46,928 nucleotides of DNA from NCBI GenBank assembly GCA_024280015.1, contig JAJRQY010000174.1:1-46928 (forward strand). The letters run 5' to 3'. Source of the stretch: Actinomycetes bacterium (GTDB lineage Bacteria > Actinomycetota > Acidimicrobiia > Acidimicrobiales > SZUA-35). The first letter of the stretch is position 1, and each line of letters begins with the position of its first letter. The notes below the pieces were generated by a model. That model did not search any database and was not told where the DNA came from. It saw nothing but the letters and a program-made list of their open reading frames with translations. Shown here piece by piece: positions 1-46,928 of this stretch. The translations under genes were made by a program, and so were the position numbers.

Positions 1-590
1 ATGTCCGGGGCAATCATGCCGCTACCCTTGGCTATGCCAACAATATTGAGCGTCTTGCCGTCGATCTCGATCGTTCGACTCGCCCCCTTGGCGAAGGTAT
101 CAGTCGTCCGAATGGCATTGGCAGCCGCTTCAAAAGCTTCGGGACCAGAGTCACCAAGCCGGCCAGCCAGAACCGGCAGGTTCTTGGCCAGTGCTTCATC
201 GGGAAGGTTCTCGCCAATCACACCAGTGGAGGCCAGGTAAATCTCTTCGGGCTGCAAGCCAAGAGCCCTGGCAATAGTAGTAGCGGTGAGTTCAGCGGAG
301 GTCTCGCCCGCCTTGCCAGTGAAGGCATTGGCATTGCCGCTATTGCAAACAATGGCTCGGCCTACACCGGAAGAAATATGGCGATGACACCAGTCAACGG
401 GGGCCGATGGGCAAAGCGACGAAGTGAACGTTCCCGCAACCGTGCTTCTGGGGTCGACAACGGCAAGCATCAGGTCGGCCCGTTTCTGGTATCGCAGACC
501 AGCGGCCAGGGTTGCGAGTTGTACGCCCCCCACTTTGGGGAGCTTGGGAAAGGAGTCGGGAGCAAGGGGCGAGACGGCCAGTTCACTCAT
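1..590 (-). CDS. argJ: Bifunctional ornithine acetyltransferase/N-acetylglutamate synthase ArgJ (3' part missing)
   Basis: The first 196 residues are present and the frame is still open at the window edge. ArgJ recycles the acetyl group of N-acetylornithine onto glutamate in cytosolic arginine synthesis. The N-terminal half shows family signatures in order: VAGTFTSSLCPSAPV near residue 50, CNSGNANAFTG near 85, STGVIGE near 122 and GIAKGSGMIAPD just before the cut. The self-cleavage site (ATML-type motif) would lie just outside the window and cannot be checked. The ATG at 590-588 overlaps the argC stop in an ATGA junction, so the two are probably translationally coupled and co-transcribed from the ARG-box promoter upstream of argC. 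Confidence 0.93.
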   Translation of the reverse strand, partial: MSELAVSPLAPDSFPKLPKVGGVQLATLAAGLRYQKRADLMLAVVDPRSTVAGTFTSSLCPSAPVDWCHRHISSGVGRAIVCNSGNANAFTGKAGETSAELTATTIARALGLQPEEIYLASTGVIGENLPDEALAKNLPVLAGRLGDSGPEAFEAAANAIRTTDTFAKGASRTIEIDGKTLNIVGIAKGSGMIAPD

Positions 591-1645
591 GGGTACATGC
601 CGATCATGGAGAGGCCGGTGGTTTCGGGCAGGCCAACAGCGATGTTGGCGCATTGCACCGCCATTCCCGATGCACCCTTCATCAGATTATCCAGGGTGGC
701 AATTGCCATGACCAGTCCGGTTCGTGGGTCGACTCGGGCGGTGAGATGGACCGAGTTCGATCCGAGCGTCGCCTTCACCGATGGACTTCGTTCGTCGACC
801 AGCATGAAGGGCGATTCGGCGTAGAAGTCGGTCATGGCCGACAGCACTGACTCCGTAGTCAACCCGGACTGAGCTGGCCGCCCATAGCAGGTAGCGATGA
901 TGCCCCGGTTGAGTGGCGCCAGATGGGGGGTGAAAAGAACACTCACATCGTGCCCAGTGCGTTCCCGCAAGGCTTGTTCAATTTCGGGAGTGTGTCGGTG
1001 GGACAATAACGCGTAGGCCGTGACGTCTTCGTTCACGGTACAGAAGGTGGTGTTTGGCTTGGCCGGCCGGCCGGCACCACTGACGCCGGTGACCAGATTG
1101 ACGACAAGACCGTCGGGCTCAATCAGTCCGGCATCCAGCAAGGGGGCCAGGGCAAAGGTGGCGGCCGCAGCATTACAGCCGGTGGCGGCAATTAGTTCGG
1201 CGCCTTCGATATCGGAGTGGAAGAGTTCGGGAAGTCCGTAGACGAAATCCTTGATCAGTTCTGGGCAGGTGTGTTCGGCCCCGTACCACTCGGGGTACAG
1301 GCTCGGGTCGTGGAGTCGAAAGTCGCTGCCAAGGTCGATGATGTGCGCAACTCGGCCTCGAATGCTTGGGATGACGCCCTGGCTCACGCCGTGGGGAAGT
1401 CCGCAAAAGACAATGTCGAGACCGTCCACCGCTTCAGGGGTAAATGCGTCGTATTCTCGATCCCCATAGACCGGGGCGAGACTCGGATAAAGATCGGCAA
1501 TTGGGGTTCCGGCTTTGGAGTCACCGGTGGCCAACACGACATCAAAGTTGGGATGGCCTGCCAACAAGCGTAACAATTCGGTCCCGGTGTATCCGGACGC
1601 TCCGACGATCCCGACTCGTTTCATGGCAGCACTGTTCTCGGTCAC
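587..1645 (-). CDS. argC: N-acetyl-gamma-glutamyl-phosphate reductase ArgC
   Basis: NADPH-dependent reductase of the third step of arginine synthesis. The 352-residue length is normal. The Rossmann motif GIVGASGYTGTELLRLL lies at residues 12-28 and the catalytic cysteine is C157 in AATGCNAAAA; the residues after this Cys differ from the common GCYPT form. A VTGVSGAGR stretch follows near 185. The GTG at 1645 is preferred over the ATG at 1624 because a -10-like TAATCT ends 6 nt before it and neither start has a Shine-Dalgarno, which fits a leaderless transcript. First gene of argC-argJ. Confidence 0.95.
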   Translation of the reverse strand: MTENSAAMKRVGIVGASGYTGTELLRLLAGHPNFDVVLATGDSKAGTPIADLYPSLAPVYGDREYDAFTPEAVDGLDIVFCGLPHGVSQGVIPSIRGRVAHIIDLGSDFRLHDPSLYPEWYGAEHTCPELIKDFVYGLPELFHSDIEGAELIAATGCNAAAATFALAPLLDAGLIEPDGLVVNLVTGVSGAGRPAKPNTTFCTVNEDVTAYALLSHRHTPEIEQALRERTGHDVSVLFTPHLAPLNRGIIATCYGRPAQSGLTTESVLSAMTDFYAESPFMLVDERSPSVKATLGSNSVHLTARVDPRTGLVMAIATLDNLMKGASGMAVQCANIAVGLPETTGLSMIGMYP

Positions 1646-1651
1646 CGCATA

Positions 1652-1680
1652 AGATTACATCTGTTTGCATATTTATGCAA
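1652..1680 (-). promoter_or_regulatory. argC promoter with ArgR operator (ARG box)
   Basis: Positions 1665-1680 read TTGCATATTTATGCAA, a perfect 7-2-7 inverted repeat that matches the 16-bp ARG box known from actinobacterial ArgR (TTGCAT....ATGCAA). On the minus strand TTGCAT lies exactly 17 nt before a -10-like TAATCT (1657-1652), which itself ends 6 nt before the GTG of argC. ArgR-arginine bound here would cover the promoter and repress argCJ. The operator call rests on the perfect palindrome and the arginine genes beside it; the -35/-10 assignment is weaker, at 3 of 6 consensus matches each. Confidence 0.8.
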
Positions 1681-1709
1681 CGTATTTGTTTTGTTGCTGT
1701 CTTGCTACT

Positions 1710-1754
1710 CGGTCTCTGGCTATCCGGCCTCCGGCTGTTCGGTCTCTGGCTGTT
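1710..1754. repeat. Three 15-nt tandem repeats at the end of the metalloprotease gene
   Basis: Three consecutive 15-nt units on the plus strand begin at 1710 (CGGTCTCTGGCTATC), 1725 (CGGCCTCCGGCTGTT) and 1740 (CGGTCTCTGGCTGTT). They encode the last residues of the metalloprotease on the minus strand (EQPET, EQPEA) and continue past its TAG stop at 1722-1720. Similar 15-nt units occur near 20713 and 45892. Confidence 0.75.
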
Positions 1755-3450
1755 CGCCGCTACCGCAGTTTCCGTCGGTTGCCAAGGCTCGGGCATCGTC
1801 CAAGAGTGAATCGGGGGGATTGGCATGACCGACTGAGTCCAGCGCCAACACAGACTGGAGCGAGGCGCAGCCTGCTGCCTCTTCGGGCAGCCCTTCGGCC
1901 AGGAGCACGGCGATCAGATAGTTGTTGAGAGAGATCGGGTACAGCAGCTGGACCGACTGGTTGGCCGGGTCACCCACTGGCGCGTCATCACACAGCACAT
2001 AGTCAAGCGACGGACCTTTCGGCACACCAGACAAACCACTGATTCCAAGACCAAGCGCCTCCGAAGTCAGGGATTCGAACTGGGCCGCCTCCGAATCGTC
2101 ATCGAACCAGATACGAAGATCGATACAGGACCGACCTCCATCACTCCATAGCTGGAAACTGTCCGTGTCATAGCCACTGACTGCCTCGATCGCGCTGGCA
2201 ACACCAATCTCGGGTGCCAGTGTTTGGTACAGCGCAAGCGGCCCAATTGTTCCGCCAATCCCCTTGTCGGCGGTCGCTGGCGCAGTGTCGTCGGAGTAGC
2301 GTTTCTTCGCCTCAACCGGGGTCGGAGTTACACTTAGCGGATCGATGAGCATCTCGGTGGTCATGAACACCTCGTACTCAGCAACATCCAACTCATCAAG
2401 ACCGCCACGCTGCAGCATGATCTGCACGACTGGCTCGCCAAGGATGTATGGGGCAGCAAAACTGGCGCCGAAGTAGTCACTCTCCAACGAGTACGTCTGT
2501 GAATACGCTTCGGAATCCCACAGAGTCTGGAGTTCCGCTTGATCGGCCGCAGACATCTGTTTGAACCACGCATTCTCTACCACGCCAGCATCACCCTCTG
2601 TTAGGGCCAAGTTCATTGACTGCTGGTCCTCGGTGTAGCCAAGGTCACCGTCCATGAGTCCGTTCTGGTCTTGCAACGCGTGGGTCAGTTCGTGCACGAT
2701 CGACAACTCAAGATCTGGACCGGACGCGCCGCGGGGCAAAACAATGACGTCGGTATCTGGGTTGTAGTAGGCGGCGGCACCGGCCGATTGGCTCTCGGCT
2801 GCCGCGGTCCAGGGATTCTGTCCGGGCTCAGTCAAGCCGAGGATGGTGTTGACCTTGCTCCAGTCATCGAAGTAGGCAACTACCTCCTCATCAAAGTTGG
2901 CTTGGCTAGTTTCGGCTGATTCAGTAAGGGCAGCCTCGATGTCAAGAAACTCAACAGTCACAGGATGGGCGAATTCAAGGCCGCGGGTTGCAGCAACAAA
3001 GGCAACATAGGGAAGAAGAGCAGAGTCCCAAGTATCTGGATGATTGTTCTCAATCATGGGGATTGAGGACACCGGTGCCGCCTCGGGCTGGACTCGTTCT
3101 CTTCGTCCTAGGACGAAGAGGCCAACGACCGACAGGAAGATGACAAGCAGCACCACACCTGCCCTACGAACTGCGCCACCTAGGGTCGCGCCTTGGGGCG
3201 GAGGCGGCATCACGTTTGCTGGCGGAGGTGGTGTTGGCCAATCCCCCACTGGCAGGTCCGCTGTCTGCTCTACTTGCCCAATTGCGGTACTGGTTGGCGG
3301 GGGTGGAGCGGGTACATCCCAGACTTGCCCAGGAGTCGGCATGTCCCAGTTCCTTGCCGGGGGCGTGGATTCTTGAGTGGGTGCAACCACCGGCGCGAGA
3401 GGACGCGATGTTGGCCTCTGGGGAGGTTCTGGAACAACGTGATCGCTCAT
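1720..3450 (-). CDS. Membrane-anchored zinc metallopeptidase with HELTH motif
   Basis: A 576-residue protein. Residues 1-95 are proline- and threonine-rich and presumably cytosolic. One transmembrane segment (about 97-114) follows, then an extracytoplasmic domain. The gluzincin-like motif HELTHALQD starts at H253, and LTEGDA at 283-288 could supply the third zinc ligand (E285), as in zinc peptidases with an HExxH...E arrangement. The C-terminus is acidic and repetitive (EQPET/EQPEA) and is made by the 15-nt repeats. ATG start at 3450, divergent from udk across 62 bp. The natural substrate cannot be told from sequence; the family match rests on the motif and topology only. Confidence 0.7.
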   Translation of the reverse strand: MSDHVVPEPPQRPTSRPLAPVVAPTQESTPPARNWDMPTPGQVWDVPAPPPPTSTAIGQVEQTADLPVGDWPTPPPPANVMPPPPQGATLGGAVRRAGVVLLVIFLSVVGLFVLGRRERVQPEAAPVSSIPMIENNHPDTWDSALLPYVAFVAATRGLEFAHPVTVEFLDIEAALTESAETSQANFDEEVVAYFDDWSKVNTILGLTEPGQNPWTAAAESQSAGAAAYYNPDTDVIVLPRGASGPDLELSIVHELTHALQDQNGLMDGDLGYTEDQQSMNLALTEGDAGVVENAWFKQMSAADQAELQTLWDSEAYSQTYSLESDYFGASFAAPYILGEPVVQIMLQRGGLDELDVAEYEVFMTTEMLIDPLSVTPTPVEAKKRYSDDTAPATADKGIGGTIGPLALYQTLAPEIGVASAIEAVSGYDTDSFQLWSDGGRSCIDLRIWFDDDSEAAQFESLTSEALGLGISGLSGVPKGPSLDYVLCDDAPVGDPANQSVQLLYPISLNNYLIAVLLAEGLPEEAAGCASLQSVLALDSVGHANPPDSLLDDARALATDGNCGSGEQPETEQPEAG

Positions 3451-3512
3451 GCTGACATTTTCGGATCAAACTTGGGGCTTCTTTAGTTACGGTTGGCTAG
3501 AGTGCACTTCCC

Positions 3513-4136
3513 GTGACCTTGCTGATTGGCATTTGCGGAGGAAGTGGTTCGGGCAAAACCACATTGGCCAACATGGTGGCCCAACATTTTGGCCACCGAT
3601 CCTCGGCCAGCTTTGCCTTCGACAGCTACTACCTGGACCAGGGACATCTCGCCGCTAGCGAGCGGGCCCTCGTCAATTTCGATCATCCTGACTCGTTGGA
3701 CGTTGCCTTGTTTGTGCAGCATCTTCGGGACCTTCGGGCAGGCTCGGAAATCGCTGTTCCCGTCTATGACTTTTCGACCCACTCGCGTACCAATGATGTG
3801 CACATTGTTGACCCCAGGCCGATCGTGGTTGTTGAGGGGATCCTACTGTTGGCCTTCCCCGAGATTCGGGAGTGCCTGGACTTGACTGTCTATCGCGATT
3901 GCCCCGAGCAGACCCGTTTCGACCGCCGATTGGCCCGCGATGTGGCCGAGCGTGGTCGCACACCAGAATCGGTCGCCGAACAGTTCGCGGCAACCGTCAA
4001 GCCAATGCATGACCGGTTCGTCCAGCCATCCATGGATGTTGCCAGCCTGGTGACCCTGTTCTCCGAAGAGTTGGAAGATGCCAACCTTCGAGTCTTGGCC
4101 GAGATCATCAAACTCCAAGCCGCCGTTGACGCCTGA
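3513..4136 (+). CDS. udk: Uridine kinase
   Basis: P-loop kinase of 207 residues that phosphorylates uridine/cytidine in pyrimidine salvage. Walker A GGSGSGKT is at residues 9-16. A DSYY motif (lid/substrate region) is near residue 38, NFDHPDSLD near 54 and VPVYDFSTHSR near 80 are the uridine-binding signatures, and VVVEGILLL near 108 is the Walker B-like strand. GTG start; a TANNNT element (TAGAGT) ends 9 nt upstream, so the leader is very short. Convergent with pepF with only 12 nt between stops. Confidence 0.9.
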   Translation: MTLLIGICGGSGSGKTTLANMVAQHFGHRSSASFAFDSYYLDQGHLAASERALVNFDHPDSLDVALFVQHLRDLRAGSEIAVPVYDFSTHSRTNDVHIVDPRPIVVVEGILLLAFPEIRECLDLTVYRDCPEQTRFDRRLARDVAERGRTPESVAEQFAATVKPMHDRFVQPSMDVASLVTLFSEELEDANLRVLAEIIKLQAAVDA

Positions 4137-4139
4137 TTC

Positions 4140-4159
4140 GGCTCTCAACTAGGAGAGTC
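4140..4159. terminator. Possible small hairpin between udk and pepF
   Basis: GGCTCTC (4140-4146) can pair with GAGAGTC (4153-4159) across a 6-nt loop, six Watson-Crick pairs and one G-U. It sits between two convergent genes and overlaps the pepF stop. There is no T-run, so termination is only suggested. Confidence 0.3.
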
Positions 4160-5948
4160 GTCCAGCCTGCTTCGCTGCTTCTTCGGCTGCGGTCAGTTGC
4201 TCATCAACAATGGCCAAACCGGCATCCCAGAATCCCGGGTCAGCAAGGTCACAGTTGACCATCTTGCCCAGTTCCTCTGGCGATCGTGATCCACCAGCAC
4301 GAAGCAAATCCAGATAGGCGGGAACAAAACTTTCACCTTGTTCGGCATAGCGGGCATAAACCGACAGGGCCAGAAGCTGACCGTAGGCGTAGGCGTAGAC
4401 GTAGCCAGGTGTTCCCATGAAGTGCGGCACATAACTCCACCATGACTTGTAGCCCTCGCTGATCTCGACGGTGTCACCCATCATGTCATGTTGACTGGTG
4501 GCCCACAGCTCACCGAACCGTTCAACCGACAGCTCACCTTCTTCGCGCCGGGTGATGTGGCAAGCATTCTCGAACCGGTTCATTGCCACCTGACGAAAGA
4601 CGGTGGCGATGGAATCTTCCAGAATCGAAGCCAGCAAGGAGAACCGCTCCCCCGGGTCATCCAACAGGGAGAGCAGACGATTGTTGGTCACGGTTTCACC
4701 AAATACCGATGCGGTCTCAGCCAGGGTAAGTGGCGTTGACTGATGAAAGAGGCCTTGCTCACGGGCCAGGTATGCGTGAACCCCGTGGCCAAGTTCGTGG
4801 GCCAGGGTGGCAACATCGCGGGTTCGTCCGGTCCAATTCAACAGCACATAGGGGTGGTGTGAGGGAACCGTGTATGCGCAGAAAGAACCGGGGCGCTTCC
4901 CGTCACGAATTGGGGCATCAATCCAGCCTTCATCCATGAATCTGCCAACAACGCCAGCCAACTCCGGAGAGAACGATTCATAGGCATCGCGCACGATGCC
5001 TGTCGCCTCAGACCAGCCGACTCGCTTCTCGCTATCAGCGACCGAGGCGTTGCGGTCATGGTCAGCCAGCTTCTCTAGCCCAAGGACCTGGGCCTTGAGC
5101 TTGTACCAGCGTTGCGGGATGTCGTAGCGACCAACAACGGCATTGACAAGGGCTTCGACCGATTCATCGGAGGCTTCGTTGCTCAGGTTTCGTGACGAGA
5201 CCCAGGTGTCAAAGTTGCGGAGCCTGTCATCGACGGACTTGTCAAGCAAGAGGGTGTTGAAGACGAAGGCACGAGTACGGATTCCGGGAGCCAGCCCAGC
5301 GGTCACCGCATCAGCTGCGGTCTTGCGGACCTCACGGTCGGGATGCTGCAGCTGGGACAAGCCAGCTTCCAAGGGCTGGGTTTCGCCATCGATCTCGACC
5401 TCGATGACCGAGGTCAGTTCATCAAACAGGCGCACCCAAGCTGAAGATCCGGTCACGGCCTTCTCGGTCAGGATGGTTTCTTCGGCTTCGGTCAGAAGGT
5501 GGGACCGGTTGCGCCGCATGTTTTCTAGATAGTGCCGGTACTGGTCCAGGCTGGGATCGCCAAGAACCGACGTAACATGGCCTTCTTCGGCGGCGGCCCA
5601 TTCCAGGTCAATAAAGAGGAGCTTGGTGCTGATGGCAGTGGAGGCTTCTTCGATTCCCATCATGGCTGCACCCCGTTCGGGGTCGGTGGTGTCTTCAGAG
5701 AAGCGAAGCATGGCGTAGTGCCCGGCTCGAGAAACCAGCTCACCGATCACGCTCAGGTCAGTCATCAGGTCGGCGAGCCCTGCTGCGTCCAGCGATGCCA
5801 CCCGCCCTCGGTATTCACTGACTTCTGCCGCCTTGTCGTCGGCCTGAGCCAGAAGATCATCGGCACTTTGTCCGTCGGGTAGGAGGGTTTCGAGATCCCA
5901 GGCGACGTCTGCCGCTGACAGATCGCGTTCGGCTTCAGTGTTCGTCAT
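4149..5948 (-). CDS. pepF: Oligoendopeptidase F (M3 family)
   Basis: About 599 residues, normal for PepF-type M3 metallopeptidases, which cleave short peptides in the cytosol. The zinc motif HELGHGVHAYL is around residue 385, with the third ligand expected in the LAETASVFGE helix about 25 residues later. No signal peptide. The ATG at 5948 is chosen over an upstream in-frame start at 5975: the family begins close to the AADVAWDLETLLP segment, and a GGAA and a CATGAT -10-like element lie directly before it. Divergent from hisE, with only 55 bp shared for both promoters. Confidence 0.88.
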   Translation of the reverse strand: MTNTEAERDLSAADVAWDLETLLPDGQSADDLLAQADDKAAEVSEYRGRVASLDAAGLADLMTDLSVIGELVSRAGHYAMLRFSEDTTDPERGAAMMGIEEASTAISTKLLFIDLEWAAAEEGHVTSVLGDPSLDQYRHYLENMRRNRSHLLTEAEETILTEKAVTGSSAWVRLFDELTSVIEVEIDGETQPLEAGLSQLQHPDREVRKTAADAVTAGLAPGIRTRAFVFNTLLLDKSVDDRLRNFDTWVSSRNLSNEASDESVEALVNAVVGRYDIPQRWYKLKAQVLGLEKLADHDRNASVADSEKRVGWSEATGIVRDAYESFSPELAGVVGRFMDEGWIDAPIRDGKRPGSFCAYTVPSHHPYVLLNWTGRTRDVATLAHELGHGVHAYLAREQGLFHQSTPLTLAETASVFGETVTNNRLLSLLDDPGERFSLLASILEDSIATVFRQVAMNRFENACHITRREEGELSVERFGELWATSQHDMMGDTVEISEGYKSWWSYVPHFMGTPGYVYAYAYGQLLALSVYARYAEQGESFVPAYLDLLRAGGSRSPEELGKMVNCDLADPGFWDAGLAIVDEQLTAAEEAAKQAGRLS

Positions 5949-5991
5949 TTCCAAATCATGCCATCGTTCTCTCACCTCAACGCGGCACTTG

Positions 5992-6006
5992 TAGGATCTG
6001 CGGGTG
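5992..6006 (+). promoter_or_regulatory. Leaderless-type -10 element of hisE
   Basis: TAGGAT at 5992-5997 (4 of 6 matches to TATAAT) ends 6 nt before the GTG of hisE at 6004. No Shine-Dalgarno separates them, so transcription would start at or within a base of the start codon. No clear -35 was found. Confidence 0.5.
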
Positions 6007-6282
6007 ATTCTGAATGATCTTGAAGAAGTATTGCGCTCGCGCCGGTCCGCCGATCCAGCGGAGTCCTATACCGCCAGCTTGCTAGCCGACCCTTTTCTGA
6101 GCCAGCGAAAGATCATGGAGGAGGCGTTCGAGGTCTGCCATGAGCTGGCCGAGAATCCGATCAATTCCGGCCTTGTTGCCGAAGAGGCCGCTGACCTGGT
6201 GTACCACCTGTTGGTTGGTCTGGTCGGCGCGGATGTGCCGCTCAGCGATGTGTTTGCCGTGCTGGAGGGCCGTCGTTCATGA
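6004..6282 (+). CDS. hisE: Phosphoribosyl-ATP pyrophosphohydrolase HisE
   Basis: A 92-residue all-alpha NTP pyrophosphohydrolase of the MazG-like fold, acting in the second step of histidine synthesis (PR-ATP to PR-AMP). Family marks are SYTASLLADP near residue 21, KIMEEAFEVCHEL near 38 and LVAEEAADLVYHLLVGL near 58, which carry the metal-binding acidic residues. It is followed directly by hisG with an ATGA overlap, so the two steps at the pathway entrance are coupled; no other his genes are in the window. Confidence 0.92.
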   Translation: MILNDLEEVLRSRRSADPAESYTASLLADPFLSQRKIMEEAFEVCHELAENPINSGLVAEEAADLVYHLLVGLVGADVPLSDVFAVLEGRRS

Positions 6283-7139
6283 GTCAGTCCTCAGATAACC
6301 CAGTTCGAGTCGCCATTCCGTCCAAGGGTCGGCTCCGAGAGTCATGCTTGGATTTGTTAAGTCATGCTGGCTATCGCGTTGGGGCATTCAAGTCTTCTGG
6401 CGCCGCTGCAAGCATGTCGGGGATCGAATTCATCGAGATGCGTCCGAGAGATGCAGCGGCCTGGCTACGTGCGGGCCGCTTGAACGCCGCCTTCATTTCC
6501 ACCGACACCGCGTTGGAGAATGAGGTTGAGGACTTCCCCTCCACCGATCTTGGTTTCGCCAAGTCCGATCTGGTCGTCGCAGTGCGGGAAGACTCCGGCG
6601 CTCAATCTGCTGCGGATCTTGACGGATCGACCATTGCCACCCACCTTCCGGCTTGGACCGAGCGCTGGTTCTCTGGGCAAGGAATCGATGTAGATGTTGT
6701 ACCGATGGGCGGGTCGCTGGAAGGCATCTGTGCCGTTGGCATGGCCGACGCCATTGTTGACTTGCGGGAGACCGGCGGAAGCCTGGCCCGGAACCGGTTG
6801 CGGGTTGTGGCCGAACCGTTCGCTTGCCAGGCAATCTTGTCAACCCGACACGATCCAATGCCCGAAGTGCAAGATCTCGTGCTGCGGGTCGAGGCTGCAC
6901 TTGCGGCCAGGCGAACCCAGTATGTGATGTTGCATATCGCGGCGGACAAGGTTGACAAGCTGCAAGACTTGTTCCCGGGCTTGGCTTCACCGACGGTGTT
7001 GCCGCTGGCGGGCAGGGACGATCTGGTGGCCGCTCATATTGTGGTGCAGCGGGCCAGGTTGTGGGCCAACTTGGCCGATCTCCGGGCCCTTGGTGCTACT
7101 GGCATTGTCGCCCTACCGACCGACGCGATACTGGATTAG
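6279..7139 (+). CDS. hisG: ATP phosphoribosyltransferase HisG, long form
   Basis: Catalyses the first committed step of histidine synthesis. At 286 residues it is the long form: an N-terminal bilobed catalytic part starting VRVAIPSKGRLRES near residue 9, then GMADAIVDLRETGGSL near 150, which is the PRPP-binding region, and a C-terminal ACT-like domain (about 210-286; PGLASPTVLPLAGRDD and LGATGIVALP), which in this family mediates feedback inhibition by histidine and hexamer formation. Start overlaps the hisE stop by 4 nt. The long form needs no HisZ partner. Confidence 0.93.
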   Translation: MSQSSDNPVRVAIPSKGRLRESCLDLLSHAGYRVGAFKSSGAAASMSGIEFIEMRPRDAAAWLRAGRLNAAFISTDTALENEVEDFPSTDLGFAKSDLVVAVREDSGAQSAADLDGSTIATHLPAWTERWFSGQGIDVDVVPMGGSLEGICAVGMADAIVDLRETGGSLARNRLRVVAEPFACQAILSTRHDPMPEVQDLVLRVEAALAARRTQYVMLHIAADKVDKLQDLFPGLASPTVLPLAGRDDLVAAHIVVQRARLWANLADLRALGATGIVALPTDAILD

Positions 7140-7144
7140 CGCTT

Positions 7145-7552
7145 GTGACTGTTGTTCTCCAATGGCGTGACCCATTCGACAATGGGGAGATCAACGCCCT
7201 GCATGCTGAAGCGTTTGAGACCAGAGTCTTCGACGAATCGGAGTGGAACTGGGTTGATCTGACGGCTGAGCACAGCCTGGGCTGGGTCACCGCAAGGTCC
7301 GATGAAGGAGTCTTGCTTGGCTTTGTAAATGTGTTGTGGGATGGCTTTATCCACGCCTGGATCCAGGACCTGATGGTGTTGGGGTCCGTCCGTCATCGAG
7401 GCATCGGTGTTCGGCTGATCGAGTCGGCCCGTGACCAGGCCAAGCTTGCCGGGTGTGAGTGGTTGCATGTCGATTTCGATGATGAACTTCGGGGGTTCTA
7501 TCTTGATGCTTGCGGCTTCAAGCCGGCAACTGCTGGCTTGATGGAGCTCTGA
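7145..7552 (+). CDS. GNAT-family N-acetyltransferase
   Basis: A 135-residue GNAT domain. Motif A, which binds acetyl-CoA pyrophosphate, reads VRHRGIGVRLIESA (R-x-x-G-x-G type) near residue 82, and the C-terminal strand has RGFYLDACGFKPA. The GTG at 7145, 5 nt after the hisG stop, is preferred to an earlier in-frame ATG at 7061 buried in hisG. Placement suggests co-transcription with hisEG, but there is no reason to tie the substrate to histidine; it is unknown. Confidence 0.75.
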   Translation: MTVVLQWRDPFDNGEINALHAEAFETRVFDESEWNWVDLTAEHSLGWVTARSDEGVLLGFVNVLWDGFIHAWIQDLMVLGSVRHRGIGVRLIESARDQAKLAGCEWLHVDFDDELRGFYLDACGFKPATAGLMEL

Positions 7553-7555
7553 CCG

Positions 7556-7921
7556 GTGCGGATTGCTGATGTCTTCCGGTGGTTGACGGTGGCATTACTT
7601 GGGTTGGCCTTGTTCGGCCTGGAGCGCTTGCCCTTCGTACAGAGTTGCTCGGATGCCGTTGGACAGCCTGAGGTATGCGTGGGCCTTTCGGCGGTTGAGA
7701 GTGAAGGCTGGCAAACGGTCTTGCTCTTCCTCCTGCCACCCTTGCTTCTTGCTCTCGGAGCTGCGATCAGCCGAAATCCTCAGTTCACCATCCTTGCTAG
7801 CGCCGTCATCTTTGGCCTAGCGGTGCTCGGCATCGCCTCGGTTGGCCTCTTTCTCATCCCGGCCGCAGTCACCAGCTTCGTGGCCGTCGCCACCTTTGTT
7901 CGGGCAACCTCCAACCAGTAA
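7556..7921 (+). CDS. Small integral membrane protein, unknown function
   Basis: A 121-residue hydrophobic protein, GTG start, 3 nt after the preceding acetyltransferase gene. Three hydrophobic segments are visible: about 8-24, 55-72 and 79-110, the last long enough for one or two passes. Two cysteines (SCSDAVGQPEVC, about residues 31-42) lie in the loop after the first segment and could form a disulfide outside the membrane. No family recognised. Confidence 0.55.
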   Translation: MRIADVFRWLTVALLGLALFGLERLPFVQSCSDAVGQPEVCVGLSAVESEGWQTVLLFLLPPLLLALGAAISRNPQFTILASAVIFGLAVLGIASVGLFLIPAAVTSFVAVATFVRATSNQ

Positions 7922-7928
7922 CTCCTGA

Positions 7929-8621
7929 GTGATGCCGCCGACAGCCGCCCAGATCGCTATCGAAGTAGATCGGCTCGTCATCGGTGTGCACCGGGCCGTC
8001 ATGGTCACCGACGGCACCGCGATCCGAGGACAAATCGACCCGCTCCAGTTGGATTCTCCCGGCCAGCTTGTGGATCTTGCGGAGTTCTTTCTGGCCGATG
8101 CCTGCACTGTCCAGCTCGTACACAACCGCCTTCCCTACGACGACGCTGGCCTTGGACCTCGCCTCTTTGCTCAGCTGGAACGACAGAACCTGATCAACCC
8201 TGAAGGGTGCCCGTCCGATGATCTACGGGGCACACTCGGTCAAGTTCTACTGGCCCGAGCCCATGTCGCCTCATCCATGTGGCCAGGAGATCTGGCCGTT
8301 GCCCTTCAGGGTGCGGGCGAGGCACTAGCCGTCGCATCTGGCAACGTCACCAACGTCTTCCGGACTTTGCCAGAACCACGGGAGCCCGCTCATTGTCTCC
8401 ATCACCGGTTGACGGGCTTCGGTACGCACGTTTGGATGCCCACGTTGAGGCCTGGTAAGGCGCGGGTCTGACCGCCAATGCGATCACTGAACTGGAGTTC
8501 GGCGACACTCCGACATGCCATCGAGACCGAGACCAATGAACGCTGCGAGCGCATGACCGCCGCAATGGATGATCTTTCATTGTGGTGCGGAATCATCGGC
8601 TCACTTCGAAGTGAGCCGTAG
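7929..8621 (+). pseudogene. Decayed gene with two compensating frameshifts and an internal stop (unknown family)
   Basis: Frame 1 encodes about 165 residues that look like a winged-helix-containing protein (VDLAEFFLADACTVQLVHNRL, then GLGPRLFAQLERQNLI) up to PAHCLHHRLTG near 8415. Protein-like sequence then continues one base back (LRYARLDAHVEAW, TAA at 8456-8458, GAGLTANAITELEF) and near 8497 returns to the first frame (ATLRHAIETETNERCERM) to a stop at 8619-8621. The -1 and +1 shifts cancel, but the intervening segment also has a stop. The naive ORF would end at 8471. Either a real pseudogene or clustered sequencing errors. Starts GTG-ATG at 7929/7932. Confidence 0.6.
8597..8618. terminator. 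Perfect 22-bp palindrome, probable terminator hairpin
   Basis: The 11-bp arms CGGCTCACTTC and GAAGTGAGCCG are exact complements with no spacer, giving a stem of at least 9 bp in RNA. It sits at the very end of the decayed gene, directly before its TAG. There is no T-run. A terminator is the simplest reading; a dimeric-protein operator for the small downstream ORF is the alternative. Confidence 0.5.
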
Positions 8622-8633
8622 TGTGTCAGCCTG

Positions 8634-8843
8634 ATGCGCAACCAGATGTTTGAGTTCGAGCATGAGGGCGACGAAGTCCGGATCTCCATCGACTACGACT
8701 GTGATGGTGCGGAGCCATCATTTGCTACGGCTCGGTCACTCCGCATTGGGGGGACCGACGTCGAGGACGACAGTCTTGCTCTCAAACTTCTGGGCATGGG
8801 CGCGCCGAACTGGCTTTCAACCTTGGATTGTTCGGGCCAGTAG
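8634..8843 (+). CDS. Small hypothetical protein
   Basis: A 69-residue ORF, acidic in its first half (FEFEHEGDEVRISIDYDCDG) and without membrane segments or recognised motifs. It lies alone between the palindrome and the convergent HNH gene. The alternation of charged and hydrophobic residues looks protein-like, but there is no Shine-Dalgarno, so this is a weak call. Confidence 0.35.
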   Translation: MRNQMFEFEHEGDEVRISIDYDCDGAEPSFATARSLRIGGTDVEDDSLALKLLGMGAPNWLSTLDCSGQ

Positions 8844-8856
8844 GCCGGAGCCTGGG

Positions 8857-10200
8857 TCAGGCTGCGGCAGCCATTCGGTCTGGCTCAGACTCGTTTCGTC
8901 GGTCCCATATCGACGCCTCCCACATGCCATGAGCTTGCAACCAGGTCTTCCAGCGATGGCATGGACCACATAGCATCTCACCGTTGGTAGGAACCGTTGG
9001 ACCATCCTCGCTATACGGCTCAATGTGATCTCCTTGACAGAACTTGGCAGAGGTACCACACCCCGGTCCTTGGCAGGTCCGGTCCCGGGCAATCAGCCCA
9101 GTTCGCTTCGGGCCACGGAAGTACCTGGCTCGACGACTCATTTCGAAGTCGAGAGTGCCGGGGTTCATCATCATGCGCCGGAACGAATTGATCTCCAAAT
9201 AGTTGAGAGCTGTACTTGGTGACACTGACGCTCCGGACAGGGTTTCACACCGATAGGTTTCGGCGTCACTGGCTGGGCGTGGTTCAAGGGTTTCACCATT
9301 GCGCCGAGCAATTTCTCGCTCGAGGGTGATCTGGTCGCAGATGATGACGACTTCGGCTTGCACTCCAGGATCAAACCCCTCATCGCCAACATCTTCGCCC
9401 GGATCGGAGCCGTCGGCCATCTTGGTCGCAGCGATCTTGCGGCCTGCAACTCCACCGCGCCGAAACACGGTGACAAAGGCGTCGCACCACCGTTGCTTGT
9501 CGCTACGAGCCAGGTCGCAGAATTCGATGTCGTCACCGTGAACAGTCTTGGCTTCCTCCAATTCGGATTTCAGGAACGCGTCGTAGACAGGAGTGGCGAT
9601 AGCCAGCATCTCTTCCCAAATCTCCACCGGCATGTCCCACTCGATGAGGACGGTCTTGCCAACACCGTATGCCCAGATGAGGCGCCGGTCGGCCATAGCT
9701 TTTTCATCTTCGTCGTTTGGGTCGGTGTCATCCACAACTTCGGCCCATCGTTCCATGAGGGCACAGAAGATGGGGTAAGGGTTGCTGGCCCAGTCTATGA
9801 AGGCTGTCTGGTCTCGAACGGCGTACTCGCGGTGAGTTTTGGTGTTGGCATAGCGGTAAATGACGTTGACTTGGTCAGGGTTCATGACGCCAGCATCGAG
9901 GGCAAGGTAGATGCGGCCGAGATCGTTGATGAGCAGGGTTGCGAGGTTGAATCGAGCACCACAAGAGCGTGAGGACAGTCGGGTTTCATTGGCCATGCCG
10001 GTGGCCGCAGAACGGTACTTTCGGGCCTTGAATGCTTTGCGGTTCATGACTGCTGCATGTAGGGGCATGGCTTTAGCGGCCACAGCAGCCATGAGTTCTT
10101 CGAATTCAACGGCGTGAGCAAACAGTTCTTTGTCGGCGACAGTTGCCGGGTCGATGTCGGCCAGCTGTTGGAGTTTGGTGAGAAGGTCCGCTGTCTTCAT
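8857..10200 (-). CDS. DUF222 domain protein with C-terminal HNH endonuclease
   Basis: A 447-residue member of the actinobacterial DUF222-HNH (13E12-repeat-like) family. The long helical DUF222 region occupies about residues 5-340. The HNH domain follows: CQGPGCGTSAKFCQGDHIEPY with the first His, PTNGEMLCGPCHRWK with the Asn and last His, and two CxxC-type pairs that can bind zinc. ATG 10200 is chosen because the alternative in-frame start at 10221 lies inside the LexA box. The promoter carries that box, so the gene is probably induced by DNA damage. Family members are often multicopy and may be mobile; no flanking repeats were seen. Biological role unproven. Confidence 0.85.
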   Translation of the reverse strand: MKTADLLTKLQQLADIDPATVADKELFAHAVEFEELMAAVAAKAMPLHAAVMNRKAFKARKYRSAATGMANETRLSSRSCGARFNLATLLINDLGRIYLALDAGVMNPDQVNVIYRYANTKTHREYAVRDQTAFIDWASNPYPIFCALMERWAEVVDDTDPNDEDEKAMADRRLIWAYGVGKTVLIEWDMPVEIWEEMLAIATPVYDAFLKSELEEAKTVHGDDIEFCDLARSDKQRWCDAFVTVFRRGGVAGRKIAATKMADGSDPGEDVGDEGFDPGVQAEVVIICDQITLEREIARRNGETLEPRPASDAETYRCETLSGASVSPSTALNYLEINSFRRMMMNPGTLDFEMSRRARYFRGPKRTGLIARDRTCQGPGCGTSAKFCQGDHIEPYSEDGPTVPTNGEMLCGPCHRWKTWLQAHGMWEASIWDRRNESEPDRMAAAA

Positions 10201-10235
10201 GTTTCCAATCGTAACGAACACCTGTTCGTATTACA
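10199..10235 (-). promoter_or_regulatory. Promoter of the HNH gene with LexA (SOS) box in the spacer
   Basis: Positions 10214-10229 form a perfect 6-4-6 inverted repeat, ACGAAC-ACCT-GTTCGT, which fits the mycobacterial/Bacillus-type LexA box core CGAAC-N4-GTTCG. On the minus strand it is flanked by TTGTAA (-35) and TACGAT (-10) separated by exactly 17 nt, so LexA would sit between the two elements. The -10 ends 7 nt before the ATG at 10200, suggesting a leaderless SOS-induced mRNA. In M. tuberculosis, 13E12 family genes are known LexA targets. Confidence 0.75.
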
Positions 10236-10450
10236 ACGTTATTTAATTAGCTTTAGATCTTTTGGAAGTAATCCCATTGATACTGAATCTAGCACTCGCC
10301 TTCGTTGATCGAGGCCGCCAGTTCGATGGATCGAGCTGATCGGGATCCCTCAAGACCTTTGAGAACGCCAGCCTGATCGGACTCGGACCGGTTCTTACTC
10401 AGCTCGCGCCCGGCAACAGCTAACCAACGCGCAGATGATTTACTGGTTCC

Positions 10451-10951
10451 GTGCATCTCCGCCAGCGACACCCAGATGACATTGCCTCCTGCGTCGAGAT
10501 CATGCGGCGAACCCACCACGACAGTGCGTATCCCATCTACTGGCCCGACGACCCGGCCGGGTTCTTGGGAAACGAGGCCGAGCTCAAGGCCTGGGTCGCT
10601 GTTGATCCCGACAACGGGATCGTCGGCCATGTCGCCCTTCACCGAGCCGACGAGGCTGCGGCGATGCAAGCAATCCAGGCGAAGGGTCCAACTGAGGCCG
10701 AAGGCTATGCCGTGGTGTCTCGACTTCTGGTGCACCCACAGGCCCAAGGACACGGGTTAGGAAAGCGCTTGCTTGACACCGCAGTCGACTACTCAGTCAG
10801 CCGAGGCCAGCATCCAATTCTTGTCGTCACCAAGAACACCCCAGACGCCATCCAGTTCTACGAAGCCCTCGGCTGGAATCGAATCGGTTCGATGACCGTT
10901 GAGCTCCCGGTACGACCAGACATTGAGATGTGGGTCTATACCGCCCCTTGA
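10451..10951 (+). CDS. GNAT-family N-acetyltransferase
   Basis: A 166-residue GNAT protein. LRQRHPDDIASCVEIM near the N-terminus is the typical first strand and helix. The acetyl-CoA motif SRLLVHPQAQGHGLGKRLLD is near residues 94-113 and the C-terminal AIQFYEALGW is the family's closing motif. GTG start, with a weak TTTACT element ending 6 nt before it. It is divergent from the HNH gene across about 250 bp that hold only the SOS promoter and AT-rich sequence. Substrate unknown. Confidence 0.8.
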   Translation: MHLRQRHPDDIASCVEIMRRTHHDSAYPIYWPDDPAGFLGNEAELKAWVAVDPDNGIVGHVALHRADEAAAMQAIQAKGPTEAEGYAVVSRLLVHPQAQGHGLGKRLLDTAVDYSVSRGQHPILVVTKNTPDAIQFYEALGWNRIGSMTVELPVRPDIEMWVYTAP

Positions 10952-10984
10952 TCCAACCAGGCCTCAACTGGCTAGCACCCGCCC

Positions 10985-11368
10985 CTAGCGCGACTCCTCG
11001 ACAATGGCGTAGGCCTCAATCTCCACGGTTCGTTGCGGATCATCCAGGGCAGACACCTGGACAATGGTTGCCGCCGGCTTCACATCAGCGAATGCTTCGA
11101 GGTGGGCCCGAGCGACCAGGCCCATGTCTGCCATGTCGGTTACATAGGTGACGGTACGCACGACGGAGGCAAGGCTCGTCCCCGCCTCATCCAATGTCTC
11201 AGCGATGATTCGCAGGGCGTCCTTCGCTTGCTGGTAGCTATCGCACCCTTCGACATGAGGCGGCTGGGCCGTCGTGCCCGAAACATGGATCGAGTTTCCC
11301 ACCCGCACGGCCCGGGAATGGCCGTACACGTCTTCGAATGGATCGCCGGAGGAGATATTGGTTCGCAC
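10985..11368 (-). CDS. RidA/YjgF-family protein
   Basis: A 127-residue single-domain protein of the RidA (YjgF/YER057c/UK114) family, which hydrolyses reactive enamine/imine intermediates or has related roles. Visible marks: HSRAVRVGNSIHVSGTTA at the start, QAKDALRIIAETLDEAG in the helix and a C-terminal IEAYAIVEE strand in place of the more usual VEIEA-A-A ending. The active-site Arg expected in the KPA(R)T motif is changed here (KPAATIVQV), so classical imine deaminase activity is doubtful and it may belong to a divergent subgroup. GTG start with AGGA close by. Convergent with the acetyltransferase gene. Confidence 0.8.
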   Translation of the reverse strand: MRTNISSGDPFEDVYGHSRAVRVGNSIHVSGTTAQPPHVEGCDSYQQAKDALRIIAETLDEAGTSLASVVRTVTYVTDMADMGLVARAHLEAFADVKPAATIVQVSALDDPQRTVEIEAYAIVEESR

Positions 11369-11436
11369 AGTTCCTAGTCTGCCAGCTCAAACGAATGGGC
11401 GGTGCGGGACCCGCCACCTGGCATGGCGCCCCGAAG

Positions 11437-12141
11437 TCATTGGGTCAGATAGAGCCAGCCGAAGCCAGCGATCCCCCGGTAGTCCTGATACAAGGCCGCT
11501 CGCTCATCGGCGAATGTTTCCGCCTCCGCGGTTCCGACCCGCCGGACTCCGGCAATCCAGCCTCCTTCAAAGCCGTCCCATTCTTCCAGGGACGAAACGG
11601 AGGCATCCTCAACGACCCAGCCAGCTTCAGACGCCATGGCAGCAAGCCCCTGCGAGCCGACTGGCAACTCCCCGAATAACTCACTCAATGCCGAGGTAGC
11701 TGAGTCCATCCACACCATGTCTCCGACCACCGCACCTTTGCGGCCAAGAGACTTCATGGCAGCAAACATCTGCTGTGTTCCCCCGAACCCATGGGACGAG
11801 CCGATGGATAGGGCCACATCAGCCGGAAGCGAGTGCTTTCCAACATCGCCGACTTCGAAGCGGACTCGTCCTTCCAGTCCCTGCTCAGTAACCCGAGCTC
11901 GTCCATGTTCGATGGCGAGACGGTCAGAATCGACTCCAACCACGTCAAGTTCGCAGTGCCGTTCGCCAGCCAGCAGGGCCAACTTGCCGTACCCACAACC
12001 GAGGTCAAGTAGAGAAGGACCAAGGCCCGAAGCGAACTCACCGATGTGGCGAGCCCGGCCCTCGCTCATTGGCGAGTTGAACTGGACCCATGAGGCACCA
12101 GCCACCATCAGTTCTGCTCTCGCTCCGGCATCCAGTCCCAT
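11437..12141 (-). CDS. Class I SAM-dependent methyltransferase
   Basis: A 234-residue Rossmann methyltransferase. SAM motif I, LLDLGCGYGKLALLAG, is near residue 45, motif II (DVVGVDSD) carries the ribose-binding acidic residue, and FEVGDVGKHSLPADVALSIG follows as motifs III and IV. A long helical C-terminal part (STSALSELFGELP type) could be the substrate cap. A -10-like TACTCT (12153-12148) ends 6 nt before the ATG, so its own leaderless transcript is likely although it lies downstream of other minus-strand genes. Substrate not recognisable. Confidence 0.75.
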   Translation of the reverse strand: MGLDAGARAELMVAGASWVQFNSPMSEGRARHIGEFASGLGPSLLDLGCGYGKLALLAGERHCELDVVGVDSDRLAIEHGRARVTEQGLEGRVRFEVGDVGKHSLPADVALSIGSSHGFGGTQQMFAAMKSLGRKGAVVGDMVWMDSATSALSELFGELPVGSQGLAAMASEAGWVVEDASVSSLEEWDGFEGGWIAGVRRVGTAEAETFADERAALYQDYRGIAGFGWLYLTQ

Positions 12142-12147
12142 AGTTGG

Positions 12148-12153
12148 AGAGTA
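12148..12153 (-). promoter_or_regulatory. Leaderless-type -10 of the methyltransferase gene
   Basis: TACTCT on the minus strand (12153-12148) ends 6 nt before ATG 12141. Only the TANNNT pattern and the spacing support it. Confidence 0.4.
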
Positions 12154-12203
12154 GGCGACAATGCCGCCGTGGTCTCGATCTATTCAATGGCACATCATGG
12201 CCG

Positions 12204-12806
12204 CTACCGGATCTGGCCAAACCTTGCCGGATCAATGTCATAGCGGCTGACAACAGCGGTCAGACGATCCAGGCGATCAGCCGGTGTTCCCTGACACGCG
12301 CCAACCAACGTCTCGGTGAAGCGGTCGAGCTCACCTAGCGTGACCTCGTCATCAAATCGCCCGTCGCCATCGACCTTCGTTTTCGGTGCCGCGATTCCGA
12401 GGGTGGTCAGAACCAGTCCGCCCTGCCAGCTGATTGTGCGTACTAGATGCTCAATAGCGAAGGCTCCCCCGGTAGTCCCGACGCTCAGCACACCAACCGG
12501 CTTGCGGTAGAGGGTCGAGGCCCCAACCAGCCAATCAAGGGCGTTCTTGGTAGAGCCCGCGACTCCAGCTGCATACTCCGGAGCAGCAATGATGACGGCA
12601 TCGACCGCTTCAAGCCTGGCTCGCAACTGGGCGACAATAGGGGGCGGCTCATCCACCTGGGTTGGAACAAACGCCGGAACTTCCGCGATCGAGCCGAGGT
12701 CACTAACCGAGACACCAAGCCGGGTTGCGCTACGGGCAACCACATCCAAGGCCGCCCGATTGGATGAGCCTTCGTTCAAACTGCCGCACCACAATCCAAG
12801 CTCCAT
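12204..12806 (-). CDS. NADPH-dependent FMN reductase-like flavoprotein
   Basis: About 200 residues, flavodoxin-like fold. N-terminal CGSLNEGSSNRAAL is the FMN phosphate-binding loop (GSxxxxSxN) and PEYAAGVAGSTKNALDWL near residue 93 is the family's flavin-binding signature. Two adjacent ATGs (12809 and 12806) are possible; the second lies exactly 6 nt after a TAGGCT -10-like element (12818-12813), so it is preferred. Likely an NAD(P)H:flavin or quinone reductase. It follows the acyl-CoA synthetase gene on the same strand, 15 nt apart. Confidence 0.8.
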   Translation of the reverse strand: MELGLWCGSLNEGSSNRAALDVVARSATRLGVSVSDLGSIAEVPAFVPTQVDEPPPIVAQLRARLEAVDAVIIAAPEYAAGVAGSTKNALDWLVGASTLYRKPVGVLSVGTTGGAFAIEHLVRTISWQGGLVLTTLGIAAPKTKVDGDGRFDDEVTLGELDRFTETLVGACQGTPADRLDRLTAVVSRYDIDPARFGQIR

Positions 12807-12824
12807 CATTGAAGCCTACGTTCG

Positions 12825-14402
12825 CTAGATAGCTCGTTCGTGTTCAGCCCAATACGGTTCACGGAGAATCCTCTTCTTGACCTTGCCGGTCCCAGTCCGG
12901 GGCAATGCCTGGACCAGGTCGAAGGACCGTGGACACTTGGAGCCAGCCAGATTCTCTCGGCAAAAGGCAGAAAGGGTCTTGATCAGGTCCTCTTCCCCAG
13001 GTCCTCCCTCAGCTGATGCTGAGTCGCTCGGCACCAGGATGGCCTTGACCTCTTCGCCATACTCTTCATGGGGCACGCCGATCACCGCGACGTCGGCCAC
13101 CAGCGGATGCCCGCCAAGCACACTCTCAATTTCGGCCGGATAGATATTGACACCACCGGAGATGATCATGTCGATCTTTCGGTCACTGAGCCACAGGTAG
13201 CCGTCCTCATCCAGGTAGCCAACATCGCCGGTCGTGAACACCCCTGGCTCCTTGTGGGCCTCCGCAGTCTTCTCCGGCGAGTTGTGATACTCAAAATCCA
13301 TGCCTAGCGCATTGCGGAAGTACAGGGTTCCCGGCTCCCCCGGCCCAAGCATCGTGCCGTCATCGCTCACGACCATGATCTCCATATTGGGTTGAGGCGG
13401 ACCAACACTGCCTCCCTTGGCCAGCCATTGCTCGGAGTCAATCAGGGTGATAATCGACCCCTCGGTTGAGCCGTAGTATTCGCTGATTTTGGGGCCCCAC
13501 CATTCGATCAAGGACCGCTTGACCACCGCTGGGCACGGTGCCGCCCCGTGCAGGTAATAGTTCACTGATGACCCATCGAAGCTGTCCTTGACCTCATCGG
13601 GCAGATCGACCATGCGCTTCATCTGGGTGGGCACCAGGTGGATATTTGTGGCCTGATACTTGTCGATCAGCCCCAATACTCCGGCGCTGTCGTACTTGTG
13701 CTGCATCACGGTTGCCGCACCGCCAAGCAGAGGCATGAACGAGAAAGCCCACTGGGCCGAGTGATACACGGGCCCACACAACACGGTGGTCTGTGGATCA
13801 TTCACCATGGCGTTCAGACCAGCAATGATGAGTAGCCAAACCTCCGGAGTGGTCCCCGGCTCCATGGCCGCCAGCGAGCTGCGGACCCCTTTGGGGTTGC
13901 CGGTTGTGCCCGAGGTGTAGAACATGGGCCCACCAAAGCTCTGACCCTCGGGTTCCTCTACCGAGCAACCAGTGAAGAAGTTGTCATACCCCTGGAATCG
14001 GCCCGTGGTTTCTGCTCCGACGAGCAAGGCCAGTTCGATTCTGGTGGCTTGTTCGTCTTCGAGTGCCTTGGCTGCCTGATCCAGGTAGCGATGGCCGACC
14101 ACGAGGGCCTTCGAGCCGGAGTCGCCCAGGATGTAAGCGATCTCCGGGGCCACCAAATGCCAGTTGATCGGGATGAAGGTAACCCCCATGTTGGCGCAGG
14201 CCAAGGACACTTCGAACCATTCGATGCGATTGCCACACAAGATGGAGAGCGTGTCCCCGGCGGCAATCCCGCCGGAGCGGAGGCCGTGGATGACCTGGTT
14301 GACCCGGGCGTCAAGCTCGGACCAGGTGATGGACCGGTCATCGTCGACAATGGCCATCTCCGCACCCTTGCTGGCAGCGAAACCTGCAGTCAATACCGAC
14401 AC
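12825..14402 (-). CDS. Acyl-CoA synthetase (AMP-forming, FadD-type)
   Basis: A 525-residue ANL-superfamily enzyme that activates a carboxylic acid to its CoA thioester through an acyl-AMP. Motifs in order: YTSGTTGNPKGVR (P-loop A3) near residue 160, YYGSTEG (A5) near 318, TGDVGYLDEDGYLWLSDRKIDMIISGGVNIYPAEIE (A7-A8) near 410, and GTGKVKKR with the catalytic lysine near the end. No membrane segment. GTG start, 2 nt after the stop of the Ddn-family gene. The acid substrate (fatty, aromatic or sterol side chain) cannot be set from sequence. Confidence 0.9.
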   Translation of the reverse strand: MSVLTAGFAASKGAEMAIVDDDRSITWSELDARVNQVIHGLRSGGIAAGDTLSILCGNRIEWFEVSLACANMGVTFIPINWHLVAPEIAYILGDSGSKALVVGHRYLDQAAKALEDEQATRIELALLVGAETTGRFQGYDNFFTGCSVEEPEGQSFGGPMFYTSGTTGNPKGVRSSLAAMEPGTTPEVWLLIIAGLNAMVNDPQTTVLCGPVYHSAQWAFSFMPLLGGAATVMQHKYDSAGVLGLIDKYQATNIHLVPTQMKRMVDLPDEVKDSFDGSSVNYYLHGAAPCPAVVKRSLIEWWGPKISEYYGSTEGSIITLIDSEQWLAKGGSVGPPQPNMEIMVVSDDGTMLGPGEPGTLYFRNALGMDFEYHNSPEKTAEAHKEPGVFTTGDVGYLDEDGYLWLSDRKIDMIISGGVNIYPAEIESVLGGHPLVADVAVIGVPHEEYGEEVKAILVPSDSASAEGGPGEEDLIKTLSAFCRENLAGSKCPRSFDLVQALPRTGTGKVKKRILREPYWAEHERAI

Positions 14403-14404
14403 AA

Positions 14405-14839
14405 CTAATCACGCTCCAAAACAACGACCGGAATCTCTCGGTCGGTGACCGATGCGTACTCGTTGTAGTCGTCATAGACGTCCGCCATAGCATTCCAGCA
14501 CGCCTCACGCTCCTCGCCACTGGTAATTCTGGCGGTGGCCGAATGAGTCTGCCCGCCCACTTCAACGGTCACCGAGGGATTGGCTTTCAGGTTGTGAAAC
14601 CAGTCCGGGTGGAAGTCATGGCCGCTGAATGAGGCGATGATGATCCAGCCATCGTCACGGTTTCCTGCCAGCAGCGGGACCGTTCGCTTCTTGTGAGACT
14701 TCCGTCCCGTGGTACCAAGAATGATGATGTCGCCGCCACCCAGGCTCCCACCAATCCGGCCACCACTTACCTTCAGTGTCAGCCGGTGCAGGGTGCTAAA
14801 TACTTGGGCGAAACGACGATTGACCTTGGTTTGAGCCAT
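14405..14839 (-). CDS. Ddn-family deazaflavin (F420)-dependent nitroreductase/quinone reductase
   Basis: A 144-residue split beta-barrel flavin-binding-like protein (DUF385). Typical features are the basic N-terminal helix, GGDIIILGTTGRKSHKKRTVPL near residue 36, where the Lys/Arg residues contact the F420 phosphate in known structures, NLKANPSVTVEVGGQ near 85 and the closing YASVTDREIPVVVLER. ATG at 14839 is preferred to the GTG at 14854 because family members begin near it. A TAGTCT element ends 5 nt before. In an apparent operon with the acyl-CoA synthetase and FMN reductase. Confidence 0.8.
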   Translation of the reverse strand: MAQTKVNRRFAQVFSTLHRLTLKVSGGRIGGSLGGGDIIILGTTGRKSHKKRTVPLLAGNRDDGWIIIASFSGHDFHPDWFHNLKANPSVTVEVGGQTHSATARITSGEEREACWNAMADVYDDYNEYASVTDREIPVVVLERD

Positions 14840-14864
14840 TCGCCAGACTAGCACCTAGCGCACT

Positions 14865-14949
14865 ACAGCTCTACGTGGGGCGAGGAAGAACGGGCTGCCA
14901 GCCGAGCGACTACACCCGTTCCTCCGGTCTCGCCGAGGCTGCCTAGCAC
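14865..14949 (+). pseudogene. Decayed copy of the 3' end of the downstream lipoprotein gene
   Basis: About 85 bp (14865-14949) align with 17150-17235, the last codons, stop and first bases after the lipoprotein gene, with roughly a dozen differences and a one-base deletion that breaks the frame. It shares ACAGCTCTACGTGGGGCGAG and GCCGAGGCT...CTAGCAC. The rest of the gene copy is missing. It lies directly left of the mazEF cassette. Confidence 0.7.
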
Positions 14950-14974
14950 AAGTATTAGGCTCTTCCTGGCATCA

Positions 14975-15016
14975 GTCTTGTCTACTCCGATGTCGCTGTG
15001 CTAGTCTACTCCTATG
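14975..15016 (+). promoter_or_regulatory. mazE promoter with direct-repeat operator candidate
   Basis: TTGTCT (14979-14984) and TAGTCT (15002-15007) are spaced about 17-18 nt, and the latter ends 6 nt before the ATG at 15014, a leaderless arrangement. GTCTACTCC-n-ATG occurs twice, at 14980-14992 and 15004-15016, 24 bp apart and overlapping the -35 region and the start codon. Direct repeats here are a natural site for autoregulation by the RHH antitoxin, alone or with the toxin. Confidence 0.5.
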
Positions 15017-15268
15017 GCGCCTTCCAAGACGACCACCACATTGCGAGTTCCCAGTGACCTAAGGGACGAAATCGCACGGATAGCAGAACAGCGCGGCACC
15101 ACGATGCTTGAGGTCGTGACTGATGCGGTGCACCGACTGGGTCGCGATGAATGGTGGTCCTCAGTACGAGGAGCTTTAGACGAGCTCACGCCATCCGACA
15201 CAGCCTCCTACGTCACCGAGAGCAGTGGACTTGAGGCAGCATCCATGGACGGTTTGGATGCGAGCTGA
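15014..15268 (+). CDS. Antitoxin, MazE-like ribbon-helix-helix protein
   Basis: An 84-residue protein. LRVPSDLRDEIARIAEQRG near residues 11-29 is a ribbon-helix-helix pattern: a DNA-binding strand followed by two helices. The C-terminal 35 residues are acidic and probably disordered, the part that wraps the toxin in MazEF-type complexes. It overlaps the next gene by 11 nt, the usual order and coupling for an antitoxin before its toxin. Expected to neutralise the toxin and repress its own promoter. The cassette lies between remnants of two other genes. Confidence 0.8.
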   Translation: MAPSKTTTTLRVPSDLRDEIARIAEQRGTTMLEVVTDAVHRLGRDEWWSSVRGALDELTPSDTASYVTESSGLEAASMDGLDAS

Positions 15269-15614
15269 GACTCGATTCATCCGGGGTGATCTCTGGCTGG
15301 TCGACTTTGGTGTTGACCCCGAGGATCCCGAGCAAGCCTTTCGCCGTCCAGCGCTCCTCGTCTCCGATGATCGACTACACCATCCCCATCTGCGAATGGC
15401 CATTGTAGTGCCGGGCACATCGACGATTCGTTCGCTCCCTCTGCATGTCGAGGTACCGCCCGAAGAAGGAAATGGGCTCCTCGTCGCCACTGCCTTCCAG
15501 GTCGAGCAAGTACGAGCCGTATCCGCCGCTCGATTCGTCGACCATCTTGGTCGCCTCGATCTGGTGAGCCAGCGTGCGATTGACGAAATCTTGAGAAATG
15601 CGTTGAGCCTGTAG
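15258..15614 (+). CDS. MazF/PemK-family toxin (endoribonuclease)
   Basis: A 118-residue protein. IRGDLWLVDFGVDPEDPEQAFRRPALLVSDD at residues 8-38 is the MazF N-terminal signature, with R-G-D-(x)-W-x-V-D followed by RPAL(V)(V)SDD; conserved Arg and the later VVVPGTSTI (S/T in the active region) support ribonuclease activity that cuts mRNA at short motifs. The ATG at 15258 gives the normal length; a longer frame from 15225 would extend deeper into the antitoxin gene. The stop lies just before the pheT-like remnant. Confidence 0.85.
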   Translation: MRAETRFIRGDLWLVDFGVDPEDPEQAFRRPALLVSDDRLHHPHLRMAIVVPGTSTIRSLPLHVEVPPEEGNGLLVATAFQVEQVRAVSAARFVDHLGRLDLVSQRAIDEILRNALSL

Positions 15615-15622
15615 AGATCGAG

Positions 15623-15716
15623 CAGTTGCGCAAGACGTGCGAGCGCAGTTCGCCTTTAGAACTTCGCGACGGTATCGATCATGGCTAGGCGAGCTGCTGA
15701 GACCTCACCGTCTTCC
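15623..15716 (-). pseudogene. Decayed copy of the 3' end of pheT
   Basis: About 94 bp (15623-15716) align with 17253-17348, the 3' terminus of pheT and the bases after it, with about a dozen substitutions and a 2-nt deletion; the pheT stop codon position is altered. The similarity ends sharply after CGTCTTCC. Together with the lipoprotein-gene remnant at 14865 it brackets the mazEF cassette, as though the lipoprotein gene/pheT junction had been copied and then opened by the cassette. Confidence 0.7.
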
Positions 15717-15783
15717 CTCCACTCGTGTTTCTCGGAGTATGAGCAGGCGGGAACTACACACGGCTGGGCAACGTCGGATCAGT

Positions 15784-17232
15784 ATGTATCGACGTGTTCA
15801 TCAGCATGTGTTCCTCTCCTTGTTCTTGCTGGCAGCAGCATGCGCCACCTCAGATCCTCCTGCTGGTCTGGTTGACGGAACGGACACACCGGAGCCAGGC
15901 GCGCAACCCGTCGAGGGGCGACAAGAAGCACTCCTCGCCGATCCATTCATTCTTGGCGATGGCGTCACCTTGCCCGCCCTTGGTCCAATCGAACCGGGTG
16001 TTCTCATCCAGACCCAATGGCTGGGGACCCAGACAGAAACAGTAGATCGTCTATCGGCCAGATGGACGTCTTGTCACCAACTCACCCCTGGCCTCTGGGT
16101 CCTGAGTGGCGAGGTTCTCGATGGCTTTGAGTTCCCTCTAGTGGTGGAGACTGCCTTCGTGCGAGACAGCGACGGCAAGGTCGATCTCGCTCCAGTTCGA
16201 TTGACCTTCTCTGGGACCGGAAACTTCAGCCTTGTCTATGACGTCAACGAGGTTCGTCCTGACCTGGATGCGCGCACGGTCCTTCGTTCTAACCTTGGGG
16301 TTGACTCCTGTGGGTTGCAGTTGAGCAACCTCCAACCAGTCGGTCCCCTCACCCATATCCCAGCCTGGTCCGCACCGGCCGACTCGGTGCAGGGCTACCC
16401 ACTTCAGATACCAATTGCGGCCACGATGAGCTTGCAGGCCGAGTTCGCGACCGACGTCTGGCTGGGCAACGGCTACGGCTTCTCGACCATCTGGCTTCCG
16501 GAGAATCCTTTCGGATTTACCGATCTTGTGGTCGGGGATGATCCAAGCTGTCCAACGCTGAGCTACGGCGTTCGAGTCCCACTCTTGCGGATCTTCGAAG
16601 TCTTGGTCGAGCATCGTGGCGGACCGTGCATCAAGCCGGAGACTGTCCTGGGCGACGTTGCGGGGCATGCAGGTTGGGAGTGGATCGACAGTTATCGAAC
16701 AACGGCTCAACTTCCCCTCGCCGATGGCTGGCTGCTGGTAGGCGCGAAGGATCAAGCCACTGTCGTCGCCACCATTGACGACCTGCGACCCTTCGCCAAC
16801 CTCCTGATCCTGCCACGCCCGGGCGGAGCTTCGACAGCATCGCCGAATGAGCCTCGACCCCTGGGGTGGCATCGAAACTTCGGTGCCAACGACAAGCAGT
16901 GCGAGAGCACGGTGATCGAGCTTGACCAGGACTACCACCTTCGCCTGGCCAAAGGCCAAAAGTGCTTCCTCGAACAAGTTACTGGGGGTGTGCCCGTCGT
17001 CTGGGACTACGTCAGTGTCACCATCGAAGGTGACCCCATCTTCTCTCGCCGCATCTTTGACGGGCAGTCTGTTTGGTTTCTGCGGGATGATCGAGCCGAT
17101 AGCTACGTTGGTTTGCCATCGATCACCGTCCTGGCCTGTCACGACCTCGACAGCTCTACGTGGGGCGAGGAAGGATCGGCCTGCCAGCCGAGCGACTATC
17201 CCGGTTTCACCGGTTTCGCCGAGGCTGACTAG
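15784..17232 (+). CDS. Predicted secreted lipoprotein, unknown function
   Basis: A 482-residue protein. The ATG at 15784 is chosen because it opens a proper lipoprotein signal: basic MYRRVHQ, hydrophobic core, and a lipobox-like LAAAC with C20. The longer frame from 15637 translates the antisense of the pheT remnant. The mature part is rich in beta-type sequence and has scattered Cys residues that may pair. No known domain or catalytic motif was recognised. It is convergent with pheT, 37 nt apart, and its 3' end exists as a broken second copy at 14865. Confidence 0.65.
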   Translation: MYRRVHQHVFLSLFLLAAACATSDPPAGLVDGTDTPEPGAQPVEGRQEALLADPFILGDGVTLPALGPIEPGVLIQTQWLGTQTETVDRLSARWTSCHQLTPGLWVLSGEVLDGFEFPLVVETAFVRDSDGKVDLAPVRLTFSGTGNFSLVYDVNEVRPDLDARTVLRSNLGVDSCGLQLSNLQPVGPLTHIPAWSAPADSVQGYPLQIPIAATMSLQAEFATDVWLGNGYGFSTIWLPENPFGFTDLVVGDDPSCPTLSYGVRVPLLRIFEVLVEHRGGPCIKPETVLGDVAGHAGWEWIDSYRTTAQLPLADGWLLVGAKDQATVVATIDDLRPFANLLILPRPGGASTASPNEPRPLGWHRNFGANDKQCESTVIELDQDYHLRLAKGQKCFLEQVTGGVPVVWDYVSVTIEGDPIFSRRIFDGQSVWFLRDDRADSYVGLPSITVLACHDLDSSTWGEEGSACQPSDYPGFTGFAEAD

Positions 17233-17269
17233 CACGAGCAACGGGTTGTTAACAGTTGCGCCAGACGTG

Positions 17270-19657
17270 CTAGCGCAGTTCGCCCTTGTGGAACTTGGCG
17301 ACAGCATCAATCATGGCTTGGCGAGCTGCTGAAACCTCATCGTCTTCCAGGGTGTGATCGGCTGCTTGCAACCGGATGGCATAGGCCAGCGAGCGCTTGC
17401 CCTCCCCAACCTGCTCTCCTCGGAACACGTCAAACAGCTTGACCGAGCGCACCAGCTGGCCGCCGGCCTTGACCAGATTGCGCGACACGTCTTTGGCCGA
17501 GACCTTGTCATCGACCACGAAGGCCAAGTCCAGATCACTGGAGGGGAAGCGTGACACCTTCTTGTACTTCGGCGCGTTACTCAAGGCGGACAGAATCGGT
17601 GCAGTGTTCAGCTGCAACCAGGCGACTCGACCCTCGATCTCATAGGCCTCCAGCACCCGTGGATCAATCTCGCCGACCTCACCCAGGACCCGGCCACGGA
17701 AGACGACTTCGGCACTACGAGTTGGGTGCAGGCCCGCCCGCTCGGCGTTGCGTAGTGAAACATCACGCAGGGTGAGTGTTGCTGTGGTCTGATCCAGCAA
17801 CTGGGTGGCACATACCGCGTCAGCGTCGGCCCGAATGGCGGCCACCCATTCCTGTTCATCGGGCAGTTCCTGGTCTGATCCAAGGTAGATCCGGCCAAGC
17901 TCATACAACTGGACCCCAGCATTGCGATGTGATTGGTTGTAGGCCACCGCCTTCAATAATCCCGGCAACAACGACGTTCGAAGCACCGACTCTTCGGCCA
18001 CCAACGGGTTGGACAGGGTGATGCCCTCATCAGCCAATCCGGCACGCAGCAAGTCATCGGGAGCCAGGAACGGCATGGGCATGGCCTCGGAGTAGCCCGC
18101 TCCAAGGAATGCTCGACGAATCCGCCGACGCCCAAGCTGATTCGGTGTCAGTTCACCGTTCTGAGCCGGTCGTGGCACCCGCTTACCGGACTTTTCATAA
18201 CCATGGTGACGCCCGACTTCTTCGACAATGTCTTCCTCAATGGAAGAATCGGGGCGCCAGGACGGGATATGTACCGAAAGCACACCGTCTTCCGATGGCG
18301 AAGACGTGTAACCAATCGGGTCCAAGTAGCCAACTACTTGCTCGATGGTCAGATCGGTACCGAGCAGGTGATTGATCTTGGTGAGCCTGGTCCGCACCGG
18401 TGGGGTGACCTCCAGATTGCCGTCGACAACAATGGTGCCGGAGGAGACCGTGGCCCCGCAAATCTCGATGGCTAGCTGACAGAACCGATCAAGACCCCGC
18501 TGCACTCCTTCAGGATCGACGCCACGTTCATAGCGTGTGGAAGCCTCCGAACGCAGATTGAGACGCCGCACCGTCTTGGCAATGATCATCCGATCCCAGA
18601 TGGCTGCTTCTAGTAGAACACTGGTGGTGTCTTCACCGATCTCGGTGGACGCTCCCCCCATCACACCGGCCAGACCTATGGGCTCATCCGCAGCATTGGC
18701 GATCACACCATCGGACTCGGTAATGCTGCGCTCGACATCATCCAGCGTGGTGATTGTCTCGCCCTCGCGACCCATGCGGACGCTCAGCACACCATCAGCC
18801 ACCTTGGCTAGGTCATAGGTGTGGTTGGGCTGGCCAAGCTCCAACATCACGTAATTGGAGATATCAACAATGGAGTTGATGGGCCGCATTCCGGCTGCGG
18901 TGAGCCGTTGAGCCATCCAGGCTGGTGATTCACCAATGGTCACATTGTCCAGCACTCGAAAGCCGAAGCGCTTGCACAGGTCCGGGGCATCAATGGTGAC
19001 CGAGGCCCGCTCGGAGGCAACACTGTCGCCCGTTGGGACCGAGCGTTCAGGCACAGAAAAGGGAACACCTTGCTTGGCCGCCAGGTCACGAACCACACCA
19101 ATCATGGATAGGGCGTCGGGGCGATTGCCCTCAATGTCCAGGTCAAACATGATGTCGGTGCTGGCCCCAAGGGCTTCAACCAGGGGCGTGCCAACGACCA
19201 GGTCCGAAGGCAGAACGAGGATCCCATCGGCATCGACCTCTCCGGCGATCTCCAATTCGGGGCCAGAACAGATCATGCCGTTGGACCACTGGCCGCGAAG
19301 CTTGCGGCGAGCAATCTCCATGCCCCCGGGCATGGTCGTTCCAAGCGTGGCCAGGGGCACCAGGTCACCGACAGCCATATTGAAGGCACCACAACAGATC
19401 TGCAACGAATCGTCGCCAGCCTCGCCTGCCGCATGCAGCTCCGTGCTGCCAGTGTCGACAGATACCAGCTGGATGCGGTCGGCTTCGGGGTGCGGAGCTA
19501 GCGCCAATACCTTGGCCACAATGATGCCGTCCCAAGAGGCGCCAACCGTCTGGATCGACTCCACCACCATGCCCAGCTCGGTCATGGTCTTGGCGATTTC
19601 CTCGGGCTCGCCGGTGATGGGAGCAAATTCCTGCATCCAGGAGAGAAGAACATTCAT
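17270..19657 (-). CDS. pheT: Phenylalanine-tRNA ligase beta subunit
   Basis: The 795-residue length matches bacterial PheT. Domains in order: tRNA-binding EMAP/OB-like domain from about residue 45 (GIIVAKVLALAPHPEADRIQLVSVD), B3/4 editing domain around 200-400, B5 domain (about 400-480), the catalytic-like core near 490-690 (YSEAMPMPFL, NPLVAEESVLRTSLLPGLL) and the C-terminal ferredoxin-fold anticodon-binding domain (KVSRFPSSDLDLAFVVDD to the end). Forms the alpha2-beta2 enzyme with PheS, whose gene ends 15 nt upstream. A copy of its last bases lies at 15623-15716. Confidence 0.97.
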   Translation of the reverse strand: MNVLLSWMQEFAPITGEPEEIAKTMTELGMVVESIQTVGASWDGIIVAKVLALAPHPEADRIQLVSVDTGSTELHAAGEAGDDSLQICCGAFNMAVGDLVPLATLGTTMPGGMEIARRKLRGQWSNGMICSGPELEIAGEVDADGILVLPSDLVVGTPLVEALGASTDIMFDLDIEGNRPDALSMIGVVRDLAAKQGVPFSVPERSVPTGDSVASERASVTIDAPDLCKRFGFRVLDNVTIGESPAWMAQRLTAAGMRPINSIVDISNYVMLELGQPNHTYDLAKVADGVLSVRMGREGETITTLDDVERSITESDGVIANAADEPIGLAGVMGGASTEIGEDTTSVLLEAAIWDRMIIAKTVRRLNLRSEASTRYERGVDPEGVQRGLDRFCQLAIEICGATVSSGTIVVDGNLEVTPPVRTRLTKINHLLGTDLTIEQVVGYLDPIGYTSSPSEDGVLSVHIPSWRPDSSIEEDIVEEVGRHHGYEKSGKRVPRPAQNGELTPNQLGRRRIRRAFLGAGYSEAMPMPFLAPDDLLRAGLADEGITLSNPLVAEESVLRTSLLPGLLKAVAYNQSHRNAGVQLYELGRIYLGSDQELPDEQEWVAAIRADADAVCATQLLDQTTATLTLRDVSLRNAERAGLHPTRSAEVVFRGRVLGEVGEIDPRVLEAYEIEGRVAWLQLNTAPILSALSNAPKYKKVSRFPSSDLDLAFVVDDKVSAKDVSRNLVKAGGQLVRSVKLFDVFRGEQVGEGKRSLAYAIRLQAADHTLEDDEVSAARQAMIDAVAKFHKGELR

Positions 19658-19672
19658 CAGTAATTCCTTCGA

Positions 19673-20674
19673 TCAGAACTGGGAGAGGAAGCGGACATCA
19701 TTGGTGAACAGTTCTCGCAAGTCTTCGACCCCAAATTTCATGAGGGCCAGACGGTCGATTCCGAAACCGAAAGCGAAACCCGAGTACTCCTCGGGATCAA
19801 TACCACCGGCCCGCAAGACGTTGGGATGAACCATGCCGCAGCCACCGAGCTCAAGCCAGGAGCCATCGGGACGTTGGATGTCATATTCGGCGGAGGGTTC
19901 GGTGAAGGGAAAGTGGTTCGGCCTCAAGCGAGAGGAGAACCCCGGGCCGAAGTAGGCCTCGGCAAAGGCTTCGATGGTGCCGGCCAGGTCAGCCAGAGAG
20001 ATGTTTCGATCGATGACCAGGCCTTCTAATTGGTGGAAGACTGGCATGTGGGTGGCGTCGGCGGTGTCGCGACGGAAAACTCGTCCGGGAGCAACGGTGT
20101 AGATCGGTGGTTCTTGGTCCAGCATGGTTCGGATCTGGACTGGTGAGGTATGGGTCCGCAAGAGCGTCTTGCCCGGTTCACCATGATTCACATAGAGGGT
20201 GTCGAAGCCGTCACGAGCGGGATGGCTGGGCGGGATGTTGAGGGCGTCAAAGTTGTACCAGTCGGTCTCGACCTCGGGGCCCTCGGCGATGCGAAAGCCC
20301 ATGCCGACAAAGACATCTTCCAGTTCTTCCCAGGCCTGGGTCACAATATGGGCATGGCCAACGGCAGCGTCGCTACTGGGGATTTCGGTGAGGTCCAGAC
20401 GCTCAGCCTCAAACTGCACGATCAAGGCGGCATCCTTGAGCACGGTACGACGAGCAGCGATTGCGGCCTCGACCTCACCCCGGATCTCATTGATGGCCCG
20501 GCCGGCATCCTTGCGATCTTCGGGAGCGAGCGCTCCGATTCCCTTCTTGGCTCCACTGAGGAAGCCGGTCTTGCCGAACGCTTCACGCTCGACCTCGCCC
20601 AGGACGTCAAGGTTGGTGACGTCACCCAAGCCAGCAATGACTGCGGCGGCATCGGTTCGGAGTTGGTCGATCAT
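19673..20674 (-). CDS. pheS: Phenylalanine-tRNA ligase alpha subunit
   Basis: Class II aminoacyl-tRNA synthetase catalytic subunit, 333 residues from the ATG at 20674. The frame stays open upstream to 20839, but that part translates the trmH tail and its 15-nt repeats and does not resemble PheS. Signatures are the N-terminal coiled coil (1-90), HPARDGFDTLYV (motif 2 region), RTHTSPVQIRTML and VFHQLEGLVIDRNISLADL, then the motif 3 stretch GFAFGFGIDRLALMKFG near the end. It attaches phenylalanine to tRNA-Phe in the cytosol together with PheT. Confidence 0.96.
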   Translation of the reverse strand: MIDQLRTDAAAVIAGLGDVTNLDVLGEVEREAFGKTGFLSGAKKGIGALAPEDRKDAGRAINEIRGEVEAAIAARRTVLKDAALIVQFEAERLDLTEIPSSDAAVGHAHIVTQAWEELEDVFVGMGFRIAEGPEVETDWYNFDALNIPPSHPARDGFDTLYVNHGEPGKTLLRTHTSPVQIRTMLDQEPPIYTVAPGRVFRRDTADATHMPVFHQLEGLVIDRNISLADLAGTIEAFAEAYFGPGFSSRLRPNHFPFTEPSAEYDIQRPDGSWLELGGCGMVHPNVLRAGGIDPEEYSGFAFGFGIDRLALMKFGVEDLRELFTNDVRFLSQF

Positions 20675-20699
20675 GAGAGTGAGCCTGTTGATTGAGAGG

Positions 20700-21560
20700 T
20701 CATTTGTCCAGTGAATTTGAGGGAGTCGAGTTTCCGGAAGTCGAGTTTCCGGAAGTTGAGGTTCTGCGCTGTTGCCAGCTGGCGAAGCACAGAACAGCAC
20801 CAGCAGCGGCAACATTGAGTGATTCGGTTGGTCCAGCAAGTGGGATGGTGGTCAAGGTACCGGCAGCGCTGACTAGCTCCGGTGCTAGCCCATGGGCTTC
20901 GTTTCCGAGCACGATTGCTGCGGATCGCAGATCCAGCTGGTCATAGTCAGTGGCTGGGGCAGAGCCCGCCTGACTAGAGACGACCGTGGCGGCAATGATG
21001 CGGCCCTGGGCCCGGAGCTGATCGAACACATCGGCGGTATTGGCCATGGTGATGACGGGGAGCCGAAAGAAGGCGCCAGCGGCAGCTCGGACAACCTTCG
21101 GGTTGGTGGGATCAACCGACTCTCCACACAGAACAACACCGGCACAGCCTGCGGCTTCGGCGGTGCGAATCAGGGTGCCAACATTGCCAGGATCTCGCAC
21201 CTCGACCAGGACCAGGACTGGCTTGTCCAGGGCAAGGTCAGCCAAACCTGCCGTCGGCATCCCAACAACGGCAACCACCGGTTGGGGTGAGACGGTGTCC
21301 AGAACCGCTTCAAGCGTGCCGGGAAATACCGGTCGCAAGATAACCGTTCCCATGGTGGCAAAGCTGGCGATGTGATTATCGAGGTTGCCCTCAAAGAAGA
21401 TCTCTTCAACTTCGAGTCCCGAGGACAGTGCTTCGCTCACCAGCACCGGACCTTCAACCACGAAGGCCCGCTCCTGGGAGCGGGCCTTACGCTGGCGAAC
21501 AAGTCGCCGCAGCCGCTTCAATCGATGGTTCTTTGAACCGATCGGTTCAGAGTCAATCAT
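20700..21560 (-). CDS. TrmH/SpoU-family RNA 2'-O-ribose methyltransferase
   Basis: A 286-residue SPOUT enzyme. An N-terminal substrate-binding domain (KAR.QERAFVVEGPVLVSEAL near residue 27) precedes the knotted domain: VLVEVRDPGNVGTLIRTAEAAG (motif 1) near 134, AIVLGNEAHGL (motif 2) near 222 and IPLAGPTESLNVAAAGAVLCFA (motif 3) near 246. Its usual place beside pheS and rplT in actinobacteria suggests it modifies 23S rRNA. The C-terminus is built of TSGNS repeats that come from the 15-nt DNA repeats and are probably unimportant for catalysis. Confidence 0.88.
   Translation of the reverse strand: MIDSEPIGSKNHRLKRLRRLVRQRKARSQERAFVVEGPVLVSEALSSGLEVEEIFFEGNLDNHIASFATMGTVILRPVFPGTLEAVLDTVSPQPVVAVVGMPTAGLADLALDKPVLVLVEVRDPGNVGTLIRTAEAAGCAGVVLCGESVDPTNPKVVRAAAGAFFRLPVITMANTADVFDQLRAQGRIIAATVVSSQAGSAPATDYDQLDLRSAAIVLGNEAHGLAPELVSAAGTLTTIPLAGPTESLNVAAAGAVLCFASWQQRRTSTSGNSTSGNSTPSNSLDK
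20713..20757. repeat. 15-nt tandem repeats at the end of the trmH-family gene
   Basis: Units at 20713 (GAATTTGAGGGAGTC), 20728 (GAGTTTCCGGAAGTC) and 20743 (GAGTTTCCGGAAGTT), with a partial fourth from 20758. They encode TSGNS-TSGNS-TPSNS at the C-terminus of the minus-strand gene. The TTCCGGAA core is itself palindromic. The unit resembles those near 45892. Confidence 0.75.
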
Positions 21561-21598
21561 GAAGCAGCGAGTTGAGTCGAGGTTACAAACGGACCGGG

Positions 21599-21967
21599 CT
21601 AGGCAGCGTCAGCAGCAGAAGCGGCGTCAGCGGCCTTGACCAGAGCGGCAAAAGCATCGGCATCAGTCACAGCCAGATCGGCCAGAACCTTGCGGTCAAC
21701 TTCAATTTCGGCCAGCTTGAGTCCATTGATGAACTTGCTGTATGTGGTGCCATTGATGCGACATGCCGCGTTGATCCGCTGGATCCACAAGCGACGAAAT
21801 TCGCCCTTGCGAGCACGGCGGTCTCGGTAGGCATAGTTGCCGGAGTGCATGACCTGCTCATTGGCGGCCCGTACGCTTCGGCTCTTGTTTCCGTAGTAGC
21901 CCTTGGCCCGCTCAAGTGTTGTGCGGCGGCGCTTCTTGGAGTGGACAGCGCGCTTTACTCTTGCCAT
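21599..21967 (-). CDS. rplT: 50S ribosomal protein L20
   Basis: A 122-residue L20, slightly longer than usual because of an alanine-rich tail ([11 protein letters not shown]). It begins [19 protein letters not shown] and has [17 protein letters not shown] and [12 protein letters not shown], the conserved 23S rRNA-binding and assembly segments. Preceded by an AGGAAAGTGAG-type ribosome-binding site. Third gene of infC-rpmI-rplT. Confidence 0.97.
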
Positions 21968-22044
21968 CGGGTTCTCACTTTCCTTCGATTACGTAGTTCG
22001 TTCAAGATCACTTACAGGGTGGGTGCTTGGCACCCGGACTTCAA

Positions 22045-22239
22045 TCAGCTGGAGAGCAGCTTCTTGATTCGTGGTGCGTCAGCATCGGTTACTTCGTGCT
22101 CACCACGAAGGCGACGCTTGCGCTTGGAAGCCATCTTCGAGTTGAAGTGGTTCAGGTTGCGCTGGCGACGACGGAGCTTGCCCGTTCCTGTGACCTTGAA
22201 GCGCTTCTTGGCGCCCTTGTGTGTTTTCATTTTTGGCAT
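22045..22239 (-). CDS. rpmI: 50S ribosomal protein L35
   Basis: A 64-residue basic protein beginning MPKMKTHKGAKKRFKVTGTGK, the L35 signature, and containing HFNSKMASKRKRRLRG. The ATG at 22239 is fixed by this start and by AGGAG six nucleotides before it; an open frame continues upstream to 22299 but is not L35-like. Lies between infC and rplT. Confidence 0.97.
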   Translation of the reverse strand: MPKMKTHKGAKKRFKVTGTGKLRRRQRNLNHFNSKMASKRKRRLRGEHEVTDADAPRIKKLLSS

Positions 22240-22317
22240 GGGGGTCTCCTGCCTCCTACGTCTTCGCACCCGGGTGCGGGACGAAGCGGCGAATAACAAT
22301 CAGTTGTAACCGGTCAG

Positions 22318-22959
22318 CTAGTCAGCTTCGGATTCGGTTTCCACAGTCTCAGTTGAGGCTTCTGCTACTTCGGCCTGCGCCGCAAGAGCTTTCGCTTCTT
22401 CCTTGGCTGCTTCTACTTCTTCTCGAGCTTTCTTGGCTTGTTTCTTCGAGTCAGGCCCAAGCACCATGGTCATATTGCGACCATCGAGCCGGGGGTATGC
22501 CTCAATCTTTGCGATGTCGTCAGTGCGTTCAGCGATGTCGTCGAGGATCTTTCGGCCCAAATCTGGGTGTGTGACCTCACGACCTCGGAACATGATGGTG
22601 ATCTTTACCTTGTGCCCGTCAGCGAGGAATCGCTCCACCTTTCGGGTCTTGGTATTGAAATCACCACTGCCGATCTTTGGTCGGTACTTCATCTCTTTCA
22701 CAGTGGCGTGGCTGGTCTTTTTGCGAGATTCCTTCGCCCGCTGTGCCGCCTCGTACTTGTACTTCCCGTAATCCATGATTCGGACGACAGGAGGGTTGGC
22801 CTTGTCAGCAACTTCGACAAGGTCAAGATCGAGTTCCCTGGCTAGTGACAGGGCTTCGGGCATTGGCTTGATTCCAAGCTGCTCTCCGTCAACGGAGATC
22901 AGTCGGACTTCGCGAGCACGAATCTTTTCGTTGATTCGTGGCTCAGTTGGTGCAGCTAT
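22318..22959 (-). CDS. infC: Translation initiation factor IF-3, probable AUA start codon
   Basis: A 213-residue IF-3 when started at ATA 22959. The first ATG (22863) would drop the first 32 residues, including PRINEKIRAREVRLIS, which is conserved in IF-3. Between the in-frame TGA at 22968-22966 and that segment the only usable codon is ATA, placed 9 nt after a strong AGGAG (22973-22969). IF-3 rejects unusual start codons and represses its own mRNA; the E. coli gene starts with AUU for that reason. The N-domain ends near residue 85, then the C-domain (VKEMKYRPKIGSGDF), then an acidic Ala/Glu-rich tail of about 35 residues. Confidence 0.9.
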   Translation of the reverse strand: MAAPTEPRINEKIRAREVRLISVDGEQLGIKPMPEALSLARELDLDLVEVADKANPPVVRIMDYGKYKYEAAQRAKESRKKTSHATVKEMKYRPKIGSGDFNTKTRKVERFLADGHKVKITIMFRGREVTHPDLGRKILDDIAERTDDIAKIEAYPRLDGRNMTMVLGPDSKKQAKKAREEVEAAKEEAKALAAQAEVAEASTETVETESEAD

Positions 22960-23045
22960 TGCCGATCACTCCTCATACAGGCGCTTGTCCCTTCGGGCGG
23001 ATGTTGGTCCGGCGCATCGTTTGCGGTTGTTCTTCGTACTGTCAT
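22956..23045 (-). other. Short ORF in the infC leader whose stop overlaps the infC start (speculative)
   Basis: An ATG at 23045 opens a 29-codon frame, starting MTVRRTTAND, that ends with TAG at 22958-22956. That stop shares two bases with the ATA of infC (ATAG). No convincing ribosome-binding site precedes the ATG. If translated it would couple translation into infC. Confidence 0.25.
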
Positions 23046-23204
23046 CAAGGAAGAGAAACCACGATCCACCGCCATCTCACGCCCGGCTTCCGCACTATTC
23101 AGTACGAAATCCAGCACCTCAGGTGACTGTATTGACCATGACACACTCCGGTATTCTGGGTGGCCAGGTGGGGCGGAAGCCCTCTTTCTCTCAGACAGCC
23201 CGAA

Positions 23205-23210
23205 ATCATA
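23205..23210 (-). promoter_or_regulatory. Possible -10 element of the infC operon
   Basis: TATGAT on the minus strand (5 of 6 matches) would give a transcript start near 23198 and an infC leader of roughly 240 nt. No clear -35 at 17 nt. The leader region holds three copies of CGGAAGCC in either orientation (23085, 23174, 23213), of unknown meaning. Confidence 0.3.
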
Positions 23211-23221
23211 GCGGCTTCCGG

Positions 23222-23236
23222 TAACTTCCATACATG
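23222..23236 (+). promoter_or_regulatory. Leaderless-type -10 of the DUF1844 gene
   Basis: TAACTT (23222-23227) ends 6 nt before ATG 23234. It fits only the TANNNT pattern and no -35 is seen, so support comes from the repeated geometry elsewhere in the window. Confidence 0.35.
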
Positions 23237-23728
23237 ACTCTTTGGACGCCAGACGGCGAGCACCCCGTGAACAAGCCAGAAGCAGACACGACGCCCGCAT
23301 CCACACCACAAGACTCTCCCTCAGCAGAGCCCAACATGACACCAGAGCAGGAGCAACAGGCTCGGGAGATGGCAGCCGGACTTTCGGAGGCTCGCCAGCA
23401 ACTACTCGAAGCCAATGTTGCCGACGTGGTGGCCAACCACGCGTTTGGGATCTATGAGCTAGCTGCCATCCACCTCACTGCGGAAGAACCAGACATGGTT
23501 GCGGCGAGGCTCGCCATTGACGGCCTAGGCAGTCTGGTGGAGGGGCTCACTGGTCGGCTGGGCGAAGCCGAGCCGACCCTGACCGAGGCATTGCAACAGA
23601 TCCGAATGATGTTTGTACAGCGCACCACCCAGCTCAAGAAGGCAGCCGAAGCCGGTTCGGACGACAAGACGCCAACAAGTCCCGAGACTTCGCCAGAAGA
23701 CAAGGCGTCAGAGGACAAAGACAGCTAA
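23234..23728 (+). CDS. DUF1844 family protein
   Basis: A 164-residue protein. The core, about residues 60-132 (NHAFGIYELAAIHLTAEEP, then ARLAIDGLGSLVEGLTGRLGEAEPTLTEALQQIRMMFVQ), matches the helical DUF1844 family, a short conserved protein usually found beside infC in actinobacteria. The N-terminal 40 residues are Pro/Thr/Gln-rich and the C-terminal 30 are acidic, Lys/Asp/Ser-rich and probably disordered. It is divergent from infC. Function unknown; the fixed position suggests a link to translation or cell growth. Confidence 0.75.
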   Translation: MTLWTPDGEHPVNKPEADTTPASTPQDSPSAEPNMTPEQEQQAREMAAGLSEARQQLLEANVADVVANHAFGIYELAAIHLTAEEPDMVAARLAIDGLGSLVEGLTGRLGEAEPTLTEALQQIRMMFVQRTTQLKKAAEAGSDDKTPTSPETSPEDKASEDKDS

Positions 23729-23742
23729 GAAGTTCCTGACCC

Positions 23743-24195
23743 ATGAGAGCGTTTTCTCGCTTCCTATTCTTCGGCATCGCCGCTTGGGCATTCACCTCGT
23801 GTGGCAACCAGGAGACCGCACACCCCATTTCCCTGGAAGAGGCACAACAGGGTGCCAACCGTTTCGTCGAATCGTTGGCCGAAGAAGACTTGGCCACATT
23901 TCGACAAGTGGCTCGTCCCCAATCCGGAGGAGCAGTGGAGGAATCCTTCGTCATCGAGGCTGATTGCCTCGATTGGGCGACAGCGACGATCAGTAAGGTC
24001 GAGCAAGACTTCGGCCCATTCCTCGTTTGGGTTACCTACGAAGACGAGGCGGGCCATCTGGTTCGCCGAACTGCTGAGTCTGACGGTGAGCGGGTCTTCA
24101 TCATTTCGTTCGTCGATTCATGTGATGGTGCCGTTCCGCCACCCGGTCCGGGTCAGCCCGATCCGACAAACCGACCGGAGCCAGCAAGCTCCTAG
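23743..24195 (+). CDS. Small predicted lipoprotein
   Basis: A 150-residue protein 14 nt after the DUF1844 gene. A signal peptide with lipobox-like AFTSC (C20) starts the chain, followed by an alpha+beta domain of about 100 residues (QGANRFVESLAEEDLATFRQVARP, then VWVTYEDEAGHLVRRTAES) that resembles small NTF2-like or DUF4878-type lipoproteins, and a Pro-rich tail. No catalytic residues were recognised. Two Cys in the mature domain (ADCLDW, DSCDG) could pair. Confidence 0.55.
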   Translation: MRAFSRFLFFGIAAWAFTSCGNQETAHPISLEEAQQGANRFVESLAEEDLATFRQVARPQSGGAVEESFVIEADCLDWATATISKVEQDFGPFLVWVTYEDEAGHLVRRTAESDGERVFIISFVDSCDGAVPPPGPGQPDPTNRPEPASS

Positions 24196-24218
24196 CTCGC
24201 CACAACCGTCAAGCACAC

Positions 24219-24254
24219 TTGACACAATGGAAAGGTTACTTTACCATTGTGTCC
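24219..24254 (+). promoter_or_regulatory. Promoter and perfect inverted-repeat operator of the membrane protein/XRE pair
   Basis: TTGACA (24219-24224) and TACCAT (24242-24247) are spaced exactly 17 nt, and the -10 ends 7 nt before the ATG at 24255. A perfect 10-bp inverted repeat, GACACAATGG (24221-24230) and CCATTGTGTC (24244-24253), runs from the -35 to the transcript start. An inner AAAG/CTTT pair extends it by four bases with one base of offset. This is the expected place for an autorepressor, most simply the XRE protein encoded second in the operon. Confidence 0.75.
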
Positions 24255-24677
24255 ATGTTCAATTGTGGCCCGGCTGACAAGACAACCTTCGAGAAGAACG
24301 CCAACAGGGCGTACCTCCGGGAGTTCATCCCGGCGATGGTTGCCTACCTTGTTCTCATCTTTGGGATCGGTTTTTTGGTCGACTTTGAGACCGCAGGCAA
24401 CTGGAAGTACCTGGTAGCCCTACTTCCACTTCTCCCGATCATCTACGGCGCTCGGGCGATCGCCCGCAGCCTCGGCCGGTCCGATGAGATGGGCAAGCAG
24501 ATCCAGTTGGAGGGCATGTCCGCCGGGTTCGGTGCCGCCATGCTCGCTGCTCTCACTCTGGCATTTCTCGCCATGGCAGGCATGAACTCCGAACAATTGG
24601 GACCATGGCTCGTCTTCGGCGTCGGCATGACAACCTGGGGGTTCCATACAATCGCCGGAGCACGGCGAGTGGCATGA
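24255..24677 (+). CDS. Membrane protein paired with an XRE regulator
   Basis: A 140-residue protein with four hydrophobic segments: about 26-44, 53-72, 88-107 and 112-130. The ATG at 24255 is chosen because the promoter -10 lies 7 nt before it; the earlier ATG at 24219 falls inside the promoter. The stop overlaps the next start (ATGA), so the pair is translationally coupled. Two-gene units of a membrane protein with a small YozG/Xre-like regulator are widespread, but their function is mostly unknown. The conserved acidic/basic loop YGARAIARSLGRSDEMGKQI lies between segments 2 and 3. Confidence 0.6.
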   Translation: MFNCGPADKTTFEKNANRAYLREFIPAMVAYLVLIFGIGFLVDFETAGNWKYLVALLPLLPIIYGARAIARSLGRSDEMGKQIQLEGMSAGFGAAMLAALTLAFLAMAGMNSEQLGPWLVFGVGMTTWGFHTIAGARRVA

Positions 24678-24907
24678 AGAATCGCGTGAGAGAACTGCGA
24701 ACTGCTCGAGAATGGAGCCAGGCCAAGTTTGGAGATGCCCTCGGTGTCTCGCGCCAGACCATCAACGCCATCGAGAAAGGACGGTATGACCCCAGCCTGC
24801 CGTTGGCGTTCAAGCTCGCTGCGCTCTTCGAACAATCGATCGAGGAGCTGTTCGAGCCCGAAGTCGCATCGAAGACAGTTCGCCCAGCAGCGAAAGCCCC
24901 GCAATAG
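24674..24907 (+). CDS. XRE-family transcriptional regulator (small, YozG-like)
   Basis: A 77-residue helix-turn-helix protein. The full Cro/C1 HTH is at about residues 3-58: VRELRTAREWSQAKFGDALG, then VSRQTINAIEKGRYDPSLPLAF as the recognition helix region and KLAALFEQSIEELFEPE. There is no effector domain. The ATG at 24674 overlaps the upstream stop; a longer in-frame start at 24605 reads through the membrane protein gene. It probably binds the inverted repeat at 24221-24253. A strong hairpin follows the gene. Confidence 0.85.
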   Translation: MKNRVRELRTAREWSQAKFGDALGVSRQTINAIEKGRYDPSLPLAFKLAALFEQSIEELFEPEVASKTVRPAAKAPQ

Positions 24908-24934
24908 GGGCGAAGCAACAAGTCCCGCACTCAC

Positions 24935-24969
24935 GGTGCATTCCAGGATCAATGACCCTGGAATGCACC
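24935..24969. terminator. Bidirectional hairpin terminator
   Basis: GGTGCATTCCAGG (24935-24947) is the exact complement of CCTGGAATGCACC (24957-24969), a 13-bp stem with a 9-nt loop. It sits between the convergent XRE gene (end 24907) and the lipoprotein gene (end 25007). No T-run follows on either strand, which is common for actinobacterial terminators. Confidence 0.75.
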
Positions 24970-25006
24970 CCAGACACGCTTCGCTGCTGCCGGCGAAGCG
25001 GATGGT

Positions 25007-27040
25007 CTAGCTGCTCAGAGTGAAGACCGCCTCACTGGCAAAGATTTCCGGCAAATGATCCGGTTGTTCGGGAGTGAAGGGGATGCCGTCGCCATCGGAG
25101 TCTCCACCGGATTCACCGGTTGTTCCCGACTCGGCCACCTGCATCTGATTGCCGACGATCTGTGACAAGCTGACATAGATGCTGGCTGCATCTGACTGAT
25201 TGCATTCCGGAGTCGCTTCCCGTAGTGCTCCAGCCAACAGGGCAAAGTTGCGAGGGGTGTAGACGGCGGTGTCGCTGCCTGCCTCGGTCCGGAAGATGTG
25301 ATCGGCATCAACATAGAAGTCATCAAGCAGAACCTGATACGCCTCGTCGGCGGCATCGGCGAACGCCTGCTCACCAGTTATCCGAGCGGCCACATACAGG
25401 CCACGAATGGCTGCGGCCTGAGCCTCAACCGTGCCTGCTTCGCCAGCCGAACCCTCAACAGTGGTCGAGGCAAAATAGTGCCCTGAGCCATCGGAAAGGT
25501 TCGACATCATGAAGTTGGCCTGACTAGCTGCCGCCGCGAGCGCTGCATCTTGAAGTGGTGTTCCTTCGAATTGCTCAACAAAGCCTTCCAAGGCAACCAG
25601 AAGGTAGGCACTGTCCTGAGCGGAAACGGTGTCGCCTCGGACCACGCTTCCGCCTTCCAACGTTGCTTCGTCGACAAAGACATTGGCATCAGCATCGAAA
25701 TGCATGGCCATCAGATTCTGGAAGATCGCCTTGGACGTCCCCTTCATCAGGTCATAGGGGCCGGGAGTTCCCGTTTCTGACGCTGAAGCCGGGAATGGCG
25801 CACCATCGAATACCTCCTTGTAGGCAAGATGGGCCGAATCACTGGAGTCAGCTGGATTCATCATGTTGGTGAAGGAGACCGTGCCCCACAGCAGGGATGC
25901 CTGGTCAAACAAGACGCTGCTGGCATCATCCACGCTCAGGGCAGTTACCCCTGGAGGCAGATTCGGGGCGATCTCGCCCTCGGTAACAGCAATCATGTGG
26001 GGGAAGTACTGAATTCCGTTGGCCGGGTCATAGCTGGCCAAGTCAATGGCACCAAGTTCCGAGCCGTCATAGGCCAAGGCACCGGTCATGAAAGCAACCT
26101 TGTTAATGCCTTCGGCGGTCAGCACCAAACCAATGAAGCCGTCCCGGGAGTCTCCTCCGTAGAACACATTATTGTCGGGATCGAAAAGGGGACTATCGCC
26201 TTGATCGGGCGAAATGGTGCCGTCGGCGTCAATTCCCGCATTGTCCCCATCATGGAAGGCGCTCAGCATGTCTTGGGCCCAGAGGTACTGCTTCATCAAG
26301 GTCTGACCCATGGCCCCCGGGTTCAAGCGCTGATCAAAAGTACTGCGATCCCAACGCATGGTGGAAACGTCGGTCCAATCAAAGGTCTCGGGATCGGGAG
26401 CCTCCGGCAGGTGCGGATCCCCCGAAACGAATTCGGCGAACTGGGGCCAGGCGTTGCCGGGAGGAGGTTCATTAGAAAGGGCCGAGAACGCCATGATCGT
26501 CTTGACTAGCTCATCATCCTCGTTCGTTCCATTGGCCTCACCGGTGAAGGAGCCATCAAAGTCATCAGCCTCATTGGCGGCCGCCTTTCGAACGAGCGGT
26601 GCCCACATCATGTGAAGGCCAATGCCCGAATTCCTCACCACGGTCCCCAACTGGTAGCGGGAGTATTCGTAGTTCTCAATTCCCAGAACATACGCGGTGT
26701 CATCAGGCGATCCGGCGACCTCGGGATCAAGTTCGTCAAGGTCATAACCCAGCGCCTCGGCAAAGGGTTCGCCGCTCTCATTGATCTCATTGGCAAGGAG
26801 CATCTGGTCAATGGTCAGATACTGATCGGTCGAAACTTCGGCCACCAGCCCGCCATGGTCAGCCATGTCATCACCATGGTCATCATCGACCATGGCCGCA
26901 GTGGTTGTCGGTGCCTCAGTTGTTGTTGGCTTTGCCGTAGTTGCGGTCGCCTCGTCGGATCCTCCGCTGTCAGTGCACGCAGCAGCGACAAGCGCAGCCG
27001 AAAGCAATATCGCCGGATACCGCGTAGAACTTGGTTTCAT
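25007..27040 (-). CDS. Large predicted lipoprotein, unknown function
   Basis: A 677-residue protein from the ATG at 27040, which has GGAG seven nucleotides before it and opens a lipoprotein signal (AAAC, C22). A Thr/Ala-rich linker follows, then a His/Asp/Met-rich patch (DDDHGDDMADHGG, residues about 50-62) that could bind metal. The long mature domain ends with about 180 residues in helical repeats (QAAAIRGLYVAARITGEQAFADAADEAYQVLLDD) that resemble an (alpha/alpha)6 toroid, and with a DSDGDGIPF calcium-loop-like stretch near the end. No catalytic motif recognised. The hydrolase gene lies 123 nt upstream, with the 5' leader between. Confidence 0.55.
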   Translation of the reverse strand: MKPSSTRYPAILLSAALVAAACTDSGGSDEATATTAKPTTTEAPTTTAAMVDDDHGDDMADHGGLVAEVSTDQYLTIDQMLLANEINESGEPFAEALGYDLDELDPEVAGSPDDTAYVLGIENYEYSRYQLGTVVRNSGIGLHMMWAPLVRKAAANEADDFDGSFTGEANGTNEDDELVKTIMAFSALSNEPPPGNAWPQFAEFVSGDPHLPEAPDPETFDWTDVSTMRWDRSTFDQRLNPGAMGQTLMKQYLWAQDMLSAFHDGDNAGIDADGTISPDQGDSPLFDPDNNVFYGGDSRDGFIGLVLTAEGINKVAFMTGALAYDGSELGAIDLASYDPANGIQYFPHMIAVTEGEIAPNLPPGVTALSVDDASSVLFDQASLLWGTVSFTNMMNPADSSDSAHLAYKEVFDGAPFPASASETGTPGPYDLMKGTSKAIFQNLMAMHFDADANVFVDEATLEGGSVVRGDTVSAQDSAYLLVALEGFVEQFEGTPLQDAALAAAASQANFMMSNLSDGSGHYFASTTVEGSAGEAGTVEAQAAAIRGLYVAARITGEQAFADAADEAYQVLLDDFYVDADHIFRTEAGSDTAVYTPRNFALLAGALREATPECNQSDAASIYVSLSQIVGNQMQVAESGTTGESGGDSDGDGIPFTPEQPDHLPEIFASEAVFTLSS

Positions 27041-27162
27041 CGGACATCTCCATTCGCATCGTTTTGGAGACCGGGCCCGATCGGTTCGGACACAGAACCA
27101 AGAGCAACAGCGAATGATTCCCCTGAATGCCGAAACATGACAGTTAGGTGAATGACAAGAGG

Positions 27163-28698
27163 TCAGTCGTGTTCGAACCACTGAGCCGTAGTGGTGTCGT
27201 TGGCGGCCAGAATTTGCTCGAAATTGACCGCGTCATCGCCCTTCAAGGACCGATCGAAGAAGCCAAGGCTCATGGCAAGGCTCACGGCAAATGAATCCTG
27301 TCTGAGATCAAGCCAGGACAAGTGGCCACCACGTTCGAAGTTGAGGAAGTAACTGGGACCGGGATGCGAATCGTACAACTCCTGGAGATCAGCGTTGGGA
27401 ACAACGAAGTCTCGTTGTGACCCGATCATGAGTAACGGCGTATTTGGCAGCTCCTGACCATCAGTGAAGTCAAACGGCGTGCCAGCATGGGCAACACCAG
27501 CGATGATTCGGTCATCAGTGCAGCAGGTCGAACCCAACAACCCGTAGGTGGCAGTTCCCCCAATCGAATACCCAATCATGCCGATGCGATCAGGGTCAAT
27601 GAGATCCTGTAGTTCTGGCGGCAGCGCATCGCTAAGGAGTTGGTCAAGGACGAATGAGACATCGGCTGGCTGCTCGTGAATACCGGCACGCATGGCACCC
27701 GGGAAGGAGGTCTCGGGAAAACGGATGCGGGCCACGACATATCCCTGGCTGACCAATGTGCGGTCGTAAGGTGTGAAGACGCCCGAGCCGCCCAAGCTCG
27801 GAGCGACCACCAACAGCGGAAATGAACCAGGTGACGGCGAGGCATCTGATCCACCCAACTCCGAGGCGTCCCGCAGGCCAATCTCGGTGTGAGCAACCTT
27901 GTATGGCCCTGCCGAAGGGCCCTGAGGCGATCGCAAAGAATGCCCAGTTGCCTCACCGAACTCCACTCGATCCAGCAAGGTCTCCGTCACCTCATCAGCC
28001 CAAGCATCAAATCCTTCGGTGGACGACTCGATCACGACAAGGAGGTCTGCTCCGTCAACGTCGAGGGCCCAGATTCGCTCAGTGCTCCCTCCAGCAATGC
28101 CCCAAATCTAGCCATCAGCCACCGAAAACAGTGGTGCCCAATCATCGCCAGACTCCGAATTGGCCTGGAGCTGCCACCAGCGGCCTGGCAAGCCACCGAC
28201 CTCTCCTTCGCCCTCGGCCACCAGCGTGGCGTGGTCCAAGCTGCTGGCCCAATCAGTCAGATCGAGGGTGATTGAGGATCGAGCGAAGGAAACACCGGTG
28301 ATGCCTCCGTTCATCAGTGCGTCACTCTCCAGAATGGCGACTCCGCTAAAGTCCTCGAAGGAGCTATCAGGCGTTTCGAACAGAACTACGCCCTCGAGCA
28401 GCATCGAAACCCGGTAGGGCTCGACGACCTCCAACGCCAGCTCGACCGGAAGAGCATCGGTTTCGTAGATCCCCGCATCCATGACAGGTCCGACTCTCAG
28501 CGGCGTCGGCTGATCGTCGTCTGGAGCTGAGCTTGCTGACTCTTCGGGCGTCGTCGTCTCGACGCCTGTTGTCGCCGACGTTTGCGCCATTGTTGTTGGC
28601 TGGTCGTTGACCGAAGTCTCAGCGAGTAGATCACCTTCAGAAGTACATGCCGCCACCAGAATCGCTCCGCACAGACCAACAATCAAAGAACGTCGCAT
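27163..28698 (-). pseudogene. Lipoprotein-alpha/beta-hydrolase gene interrupted by an in-frame TAG
   Basis: Two ORFs, 28108-28698 (196 residues) and the stretch down to 27163, are in the same frame and are divided only by TAG at 28110-28108. The bases after the TAG translate into protein-like sequence (IWGIAGGSTERIWALDVDG, then DLLVVIESS) up to the GTG at 28035. Read through, the product is about 511 residues: lipobox LVAAC (C18), Thr/Ser-rich linker, a beta-rich domain that spans the TAG, then an alpha/beta hydrolase with nucleophile motif GYSIGG, an Asp in QRDFVVP and His in GGHLSW, as in dienelactone/PAF-acetylhydrolase-like enzymes. GAGGGGG lies before the ATG. The TAG makes it a pseudogene, a stop-codon read-through case or a sequencing error. 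Confidence 0.65.
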
Positions 28699-28775
28699 TG
28701 TGTCCCCCTCGAAGAAGACCTAACACTTCGCGCTTACGAATTGCTGACAGGGGCAGTATTGGGGACGAGCGAGTT

Positions 28776-29006
28776 CTACATGAGGGGACGCAACATCGCT
28801 GCTTCCCAGCGACCGGGACCTGCGGAAACCACGTCAAAGGTCACCGGGGTTCCAGTAGCAATCTCTCGGCTTCCGTCGGCAATCTGGGTGCAGTGAAATG
28901 CATACTCAGCAAGTCCAGCATCCGAGCTCTTTGCACTCTCACGAACCACACCCATGCCAATTGGTGAGTCAAACGACACGACGACACCCTGGCAGCCTGT
29001 CCTCAT
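28776..29006 (-). CDS. Cold-shock-domain-like small protein
   Basis: A 76-residue single OB-fold protein. GVVVSFDSPIGMGVVRESA matches the first strands of a cold-shock domain, with F12 (FD) and a later FHCTQIADGSREIATGTPVTFDVV; the usual RNP aromatic pair is partly replaced. Variants like this are widespread in actinobacteria, but their nucleic-acid binding is not shown. The ATG at 29006 is preferred because GAGGA lies 7 nt before it; an in-frame GTG at 29036 would overlap the preceding gene by 17 nt. Confidence 0.75.
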   Translation of the reverse strand: MRTGCQGVVVSFDSPIGMGVVRESAKSSDAGLAEYAFHCTQIADGSREIATGTPVTFDVVSAGPGRWEAAMLRPLM

Positions 29007-29019
29007 CGACACATCCTCA

Positions 29020-29571
29020 TTAGTGCGGACGCCCACCGGCCATCAGGTCAATGGCGTGGGGGATCACGTCTAGCACTGCTTCGAGCGTCTCCACTGTCCC
29101 TCGGGTCGAGCCTGGCGTGTTCAGAATCAAGGCCTGCCCCCTGGTACCCGCCAACGCACGACTGAGTCGACCAAGACCTTTCCGATTACACAACCGCATG
29201 GCCTCAGCCAAGCCGGGAGCTTCACGCTCGAGTGCCAGCTTCGTTCCTTCCGGAGTCAAGTCACGAGGACCAAATCCTGTTCCGCCGGTGGTAACAATCA
29301 AGCCGTTGAACCCCTCAGCGCACGAGACCAGTTCGTTGTGGACAGAATCAATCCCATCAATGATCTGGATTCGCTCGACAACGGTCCAACCCGCCAACTC
29401 CAAACGTTCACTCAGGGCCTGGCCCGATTTGTCCTCACGCGTACCGGCAATCACACCGTCAGACACGGTGATTATCTTGGCCAGCAGCGGTGTCTTGTGG
29501 GTCGCCGCATGGCTTGATTGGGGTTGGCCCAAGTGGTCAGGTGCTGAGGTCTTCTTGTCGGCATGAGTCAC
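29020..29571 (-). CDS. Molybdenum cofactor synthesis protein, MogA/MoaB family
   Basis: A 183-residue protein: a 25-residue polar N-terminal extension, then the MoCF fold starting AKIITVSDGVIAGTREDKSGQ. TTGGTGFGPRDLTPEGTK near residue 95 is the MPT-binding loop of the family, and LILNTPGSTRGTVETLE near 147 carries the conserved PGS. It adenylylates molybdopterin (MogA role) or acts as MoaB; no other molybdenum cofactor gene is in the window. Divergent from the PLP-enzyme gene across 31 bp. A CAGACT element ends 6 nt before the GTG start, again a leaderless-like geometry, but the match is weak. Confidence 0.85.
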   Translation of the reverse strand: MTHADKKTSAPDHLGQPQSSHAATHKTPLLAKIITVSDGVIAGTREDKSGQALSERLELAGWTVVERIQIIDGIDSVHNELVSCAEGFNGLIVTTGGTGFGPRDLTPEGTKLALEREAPGLAEAMRLCNRKGLGRLSRALAGTRGQALILNTPGSTRGTVETLEAVLDVIPHAIDLMAGGRPH

Positions 29572-29602
29572 ATGACCAGTCTGCCCCCTAACGTGTCTGG
29601 TT

Positions 29603-30775
29603 ATGGCTCAATCTAAGAATCAGTCCGACAGTGGCTTTGGCCCACCCCTGCGTCCTCAATCGGTAGCGGTCACCGTTGGGCGACCCACCGGCTACGGCGA
29701 CCCTCTCAATGTCCCAATCAACCTTGCTTCGAACTTTCGTGAAAGCAGCGACGGACCTTCATCGGGACCAACAGAGGGCTCGCGGGTCTACAGCCGGGCT
29801 GGTGGTACCGAGACTTGGGATGCGTTCGAACAAGCCATTGGCGCCCTTGAAGGGGGCGATGCCATCTCCTTCTCCTCTGGCATGGGTGCAGTAGCTGCCA
29901 TCTTCGCCTTGCTCGAACCAGGCTCAACTGTCCTGGTTCCTGAAGACTGCTACCACGGAGTAGCCGAAACGGTGAATGACGGTGAGGCTCGCCTCGGTTG
30001 GGTCGTTCAGAGATTGCCAGGTGCCGATACCGATTCGTGGCTGAAAGCCATTCCCAATGCTGATCTGGTCTGGCTCGAATCACCCTCCAACCCCCTGATG
30101 GAGATTGCCGACATCCCCACTCTCTGCAACGCAGCAAAGGATGCTGGCGTTGCTTGTGCGGTCGACAACACCTTCGCCACTCCCCTGCTGCAGCGTCCCT
30201 TGGATCATGGGGCCACCTTCAGTGTGCACAGTGCCACCAAGTTCATTGGCGGACACTCAGACCTTCTGATGGGTGTTGTTATTTCCCGAGACAGCGAAGC
30301 CCTAGCCGCCATCGATCGGCGACGCATGCTCGGTGGCGCCACCCCAGGAGCCTTGGAATCGTTCCTTGCATTGCGGGGCCTACGCACCCTGCCTATCCGA
30401 CTTGAACGGTCACAAGCGAACGCCGAAGAGTTGGCCATCCGGTTGTCAGAACACCGGACTGTGAGCCGGGTCCGTTATCCCGGGCTTCCCGACCACCCTG
30501 GTCACGAGTTGGCCTCCACCACCCTGGGTGGGCCAGGCGCCATGCTAAGTTTCGAGACCGTTGGGTCGGCCACATCCGCTGATATTCGTCTGTCTCGTCT
30601 GCGACTCATTAGTGTCGCCACCAGCCTTGGTGGAGTTGAGTCCACCATTGAGCGCCGGGCCAAGCAGGCAGGCCAGGAACACCTGCCGGAAACCTTGATG
30701 CGGCTAAGCGTAGGTATTGAACACATTGAAGACCTGTGGGCCGACCTCGAAGGAGCCCTCGACGGAAGCATCTGA
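29603..30775 (+). CDS. Cys/Met-metabolism PLP-dependent enzyme (cystathionine gamma-synthase/lyase family)
   Basis: A 390-residue fold-type I PLP enzyme. The YSR motif (Y63-R65) that binds cofactor phosphate from the neighbouring subunit, WLESPSNPLMEIADI, D188 in VDNTFATP (pairs with the pyridine N) and the Schiff-base lysine K213 in HSATKFIGGHSD are all present. Family members include MetB, MetC, MetZ and gamma-lyases; the exact reaction cannot be set from motifs. ATG start; TAACGT lies 8 nt upstream. It precedes serA on the same strand with a 155-bp gap that holds a hairpin. Confidence 0.85.
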   Translation: MAQSKNQSDSGFGPPLRPQSVAVTVGRPTGYGDPLNVPINLASNFRESSDGPSSGPTEGSRVYSRAGGTETWDAFEQAIGALEGGDAISFSSGMGAVAAIFALLEPGSTVLVPEDCYHGVAETVNDGEARLGWVVQRLPGADTDSWLKAIPNADLVWLESPSNPLMEIADIPTLCNAAKDAGVACAVDNTFATPLLQRPLDHGATFSVHSATKFIGGHSDLLMGVVISRDSEALAAIDRRRMLGGATPGALESFLALRGLRTLPIRLERSQANAEELAIRLSEHRTVSRVRYPGLPDHPGHELASTTLGGPGAMLSFETVGSATSADIRLSRLRLISVATSLGGVESTIERRAKQAGQEHLPETLMRLSVGIEHIEDLWADLEGALDGSI

Positions 30776-30879
30776 TCAAGAAGCGCTCTTCCGATCCTGC
30801 GAGCCCATGTCATTTGACTAGGCAAATCATCGACTGGCGGAATCAACAGCCAGCTGCCATACTCGCCTTCTGACCTGAC

Positions 30880-30909
30880 CCGAGCACCCGCCACACGGCC
30901 GGTGCTCGG
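30880..30909 (+). other. Hairpin in the serA leader
   Basis: CCGAGCACC (30880-30888) is the exact complement of GGTGCTCGG (30901-30909), and the interior GCC/GGC can pair after one C-C mismatch, leaving an ACAC loop. It sits 11 nt before the AGGAG of serA. It may end the transcript of the PLP-enzyme gene or act as a leader structure; no T-run follows. Confidence 0.5.
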
Positions 30910-30930
30910 CTCGCGAACCAGGAGAACACC

Positions 30931-32163
30931 GTGAAGATTCTTTTTGCTGACTCTGTCGACGACAGCCGCCTCAACGTCTTGCGCGACGCTGGTCACGAAT
31001 GCGTCGTTGACCCGAGCCTCAATGCCGAGTCACTTCCCGACCAGATCGGTGAAGCCGAGGTTCTTGTTGTTCGCAGCACCAAGGTAAGCGCCAAGACGGT
31101 GGCGGCCGGGTCATCCCTCTCTCTGATCGTGCGAGCAGGTGCAGGAACCGACAATGTCGATAAGGCAGCAGCTTCTGCCGCTGGAATCTATGTCTGCAAC
31201 GTGCCCGGCAAGAACGCCATTGCCGTAGCCGAACTCACCATGGGACTACTTCTGGCCATCGATCGAAACCTGGCCGACAATGTGGCTGATTTGCGTAAAG
31301 GCGTTTGGGACAAGGCTCGCTACACCAAGGCCTCCGGTCTTGCAGGCAAGACCCTGGCCATCATCGGCCTGGGTGAGATCGGATTGGCCGTTGCCGAACG
31401 AGCAAAAGCCTTTGGTCTGTCCGTCATTGCCGTGCGAAAGGATCACCGGTCAGCGCAAGCTCAAGCCAGAATCCGCAGTGTTGGTGTACGGCTAGTCGTG
31501 GACACCGCCGCCCTGTTGAAGGAATGTGACATCGTCTCCATCCATGTCCCGAAATCACCAGAAACTGTCGGCATGGTCAACGAAGCCTTTCTGGCTCAAC
31601 TCCGCGACGGCGCCATCGTGCTCAACACCTCACGTGGCGACATGGTTGATGAAGCCGCCCTGCTCAAAGCCATGAATGAGCGTGGCTTCCGAGCAGGCCT
31701 TGATGTGTGGCCAAACGAGCCATCAAAGTCGACGGGTGACTTTAATAGTGAGCTAGCCAAGCACCCAGCCGTGGTTGGAAGCCACCACATTGGAGCATCA
31801 ACCCAACAGGCCCAAGAAGCAGTCGCTGACGGAACGGTTGCCGTCATCAATGCCTACGCCGCCGGAGCAGTCCGCAACTGTGTCAATCTCGACACCGACA
31901 CCGCTGGAAGTATTGTGCTCAACGTCCGCCACCTTGACGAAGTCGGTGTCTTGGCCAAAGTCTTCGCCGTTATCCGGGCCAACGGGCTCAGCGTCAAACA
32001 GATGCAGAACCAGGTATTTGCTGGCGGCCAGGCGGCGGTAGCCACCATCAATATTGACGGGGCCTGCAGCGAAGCCTTCTTGTCTGAGGTTGGTGAAATC
32101 GAAGAGGTTCTTTCCACCTCAGCAACCGCCGCTGACGCACCGACCAACAAGGGCGGCGGCTGA
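30931..32163 (+). CDS. serA: D-3-phosphoglycerate dehydrogenase
   Basis: First step of serine synthesis from 3-phosphoglycerate. The 410-residue protein has an N-terminal substrate domain, an NAD domain with GLGEIG (G146-G151), the catalytic Arg235 (NTSRGD), the Glu near 263 and His286 (HHIGAST), and a C-terminal ACT domain (about 330-400; VLAKVFAVIRANGLSVKQMQNQ) for possible serine feedback. It lacks the allosteric substrate-binding domain of the long M. tuberculosis form. GTG start with AGGAG 6 nt before. First gene of serA-DUF1015-aminotransferase. Confidence 0.93.
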   Translation: MKILFADSVDDSRLNVLRDAGHECVVDPSLNAESLPDQIGEAEVLVVRSTKVSAKTVAAGSSLSLIVRAGAGTDNVDKAAASAAGIYVCNVPGKNAIAVAELTMGLLLAIDRNLADNVADLRKGVWDKARYTKASGLAGKTLAIIGLGEIGLAVAERAKAFGLSVIAVRKDHRSAQAQARIRSVGVRLVVDTAALLKECDIVSIHVPKSPETVGMVNEAFLAQLRDGAIVLNTSRGDMVDEAALLKAMNERGFRAGLDVWPNEPSKSTGDFNSELAKHPAVVGSHHIGASTQQAQEAVADGTVAVINAYAAGAVRNCVNLDTDTAGSIVLNVRHLDEVGVLAKVFAVIRANGLSVKQMQNQVFAGGQAAVATINIDGACSEAFLSEVGEIEEVLSTSATAADAPTNKGGG

Positions 32164-32164
32164 G

Positions 32165-33448
32165 ATGGCGGATGTAACTCCAGCCGAACTTCGCATTGTT
32201 GAAGAGGCTTGGGCCTCCCTGGTACCTTCGCCTGCCCATGACTCCCTCAGCCCAAAGGAGCGCCGCCAGTTCCTGAGTGCCAACCCCTCCAGCTATCTGG
32301 GTGTCACCCGCGGCCCCGAAGACCTACCGCCAGGTCAAGACATGAGCAACGAGGACCTCCTTCTCGATGGCCGCCGATCCTTTGATGCCCTGCTGGATCA
32401 GGGGGCGTTCACTCCGATCCAAGCAAAGCGATTCTTCCTCTATCAATTGGAAACTGACGACCACATACAAACCGCCATCGTCGGCAATGTCGCAACCAAC
32501 AACTTTGCCGACGGCAACGTCCGACTCCATGAGCTGGTACAACTGGACAGGGCCACCCACCTCAGCCGCCATCTTTCGGTGGTCGGCGCCCAATCCAGTC
32601 CAATCGCTCTAGCCCATCGCGGCTCGCAGGAGTTGGACAACATTGTTCAGCGCGCGGTCACCCAAACCAATCCAATGCTCTCATTCGCCGTTAGCGGCGG
32701 CGTCACTCAGAGGATCTGGGAAATCGCCAACGAACAGATCAACCATCGAATCCAAGAACTCCTAGCCAAGGAGAATCTCTACCTCATCGATGGTCACCAC
32801 CGGGCCGCGGCAGCCCGAGCCCATCAACAGGCAGTCGCCGACGAAGCAAGCGACTACATCTTGAGCGCCATCTTTACCGCATCAGAACTTCGAAACAGGG
32901 CCCATCACCGGGTGCTCTCCTTAGGCGACCGGACCGAAGATTTCCTCCATCAGCTACAGGAGCAACTTCCAGTACGAGTAGTAATGAGCCAGGCCGACTC
33001 CGAGGCCCGCAATCCTGACGAGATTGCCATTTGGGCTGACGATCAGTGCTTCTTGGTGACGGTCCCCTTCACCTTCACTCCTGCCGCCATTGATGACTCG
33101 TCCGAGATCGTTGCCACTGAGCAGGGAGAGGTCGACTACGCAACGATCAGTCCAGCCGAGCGATTGGACAATCTTGACCCAGTCCGTCTGCAACGGGGAA
33201 TCATTGGACCGTTACTTGGTGTCGATGGTTCGTGGTCTGGCGAACAACTGACCTACCGACCAGGCGTCAAGCCGGTTGAGGATCTACGAGCGGACGCTCG
33301 GGACAAGAACGAGATCTTGTGTGTAATGCGGCCGGTCCTCATCCAAGACTTGTTGGACGCATCAGATGAAGGTCTCGTCATGCCTCCCAAGTCCACCTAT
33401 TTTGAACCCAAGGCTCGCTCGGGCATTTTCGTCAGACACCTGAACTGA
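32165..33448 (+). CDS. DUF1015 family protein
   Basis: A 427-residue member of DUF1015, a conserved bacterial family often found next to serA. The hallmark LIDGHHRAAAARAH is near residue 203 and SNEDLLLDGRRSFDALLDQGAFTPIQAKRFFLYQL near 60. The start ATG at 32165 lies 1 nt after the serA stop; a frame open to 32054 runs over the serA end. The DGHHR motif resembles the ATP/ADP-binding motif of ParB/Srx-fold kinases such as archaeal SerK, which makes a serine-related kinase role a reasonable guess, but this is inference only. Confidence 0.8.
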   Translation: MADVTPAELRIVEEAWASLVPSPAHDSLSPKERRQFLSANPSSYLGVTRGPEDLPPGQDMSNEDLLLDGRRSFDALLDQGAFTPIQAKRFFLYQLETDDHIQTAIVGNVATNNFADGNVRLHELVQLDRATHLSRHLSVVGAQSSPIALAHRGSQELDNIVQRAVTQTNPMLSFAVSGGVTQRIWEIANEQINHRIQELLAKENLYLIDGHHRAAAARAHQQAVADEASDYILSAIFTASELRNRAHHRVLSLGDRTEDFLHQLQEQLPVRVVMSQADSEARNPDEIAIWADDQCFLVTVPFTFTPAAIDDSSEIVATEQGEVDYATISPAERLDNLDPVRLQRGIIGPLLGVDGSWSGEQLTYRPGVKPVEDLRADARDKNEILCVMRPVLIQDLLDASDEGLVMPPKSTYFEPKARSGIFVRHLN

Positions 33449-33461
33449 GACGGCGCAATAC

Positions 33462-34643
33462 ATGCATCTGCTGGGTCGAACCACCGATATTTCTTCATCA
33501 CCAATCAGTGAGGCCTATGCCTGGTTGGCAAGCCGCACCAGCACCCGCCAGCTAATCGACCTTTCCCAAGCTGCGCCAAGCTACCCACCACCTCAGGCCA
33601 TCATTGACCAGGTCGCACGCACGGCTCATGACCCAAACGGGGGAAGGTACTGCCCGACATCAGGCCTGCCTGCCCTAACCGAAGCGTTCGCCACCGAACT
33701 CAGCAGCGACTATCGCACCAGGGTGGAACCTCACCAGATTCTTCCAAGCAGCGGCTGCAATCAGGCCTTCTGCGTCACTGTCTCGGCCCTGGCAGCGAGG
33801 GGTGACGAGATCATCTTGCCGGTGCCCTACTACTTCAACCATGAGATGTGGCTGAAGCTGGATGGCATCACCCCAAGACTGCTCCGCAGCGACGAGTCCT
33901 TCGTTCCTGATCCGGCTGAAGCCAGGAAGCTGATCAATGAACGAACCCGAGCCATTGTTCTGGTCACACCCGGCAACCCGACCGGAGTCACCATGGCGCC
34001 GGCCGTCATCCAGGAGTTCTTTGAACTAGCACAAGCTCACAAGATTGCCCTCATTGTTGATGAGACCTACCGCAACTTTCGGCCAATCCAGACCCCTCCT
34101 CATGAGCTCTACAATCAGCCAGATTGGGAAGACACCGCAATCTTCCTGCATAGCTTCTCCAAGGACCTTGCAATCCCGGGCTATCGCATCGGAGCGATCG
34201 TCGCCGGAGCTTCCTTCCTGCATGAAGCCATGAAACTGTTGGATTGTGTCCAGATCAGCCCGCCCCGCGTAAGCCAAGAAGCCGTTGTCGCCGGACTCAC
34301 TCGCTCCGGAGATTGGCGAACAGCACAGGCCACCCGGATCCGTGGACTACAAGAGCAGTTCGAGTCCGTCATGGCCGCTCGCCCCGGCGGCTTTGCCCTG
34401 GCAAGTTCTGGTGCCTTCTTTGGCTGGGTCCGTCATCCGTTTGCCGACCTGGACACCGCGGAGGTCGTTCGTCGGCTGGTGGTGGATCATGACGTCTTAC
34501 TAATCCCCGGCACCGCGTTCACACCAACCGATGAACGCTGGCTACGAATGAGTTTTGCCAATCTCACGCCAGAGCAGTTCCCTATCCTCGCTGAGCGGCT
34601 GGTCGAGTTTTCCAACACTGTTCCTGAAGAGTCCAGCGATTAA
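33462..34643 (+). CDS. Class I/II PLP aminotransferase
   Basis: A 393-residue fold-type I aminotransferase. Features: LIDLSQAAPSYPPPQAIID for substrate binding, SSGCNQAFCVTVSAL near residue 100, VTPGNPTGVTM near 170 with the cofactor Asn, IVDETYRNF (Asp pairs with pyridine N), and the Schiff-base lysine in HSFSKDLAIPGYRIG near 232; a C-terminal Arg in WLRMSFAN binds the substrate carboxylate. It lies 13 nt after the DUF1015 gene, so it is probably co-transcribed with serA. It could serve as the phosphoserine aminotransferase missing here or as an unrelated aminotransferase; motifs do not decide. Confidence 0.85.
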   Translation: MHLLGRTTDISSSPISEAYAWLASRTSTRQLIDLSQAAPSYPPPQAIIDQVARTAHDPNGGRYCPTSGLPALTEAFATELSSDYRTRVEPHQILPSSGCNQAFCVTVSALAARGDEIILPVPYYFNHEMWLKLDGITPRLLRSDESFVPDPAEARKLINERTRAIVLVTPGNPTGVTMAPAVIQEFFELAQAHKIALIVDETYRNFRPIQTPPHELYNQPDWEDTAIFLHSFSKDLAIPGYRIGAIVAGASFLHEAMKLLDCVQISPPRVSQEAVVAGLTRSGDWRTAQATRIRGLQEQFESVMAARPGGFALASSGAFFGWVRHPFADLDTAEVVRRLVVDHDVLLIPGTAFTPTDERWLRMSFANLTPEQFPILAERLVEFSNTVPEESSD

Positions 34644-34648
34644 CAGCA

Positions 34649-35821
34649 TCACTGACCCTTCTTGAGTTGCCAGAGCATCATGCCGTCGGTTTCGGTTGGG
34701 AGCAGATACGCAACCCGGTTGGAGACAACCCATGGCTGTGGCACCTGCTCGGGGGTCGACATGGTTGGCAGTAGTTCGAGTTCGGGGTGTTTCGCCATCA
34801 CTGCATCGAGCACAGCTGGTCCTTCTTCATTGGTCAGGGTGCAAACGCTGTAGGTCAGAATCCCGCCGGGCTTGAGCAGATTGAGACCGGACTCAACCAG
34901 ATCTGTTTGCAGCTGACCAAGCCGGATCGGGGCAGCCGAGTCAACTCGCCAGCGCGCATCGGCCCGACGTCTCAAGCTGCCAAGACCGCTACAGGGAGCA
35001 TCAATCAAGACATGATCCGCAGAGCCAGAACGAAGTGGTGGTTGTGTACCATCGCCAACAAAGGCGTAGACACTACTGCCCAGTTTGGTGGCGTTTGTCT
35101 GGACGAGCGAGGACCGCTTGGGACGCAGGTCTCCGGCCAACACCGTTGCCCCCATGGCGGCCAAGGCAGTAGCTTTGCCGCCTGGAGCGGCGCAGAGATC
35201 GACGATGACCGCGCCAGACAGGTCATCATCAACCGCAGCCTCTTGCACCGCTTGGCAGACCAGCTGGGAGGCCAAATCTTGCACATAGCCGTCATCACGT
35301 CGTGTGACTGACGCTGCCTGGTTCATGGACTCCAACGCAACACCGGCGGGGTCAACGCCAAGATCCTGCTCCAGTTTCTTGACTATCCAGGTGGGATAGC
35401 TGAGCCTCGTCGCCTCGTTCGGCCATTCGGGGAAGGTACCTAACTCGGCTTCCTTGGCCAGCTTGCGTAGCACGGCGTTCACCACCCCCCGGCCCGGGCC
35501 GCGAACGGCACCAACGGTTGCTGCGACCGCAGCATGGGGCGCTGTCTCCAAGAAGCGAAGCTGATACGCACCAAGTCGTAGTGCAGCTCGGACCTGGTGA
35601 TCGACCTTGCTTAGGAGATAGCGCTCGATTAGGAAGTCACAGGCCCGCTGCATCCGGGTTGTGCCGTACACCAGCTCGGTCACAAACCCTCGGTCCCTGT
35701 CGCTTAGCTGGCTTCGCTCCAACATGGGCCCCAGTACCAGGTTGGCGTAGGCCTCATCTTGTTCAATACGCACCATGGCCTTGATGGCCACTCGCCGAGC
35801 GGCGACGCCAGCCTCAGTCAT
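34649..35821 (-). CDS. rsmB: 16S rRNA (cytosine-C5)-methyltransferase RsmB
   Basis: A 390-residue Sun/RsmB protein, shorter than the E. coli enzyme. The N-terminal NusB-like domain (1-130) has RVAIKAMVRIEQDEAYANLVL, and the SAM domain carries VDLCAAPGGKATALA near residue 215. The two catalytic cysteines of the Nop2/Sun group are in DAPCSGLGSLRRRADARW and TYSVCTL. It methylates C967-equivalent cytosine of 16S rRNA. It follows fmt on the minus strand after 55 nt, the usual def-fmt-rsmB order, and is convergent with the aminotransferase gene. Confidence 0.92.
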   Translation of the reverse strand: MTEAGVAARRVAIKAMVRIEQDEAYANLVLGPMLERSQLSDRDRGFVTELVYGTTRMQRACDFLIERYLLSKVDHQVRAALRLGAYQLRFLETAPHAAVAATVGAVRGPGRGVVNAVLRKLAKEAELGTFPEWPNEATRLSYPTWIVKKLEQDLGVDPAGVALESMNQAASVTRRDDGYVQDLASQLVCQAVQEAAVDDDLSGAVIVDLCAAPGGKATALAAMGATVLAGDLRPKRSSLVQTNATKLGSSVYAFVGDGTQPPLRSGSADHVLIDAPCSGLGSLRRRADARWRVDSAAPIRLGQLQTDLVESGLNLLKPGGILTYSVCTLTNEEGPAVLDAVMAKHPELELLPTMSTPEQVPQPWVVSNRVAYLLPTETDGMMLWQLKKGQ

Positions 35822-35876
35822 CAGTCTTCTTACTCACAGGTCAACTCACTCATGGGTTCTCTCACACAGGACATGC

Positions 35877-36803
35877 TCACTCAACGTGCTCACCTGGCTC
35901 TGGCTTGGCTCCGTTGAGCCAGTCACCAGCAGCCATCCGAGGCTTGCCTTCGGGTTGCACCACAACCAGGGTGATCGCACCCTCAGCAGTTCCAATCATT
36001 GGACCATCCAACTTGCCCGGAGCAAGATCGGTCCGCTCATCAAGATCAGCCTCCCAGATCCGCAAACGCTTGTCGCGGAACATGGTCCAGGCTCGACCCA
36101 GACGAATCTGGCGATCGACTTGGACTCCGGATTGGTTCCATCGAATTCGGTACTCGTCGTTCTGGATTTTCTTGGCGTAGAGCGCCTCACCGACCTGGGC
36201 CTGGGGTTCTCCCAAGCCTTCCTGCAACGATTGCACCAGCAGCTGTGAACCAACCTCGACCAGCTCGTCCCGCAAGGACTCCAAGGTGGCCTTCGCTCCG
36301 ATCGGAACCTCAGTGACTCGGTAGATATCGCCGGTGTCCAGGCCCTCTTCTACCGCCATGACGCAAACTCCCGTCGTCAGATCGCCGGCCAAGAGGGCCC
36401 GCTCAACTGGCGCTGCACCGCGCCAACGAGGCAGCAGGGAGAAATGCAGATTGATCATAGGGATCTTGGCTAAGACATGAGGACGGATGATCTGGCCAAA
36501 AGCCACAACAACAGCCAGGTCAAGGTCAAGCTCAAGCAAGTCGTCAATCGAATCAGAAACCGGCAATCCAAGCTCGAGGGCGCAGGCCTTGACCGGAGAT
36601 GGGCTGAGACCCGATCCGCGGCCACGACGGCGGTCAGGGGCCGACACGACTAGGGCTATCTCCAAACCAACGGCGTGGAGAGCTCGAAGGGGTGGCACCG
36701 CAAGGTCGGGGGTACCCAGGTAGGCGATTCGCCTGACAACGGCCGCCGGCTTGGCCAACACCGCTTTGCTCAAATCAGCCGTCTTGGCCAGGTCATTGCT
36801 CAC
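35877..36803 (-). CDS. fmt: Methionyl-tRNA formyltransferase
   Basis: A 308-residue Fmt. The N-terminal Rossmann-like part reads RIAYLGTPDLAVPPLRAL near residue 25 (about 20 residues of extra N-terminus), then SLLPRWRGAAPVERALLAGD with the conserved SLLP(R/K)WRGAAP loop near 118, and the C-terminal OB-fold domain for tRNA binding. It formylates Met-tRNA(fMet) with 10-formyl-THF. The ATG overlaps the def stop (ATGA). Confidence 0.95.
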   Translation of the reverse strand: MSNDLAKTADLSKAVLAKPAAVVRRIAYLGTPDLAVPPLRALHAVGLEIALVVSAPDRRRGRGSGLSPSPVKACALELGLPVSDSIDDLLELDLDLAVVVAFGQIIRPHVLAKIPMINLHFSLLPRWRGAAPVERALLAGDLTTGVCVMAVEEGLDTGDIYRVTEVPIGAKATLESLRDELVEVGSQLLVQSLQEGLGEPQAQVGEALYAKKIQNDEYRIRWNQSGVQVDRQIRLGRAWTMFRDKRLRIWEADLDERTDLAPGKLDGPMIGTAEGAITLVVVQPEGKPRMAAGDWLNGAKPEPGEHVE

Positions 36804-37366
36804 GGCAGGCTGAGCCCACCGGAGCGAGACCGGAAACGGCCCTTCTCCTTTGCCTTTTCTTCGCGCGAACCGTCCAGGTCCAAGAAGGTCTCACGCAAGG
36901 TGATGAGTGCTGCCTTTCGGGTCTCATCATCCAGCCGGTCAATCAACAGGATTCCGTCCAGGTGGTCCATCTCGTGCTGGAATAATCGAGACTGCAGTTC
37001 GTCGGCTTCGATCGAGACCTCTTCCCCATCAAGGTCATAGCCCGTGATGTGGACTTCCTTGGGGCGGGTGATGTCCCAGTGGAGCCCAGGCACCGACAGG
37101 CAGCCTTCCTCAAAGAGCCATTCATCACGCGATTCTTGAATGACCGGGTTGATGATAATTCCGGGTCCTTCACCAAAGTCATATACGAAAAAGCGCTTCT
37201 GGATGCCGACCTGAGGGGCAGCCAAACCCAAGCCCGGTTCGTCATACATGGTCTCGAGCATCGAGTTGCAGACCTTGACTAACTTCCCATCAATATCGCT
37301 GACATCGTTGGCCATCTTGCGTAGAACGGGATCGCCATAGACGCGAATCTTGTAGGGGGACGACAT
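36800..37366 (-). CDS. def: Peptide deformylase
   Basis: A 188-residue deformylase that removes the formyl group of nascent proteins. Its three motifs are complete: GLGLAAPQVGIQ (I) near residue 46, EGCLSVPG (II, with the metal-binding Cys) near 92 and QHEMDHLDGILLIDRL (III, HExxH) near 133. The C-terminal tail is basic (KAKEKGRFRSRSGG). AGGA lies 5 nt before the ATG. Divergent from the rsmC-like methyltransferase gene across only about 26 bp. Confidence 0.96.
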   Translation of the reverse strand: MSSPYKIRVYGDPVLRKMANDVSDIDGKLVKVCNSMLETMYDEPGLGLAAPQVGIQKRFFVYDFGEGPGIIINPVIQESRDEWLFEEGCLSVPGLHWDITRPKEVHITGYDLDGEEVSIEADELQSRLFQHEMDHLDGILLIDRLDDETRKAALITLRETFLDLDGSREEKAKEKGRFRSRSGGLSLP

Positions 37367-37392
37367 AGCTTCCTAGGCTACCGTTGAACCCA

Positions 37393-37992
37393 ATGGGCCA
37401 ATACTTCGACCCCGATCCAACTAGTGCATCGGCCGTTACAACCATCGACCTATTCCTGCCTGATCTGTCCTTGGAACTAACGACCGATCGTGGAGTTTTC
37501 AGTAGCGGTCGAATTGACCCGGGCACCAAGATTCTCTTGTCGGAAGGCCCCGACCCCACCTCCTCCGATCTACGGATTCTCGATATTGGTACCGGCTATG
37601 GTCCAATCACTTGTGCCCTGGCCAAGCGCAACCCACAGGCCACAGTCTGGGGCGTCGAGATCAACGAGCGGGCCCGGAAGCTCTGTATTGGCAACGCCAA
37701 GCACAATGGCCTGGCCAATGTTGAGGTTCGGTCCCCCGAGGATCTTCCAGATGATCTCCGGTTCGACCGGATCTGGTCCAACCCTCCGATCCGGATTGGC
37801 AAGACCCAACTTCATCAACTCCTCCTCCAATGGCTCCCCCGACTTCAGCCGCATGGCTCTGCCCACCTGGTGGTTCAGAGACATCTTGGAGCCGATTCGT
37901 TGCACCGCTGGCTACAAGACCAAGGCTTCATTGTCGAGCGTCGTCTTTCACGCAAGGCCTACCGGGTTCTCGACATCACGCCAGCTCCCTAA
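37393..37992 (+). CDS. RsmC/RlmG-like rRNA methyltransferase (small form)
   Basis: A 199-residue MTS-family class I methyltransferase. LRILDIGTGYGPITCALAK is SAM motif I, VWGVEINERARKLCIGNAKHNGL is motif II, and IWSNPPIRIGK is the N-P-P-[IF] motif of N2-guanine methylases, with the RsmC/RlmG-type GK after it. The duplicated N-domain of RsmC is absent, so this is the single-domain version common in actinobacteria. The ATG at 37393 is preferred over a TTG at 37384. Substrate probably a guanine of rRNA. Confidence 0.82.
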   Translation: MGQYFDPDPTSASAVTTIDLFLPDLSLELTTDRGVFSSGRIDPGTKILLSEGPDPTSSDLRILDIGTGYGPITCALAKRNPQATVWGVEINERARKLCIGNAKHNGLANVEVRSPEDLPDDLRFDRIWSNPPIRIGKTQLHQLLLQWLPRLQPHGSAHLVVQRHLGADSLHRWLQDQGFIVERRLSRKAYRVLDITPAP

Positions 37993-38013
37993 CCACGACA
38001 TCTCTCAACTACC

Positions 38014-38049
38014 CCACCAAAGCCGGTTCCTCCACCAAAGCCGGTTCCT
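38014..38049. repeat. 18-bp tandem duplication between two methyltransferase genes
   Basis: CCACCAAAGCCGGTTCCT occurs twice in direct tandem (38014-38031, 38032-38049), in the 76-bp gap between the rsmC-like and trmH-family genes. The copies are identical, so recent or under gene conversion. Confidence 0.8.
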
Positions 38050-38068
38050 CTCCAATGAATGAGTCGCC

Positions 38069-38602
38069 ATGACCAAGCCCCTGACCCCGACCGAGCTCAA
38101 GCGACTCCACCGAGACCGCAGACGCACCACCGACCTACGCCTCTCCCTCATCCTTGATGGGGTGCAAAAGCCATTCAATGTTGGTGCCATTCTTCGCTCC
38201 GCAGCCGCGTACAAGGCAGAGACCATCTGGTTTGTGCCGCCATCGGCCACACCAGATGAGCCGAAGGTGGCCAAGACAGCCCTTGGCTGTGATCGGTTGC
38301 TAACCTGGTCACAGATCCCAACCGGAGTCGAGGCTGTTGCCGCCGCCAAGGCCGCCGGCTATGTCACCGTCGCCATTGAGCTGACAACCAGTGCTCAACC
38401 CTTGTTCGACATAGATCTAGGCCCTGCCGTCTGTCTGGTCCTTGGCCACGAGGAACGAGGAGTAAAGAAGGACACCCTGAGCATGGTCGACCATATTGGC
38501 TATCTTCCCCAGCTGGGAAAGGTCGGCTCGCTCAACGTCGCCCAAGCAGGCACCGTGGCCCTCTATGAAGTAGCTCGCCAGCGTTGGAGCGCGGATGACT
38601 AA
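38069..38602 (+). CDS. TrmH-type tRNA/rRNA 2'-O-methyltransferase
   Basis: A 177-residue SpoU/TrmH SPOUT enzyme without an extra RNA-binding domain. Motif 1 SLILDGVQKPFNVGAILRSAAAY is near residue 27, motif 2 VCLVLGHEERGVKKDTLSMVD near 126 and motif 3 LPQLGKVGSLNVAQAGTVALYE near 151. Likely makes 2'-O-methylguanosine in tRNA (TrmH type), but the substrate is not proven. It is 77 nt after the rsmC-like gene and convergent with the glycosyltransferase gene. Confidence 0.85.
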   Translation: MTKPLTPTELKRLHRDRRRTTDLRLSLILDGVQKPFNVGAILRSAAAYKAETIWFVPPSATPDEPKVAKTALGCDRLLTWSQIPTGVEAVAAAKAAGYVTVAIELTTSAQPLFDIDLGPAVCLVLGHEERGVKKDTLSMVDHIGYLPQLGKVGSLNVAQAGTVALYEVARQRWSADD

Positions 38603-38634
38603 GCAAGACAAGCCAGCTGTCCCGGAACAAGTTA

Positions 38635-39480
38635 CTAGATGCGAGATGAACGCGAGGACCAGTAGGTCTTGGCCGCGATCACAAGGAACTTCGAGTCACG
38701 AATGAAGTAGCGATGGAACAATCGTCGTGGTTCTTGGACGAATCGGAAGAGCCATTCCATGCCAATGTTCTGGACCCACTCTGGGGCCCGGCGTGCCGAT
38801 CCGAAGTACATCTCAAACGATGCGCCGATACCAAGAAACACCGGAAGTGATTCCTGGTCGGGCCAGCTCTCAAGCAGACCCTGGATGAGGAGAGCGGACT
38901 TGGGGAACCCGATTCCGACAAAGACGTAATCAATCTTGCTTCCACCTCCGGCAACATGCTTAGCAGTAGCAGCCAGAGCGATTTCCACGACCGCCGAAAC
39001 CTGAGCCGGATCGTCGGCGTCAATCATTGGGGGAACAACCACGACCGCCTCGGGGTGTTCAGATCGCAATGAGGACGCAGTCCGGTCATTGGCCGCAAGA
39101 ACCAAGACCCCGGCGCCAGAGGTGGCCAAGCGAGGCCACAATTGAGCGACGAGTGAGCTGCCAGCCAGGCGCGCTTCCAACGAGACCCCGCAGCGGCGGG
39201 CGAGCATGATCAAGGGCTGCCCATCGGGGAGCACGCACCAACCCTCAGAGAACTGATTGGACACTGATTCGTTCTTGATTTCGGCGAGTTGCACCACGAT
39301 GTCGACGTTCGGGGTGACAACGATTGGAAGGCGACCGGGTTCGGCTCTCCAGGCCTTGGCCTCCAAGGCATCAACAACACCGTCGAGACTTTCGGCATCG
39401 ACCAGGCTCATGTCCAGAAACTCCCGACGAACAAAGAAGGACTGGGACGCGTCAAGAGGACCGGTCATCGGAGCAGTCAT
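38635..39480 (-). CDS. WecG/TagA/CpsF-family glycosyltransferase
   Basis: A 281-residue GT26-type enzyme, a family that adds N-acetylmannosaminuronic acid or N-acetylmannosamine to lipid-linked sugars. Features: VVTPNVDIVVQLA (T-x-N-x-D with the conserved Asp) near residue 54, WCVLPDGQPLIMLAR near 81, and the C-terminal block DYVFVGIGFPKSALLI and GIGASFEMYFGSARRAPEWVQNIGMEWLFRFVQEP RRLFHRYF, the signature of the family. The PKQ(E)K motif is changed to PKSAL. No membrane segment. It stands alone and the sugar is unknown. Confidence 0.85.
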   Translation of the reverse strand: MTAPMTGPLDASQSFFVRREFLDMSLVDAESLDGVVDALEAKAWRAEPGRLPIVVTPNVDIVVQLAEIKNESVSNQFSEGWCVLPDGQPLIMLARRCGVSLEARLAGSSLVAQLWPRLATSGAGVLVLAANDRTASSLRSEHPEAVVVVPPMIDADDPAQVSAVVEIALAATAKHVAGGGSKIDYVFVGIGFPKSALLIQGLLESWPDQESLPVFLGIGASFEMYFGSARRAPEWVQNIGMEWLFRFVQEPRRLFHRYFIRDSKFLVIAAKTYWSSRSSRI

Positions 39481-39650
39481 TGGACTGCACCTGGACGGAT
39501 TGGTCCATGGCTCTTCAATTCAGCTCCCAAAATGGGACAGAACTTCATCGTGACACCGTGCGGGTAGGGAACTATCTACTTCTATTGTCGACCAGCCGTC
39601 ACTAATCTGTAGCACTTGATGGGGTCTCGCGTCCTTCGCAACCACAAATC

Positions 39651-41447
39651 TCATGCTCTAGGTGGATCGACCACAAGGCGAACACGCTCCTTGGGGCGGG
39701 CAGCATCAGCGAGGATGTCAGCCATGATCGTAGGGTCCGCTGCCCGGAGCAGGTACTTTCCGTCGGTTCGGGGCCCCATGACAACGAGATCAGATCGTCC
39801 GCGGAGGGGATCAAGAAAGACCTCTGCTCCGGCCCCGCTAACTTCAGTCAATGCGCCAAAGGGAGGAAATCCTGCTTCTTGTCGGATCTCGCGTTCGCCC
39901 CGCGCCAACCGATCAGGATTCGCCTCAACCGCAGAACGCAACACTCGGTGTTCTGGACTACGGGTCTGGATGAGGAGCCGCCCGGGCGGTGTATCCCCAC
40001 GATTACCCGTGAGTCTGGCGGCCCGAACAATCAAGCCCATTGCTTGCTCCGCTGCCCGATACCTGGGAGCCAAGAGTTCTTGGTCAAAGTCAAGGAAGAC
40101 CACAGCCTCTGCCTGATTTGTTCGATGGAGCAGGGCCTCGGTTCCTATCAAGATCCGAGCGTTGGAAACCTGGTCAGATTTCTGGTCCGACGTCACCTCG
40201 GCCACTGGTTCTCGGGCTAACGCTTCCAGCTCTTCTCGCGCTCGACTGACGCCAAGGCGAAGCCGTTTGAGCTTGGTGCCTGAGCAACGAATACAGATCA
40301 GTGGTCGCGTCTCGACCGGCTCATCCGGGCCTTGCCCTCGGGCCACCAGCTGTCCATCAACCTCCTTCATCAGCTGATCGCCAGTCGCGCTACGGACAAG
40401 TTCTCCGCATGACCCACAGGCCAGCATCTGTGCCCGGCCCTTGCGGTTCAACAACAACAACACCCGTCCCGTAGTCGAGCGCAGAAGCTCCACCAGTTCC
40501 GTCGAGAACAGACCACCTTGTGAGGAATCGCCGGAACGCCGATCGACAACCGTGACCAATGGCCAGCCCGCACGTTCTTGAGACCGGCTGACTGTTAGGA
40601 CCCGGTCAGCGGCTTGCAGTGCGGTCACCGAAGGCGCAGCTGACACCAGGACACAGGGGACATTGCTTCGTCTGGCTCGCTCAATCGCCACCTCCCTGGC
40701 ATGCCAGGTCGGATTGCGTTCTTCTTGCATTGCCTCGTCGTTCTCGTCCAGGATCAAGACCCCGGCCAGTTGACGGACCGTGGCCCAGACAGCCTTCCTC
40801 GCGCCAATGACCATGCCCCCAGCTGCACCCAGGCCCCAATCACGCCCAGCCAAGGCGACTCGTCCTCCCGAGCGGCGGACCTGGGCTCCTAATGCACGGG
40901 CCTCAGCCACGCTAGCTGTAACCACAATCGAGTCGCCCAATTGGGCCACTGCTTGCAGGAACACCAGGGGGTCCTCGGTTGGAGAAACTCGAACCACGGT
41001 GAGTCCAGGTTGAGAGAAGGCATCGGCGGCAAGCTTGAACAGCGGCCCCGTCTCCAAAGCGTTGTGCTTCCCAAATCCCTGGGTCTGAGGTCCGGGAGGG
41101 ACGGTGAAAGTCATCTTGTCGGGTGAAGCCGACTTCATGATCGGTGCCAACCGACCGGCATAGCGGTGGGCGGCCCAGCTCGCAACATCGATGACTTCTT
41201 GAGACGGGCCGCGTGAAGACAGCTTGGTGATTTCCTTCAGCTGAACGCCCTCTGGCGGAACAACATCCAGGCCAGTTACCCAGCCTCCAACTTGTCGACC
41301 GTGCAGATTGACTCGAACCAGACTGCCAATAGCAATAGTTTCCGCCCATTTGGTCGGAACCGCATAGTCAAAGAACTTGACCAAGCCCGAAACATCAGGG
41401 AGCACTCGACAGACGCGAGTCGCTGCCCCGGATGCCTCGGGAGTCAC
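39651..41447 (-). CDS. priA: Primosomal protein N' (PriA), helicase-degenerate actinobacterial type
   Basis: A 598-residue PriA, clearly shorter than the E. coli protein (732). The N-terminal DNA-binding domain (1-110) is intact. The Walker A sequence GVTGSGKT is absent at its expected place near residue 160 (VRVSPTEDPLVFLQ) and the DEAH box is replaced by LDENDEAMQEER near 253. Zinc-binding pairs survive in part (CGSCGEL, CIRC). Actinobacterial PriA of this kind is thought to have lost ATPase activity but keep DNA and replisome binding. It follows metK with 9 nt between. Confidence 0.85.
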   Translation of the reverse strand: MTPEASGAATRVCRVLPDVSGLVKFFDYAVPTKWAETIAIGSLVRVNLHGRQVGGWVTGLDVVPPEGVQLKEITKLSSRGPSQEVIDVASWAAHRYAGRLAPIMKSASPDKMTFTVPPGPQTQGFGKHNALETGPLFKLAADAFSQPGLTVVRVSPTEDPLVFLQAVAQLGDSIVVTASVAEARALGAQVRRSGGRVALAGRDWGLGAAGGMVIGARKAVWATVRQLAGVLILDENDEAMQEERNPTWHAREVAIERARRSNVPCVLVSAAPSVTALQAADRVLTVSRSQERAGWPLVTVVDRRSGDSSQGGLFSTELVELLRSTTGRVLLLLNRKGRAQMLACGSCGELVRSATGDQLMKEVDGQLVARGQGPDEPVETRPLICIRCSGTKLKRLRLGVSRAREELEALAREPVAEVTSDQKSDQVSNARILIGTEALLHRTNQAEAVVFLDFDQELLAPRYRAAEQAMGLIVRAARLTGNRGDTPPGRLLIQTRSPEHRVLRSAVEANPDRLARGEREIRQEAGFPPFGALTEVSGAGAEVFLDPLRGRSDLVVMGPRTDGKYLLRAADPTIMADILADAARPKERVRLVVDPPRA

Positions 41448-41456
41448 GAAGAGCGC

Positions 41457-42656
41457 TTAGAGGTTGAGAGCAGACTTCAGCGCATCAGCTCGGTCGGTGC
41501 GCTCCCAGGTGAACGACTCGGGGTCGGTGCGACCAAAGTGTCCATAGGCCGCTGTCTTCTTGTAGATCGGACGGCGCAAATCAAGATCACGCAGGATCGC
41601 AGCAGGACGAAGGTCAAAGATGTCCATCACCGCTGCACTAATGGCCTCTGGATCAACGTTTTCGGTTCCGAACGTATCAACCAGGACGGACATGGGCCTG
41701 GCAACGCCAATGGCGTAGGCGACTTGGACTTCACACCGTGCAGCGGCCCCGGCGGCAACCAGGTTCTTGGCTACCCAACGGGTGGCGTATGCGGCCGAAC
41801 GGTCGACCTTGGACGGGTCCTTGCCGGAGAAAGCGCCGCCGCCATGGCGAGCGGAGCCTCCATAGGTGTCCACGATGATCTTTCGCCCGGTGAGACCGGC
41901 ATCGCCGACTGGTCCACCAATCACGAAACGGCCGGTCGGGTTAACCAGGACTTCATAGTCGTCACCGGCGAAAGCTTCGGGAATGACTGGTCGAATAACA
42001 TGTTCGATGAGGTCCGGACGGATCATGGAGTCACGGTCGATTCCGTCATCGTGCTGGGTTGAGATCAGAACGGTACGTAAGCGAACCGGGCGTCCATCTT
42101 CGTAGTCGAAGGTGACCTGGGTCTTGCCGTCAGGGCGAAGGTAGGGGATGGTTCCTGCCCGTCGCGTCTCCGCCAACTGCTCGGCCAGACGGTGGGCAAG
42201 ATGGATTGGCTGGGGCATGAGAACATCGGTCTCATCACAGGCGTAGCCAAACATCATTCCCTGGTCGCCTGCGCCCTGGTCATCAATGGCGTCACCAGTT
42301 GATCCGCTCTCACGGACCTCTTCGGACTTGTCAACACCTTGAGCGATATCGGCGGACTGCTCATCGATGGCGATCATCACGCCACACGTCTTGCCATCAA
42401 AGCCGTAGGACTCAGTGTCGTAGCCAATGTCGGTCAAGGTGGTTCGCACCACGGATGGAATATCGACATAGGCAGAGGTTGTGATCTCACCAGCGACGAT
42501 GGCCAGGCCGGTTGTCACCATGGTTTCGCATGCGACCCGCGACAGTGGGTCTTGCTCCAGCAGGGCATCAAGGATCGCGTCTGAAACCTGGTCGGCCATC
42601 TTGTCGGGGTGGCCCTCGGTCACCGATTCGGATGTGAAGGTAAAGTTTTTGCTCAC
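41457..42656 (-). CDS. metK: S-adenosylmethionine synthetase
   Basis: A 399-residue MetK that makes SAM from methionine and ATP. Conserved elements: [24 protein letters not shown] at the start, [24 protein letters not shown] near 130, [21 protein letters not shown] near 242 and [19 protein letters not shown] near 270 with the catalytic Lys and Asp. GTG start with AGGAG 10 nt upstream. In an operon between coaBC and priA. No SAM riboswitch structure is evident in the 21-bp gap. Confidence 0.97.
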
Positions 42657-42677
42657 GTGATTTGGTCTCCTAGCAGA

Positions 42678-43922
42678 TTAGGTGCTGGGTCTGGCTGGCT
42701 TAGTAGAAGCCGTATCGGCAGAAACAACAGTATTGAAGACAGCACGGGCGATCTCGTCCTTGCCACGCAGGGAAACCTGAGTGGTCGAGCCATCGGCACC
42801 ATAAATGGTGACAGCATTGGTGTCGTGGGCAAAACCCACATCTGGGGCCGAGACATCATTGGCGACAATGAAGTCAGCCCCCTTTCTTTCTAATTTCGAC
42901 TGAGCATTCTTCGCTACGTTGTTGGTCTCCGCGGCGAAACCGACCAGGATCTGGCCCTGCTTCTTCTTCTGGCCCAGCTCAGCCAAGATGTCAACGGTTC
43001 GTTCCAGAGTGATCTGGGGTGTCCCATTGGCCTTCTTGATTTTCTGCTCGGCAACCTCAACCGGCCGAAAGTCAGCGACGGCAGCAGCCATGATGATCAC
43101 GTCGGCTGCATCTGCATGCCTCGTGACCATCTCGTGCATTTGTGCTGCTGTTGTCACTGTTTCCTGATTGATGTCGGGAGAAATGGGAAGTTGGGTGGTG
43201 GCAATGAGGGTGACCCGCGCACCCCTTCGATTGGCCTCAGCGGCTAATGCGTAACCCTGCTTGCCGCTGGAATGATTGCCGATGAAGCGAACGGGGTCAA
43301 TGGCTTCACGAGTACCACCGGCAGTAATGAGCACCGAGCGGCCATCCAGGTCCTTGATCGTCAAGGCCCCAAGCACAGCGTCAACGATTGTTTCTGGGGA
43401 AGCCAGCCGACCCTTGCCTGAGTCTCCCCCAGCCAATCGTCCTTCCTCGGGAGGAACGATCAGAACTCCCCGCGCAAGCAAGACTGCAATATTGTCTTGC
43501 ACCGACGGGTGCTCCCACATCTCGGTGTGCATGGCGGGACAGACAATGACGGGAGCTTCCGTCGCAATCAGGGTTGCCGAGAGCAGATCAGCGGAGCGGC
43601 CTGTCCGATAGTCAGACAGGATTCTGGCGGTGGCTGGGCAGACAACGAGCGCATCGGAGCGTTGGCCCATGCGGGTGTGCGGAATCGGGTCTTCATCCTC
43701 GAACAAGCTGGTCTTGGGAGCCTCTGACGCCAATGCCTTGAAGGTGGTTGAGCCAACCATGTTCAAGGCGGCATCCGTGAGTATCGGAGTTACATGCGCT
43801 CCGAGATCAACAAGCCTGCGACAAACTTCAATCGATTTATAGGCAGCGATTCCACCGGTGACGCCAAGGACGATGCGTTTGCCAGCGAGTGGACCATCCG
43901 GAGGAGCAAGATCGTCGGCCAT
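42678..43922 (-). CDS. coaBC: Bifunctional phosphopantothenoylcysteine decarboxylase/synthase
   Basis: A 414-residue fusion of two coenzyme A enzymes. The CoaC flavin domain (1-180) has GVTGGIAAYKSIEVCRRL, the active-site His region (PHTRMGQ) and VCPAMHTEMWEHP with the PxMNxxMW-like signature. The CoaB domain follows, with VLITAGGTREAIDPVRFIGNHSSGKQGYALA and MAAAVADFRP, then KIKK for CTP-dependent cysteine ligation. An in-frame TTG at 43940 is possible, but the ATG at 43922 has GGGGA 7 nt before it. Confidence 0.95.
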   Translation of the reverse strand: MADDLAPPDGPLAGKRIVLGVTGGIAAYKSIEVCRRLVDLGAHVTPILTDAALNMVGSTTFKALASEAPKTSLFEDEDPIPHTRMGQRSDALVVCPATARILSDYRTGRSADLLSATLIATEAPVIVCPAMHTEMWEHPSVQDNIAVLLARGVLIVPPEEGRLAGGDSGKGRLASPETIVDAVLGALTIKDLDGRSVLITAGGTREAIDPVRFIGNHSSGKQGYALAAEANRRGARVTLIATTQLPISPDINQETVTTAAQMHEMVTRHADAADVIIMAAAVADFRPVEVAEQKIKKANGTPQITLERTVDILAELGQKKKQGQILVGFAAETNNVAKNAQSKLERKGADFIVANDVSAPDVGFAHDTNAVTIYGADGSTTQVSLRGKDEIARAVFNTVVSADTASTKPARPST

Positions 43923-43951
43923 GCCAGAATCCCCGGACAAACCGCTGCTAA

Positions 43952-44224
43952 CTAGGCCGCGTCGTCAGCAGTGTCGGAGCTTCCCCGAACGGGAACAATC
44001 TTGTCCGCAGCAATCTCTTCGAACGCAATGCTGAGAGGCTTACGAGCAACGGACGTGACCTGTGGCGGAATCTTGTTGCCAAGGCCGTCACCAAGCTGGC
44101 CGAAGTACGAATTGATCTCCCGAGCCCGAGTTGAGGCGAAGGTGCAAAGCGAAAACTTTGAACCCGCCCGCTCCAGCAAGCCTTCGATCTTGGGGGATGT
44201 CATCGTGTTATACAACTCAGCCAT
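43952..44224 (-). CDS. rpoZ: RNA polymerase omega subunit
   Basis: A 90-residue omega. FTSLCTFASTRAREIN-like LCTFASTRAREINSYFGQL is the helix carrying the conserved KFSL/ARA REIN segment, and KPLSIAFEEIAADKI matches the C-terminal actinobacterial pattern. It stabilises RNA polymerase assembly. GGAGG lies 9 nt before the ATG. Between gmk and coaBC as in most actinobacteria. Confidence 0.93.
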   Translation of the reverse strand: MAELYNTMTSPKIEGLLERAGSKFSLCTFASTRAREINSYFGQLGDGLGNKIPPQVTSVARKPLSIAFEEIAADKIVPVRGSSDTADDAA

Positions 44225-44250
44225 TTGGCAAAACCTCCGAAGGATCCATT

Positions 44251-44823
44251 CTAGCGGCTTTCTAGCGCAGAACGGATGACCTGGTACATCTCTTTGACCG
44301 TGTCCTCAATCTTCACGTTCACAATGGGGTGGGCTCCAAGCTCGACACCAGCCGTCGCTTCTTCTTGTGCCTTGGCCAAACGCTGCGCGACCTTGTGTTC
44401 TGGATCGCCTCGATGTCGCAGTCTGGCCTCTTGCTCAGCAGCCGATGGAGCCTCCAGAAAGATCAATAAGCAGTCGAGATCTTGCGCGATCACTTGTCGT
44501 GCGCCCTGAACGTCGATCTCCAGAATCTGTACCTTCCCCGGTGTCGCTTCGGGGATTGGAGTTCCGTAGTAGTTGTCCAAGAACTCCGCGTGTTCTAAGA
44601 ATCCACCATCCTGGATGCGTTGCTCAAATGCCTCACGACTGACAAAGACGTAGGCATCGTCGGCCTCACCTGGTCGCTGCTCACGAGTAGTCCACGAACG
44701 ACTCAGCCAAACCTCCGAGGGATACTGACGTAGCAGCTCTGCCACCACGGTCCCTTTTCCAACACCGCCGGGGCCAGAAACAACAACAATAAGCGAGCGA
44801 TTCTCGCCCGGATCTTCGCACAT
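44251..44823 (-). CDS. gmk: Guanylate kinase
   Basis: A 190-residue GMP kinase. The P-loop reads SGPGGVGKGTVV near residue 16 (usual GPSGVGKG; the Ser is Gly here), SWTTREQRPGEADDAYVFV near 42 forms the GMP-binding region, FLEHAEFLDNYYGTP near 75 is the NMP-binding signature and LEIDVQGARQV near 99 the Walker B-like strand. It converts GMP to GDP. It follows mihF with 13 nt between. Confidence 0.94.
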   Translation of the reverse strand: MCEDPGENRSLIVVVSGPGGVGKGTVVAELLRQYPSEVWLSRSWTTREQRPGEADDAYVFVSREAFEQRIQDGGFLEHAEFLDNYYGTPIPEATPGKVQILEIDVQGARQVIAQDLDCLLIFLEAPSAAEQEARLRHRGDPEHKVAQRLAKAQEEATAGVELGAHPIVNVKIEDTVKEMYQVIRSALESR

Positions 44824-44836
44824 GGGCCGAAGCTCG

Positions 44837-45151
44837 CTATCCGAACTCGGCTAAAAGTGCTTGCCGCTGTTGTGGACCAAGTCCAGCGAGACGCCTTGAC
44901 TCGGCGATACCAATGGTCTCCATCAGCCGCCGCGCCTTTACCTTGCCAACTCCTGGCAGCGATTCCAAGACAGCCAGAACCTTGGTTTTGGCGATGACCT
45001 CGTCTCCCTCAGCCTGAACCAGCAGCTCGGTGAAGGTGAGTGACCCCATCTTGAGTCGCATCTTTAGTTCGGCACGCGTCCGACGAACTTCGGCCGCCTT
45101 CACCAGGGCGGCGCGACGCTGTTCGTCAGTCAGTTTGGGGGGTATAGGCAT
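44837..45151 (-). CDS. mihF: Actinobacterial integration host factor mIHF
   Basis: A 104-residue nucleoid protein. PPKLTDEQRRAALVKAAEVRRTRAELK opens the chain, then LESLPGVGKVKARRLMETIGIAESRRLAGLG with the helix-hairpin-helix-like DNA contact GVGKVKA. Unrelated in fold to E. coli IHF; it bends DNA and is essential in M. smegmatis and M. tuberculosis. A TAGACT -10-like element (45163-45158) ends 6 nt before the ATG, inside the pyrF stop region, so mihF likely has its own leaderless promoter besides any read-through from pyrF. Confidence 0.95.
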   Translation of the reverse strand: MPIPPKLTDEQRRAALVKAAEVRRTRAELKMRLKMGSLTFTELLVQAEGDEVIAKTKVLAVLESLPGVGKVKARRLMETIGIAESRRLAGLGPQQRQALLAEFG

Positions 45152-45163
45152 AACTGGAGTCTA
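45149..45163 (-). promoter_or_regulatory. Leaderless-type -10 of mihF
   Basis: TAGACT (45163-45158) overlaps the pyrF TAG stop and lies exactly 6 nt before ATG 45151. No clear -35. It belongs to the repeated TANNNT-plus-6/7-nt pattern of this window. Confidence 0.45.
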
Positions 45164-45865
45164 TCGCTCAACCAGTCCAGCAAACAGCTCGGCGGCTGCA
45201 GCCGCCGGATCATCGGCAAGAGTCACGGCCCGTCCAACCACGAGAAGATCCGCCCCTTCGGCCAACGCTTCTTCGGGAGTTACCGCCTTGGGCTGGTCAT
45301 GGCGTTCTCCCCCAGCAGCTCGAATGCCGGGAACAACACGCAATGTTCGGGGGGCCAGCTCTCGCAGATCCTTCAAGTCCGAAGCAGCGCAGACTATTCC
45401 ACCGCAACCGGCTTCAACGGCGACTCGTAAACGTGCGGGGACAATGTGTTCTGGGGCATCGGCATCGCTGGTCAAGACGGTAATGGCCAGAGCCGTTGGG
45501 ATAGGCAACTCGGCCTCTCTTGCCCCGTTCTGGAAGCCTTCAACTCCAGCACGAAGCATGGCTGATCCGCCATGGGCATGCATGGTCAGGTAGGAGACTC
45601 CGAGCGCGCCAGCCACGGTGGCTGAGCGGGCGACTGTGGTTGGGATGTCATGGAGCTTGATGTCTAAGAAAACGTCGAAGCCCATATCGATCATTGAACC
45701 AATGGCATCGGGCCCGGCCGCGGTGTAGAGCTCTAGCCCAACCTTGGCCACGCCAAACCAGGGTGCCAATTGTTTCGCCAGCCGGTTGGCCTGAACCAGA
45801 TCATCGACATCGAGAGCGAGCGCCATCTTCGATCGCAGTTCTGGGGGGAGGCCTTCGTTCGCCAT
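45161..45865 (-). CDS. pyrF: Orotidine 5'-phosphate decarboxylase
   Basis: A 234-residue type 1 OMP decarboxylase for UMP synthesis. LALDVDDLVQANRLAKQL is the first strand and helix, FLDIKLHDIPTTVARSA near residue 70 carries the catalytic D-x-K-x-x-D set, and VVPGIRAAGGERHDQPKAVTPEEALAEGADLLVVGRAVT near 175 is the phosphate-binding part. ATG start. It lies 92 bp after pyrD with the 15-nt repeats and a hairpin between them. Confidence 0.95.
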   Translation of the reverse strand: MANEGLPPELRSKMALALDVDDLVQANRLAKQLAPWFGVAKVGLELYTAAGPDAIGSMIDMGFDVFLDIKLHDIPTTVARSATVAGALGVSYLTMHAHGGSAMLRAGVEGFQNGAREAELPIPTALAITVLTSDADAPEHIVPARLRVAVEAGCGGIVCAASDLKDLRELAPRTLRVVPGIRAAGGERHDQPKAVTPEEALAEGADLLVVGRAVTLADDPAAAAAELFAGLVER

Positions 45866-45891
45866 ATGGATTCCATTTCCTTCTAGTAGTC

Positions 45892-45936
45892 GGATTTCCG
45901 GTTACCGGGGTTCCGGTAGCCGCATTTCCATTGATC
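45892..45936. repeat. 15-nt repeats and hairpin between pyrD and pyrF
   Basis: Units at 45892 (GGATTTCCGGTTACC), 45907 (GGGGTTCCGGTAGCC) and 45922 (GCATTTCCATTGATC). The first two can also form a hairpin: 45900-45908 pairs with 45913-45921 over a GGTT loop, with one mismatch or G-U pair. The unit resembles the repeats at 20713. Confidence 0.65.
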
Positions 45937-45957
45937 GGTCGCCCCGACAAATTGGGC

Positions 45958-46893
45958 TCAATATCTCGCTTTTCCGATGACATCAGAAAACTTGGAGATC
46001 CCCTGTTTAGCGCACCACGAGGCCAAGTCGGTGGTTAGTCGACCACAGATTCTTGGGTCGGAGAAGTTTGCGGTGCCAACCTGGATGGCGCTGGCGCCAA
46101 CAAGAGCGAACTCGATGATGTCTTCGACGGTGGCAACACCACCTACGGCCACAATAGGTAGGCCCGGAAGAGCACGGTGAACGTCGGCTACAGCCTTGAC
46201 CGCCAGGGGGTGTATCGCTGGCCCTGAAACACCGCCTGCCCTGCCAGGCTCACCGGTGGCGACGCCCAATCGAGGCTCCCGGGTTATGGGGTCAATCGAC
46301 AGCCCAAAGAAGGTATTGATGAGGGTTGCTGCGGCTGCTCCCCCTTGGGCCGCGGCATCGGCTATTTCGGCCAATCCCGGCCCAATATTGGGGCTCAGCT
46401 TTGCCCACCGAGGCCGTCCACAAACCTCCGTTGCCTGCAGAACCGCCTGGGTTGCCGCCGGCGAATGGGCAAAGAGTTCGTTCCCCTTGTCGGTGTTCGG
46501 ACACGAGATATTGACCTCGACCGCAATGACGTCGTCAGGGGCATCAGCCAACATGGCTGCAGCAATGGCGTAGTCCTGGACTGATCGACCCCAGATGGAA
46601 ACAATGACGGAGGCTCCAACGCGGTGCAGGTCCGGAAGTTCACTGGCCAGCCATGCCTCAACCCCGTCGCCCTGCAATCCAACGGAGTTGATCATGCCCG
46701 ATGGTGTCTGGTGAACCCGGATCGGCGGATTGCCTGCGCAGGCAAAGTGAGCCAGTGATTTCACCACAACCCCACCCAGCAGTGACAGGTCAACATAGGC
46801 CGAGAGTTCGGCTCCGTGGCCTGCGGTACCCGAAGCGGTCAGGATTGGGGAAGAAAGCTCAAGATCTCCCACTCGAGTCGACAGATCAGTCAC
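45958..46893 (-). CDS. pyrD: Dihydroorotate dehydrogenase, class 1 (1B-type)
   Basis: A 311-residue FMN enzyme that oxidises dihydroorotate to orotate. SSPILTASGTAGHG at the start, PPIRVHQTPSGMINSVGLQ with the substrate-binding Asn, VNISCPNTDKGNEL with catalytic C131, and VAVGGVATVEDIIEFALVGASAIQVGTAN near 250 for FMN phosphate. Cys as catalytic base and lack of an N-terminal membrane helix place it in class 1; the gene remnant just upstream may be pyrK, which would make it 1B. GTG start overlapping the upstream stop. Confidence 0.93.
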   Translation of the reverse strand: MTDLSTRVGDLELSSPILTASGTAGHGAELSAYVDLSLLGGVVVKSLAHFACAGNPPIRVHQTPSGMINSVGLQGDGVEAWLASELPDLHRVGASVIVSIWGRSVQDYAIAAAMLADAPDDVIAVEVNISCPNTDKGNELFAHSPAATQAVLQATEVCGRPRWAKLSPNIGPGLAEIADAAAQGGAAAATLINTFFGLSIDPITREPRLGVATGEPGRAGGVSGPAIHPLAVKAVADVHRALPGLPIVAVGGVATVEDIIEFALVGASAIQVGTANFSDPRICGRLTTDLASWCAKQGISKFSDVIGKARY

Positions 46894-46928
46894 AACAACT
46901 CAGGGGTTGCCAGCCAAGATGCTTTGCA
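46886..46928 (-). CDS. 3' end of a gene upstream of pyrD, possibly pyrK
   Basis: Only about 14 codons are in the window and three frames reach different stops (46900, 46890, 46886). The frame AKHLGWQPLS looks most like the end of a dihydroorotate dehydrogenase electron-transfer subunit. Position before a class 1B-like pyrD supports pyrK, but the frame is not certain. Confidence 0.25.
   Translation of the reverse strand, partial: AKHLGWQPLSCCD

Follow-up and report, generated by a model that had tools for sequence, protein, structure and literature searches.

A mazEF cassette between decayed gene ends beside pheT: a candidate scar of one-ended, homology-anchored capture

In a 46,928-nt stretch of contig JAJRQY010000174.1 (assembly GCA_024280015.1; the whole stretch is called the window here), a mazEF toxin-antitoxin pair lies between decayed copies of two gene ends, those of a lipoprotein gene and of pheT, which meet in intact form farther to the right. 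The two copies decayed without selection, and the junction of mazEF with the pheT 3' flank is common to the window and a congener. The locus may be a recombination scar, left when DNA was captured by homology at one end, rather than a target site used by the cassette; this reading is held tentatively, and the donor, the crossover and the order of losses that go with it are what we infer. Solitary toxin-antitoxin pairs move between genomes without carrying an enzyme for it, and scraps of resident gene ends lying beyond an insert hint at how they travel.

The cassette and the gene-end repeats that flank it

On the right side of the locus, the lipoprotein gene and pheT end convergently, 14 nt apart, and on the left side decayed copies of the same two ends, L' and P', lie 670 nt apart with mazE and mazF inside (Table 1). 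Alignment of L' with its intact counterpart (one gap) scored 121, against a maximum of 28 when L' was put through 2,000 dinucleotide shuffles; alignment of P' (two 1-nt gaps) scored 128, with a best value of 26 from 2,000 shuffles. These scores bear out the initial annotation, which had described the left segments as decayed copies of two neighboring gene ends with the toxin-antitoxin pair exactly between them, and whose coordinates for the segments and for both gaps were right within a few bases (L' reaches 14952).

Table 1. Features of the locus, in window coordinates
Feature	Position	Strand	Basis or remark
F420H2-dependent quinone reductase gene, left neighbor	14405..14854	-	PF04075, E 5e-36
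L', decayed lipoprotein-gene 3' end: final ~27 codons with the stop, and 6 nt of 3' flank	14865..14952	+	78/89 alignment columns identical, against 17150-17238
Stretch between the scraps, holding mazEF	14953..15622	+	missing between the gene ends at 17238/17253
Antitoxin gene (MazE role), ribbon-helix-helix look by eye	15014..15268	+	ORF; sister loci conserve it together with mazF
mazF toxin gene, start overlapping mazE and read by eye	15258..15614	+	PF02452 PemK_toxin, residues from 15267
P', decayed pheT 3' end: last 26 codons (stop included) and 17 nt of 3' flank	15623..15716	-	84/96 alignment columns identical, against 17253-17348
Full lipoprotein gene, 481 aa	15784..17232	+	start and lipobox LAAAC assigned by eye
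14-nt spacer of the 'empty' junction	17239..17252	.	sequence
P, intact pheT 3' end and 3' flank	17253..17348	-	
pheT	17270..19657	-	with 10916-15672, in the block unusually like congener G001

Relative to the intact end, L' carries 5, 3 and 1 substitutions at codon positions 1, 2 and 3, one substitution in the flank and one 1-nt gap; in P', the stop codon is altered relative to intact pheT. Together, the left copies differ from the intact ends by 7, 6 and 5 coding substitutions at the three codon positions plus three gaps, whereas pheT of the window and of the congener differ by 27, 17 and 145 (Fisher p 4.6e-5). Because the codon positions are hit so differently in the two comparisons, the left copies are regarded as scraps that decayed without selection and not as selectively kept alleles. 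The level of decay appears similar in the L' and P' pairs, as from one event. Dating by the private changes of P' (6 of 83 ungapped columns, with the two pheT genes 0.20 apart at fourfold sites) was tried and abandoned because the sites were too few, and a third pheT-end scrap, judged by eye at 14840-14864, was dropped as a promoter-like TGCTAG match.

A scan covering 726,645 of the genome's 4,804,110 bases, in 43 pieces, for same-strand pairs of at least 40 nt and at least 78% identity within 5 kb yielded five pairs. Two of these are the L' and P' pairs; the others lie inside an 846-aa ORF, inside a low-complexity Ala/Glu-rich ORF, and in a short tandem repeat at a contig end.

As in other MazEF/PemIK type II systems, a MazF protein of the PF02452 family (E 1e-18; 68 bits against a cut-off of 23.1), and hence of MazF/PemK fold, is encoded after a small antitoxin gene that lies directly 5' of mazF in an overlapping frame, and a promoter-like element, TGCTAGTCT, recognized by eye as -10-like, stands immediately upstream of mazE. 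Nothing essential sets the window's pair apart from these systems; its antitoxin gave no Pfam match and a sub-threshold match in NCBIfam. Judged from its sequence, the pair should work as an ordinary type II toxin-antitoxin system. The initial observation that no transposase is visible held among the window proteins scanned with Pfam (a set of five and a set of seven), where neither a transposase nor an integrase was found; an HNH endonuclease (8857-10221) was among these proteins.

The lipoprotein belongs to no Pfam or NCBIfam family. At E 0.001 it found matches in 3 of 38 other genomes of the family and in 12 of 396 other genomes of the order (the two sets overlap), and 11 of the 12 matches in the order reached its C-terminal part. 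Its C-terminal ~125 residues recur in other, mostly shorter proteins, while its N-terminal part has few matches (E 0.001, 396 order genomes). Across the 14-nt spacer, arms GCAAC/GTTGC and CTAGCACG/CGTGCTAG are able to pair; a hairpin at this junction was rejected because folding was no better than that of shuffles (z -0.14 and -0.82).

Shared history with the congener and the order of events at pheT

The searches of relatives and of the family turned up a single further genome of the genus, G001 (JAJRXF010000054.1; locus L024). Against a genome background of 69-75% identity (nine matches of at least 200 bases from two other sampled contigs), the two are 73-80% identical left of the locus, 94-95% over 10916-12311, where a piece is missing in G001, 93% over 15111-15672, 82-85% over 17264-23644 as a whole, and 66-71% beyond 29 kb. 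Taken in 200-base steps, pheT is 89-98.5% identical throughout, and pheS drops to about 79-89%. Fourfold-site divergence is 0.10 in a methyltransferase gene, 0.16 in mazF and in the C-terminal half of mazE, and 0.20 in pheT; in the next three genes it is 0.38 (pheS), 0.51 and 0.50. Because genes at 0.10-0.20 stand beside genes at 0.38-0.51, a block of ~8.7 kb (10916-19660) has a more recent history in common between the two genomes, probably through exchange. It appears that pheT was exchanged between species along with its left neighbors and without pheS. In mazF, the two genomes differ by 5, 0 and 16 substitutions at codon positions 1, 2 and 3.

The congener is without the segment corresponding to window positions 12312-15110; its FMN reductase gene is fused to the middle of mazE, and the deletion took the left lipoprotein end, the promoter and the N-terminus of the antitoxin. 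In this genome (L024 8376-8881), mazF is intact, with a protein 95% identical to that of the window, and the antitoxin is a C-terminal fragment of 51 residues. Beyond mazF, the congener shares with the window a short flank and then the pheT 3' flank. It goes on with a 54-nt portion of pheT end plus flank and with two copies of one palindromic repeat, the second of which is followed by pheT; between the copies lie, in this order, an ORF resembling a membrane protein and a lipoprotein stub that has no DNA-level match to the window's lipoprotein gene. Thus, the congener has a pheT-end copy of its own, which is shorter (42/43 identical) and encloses a different insert of 1.1 kb. The palindromic repeat, ~50 nt long (L024 8977-9031 and 9978-10031), gave one weak match in the window's genome and 28 more rows in G001; two of these rows fall inside this locus, and several places enter once for each strand.

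Because mazF of the congener is joined to the same pheT 3' flank, the ancestor from which both copies of the block descend already had mazEF beside a pheT end. The source of P' is indicated by the last 85 nt of pheT, where P' agrees with the window's pheT against G001 at six sites and with G001 against the window at three, and has six changes and two gaps of its own. With the commonest base in 27 outgroup genomes taken as ancestral, the window is derived at four of the six sites (16, 18, 18 and 13 of 27 genomes), G001 at one, and one is unclear; the six sites fall within 85 nt and half of them share one codon, and one of the four favorable calls is a plurality (13/27). When the outgroups were restricted to those with the same residue, clear polarity was left at codon 13 alone (14/18). 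These patterns lend weak support to the view that P' was copied from the window's own pheT lineage after it had split from that of G001, onto a chromosome that already had mazEF at this place.

The initial annotation had offered, as its first possibility, a different order, in which the lipoprotein/pheT end was doubled first, mazEF then entered the first junction exactly, and the bulk of the first lipoprotein gene disappeared. This course takes simple steps only and would account for both scraps and for the intact right junction, and the outgroup polarity that opposes it is weak. However, G001 has the same mazEF-pheT flank junction, though P' was apparently copied after the pheT lineages split and agrees with window-derived states at four of six sites, and mazEF of G001 would need to have come from the window's lineage and yet lie at a G001-like pheT end. 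Because the shared junction and the window-derived states in P' (of weak polarity) indicate that mazEF adjoined pheT before P' was copied, the duplication-first order is disfavored, and it is considered distinctly unlikely.

An alternative that needs no donor is a tandem duplication of the segment from the lipoprotein gene through mazEF to the pheT end, after which the first copy lost the lipoprotein gene and the second lost mazEF, so that the gene order was swapped. It would give similar, unselected decay in both scraps, and it is compatible with the shared mazEF-pheT flank junction and with later copying of P'. Nevertheless, the loss of the second mazEF must end 6 nt past one stop codon and 17 nt before the other, and the 14-nt filler left behind is unlike the cassette, of which no trace was found in it (score 11, against 8-14 for shuffled fillers). 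In addition, the material between the pheT-end copies of G001 matches nothing left of the window's mazEF (of 21 genomes searched, G001 alone matched), which also speaks against duplication and loss. This alternative is regarded as credible but unlikely.

The suggestion that the convergent junction is a preferred landing site for small toxin-antitoxin cassettes fared poorly. Pursuit of the region downstream of pheT in 27 other genomes of the family (a subset of the 32 with a pheT match, with G002, G005, G019, G021 and G031 left out) gave no match to mazEF or to the lipoprotein at E 1e-8 in the 629 to 10,823 bases available in each. In 20 of the 27, pepF lies downstream of pheT, at less than 600 bp in 16, and in 7 it was not found in the stretch; in the window and in G001, an island lies between pepF and pheT. 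Among the 11 sister cassettes (described below) for which both neighbors were called, three lie between convergent genes, as judged from rough ORF calls. An empty allele, with the lipoprotein gene directly beside pheT, was found in no other genome.

Sister cassettes and a parallel case behind katG

Twelve full sister loci (L076-L087) match the window from a start at 14979-15018 to an end at 15559-15697, that is, from the promoter region to about the end of mazF. Their MazF proteins are 66-78% and their DNA 63-72% identical to those of the window, and their contexts are unlike. In one of them, L077 (OX638344.1, genome G274), mazEF follows katG, whose 3' end recurs as a copy immediately past mazF. 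Over 39 nt, this scrap departs from the katG end at three third codon positions and nowhere else, and an identical 39-mer is present in G326, a relative in which the site is empty and katG runs straight into the same P450-like gene; positions 10374-13561 of L077 are 97% identical to G326.

Within katG itself, L077 is 93-98% like G326 over 6976-8685 (with one stretch at 89.5%), then mosaic to 9255. Because katG is mosaic, the crossover was not at one clean point. The last 380 bases are 91-97% like katG of G233, G184 and G417, compared with 87-89% for G326, and over the last 190 bases identity is 94.7-96.8% to three relatives, compared with 86.8% to G326. The likeness to G233 runs 55 nt beyond the katG stop codon, to 9697. 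The L077 cassette gave no match in the stretches read behind katG of G326, G233, G341 and G209. In G184, broken pieces of it lie ~4.8-6.2 kb behind the donor-type katG (183 nt at 87%, 37 nt at 92%, and 38 nt at 97%), and in G417 one piece (38 nt at 92%) lies ~1.1 kb behind it. From these pieces it follows that the lineage with donor-type katG carried the cassette nearby, though none was seen directly behind katG. In G184 (L235 1799-3178), the L077-like mazEF pieces are scattered across ~1.4 kb. Distant MazF proteins (32-35% identical) occur in G357, G184 and G255, and in G402 a sister cassette stands on the opposite side of katG. Taken together, the L077 pattern is as expected after capture anchored by homology at one end.

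The inserts of the window, G001 and L077 are bordered by direct repeats of gene 3' ends, and these could in principle be attL and attR sites left by an integrative element that targeted the 3' ends of genes and has since decayed. However, no integrase was found among the neighbors scanned, the repeats differ in length (96, 43-54 and 39-48 nt) and in the gene concerned and offer no constant att core, and the donor-type sequence of L077 reaches ~380 bases into katG, well beyond the repeat. Site-specific integration is therefore considered highly improbable.

Gene-end repeats were found at 6 of 28 flanks of 14 loci, the window included, and in 12 of 278 random windows (p 0.003), a figure for which the window had been chosen for this very feature and L077 was counted twice. 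Without the window, the count was 4 of 26 flanks (p 0.038), and with L077 also counted once it was 3 of 25 (p 0.12). Because the difference faded once preselection and double counting had been corrected, enrichment of gene-end repeats at sister cassettes was not established. Two further loci are recorded as leads only. In L080 (4705-5002), a repeat begins at the end of a tRNA-Ala gene and is copied ~180 nt downstream, ~110 nt left of the sister mazEF. In L076 (5385-5556), the sister cassette is followed by sequence that recurs at other places in the contig and resembles tRNA 3' ends by eye; ARAGORN called no tRNA there.

Proposed capture and its relation to known systems

Capture at a gene 3' end is the simplest account that would cover the window, G001 and L077. 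The resident chromosome would have carried the occupied allele, in the order lipoprotein gene, mazEF, pheT, and the donor would have been DNA of a close relative with the empty allele, in which the lipoprotein gene and pheT adjoin without mazEF. One end of the incoming DNA would have recombined through homology within pheT, the other by an illegitimate join to the resident pheT end, 79 nt into it. The resident end would thereby have been stranded beside mazEF as P', with the lipoprotein gene, the 14-nt spacer and pheT placed to its right; the older lipoprotein gene, now redundant, would then have been lost save for its end, L', and both scraps would have drifted. Homology-facilitated illegitimate recombination (HFIR) may have been the route, or else a single crossover of a small circle, which would give a similar partial duplication. 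The initial annotation had offered, as a second possibility, that an allele bearing the toxin-antitoxin pair recombined in; the meeting of occupied and empty alleles is retained here as the best fit, with the empty allele entering an occupied resident.

Likeness to the gene end breaks off abruptly at 15716/15717 in the window, at 8943/8944 in L024 and near 10374 in L077, as at a nonhomologous join. A switch within the anchor gene is seen in L077, where katG passes from resident type to donor type through the mosaic stretch, while the comparison of pheT between the window and G001 reveals none. Likewise, the insert-free resident state is represented for L077 by G326, and for the window none was found. 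Several observations count against capture. The comparison covers a single congener, and the deletion in it of the left lipoprotein end makes L' uncheckable there; the pheT-end copy of G001 is less decayed than that of the window; mazEF was the captured part in L077 and the lipoprotein gene in the window, so that the parallel is one of mechanism and not of part; and local duplication with complementary loss would look much alike. A broader proposition, that integrase-free MazEF cassettes of this family of Acidimicrobiia spread mainly by riding behind gene 3' ends, each capture leaving a resident-end scrap as its fossil, seems doubtful at present. The donor-type end, the cassette, the resident scrap and the empty relative are all readable in the katG case, and such a scar has a signature that lends itself to computational searches around small cassettes of any kind. 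A narrow literature search found no paper that combines MazEF with these recombination routes, which does not imply that there is none.

Tandem duplication with random loss, in the part of its literature that concerns mitochondrial genomes, likewise leads one to expect decayed scraps at old gene positions; the present case is set in a bacterial chromosome, and one toxin-antitoxin copy must vanish almost without trace. HFIR is known in Streptococcus pneumoniae, Acinetobacter baylyi, Pseudomonas stutzeri and Escherichia coli (PMC3240628). As in the proposed capture, one end enters by gene homology, the other joins without homology, and passenger DNA is brought along; the difference is that HFIR as described there generally deletes recipient DNA of similar size, whereas here a short resident gene end remains beyond the insert. 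In the clone analysis of the same study, PCR gave a positive result for partial duplication of the homologous end in 56 of 60 clones, and 14 of these were confirmed by sequencing, with 109-950 bp duplicated; its authors ascribe the duplications to a single crossover, while four clones appeared to be HFIR (PMC3240628). Single crossover of a small circularized fragment (PMC3240628) resembles the present loci in that the insert is flanked by a partial duplication of the homologous gene end. It differs in involving a laboratory plasmid and duplications of 109-950 bp, compared with repeats of 39-96 nt here, and this route alone does not give the donor-type katG stretch of L077, which exceeds the repeat. 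Both MazEF and these recombination routes are already known; it is the scar that is informative.
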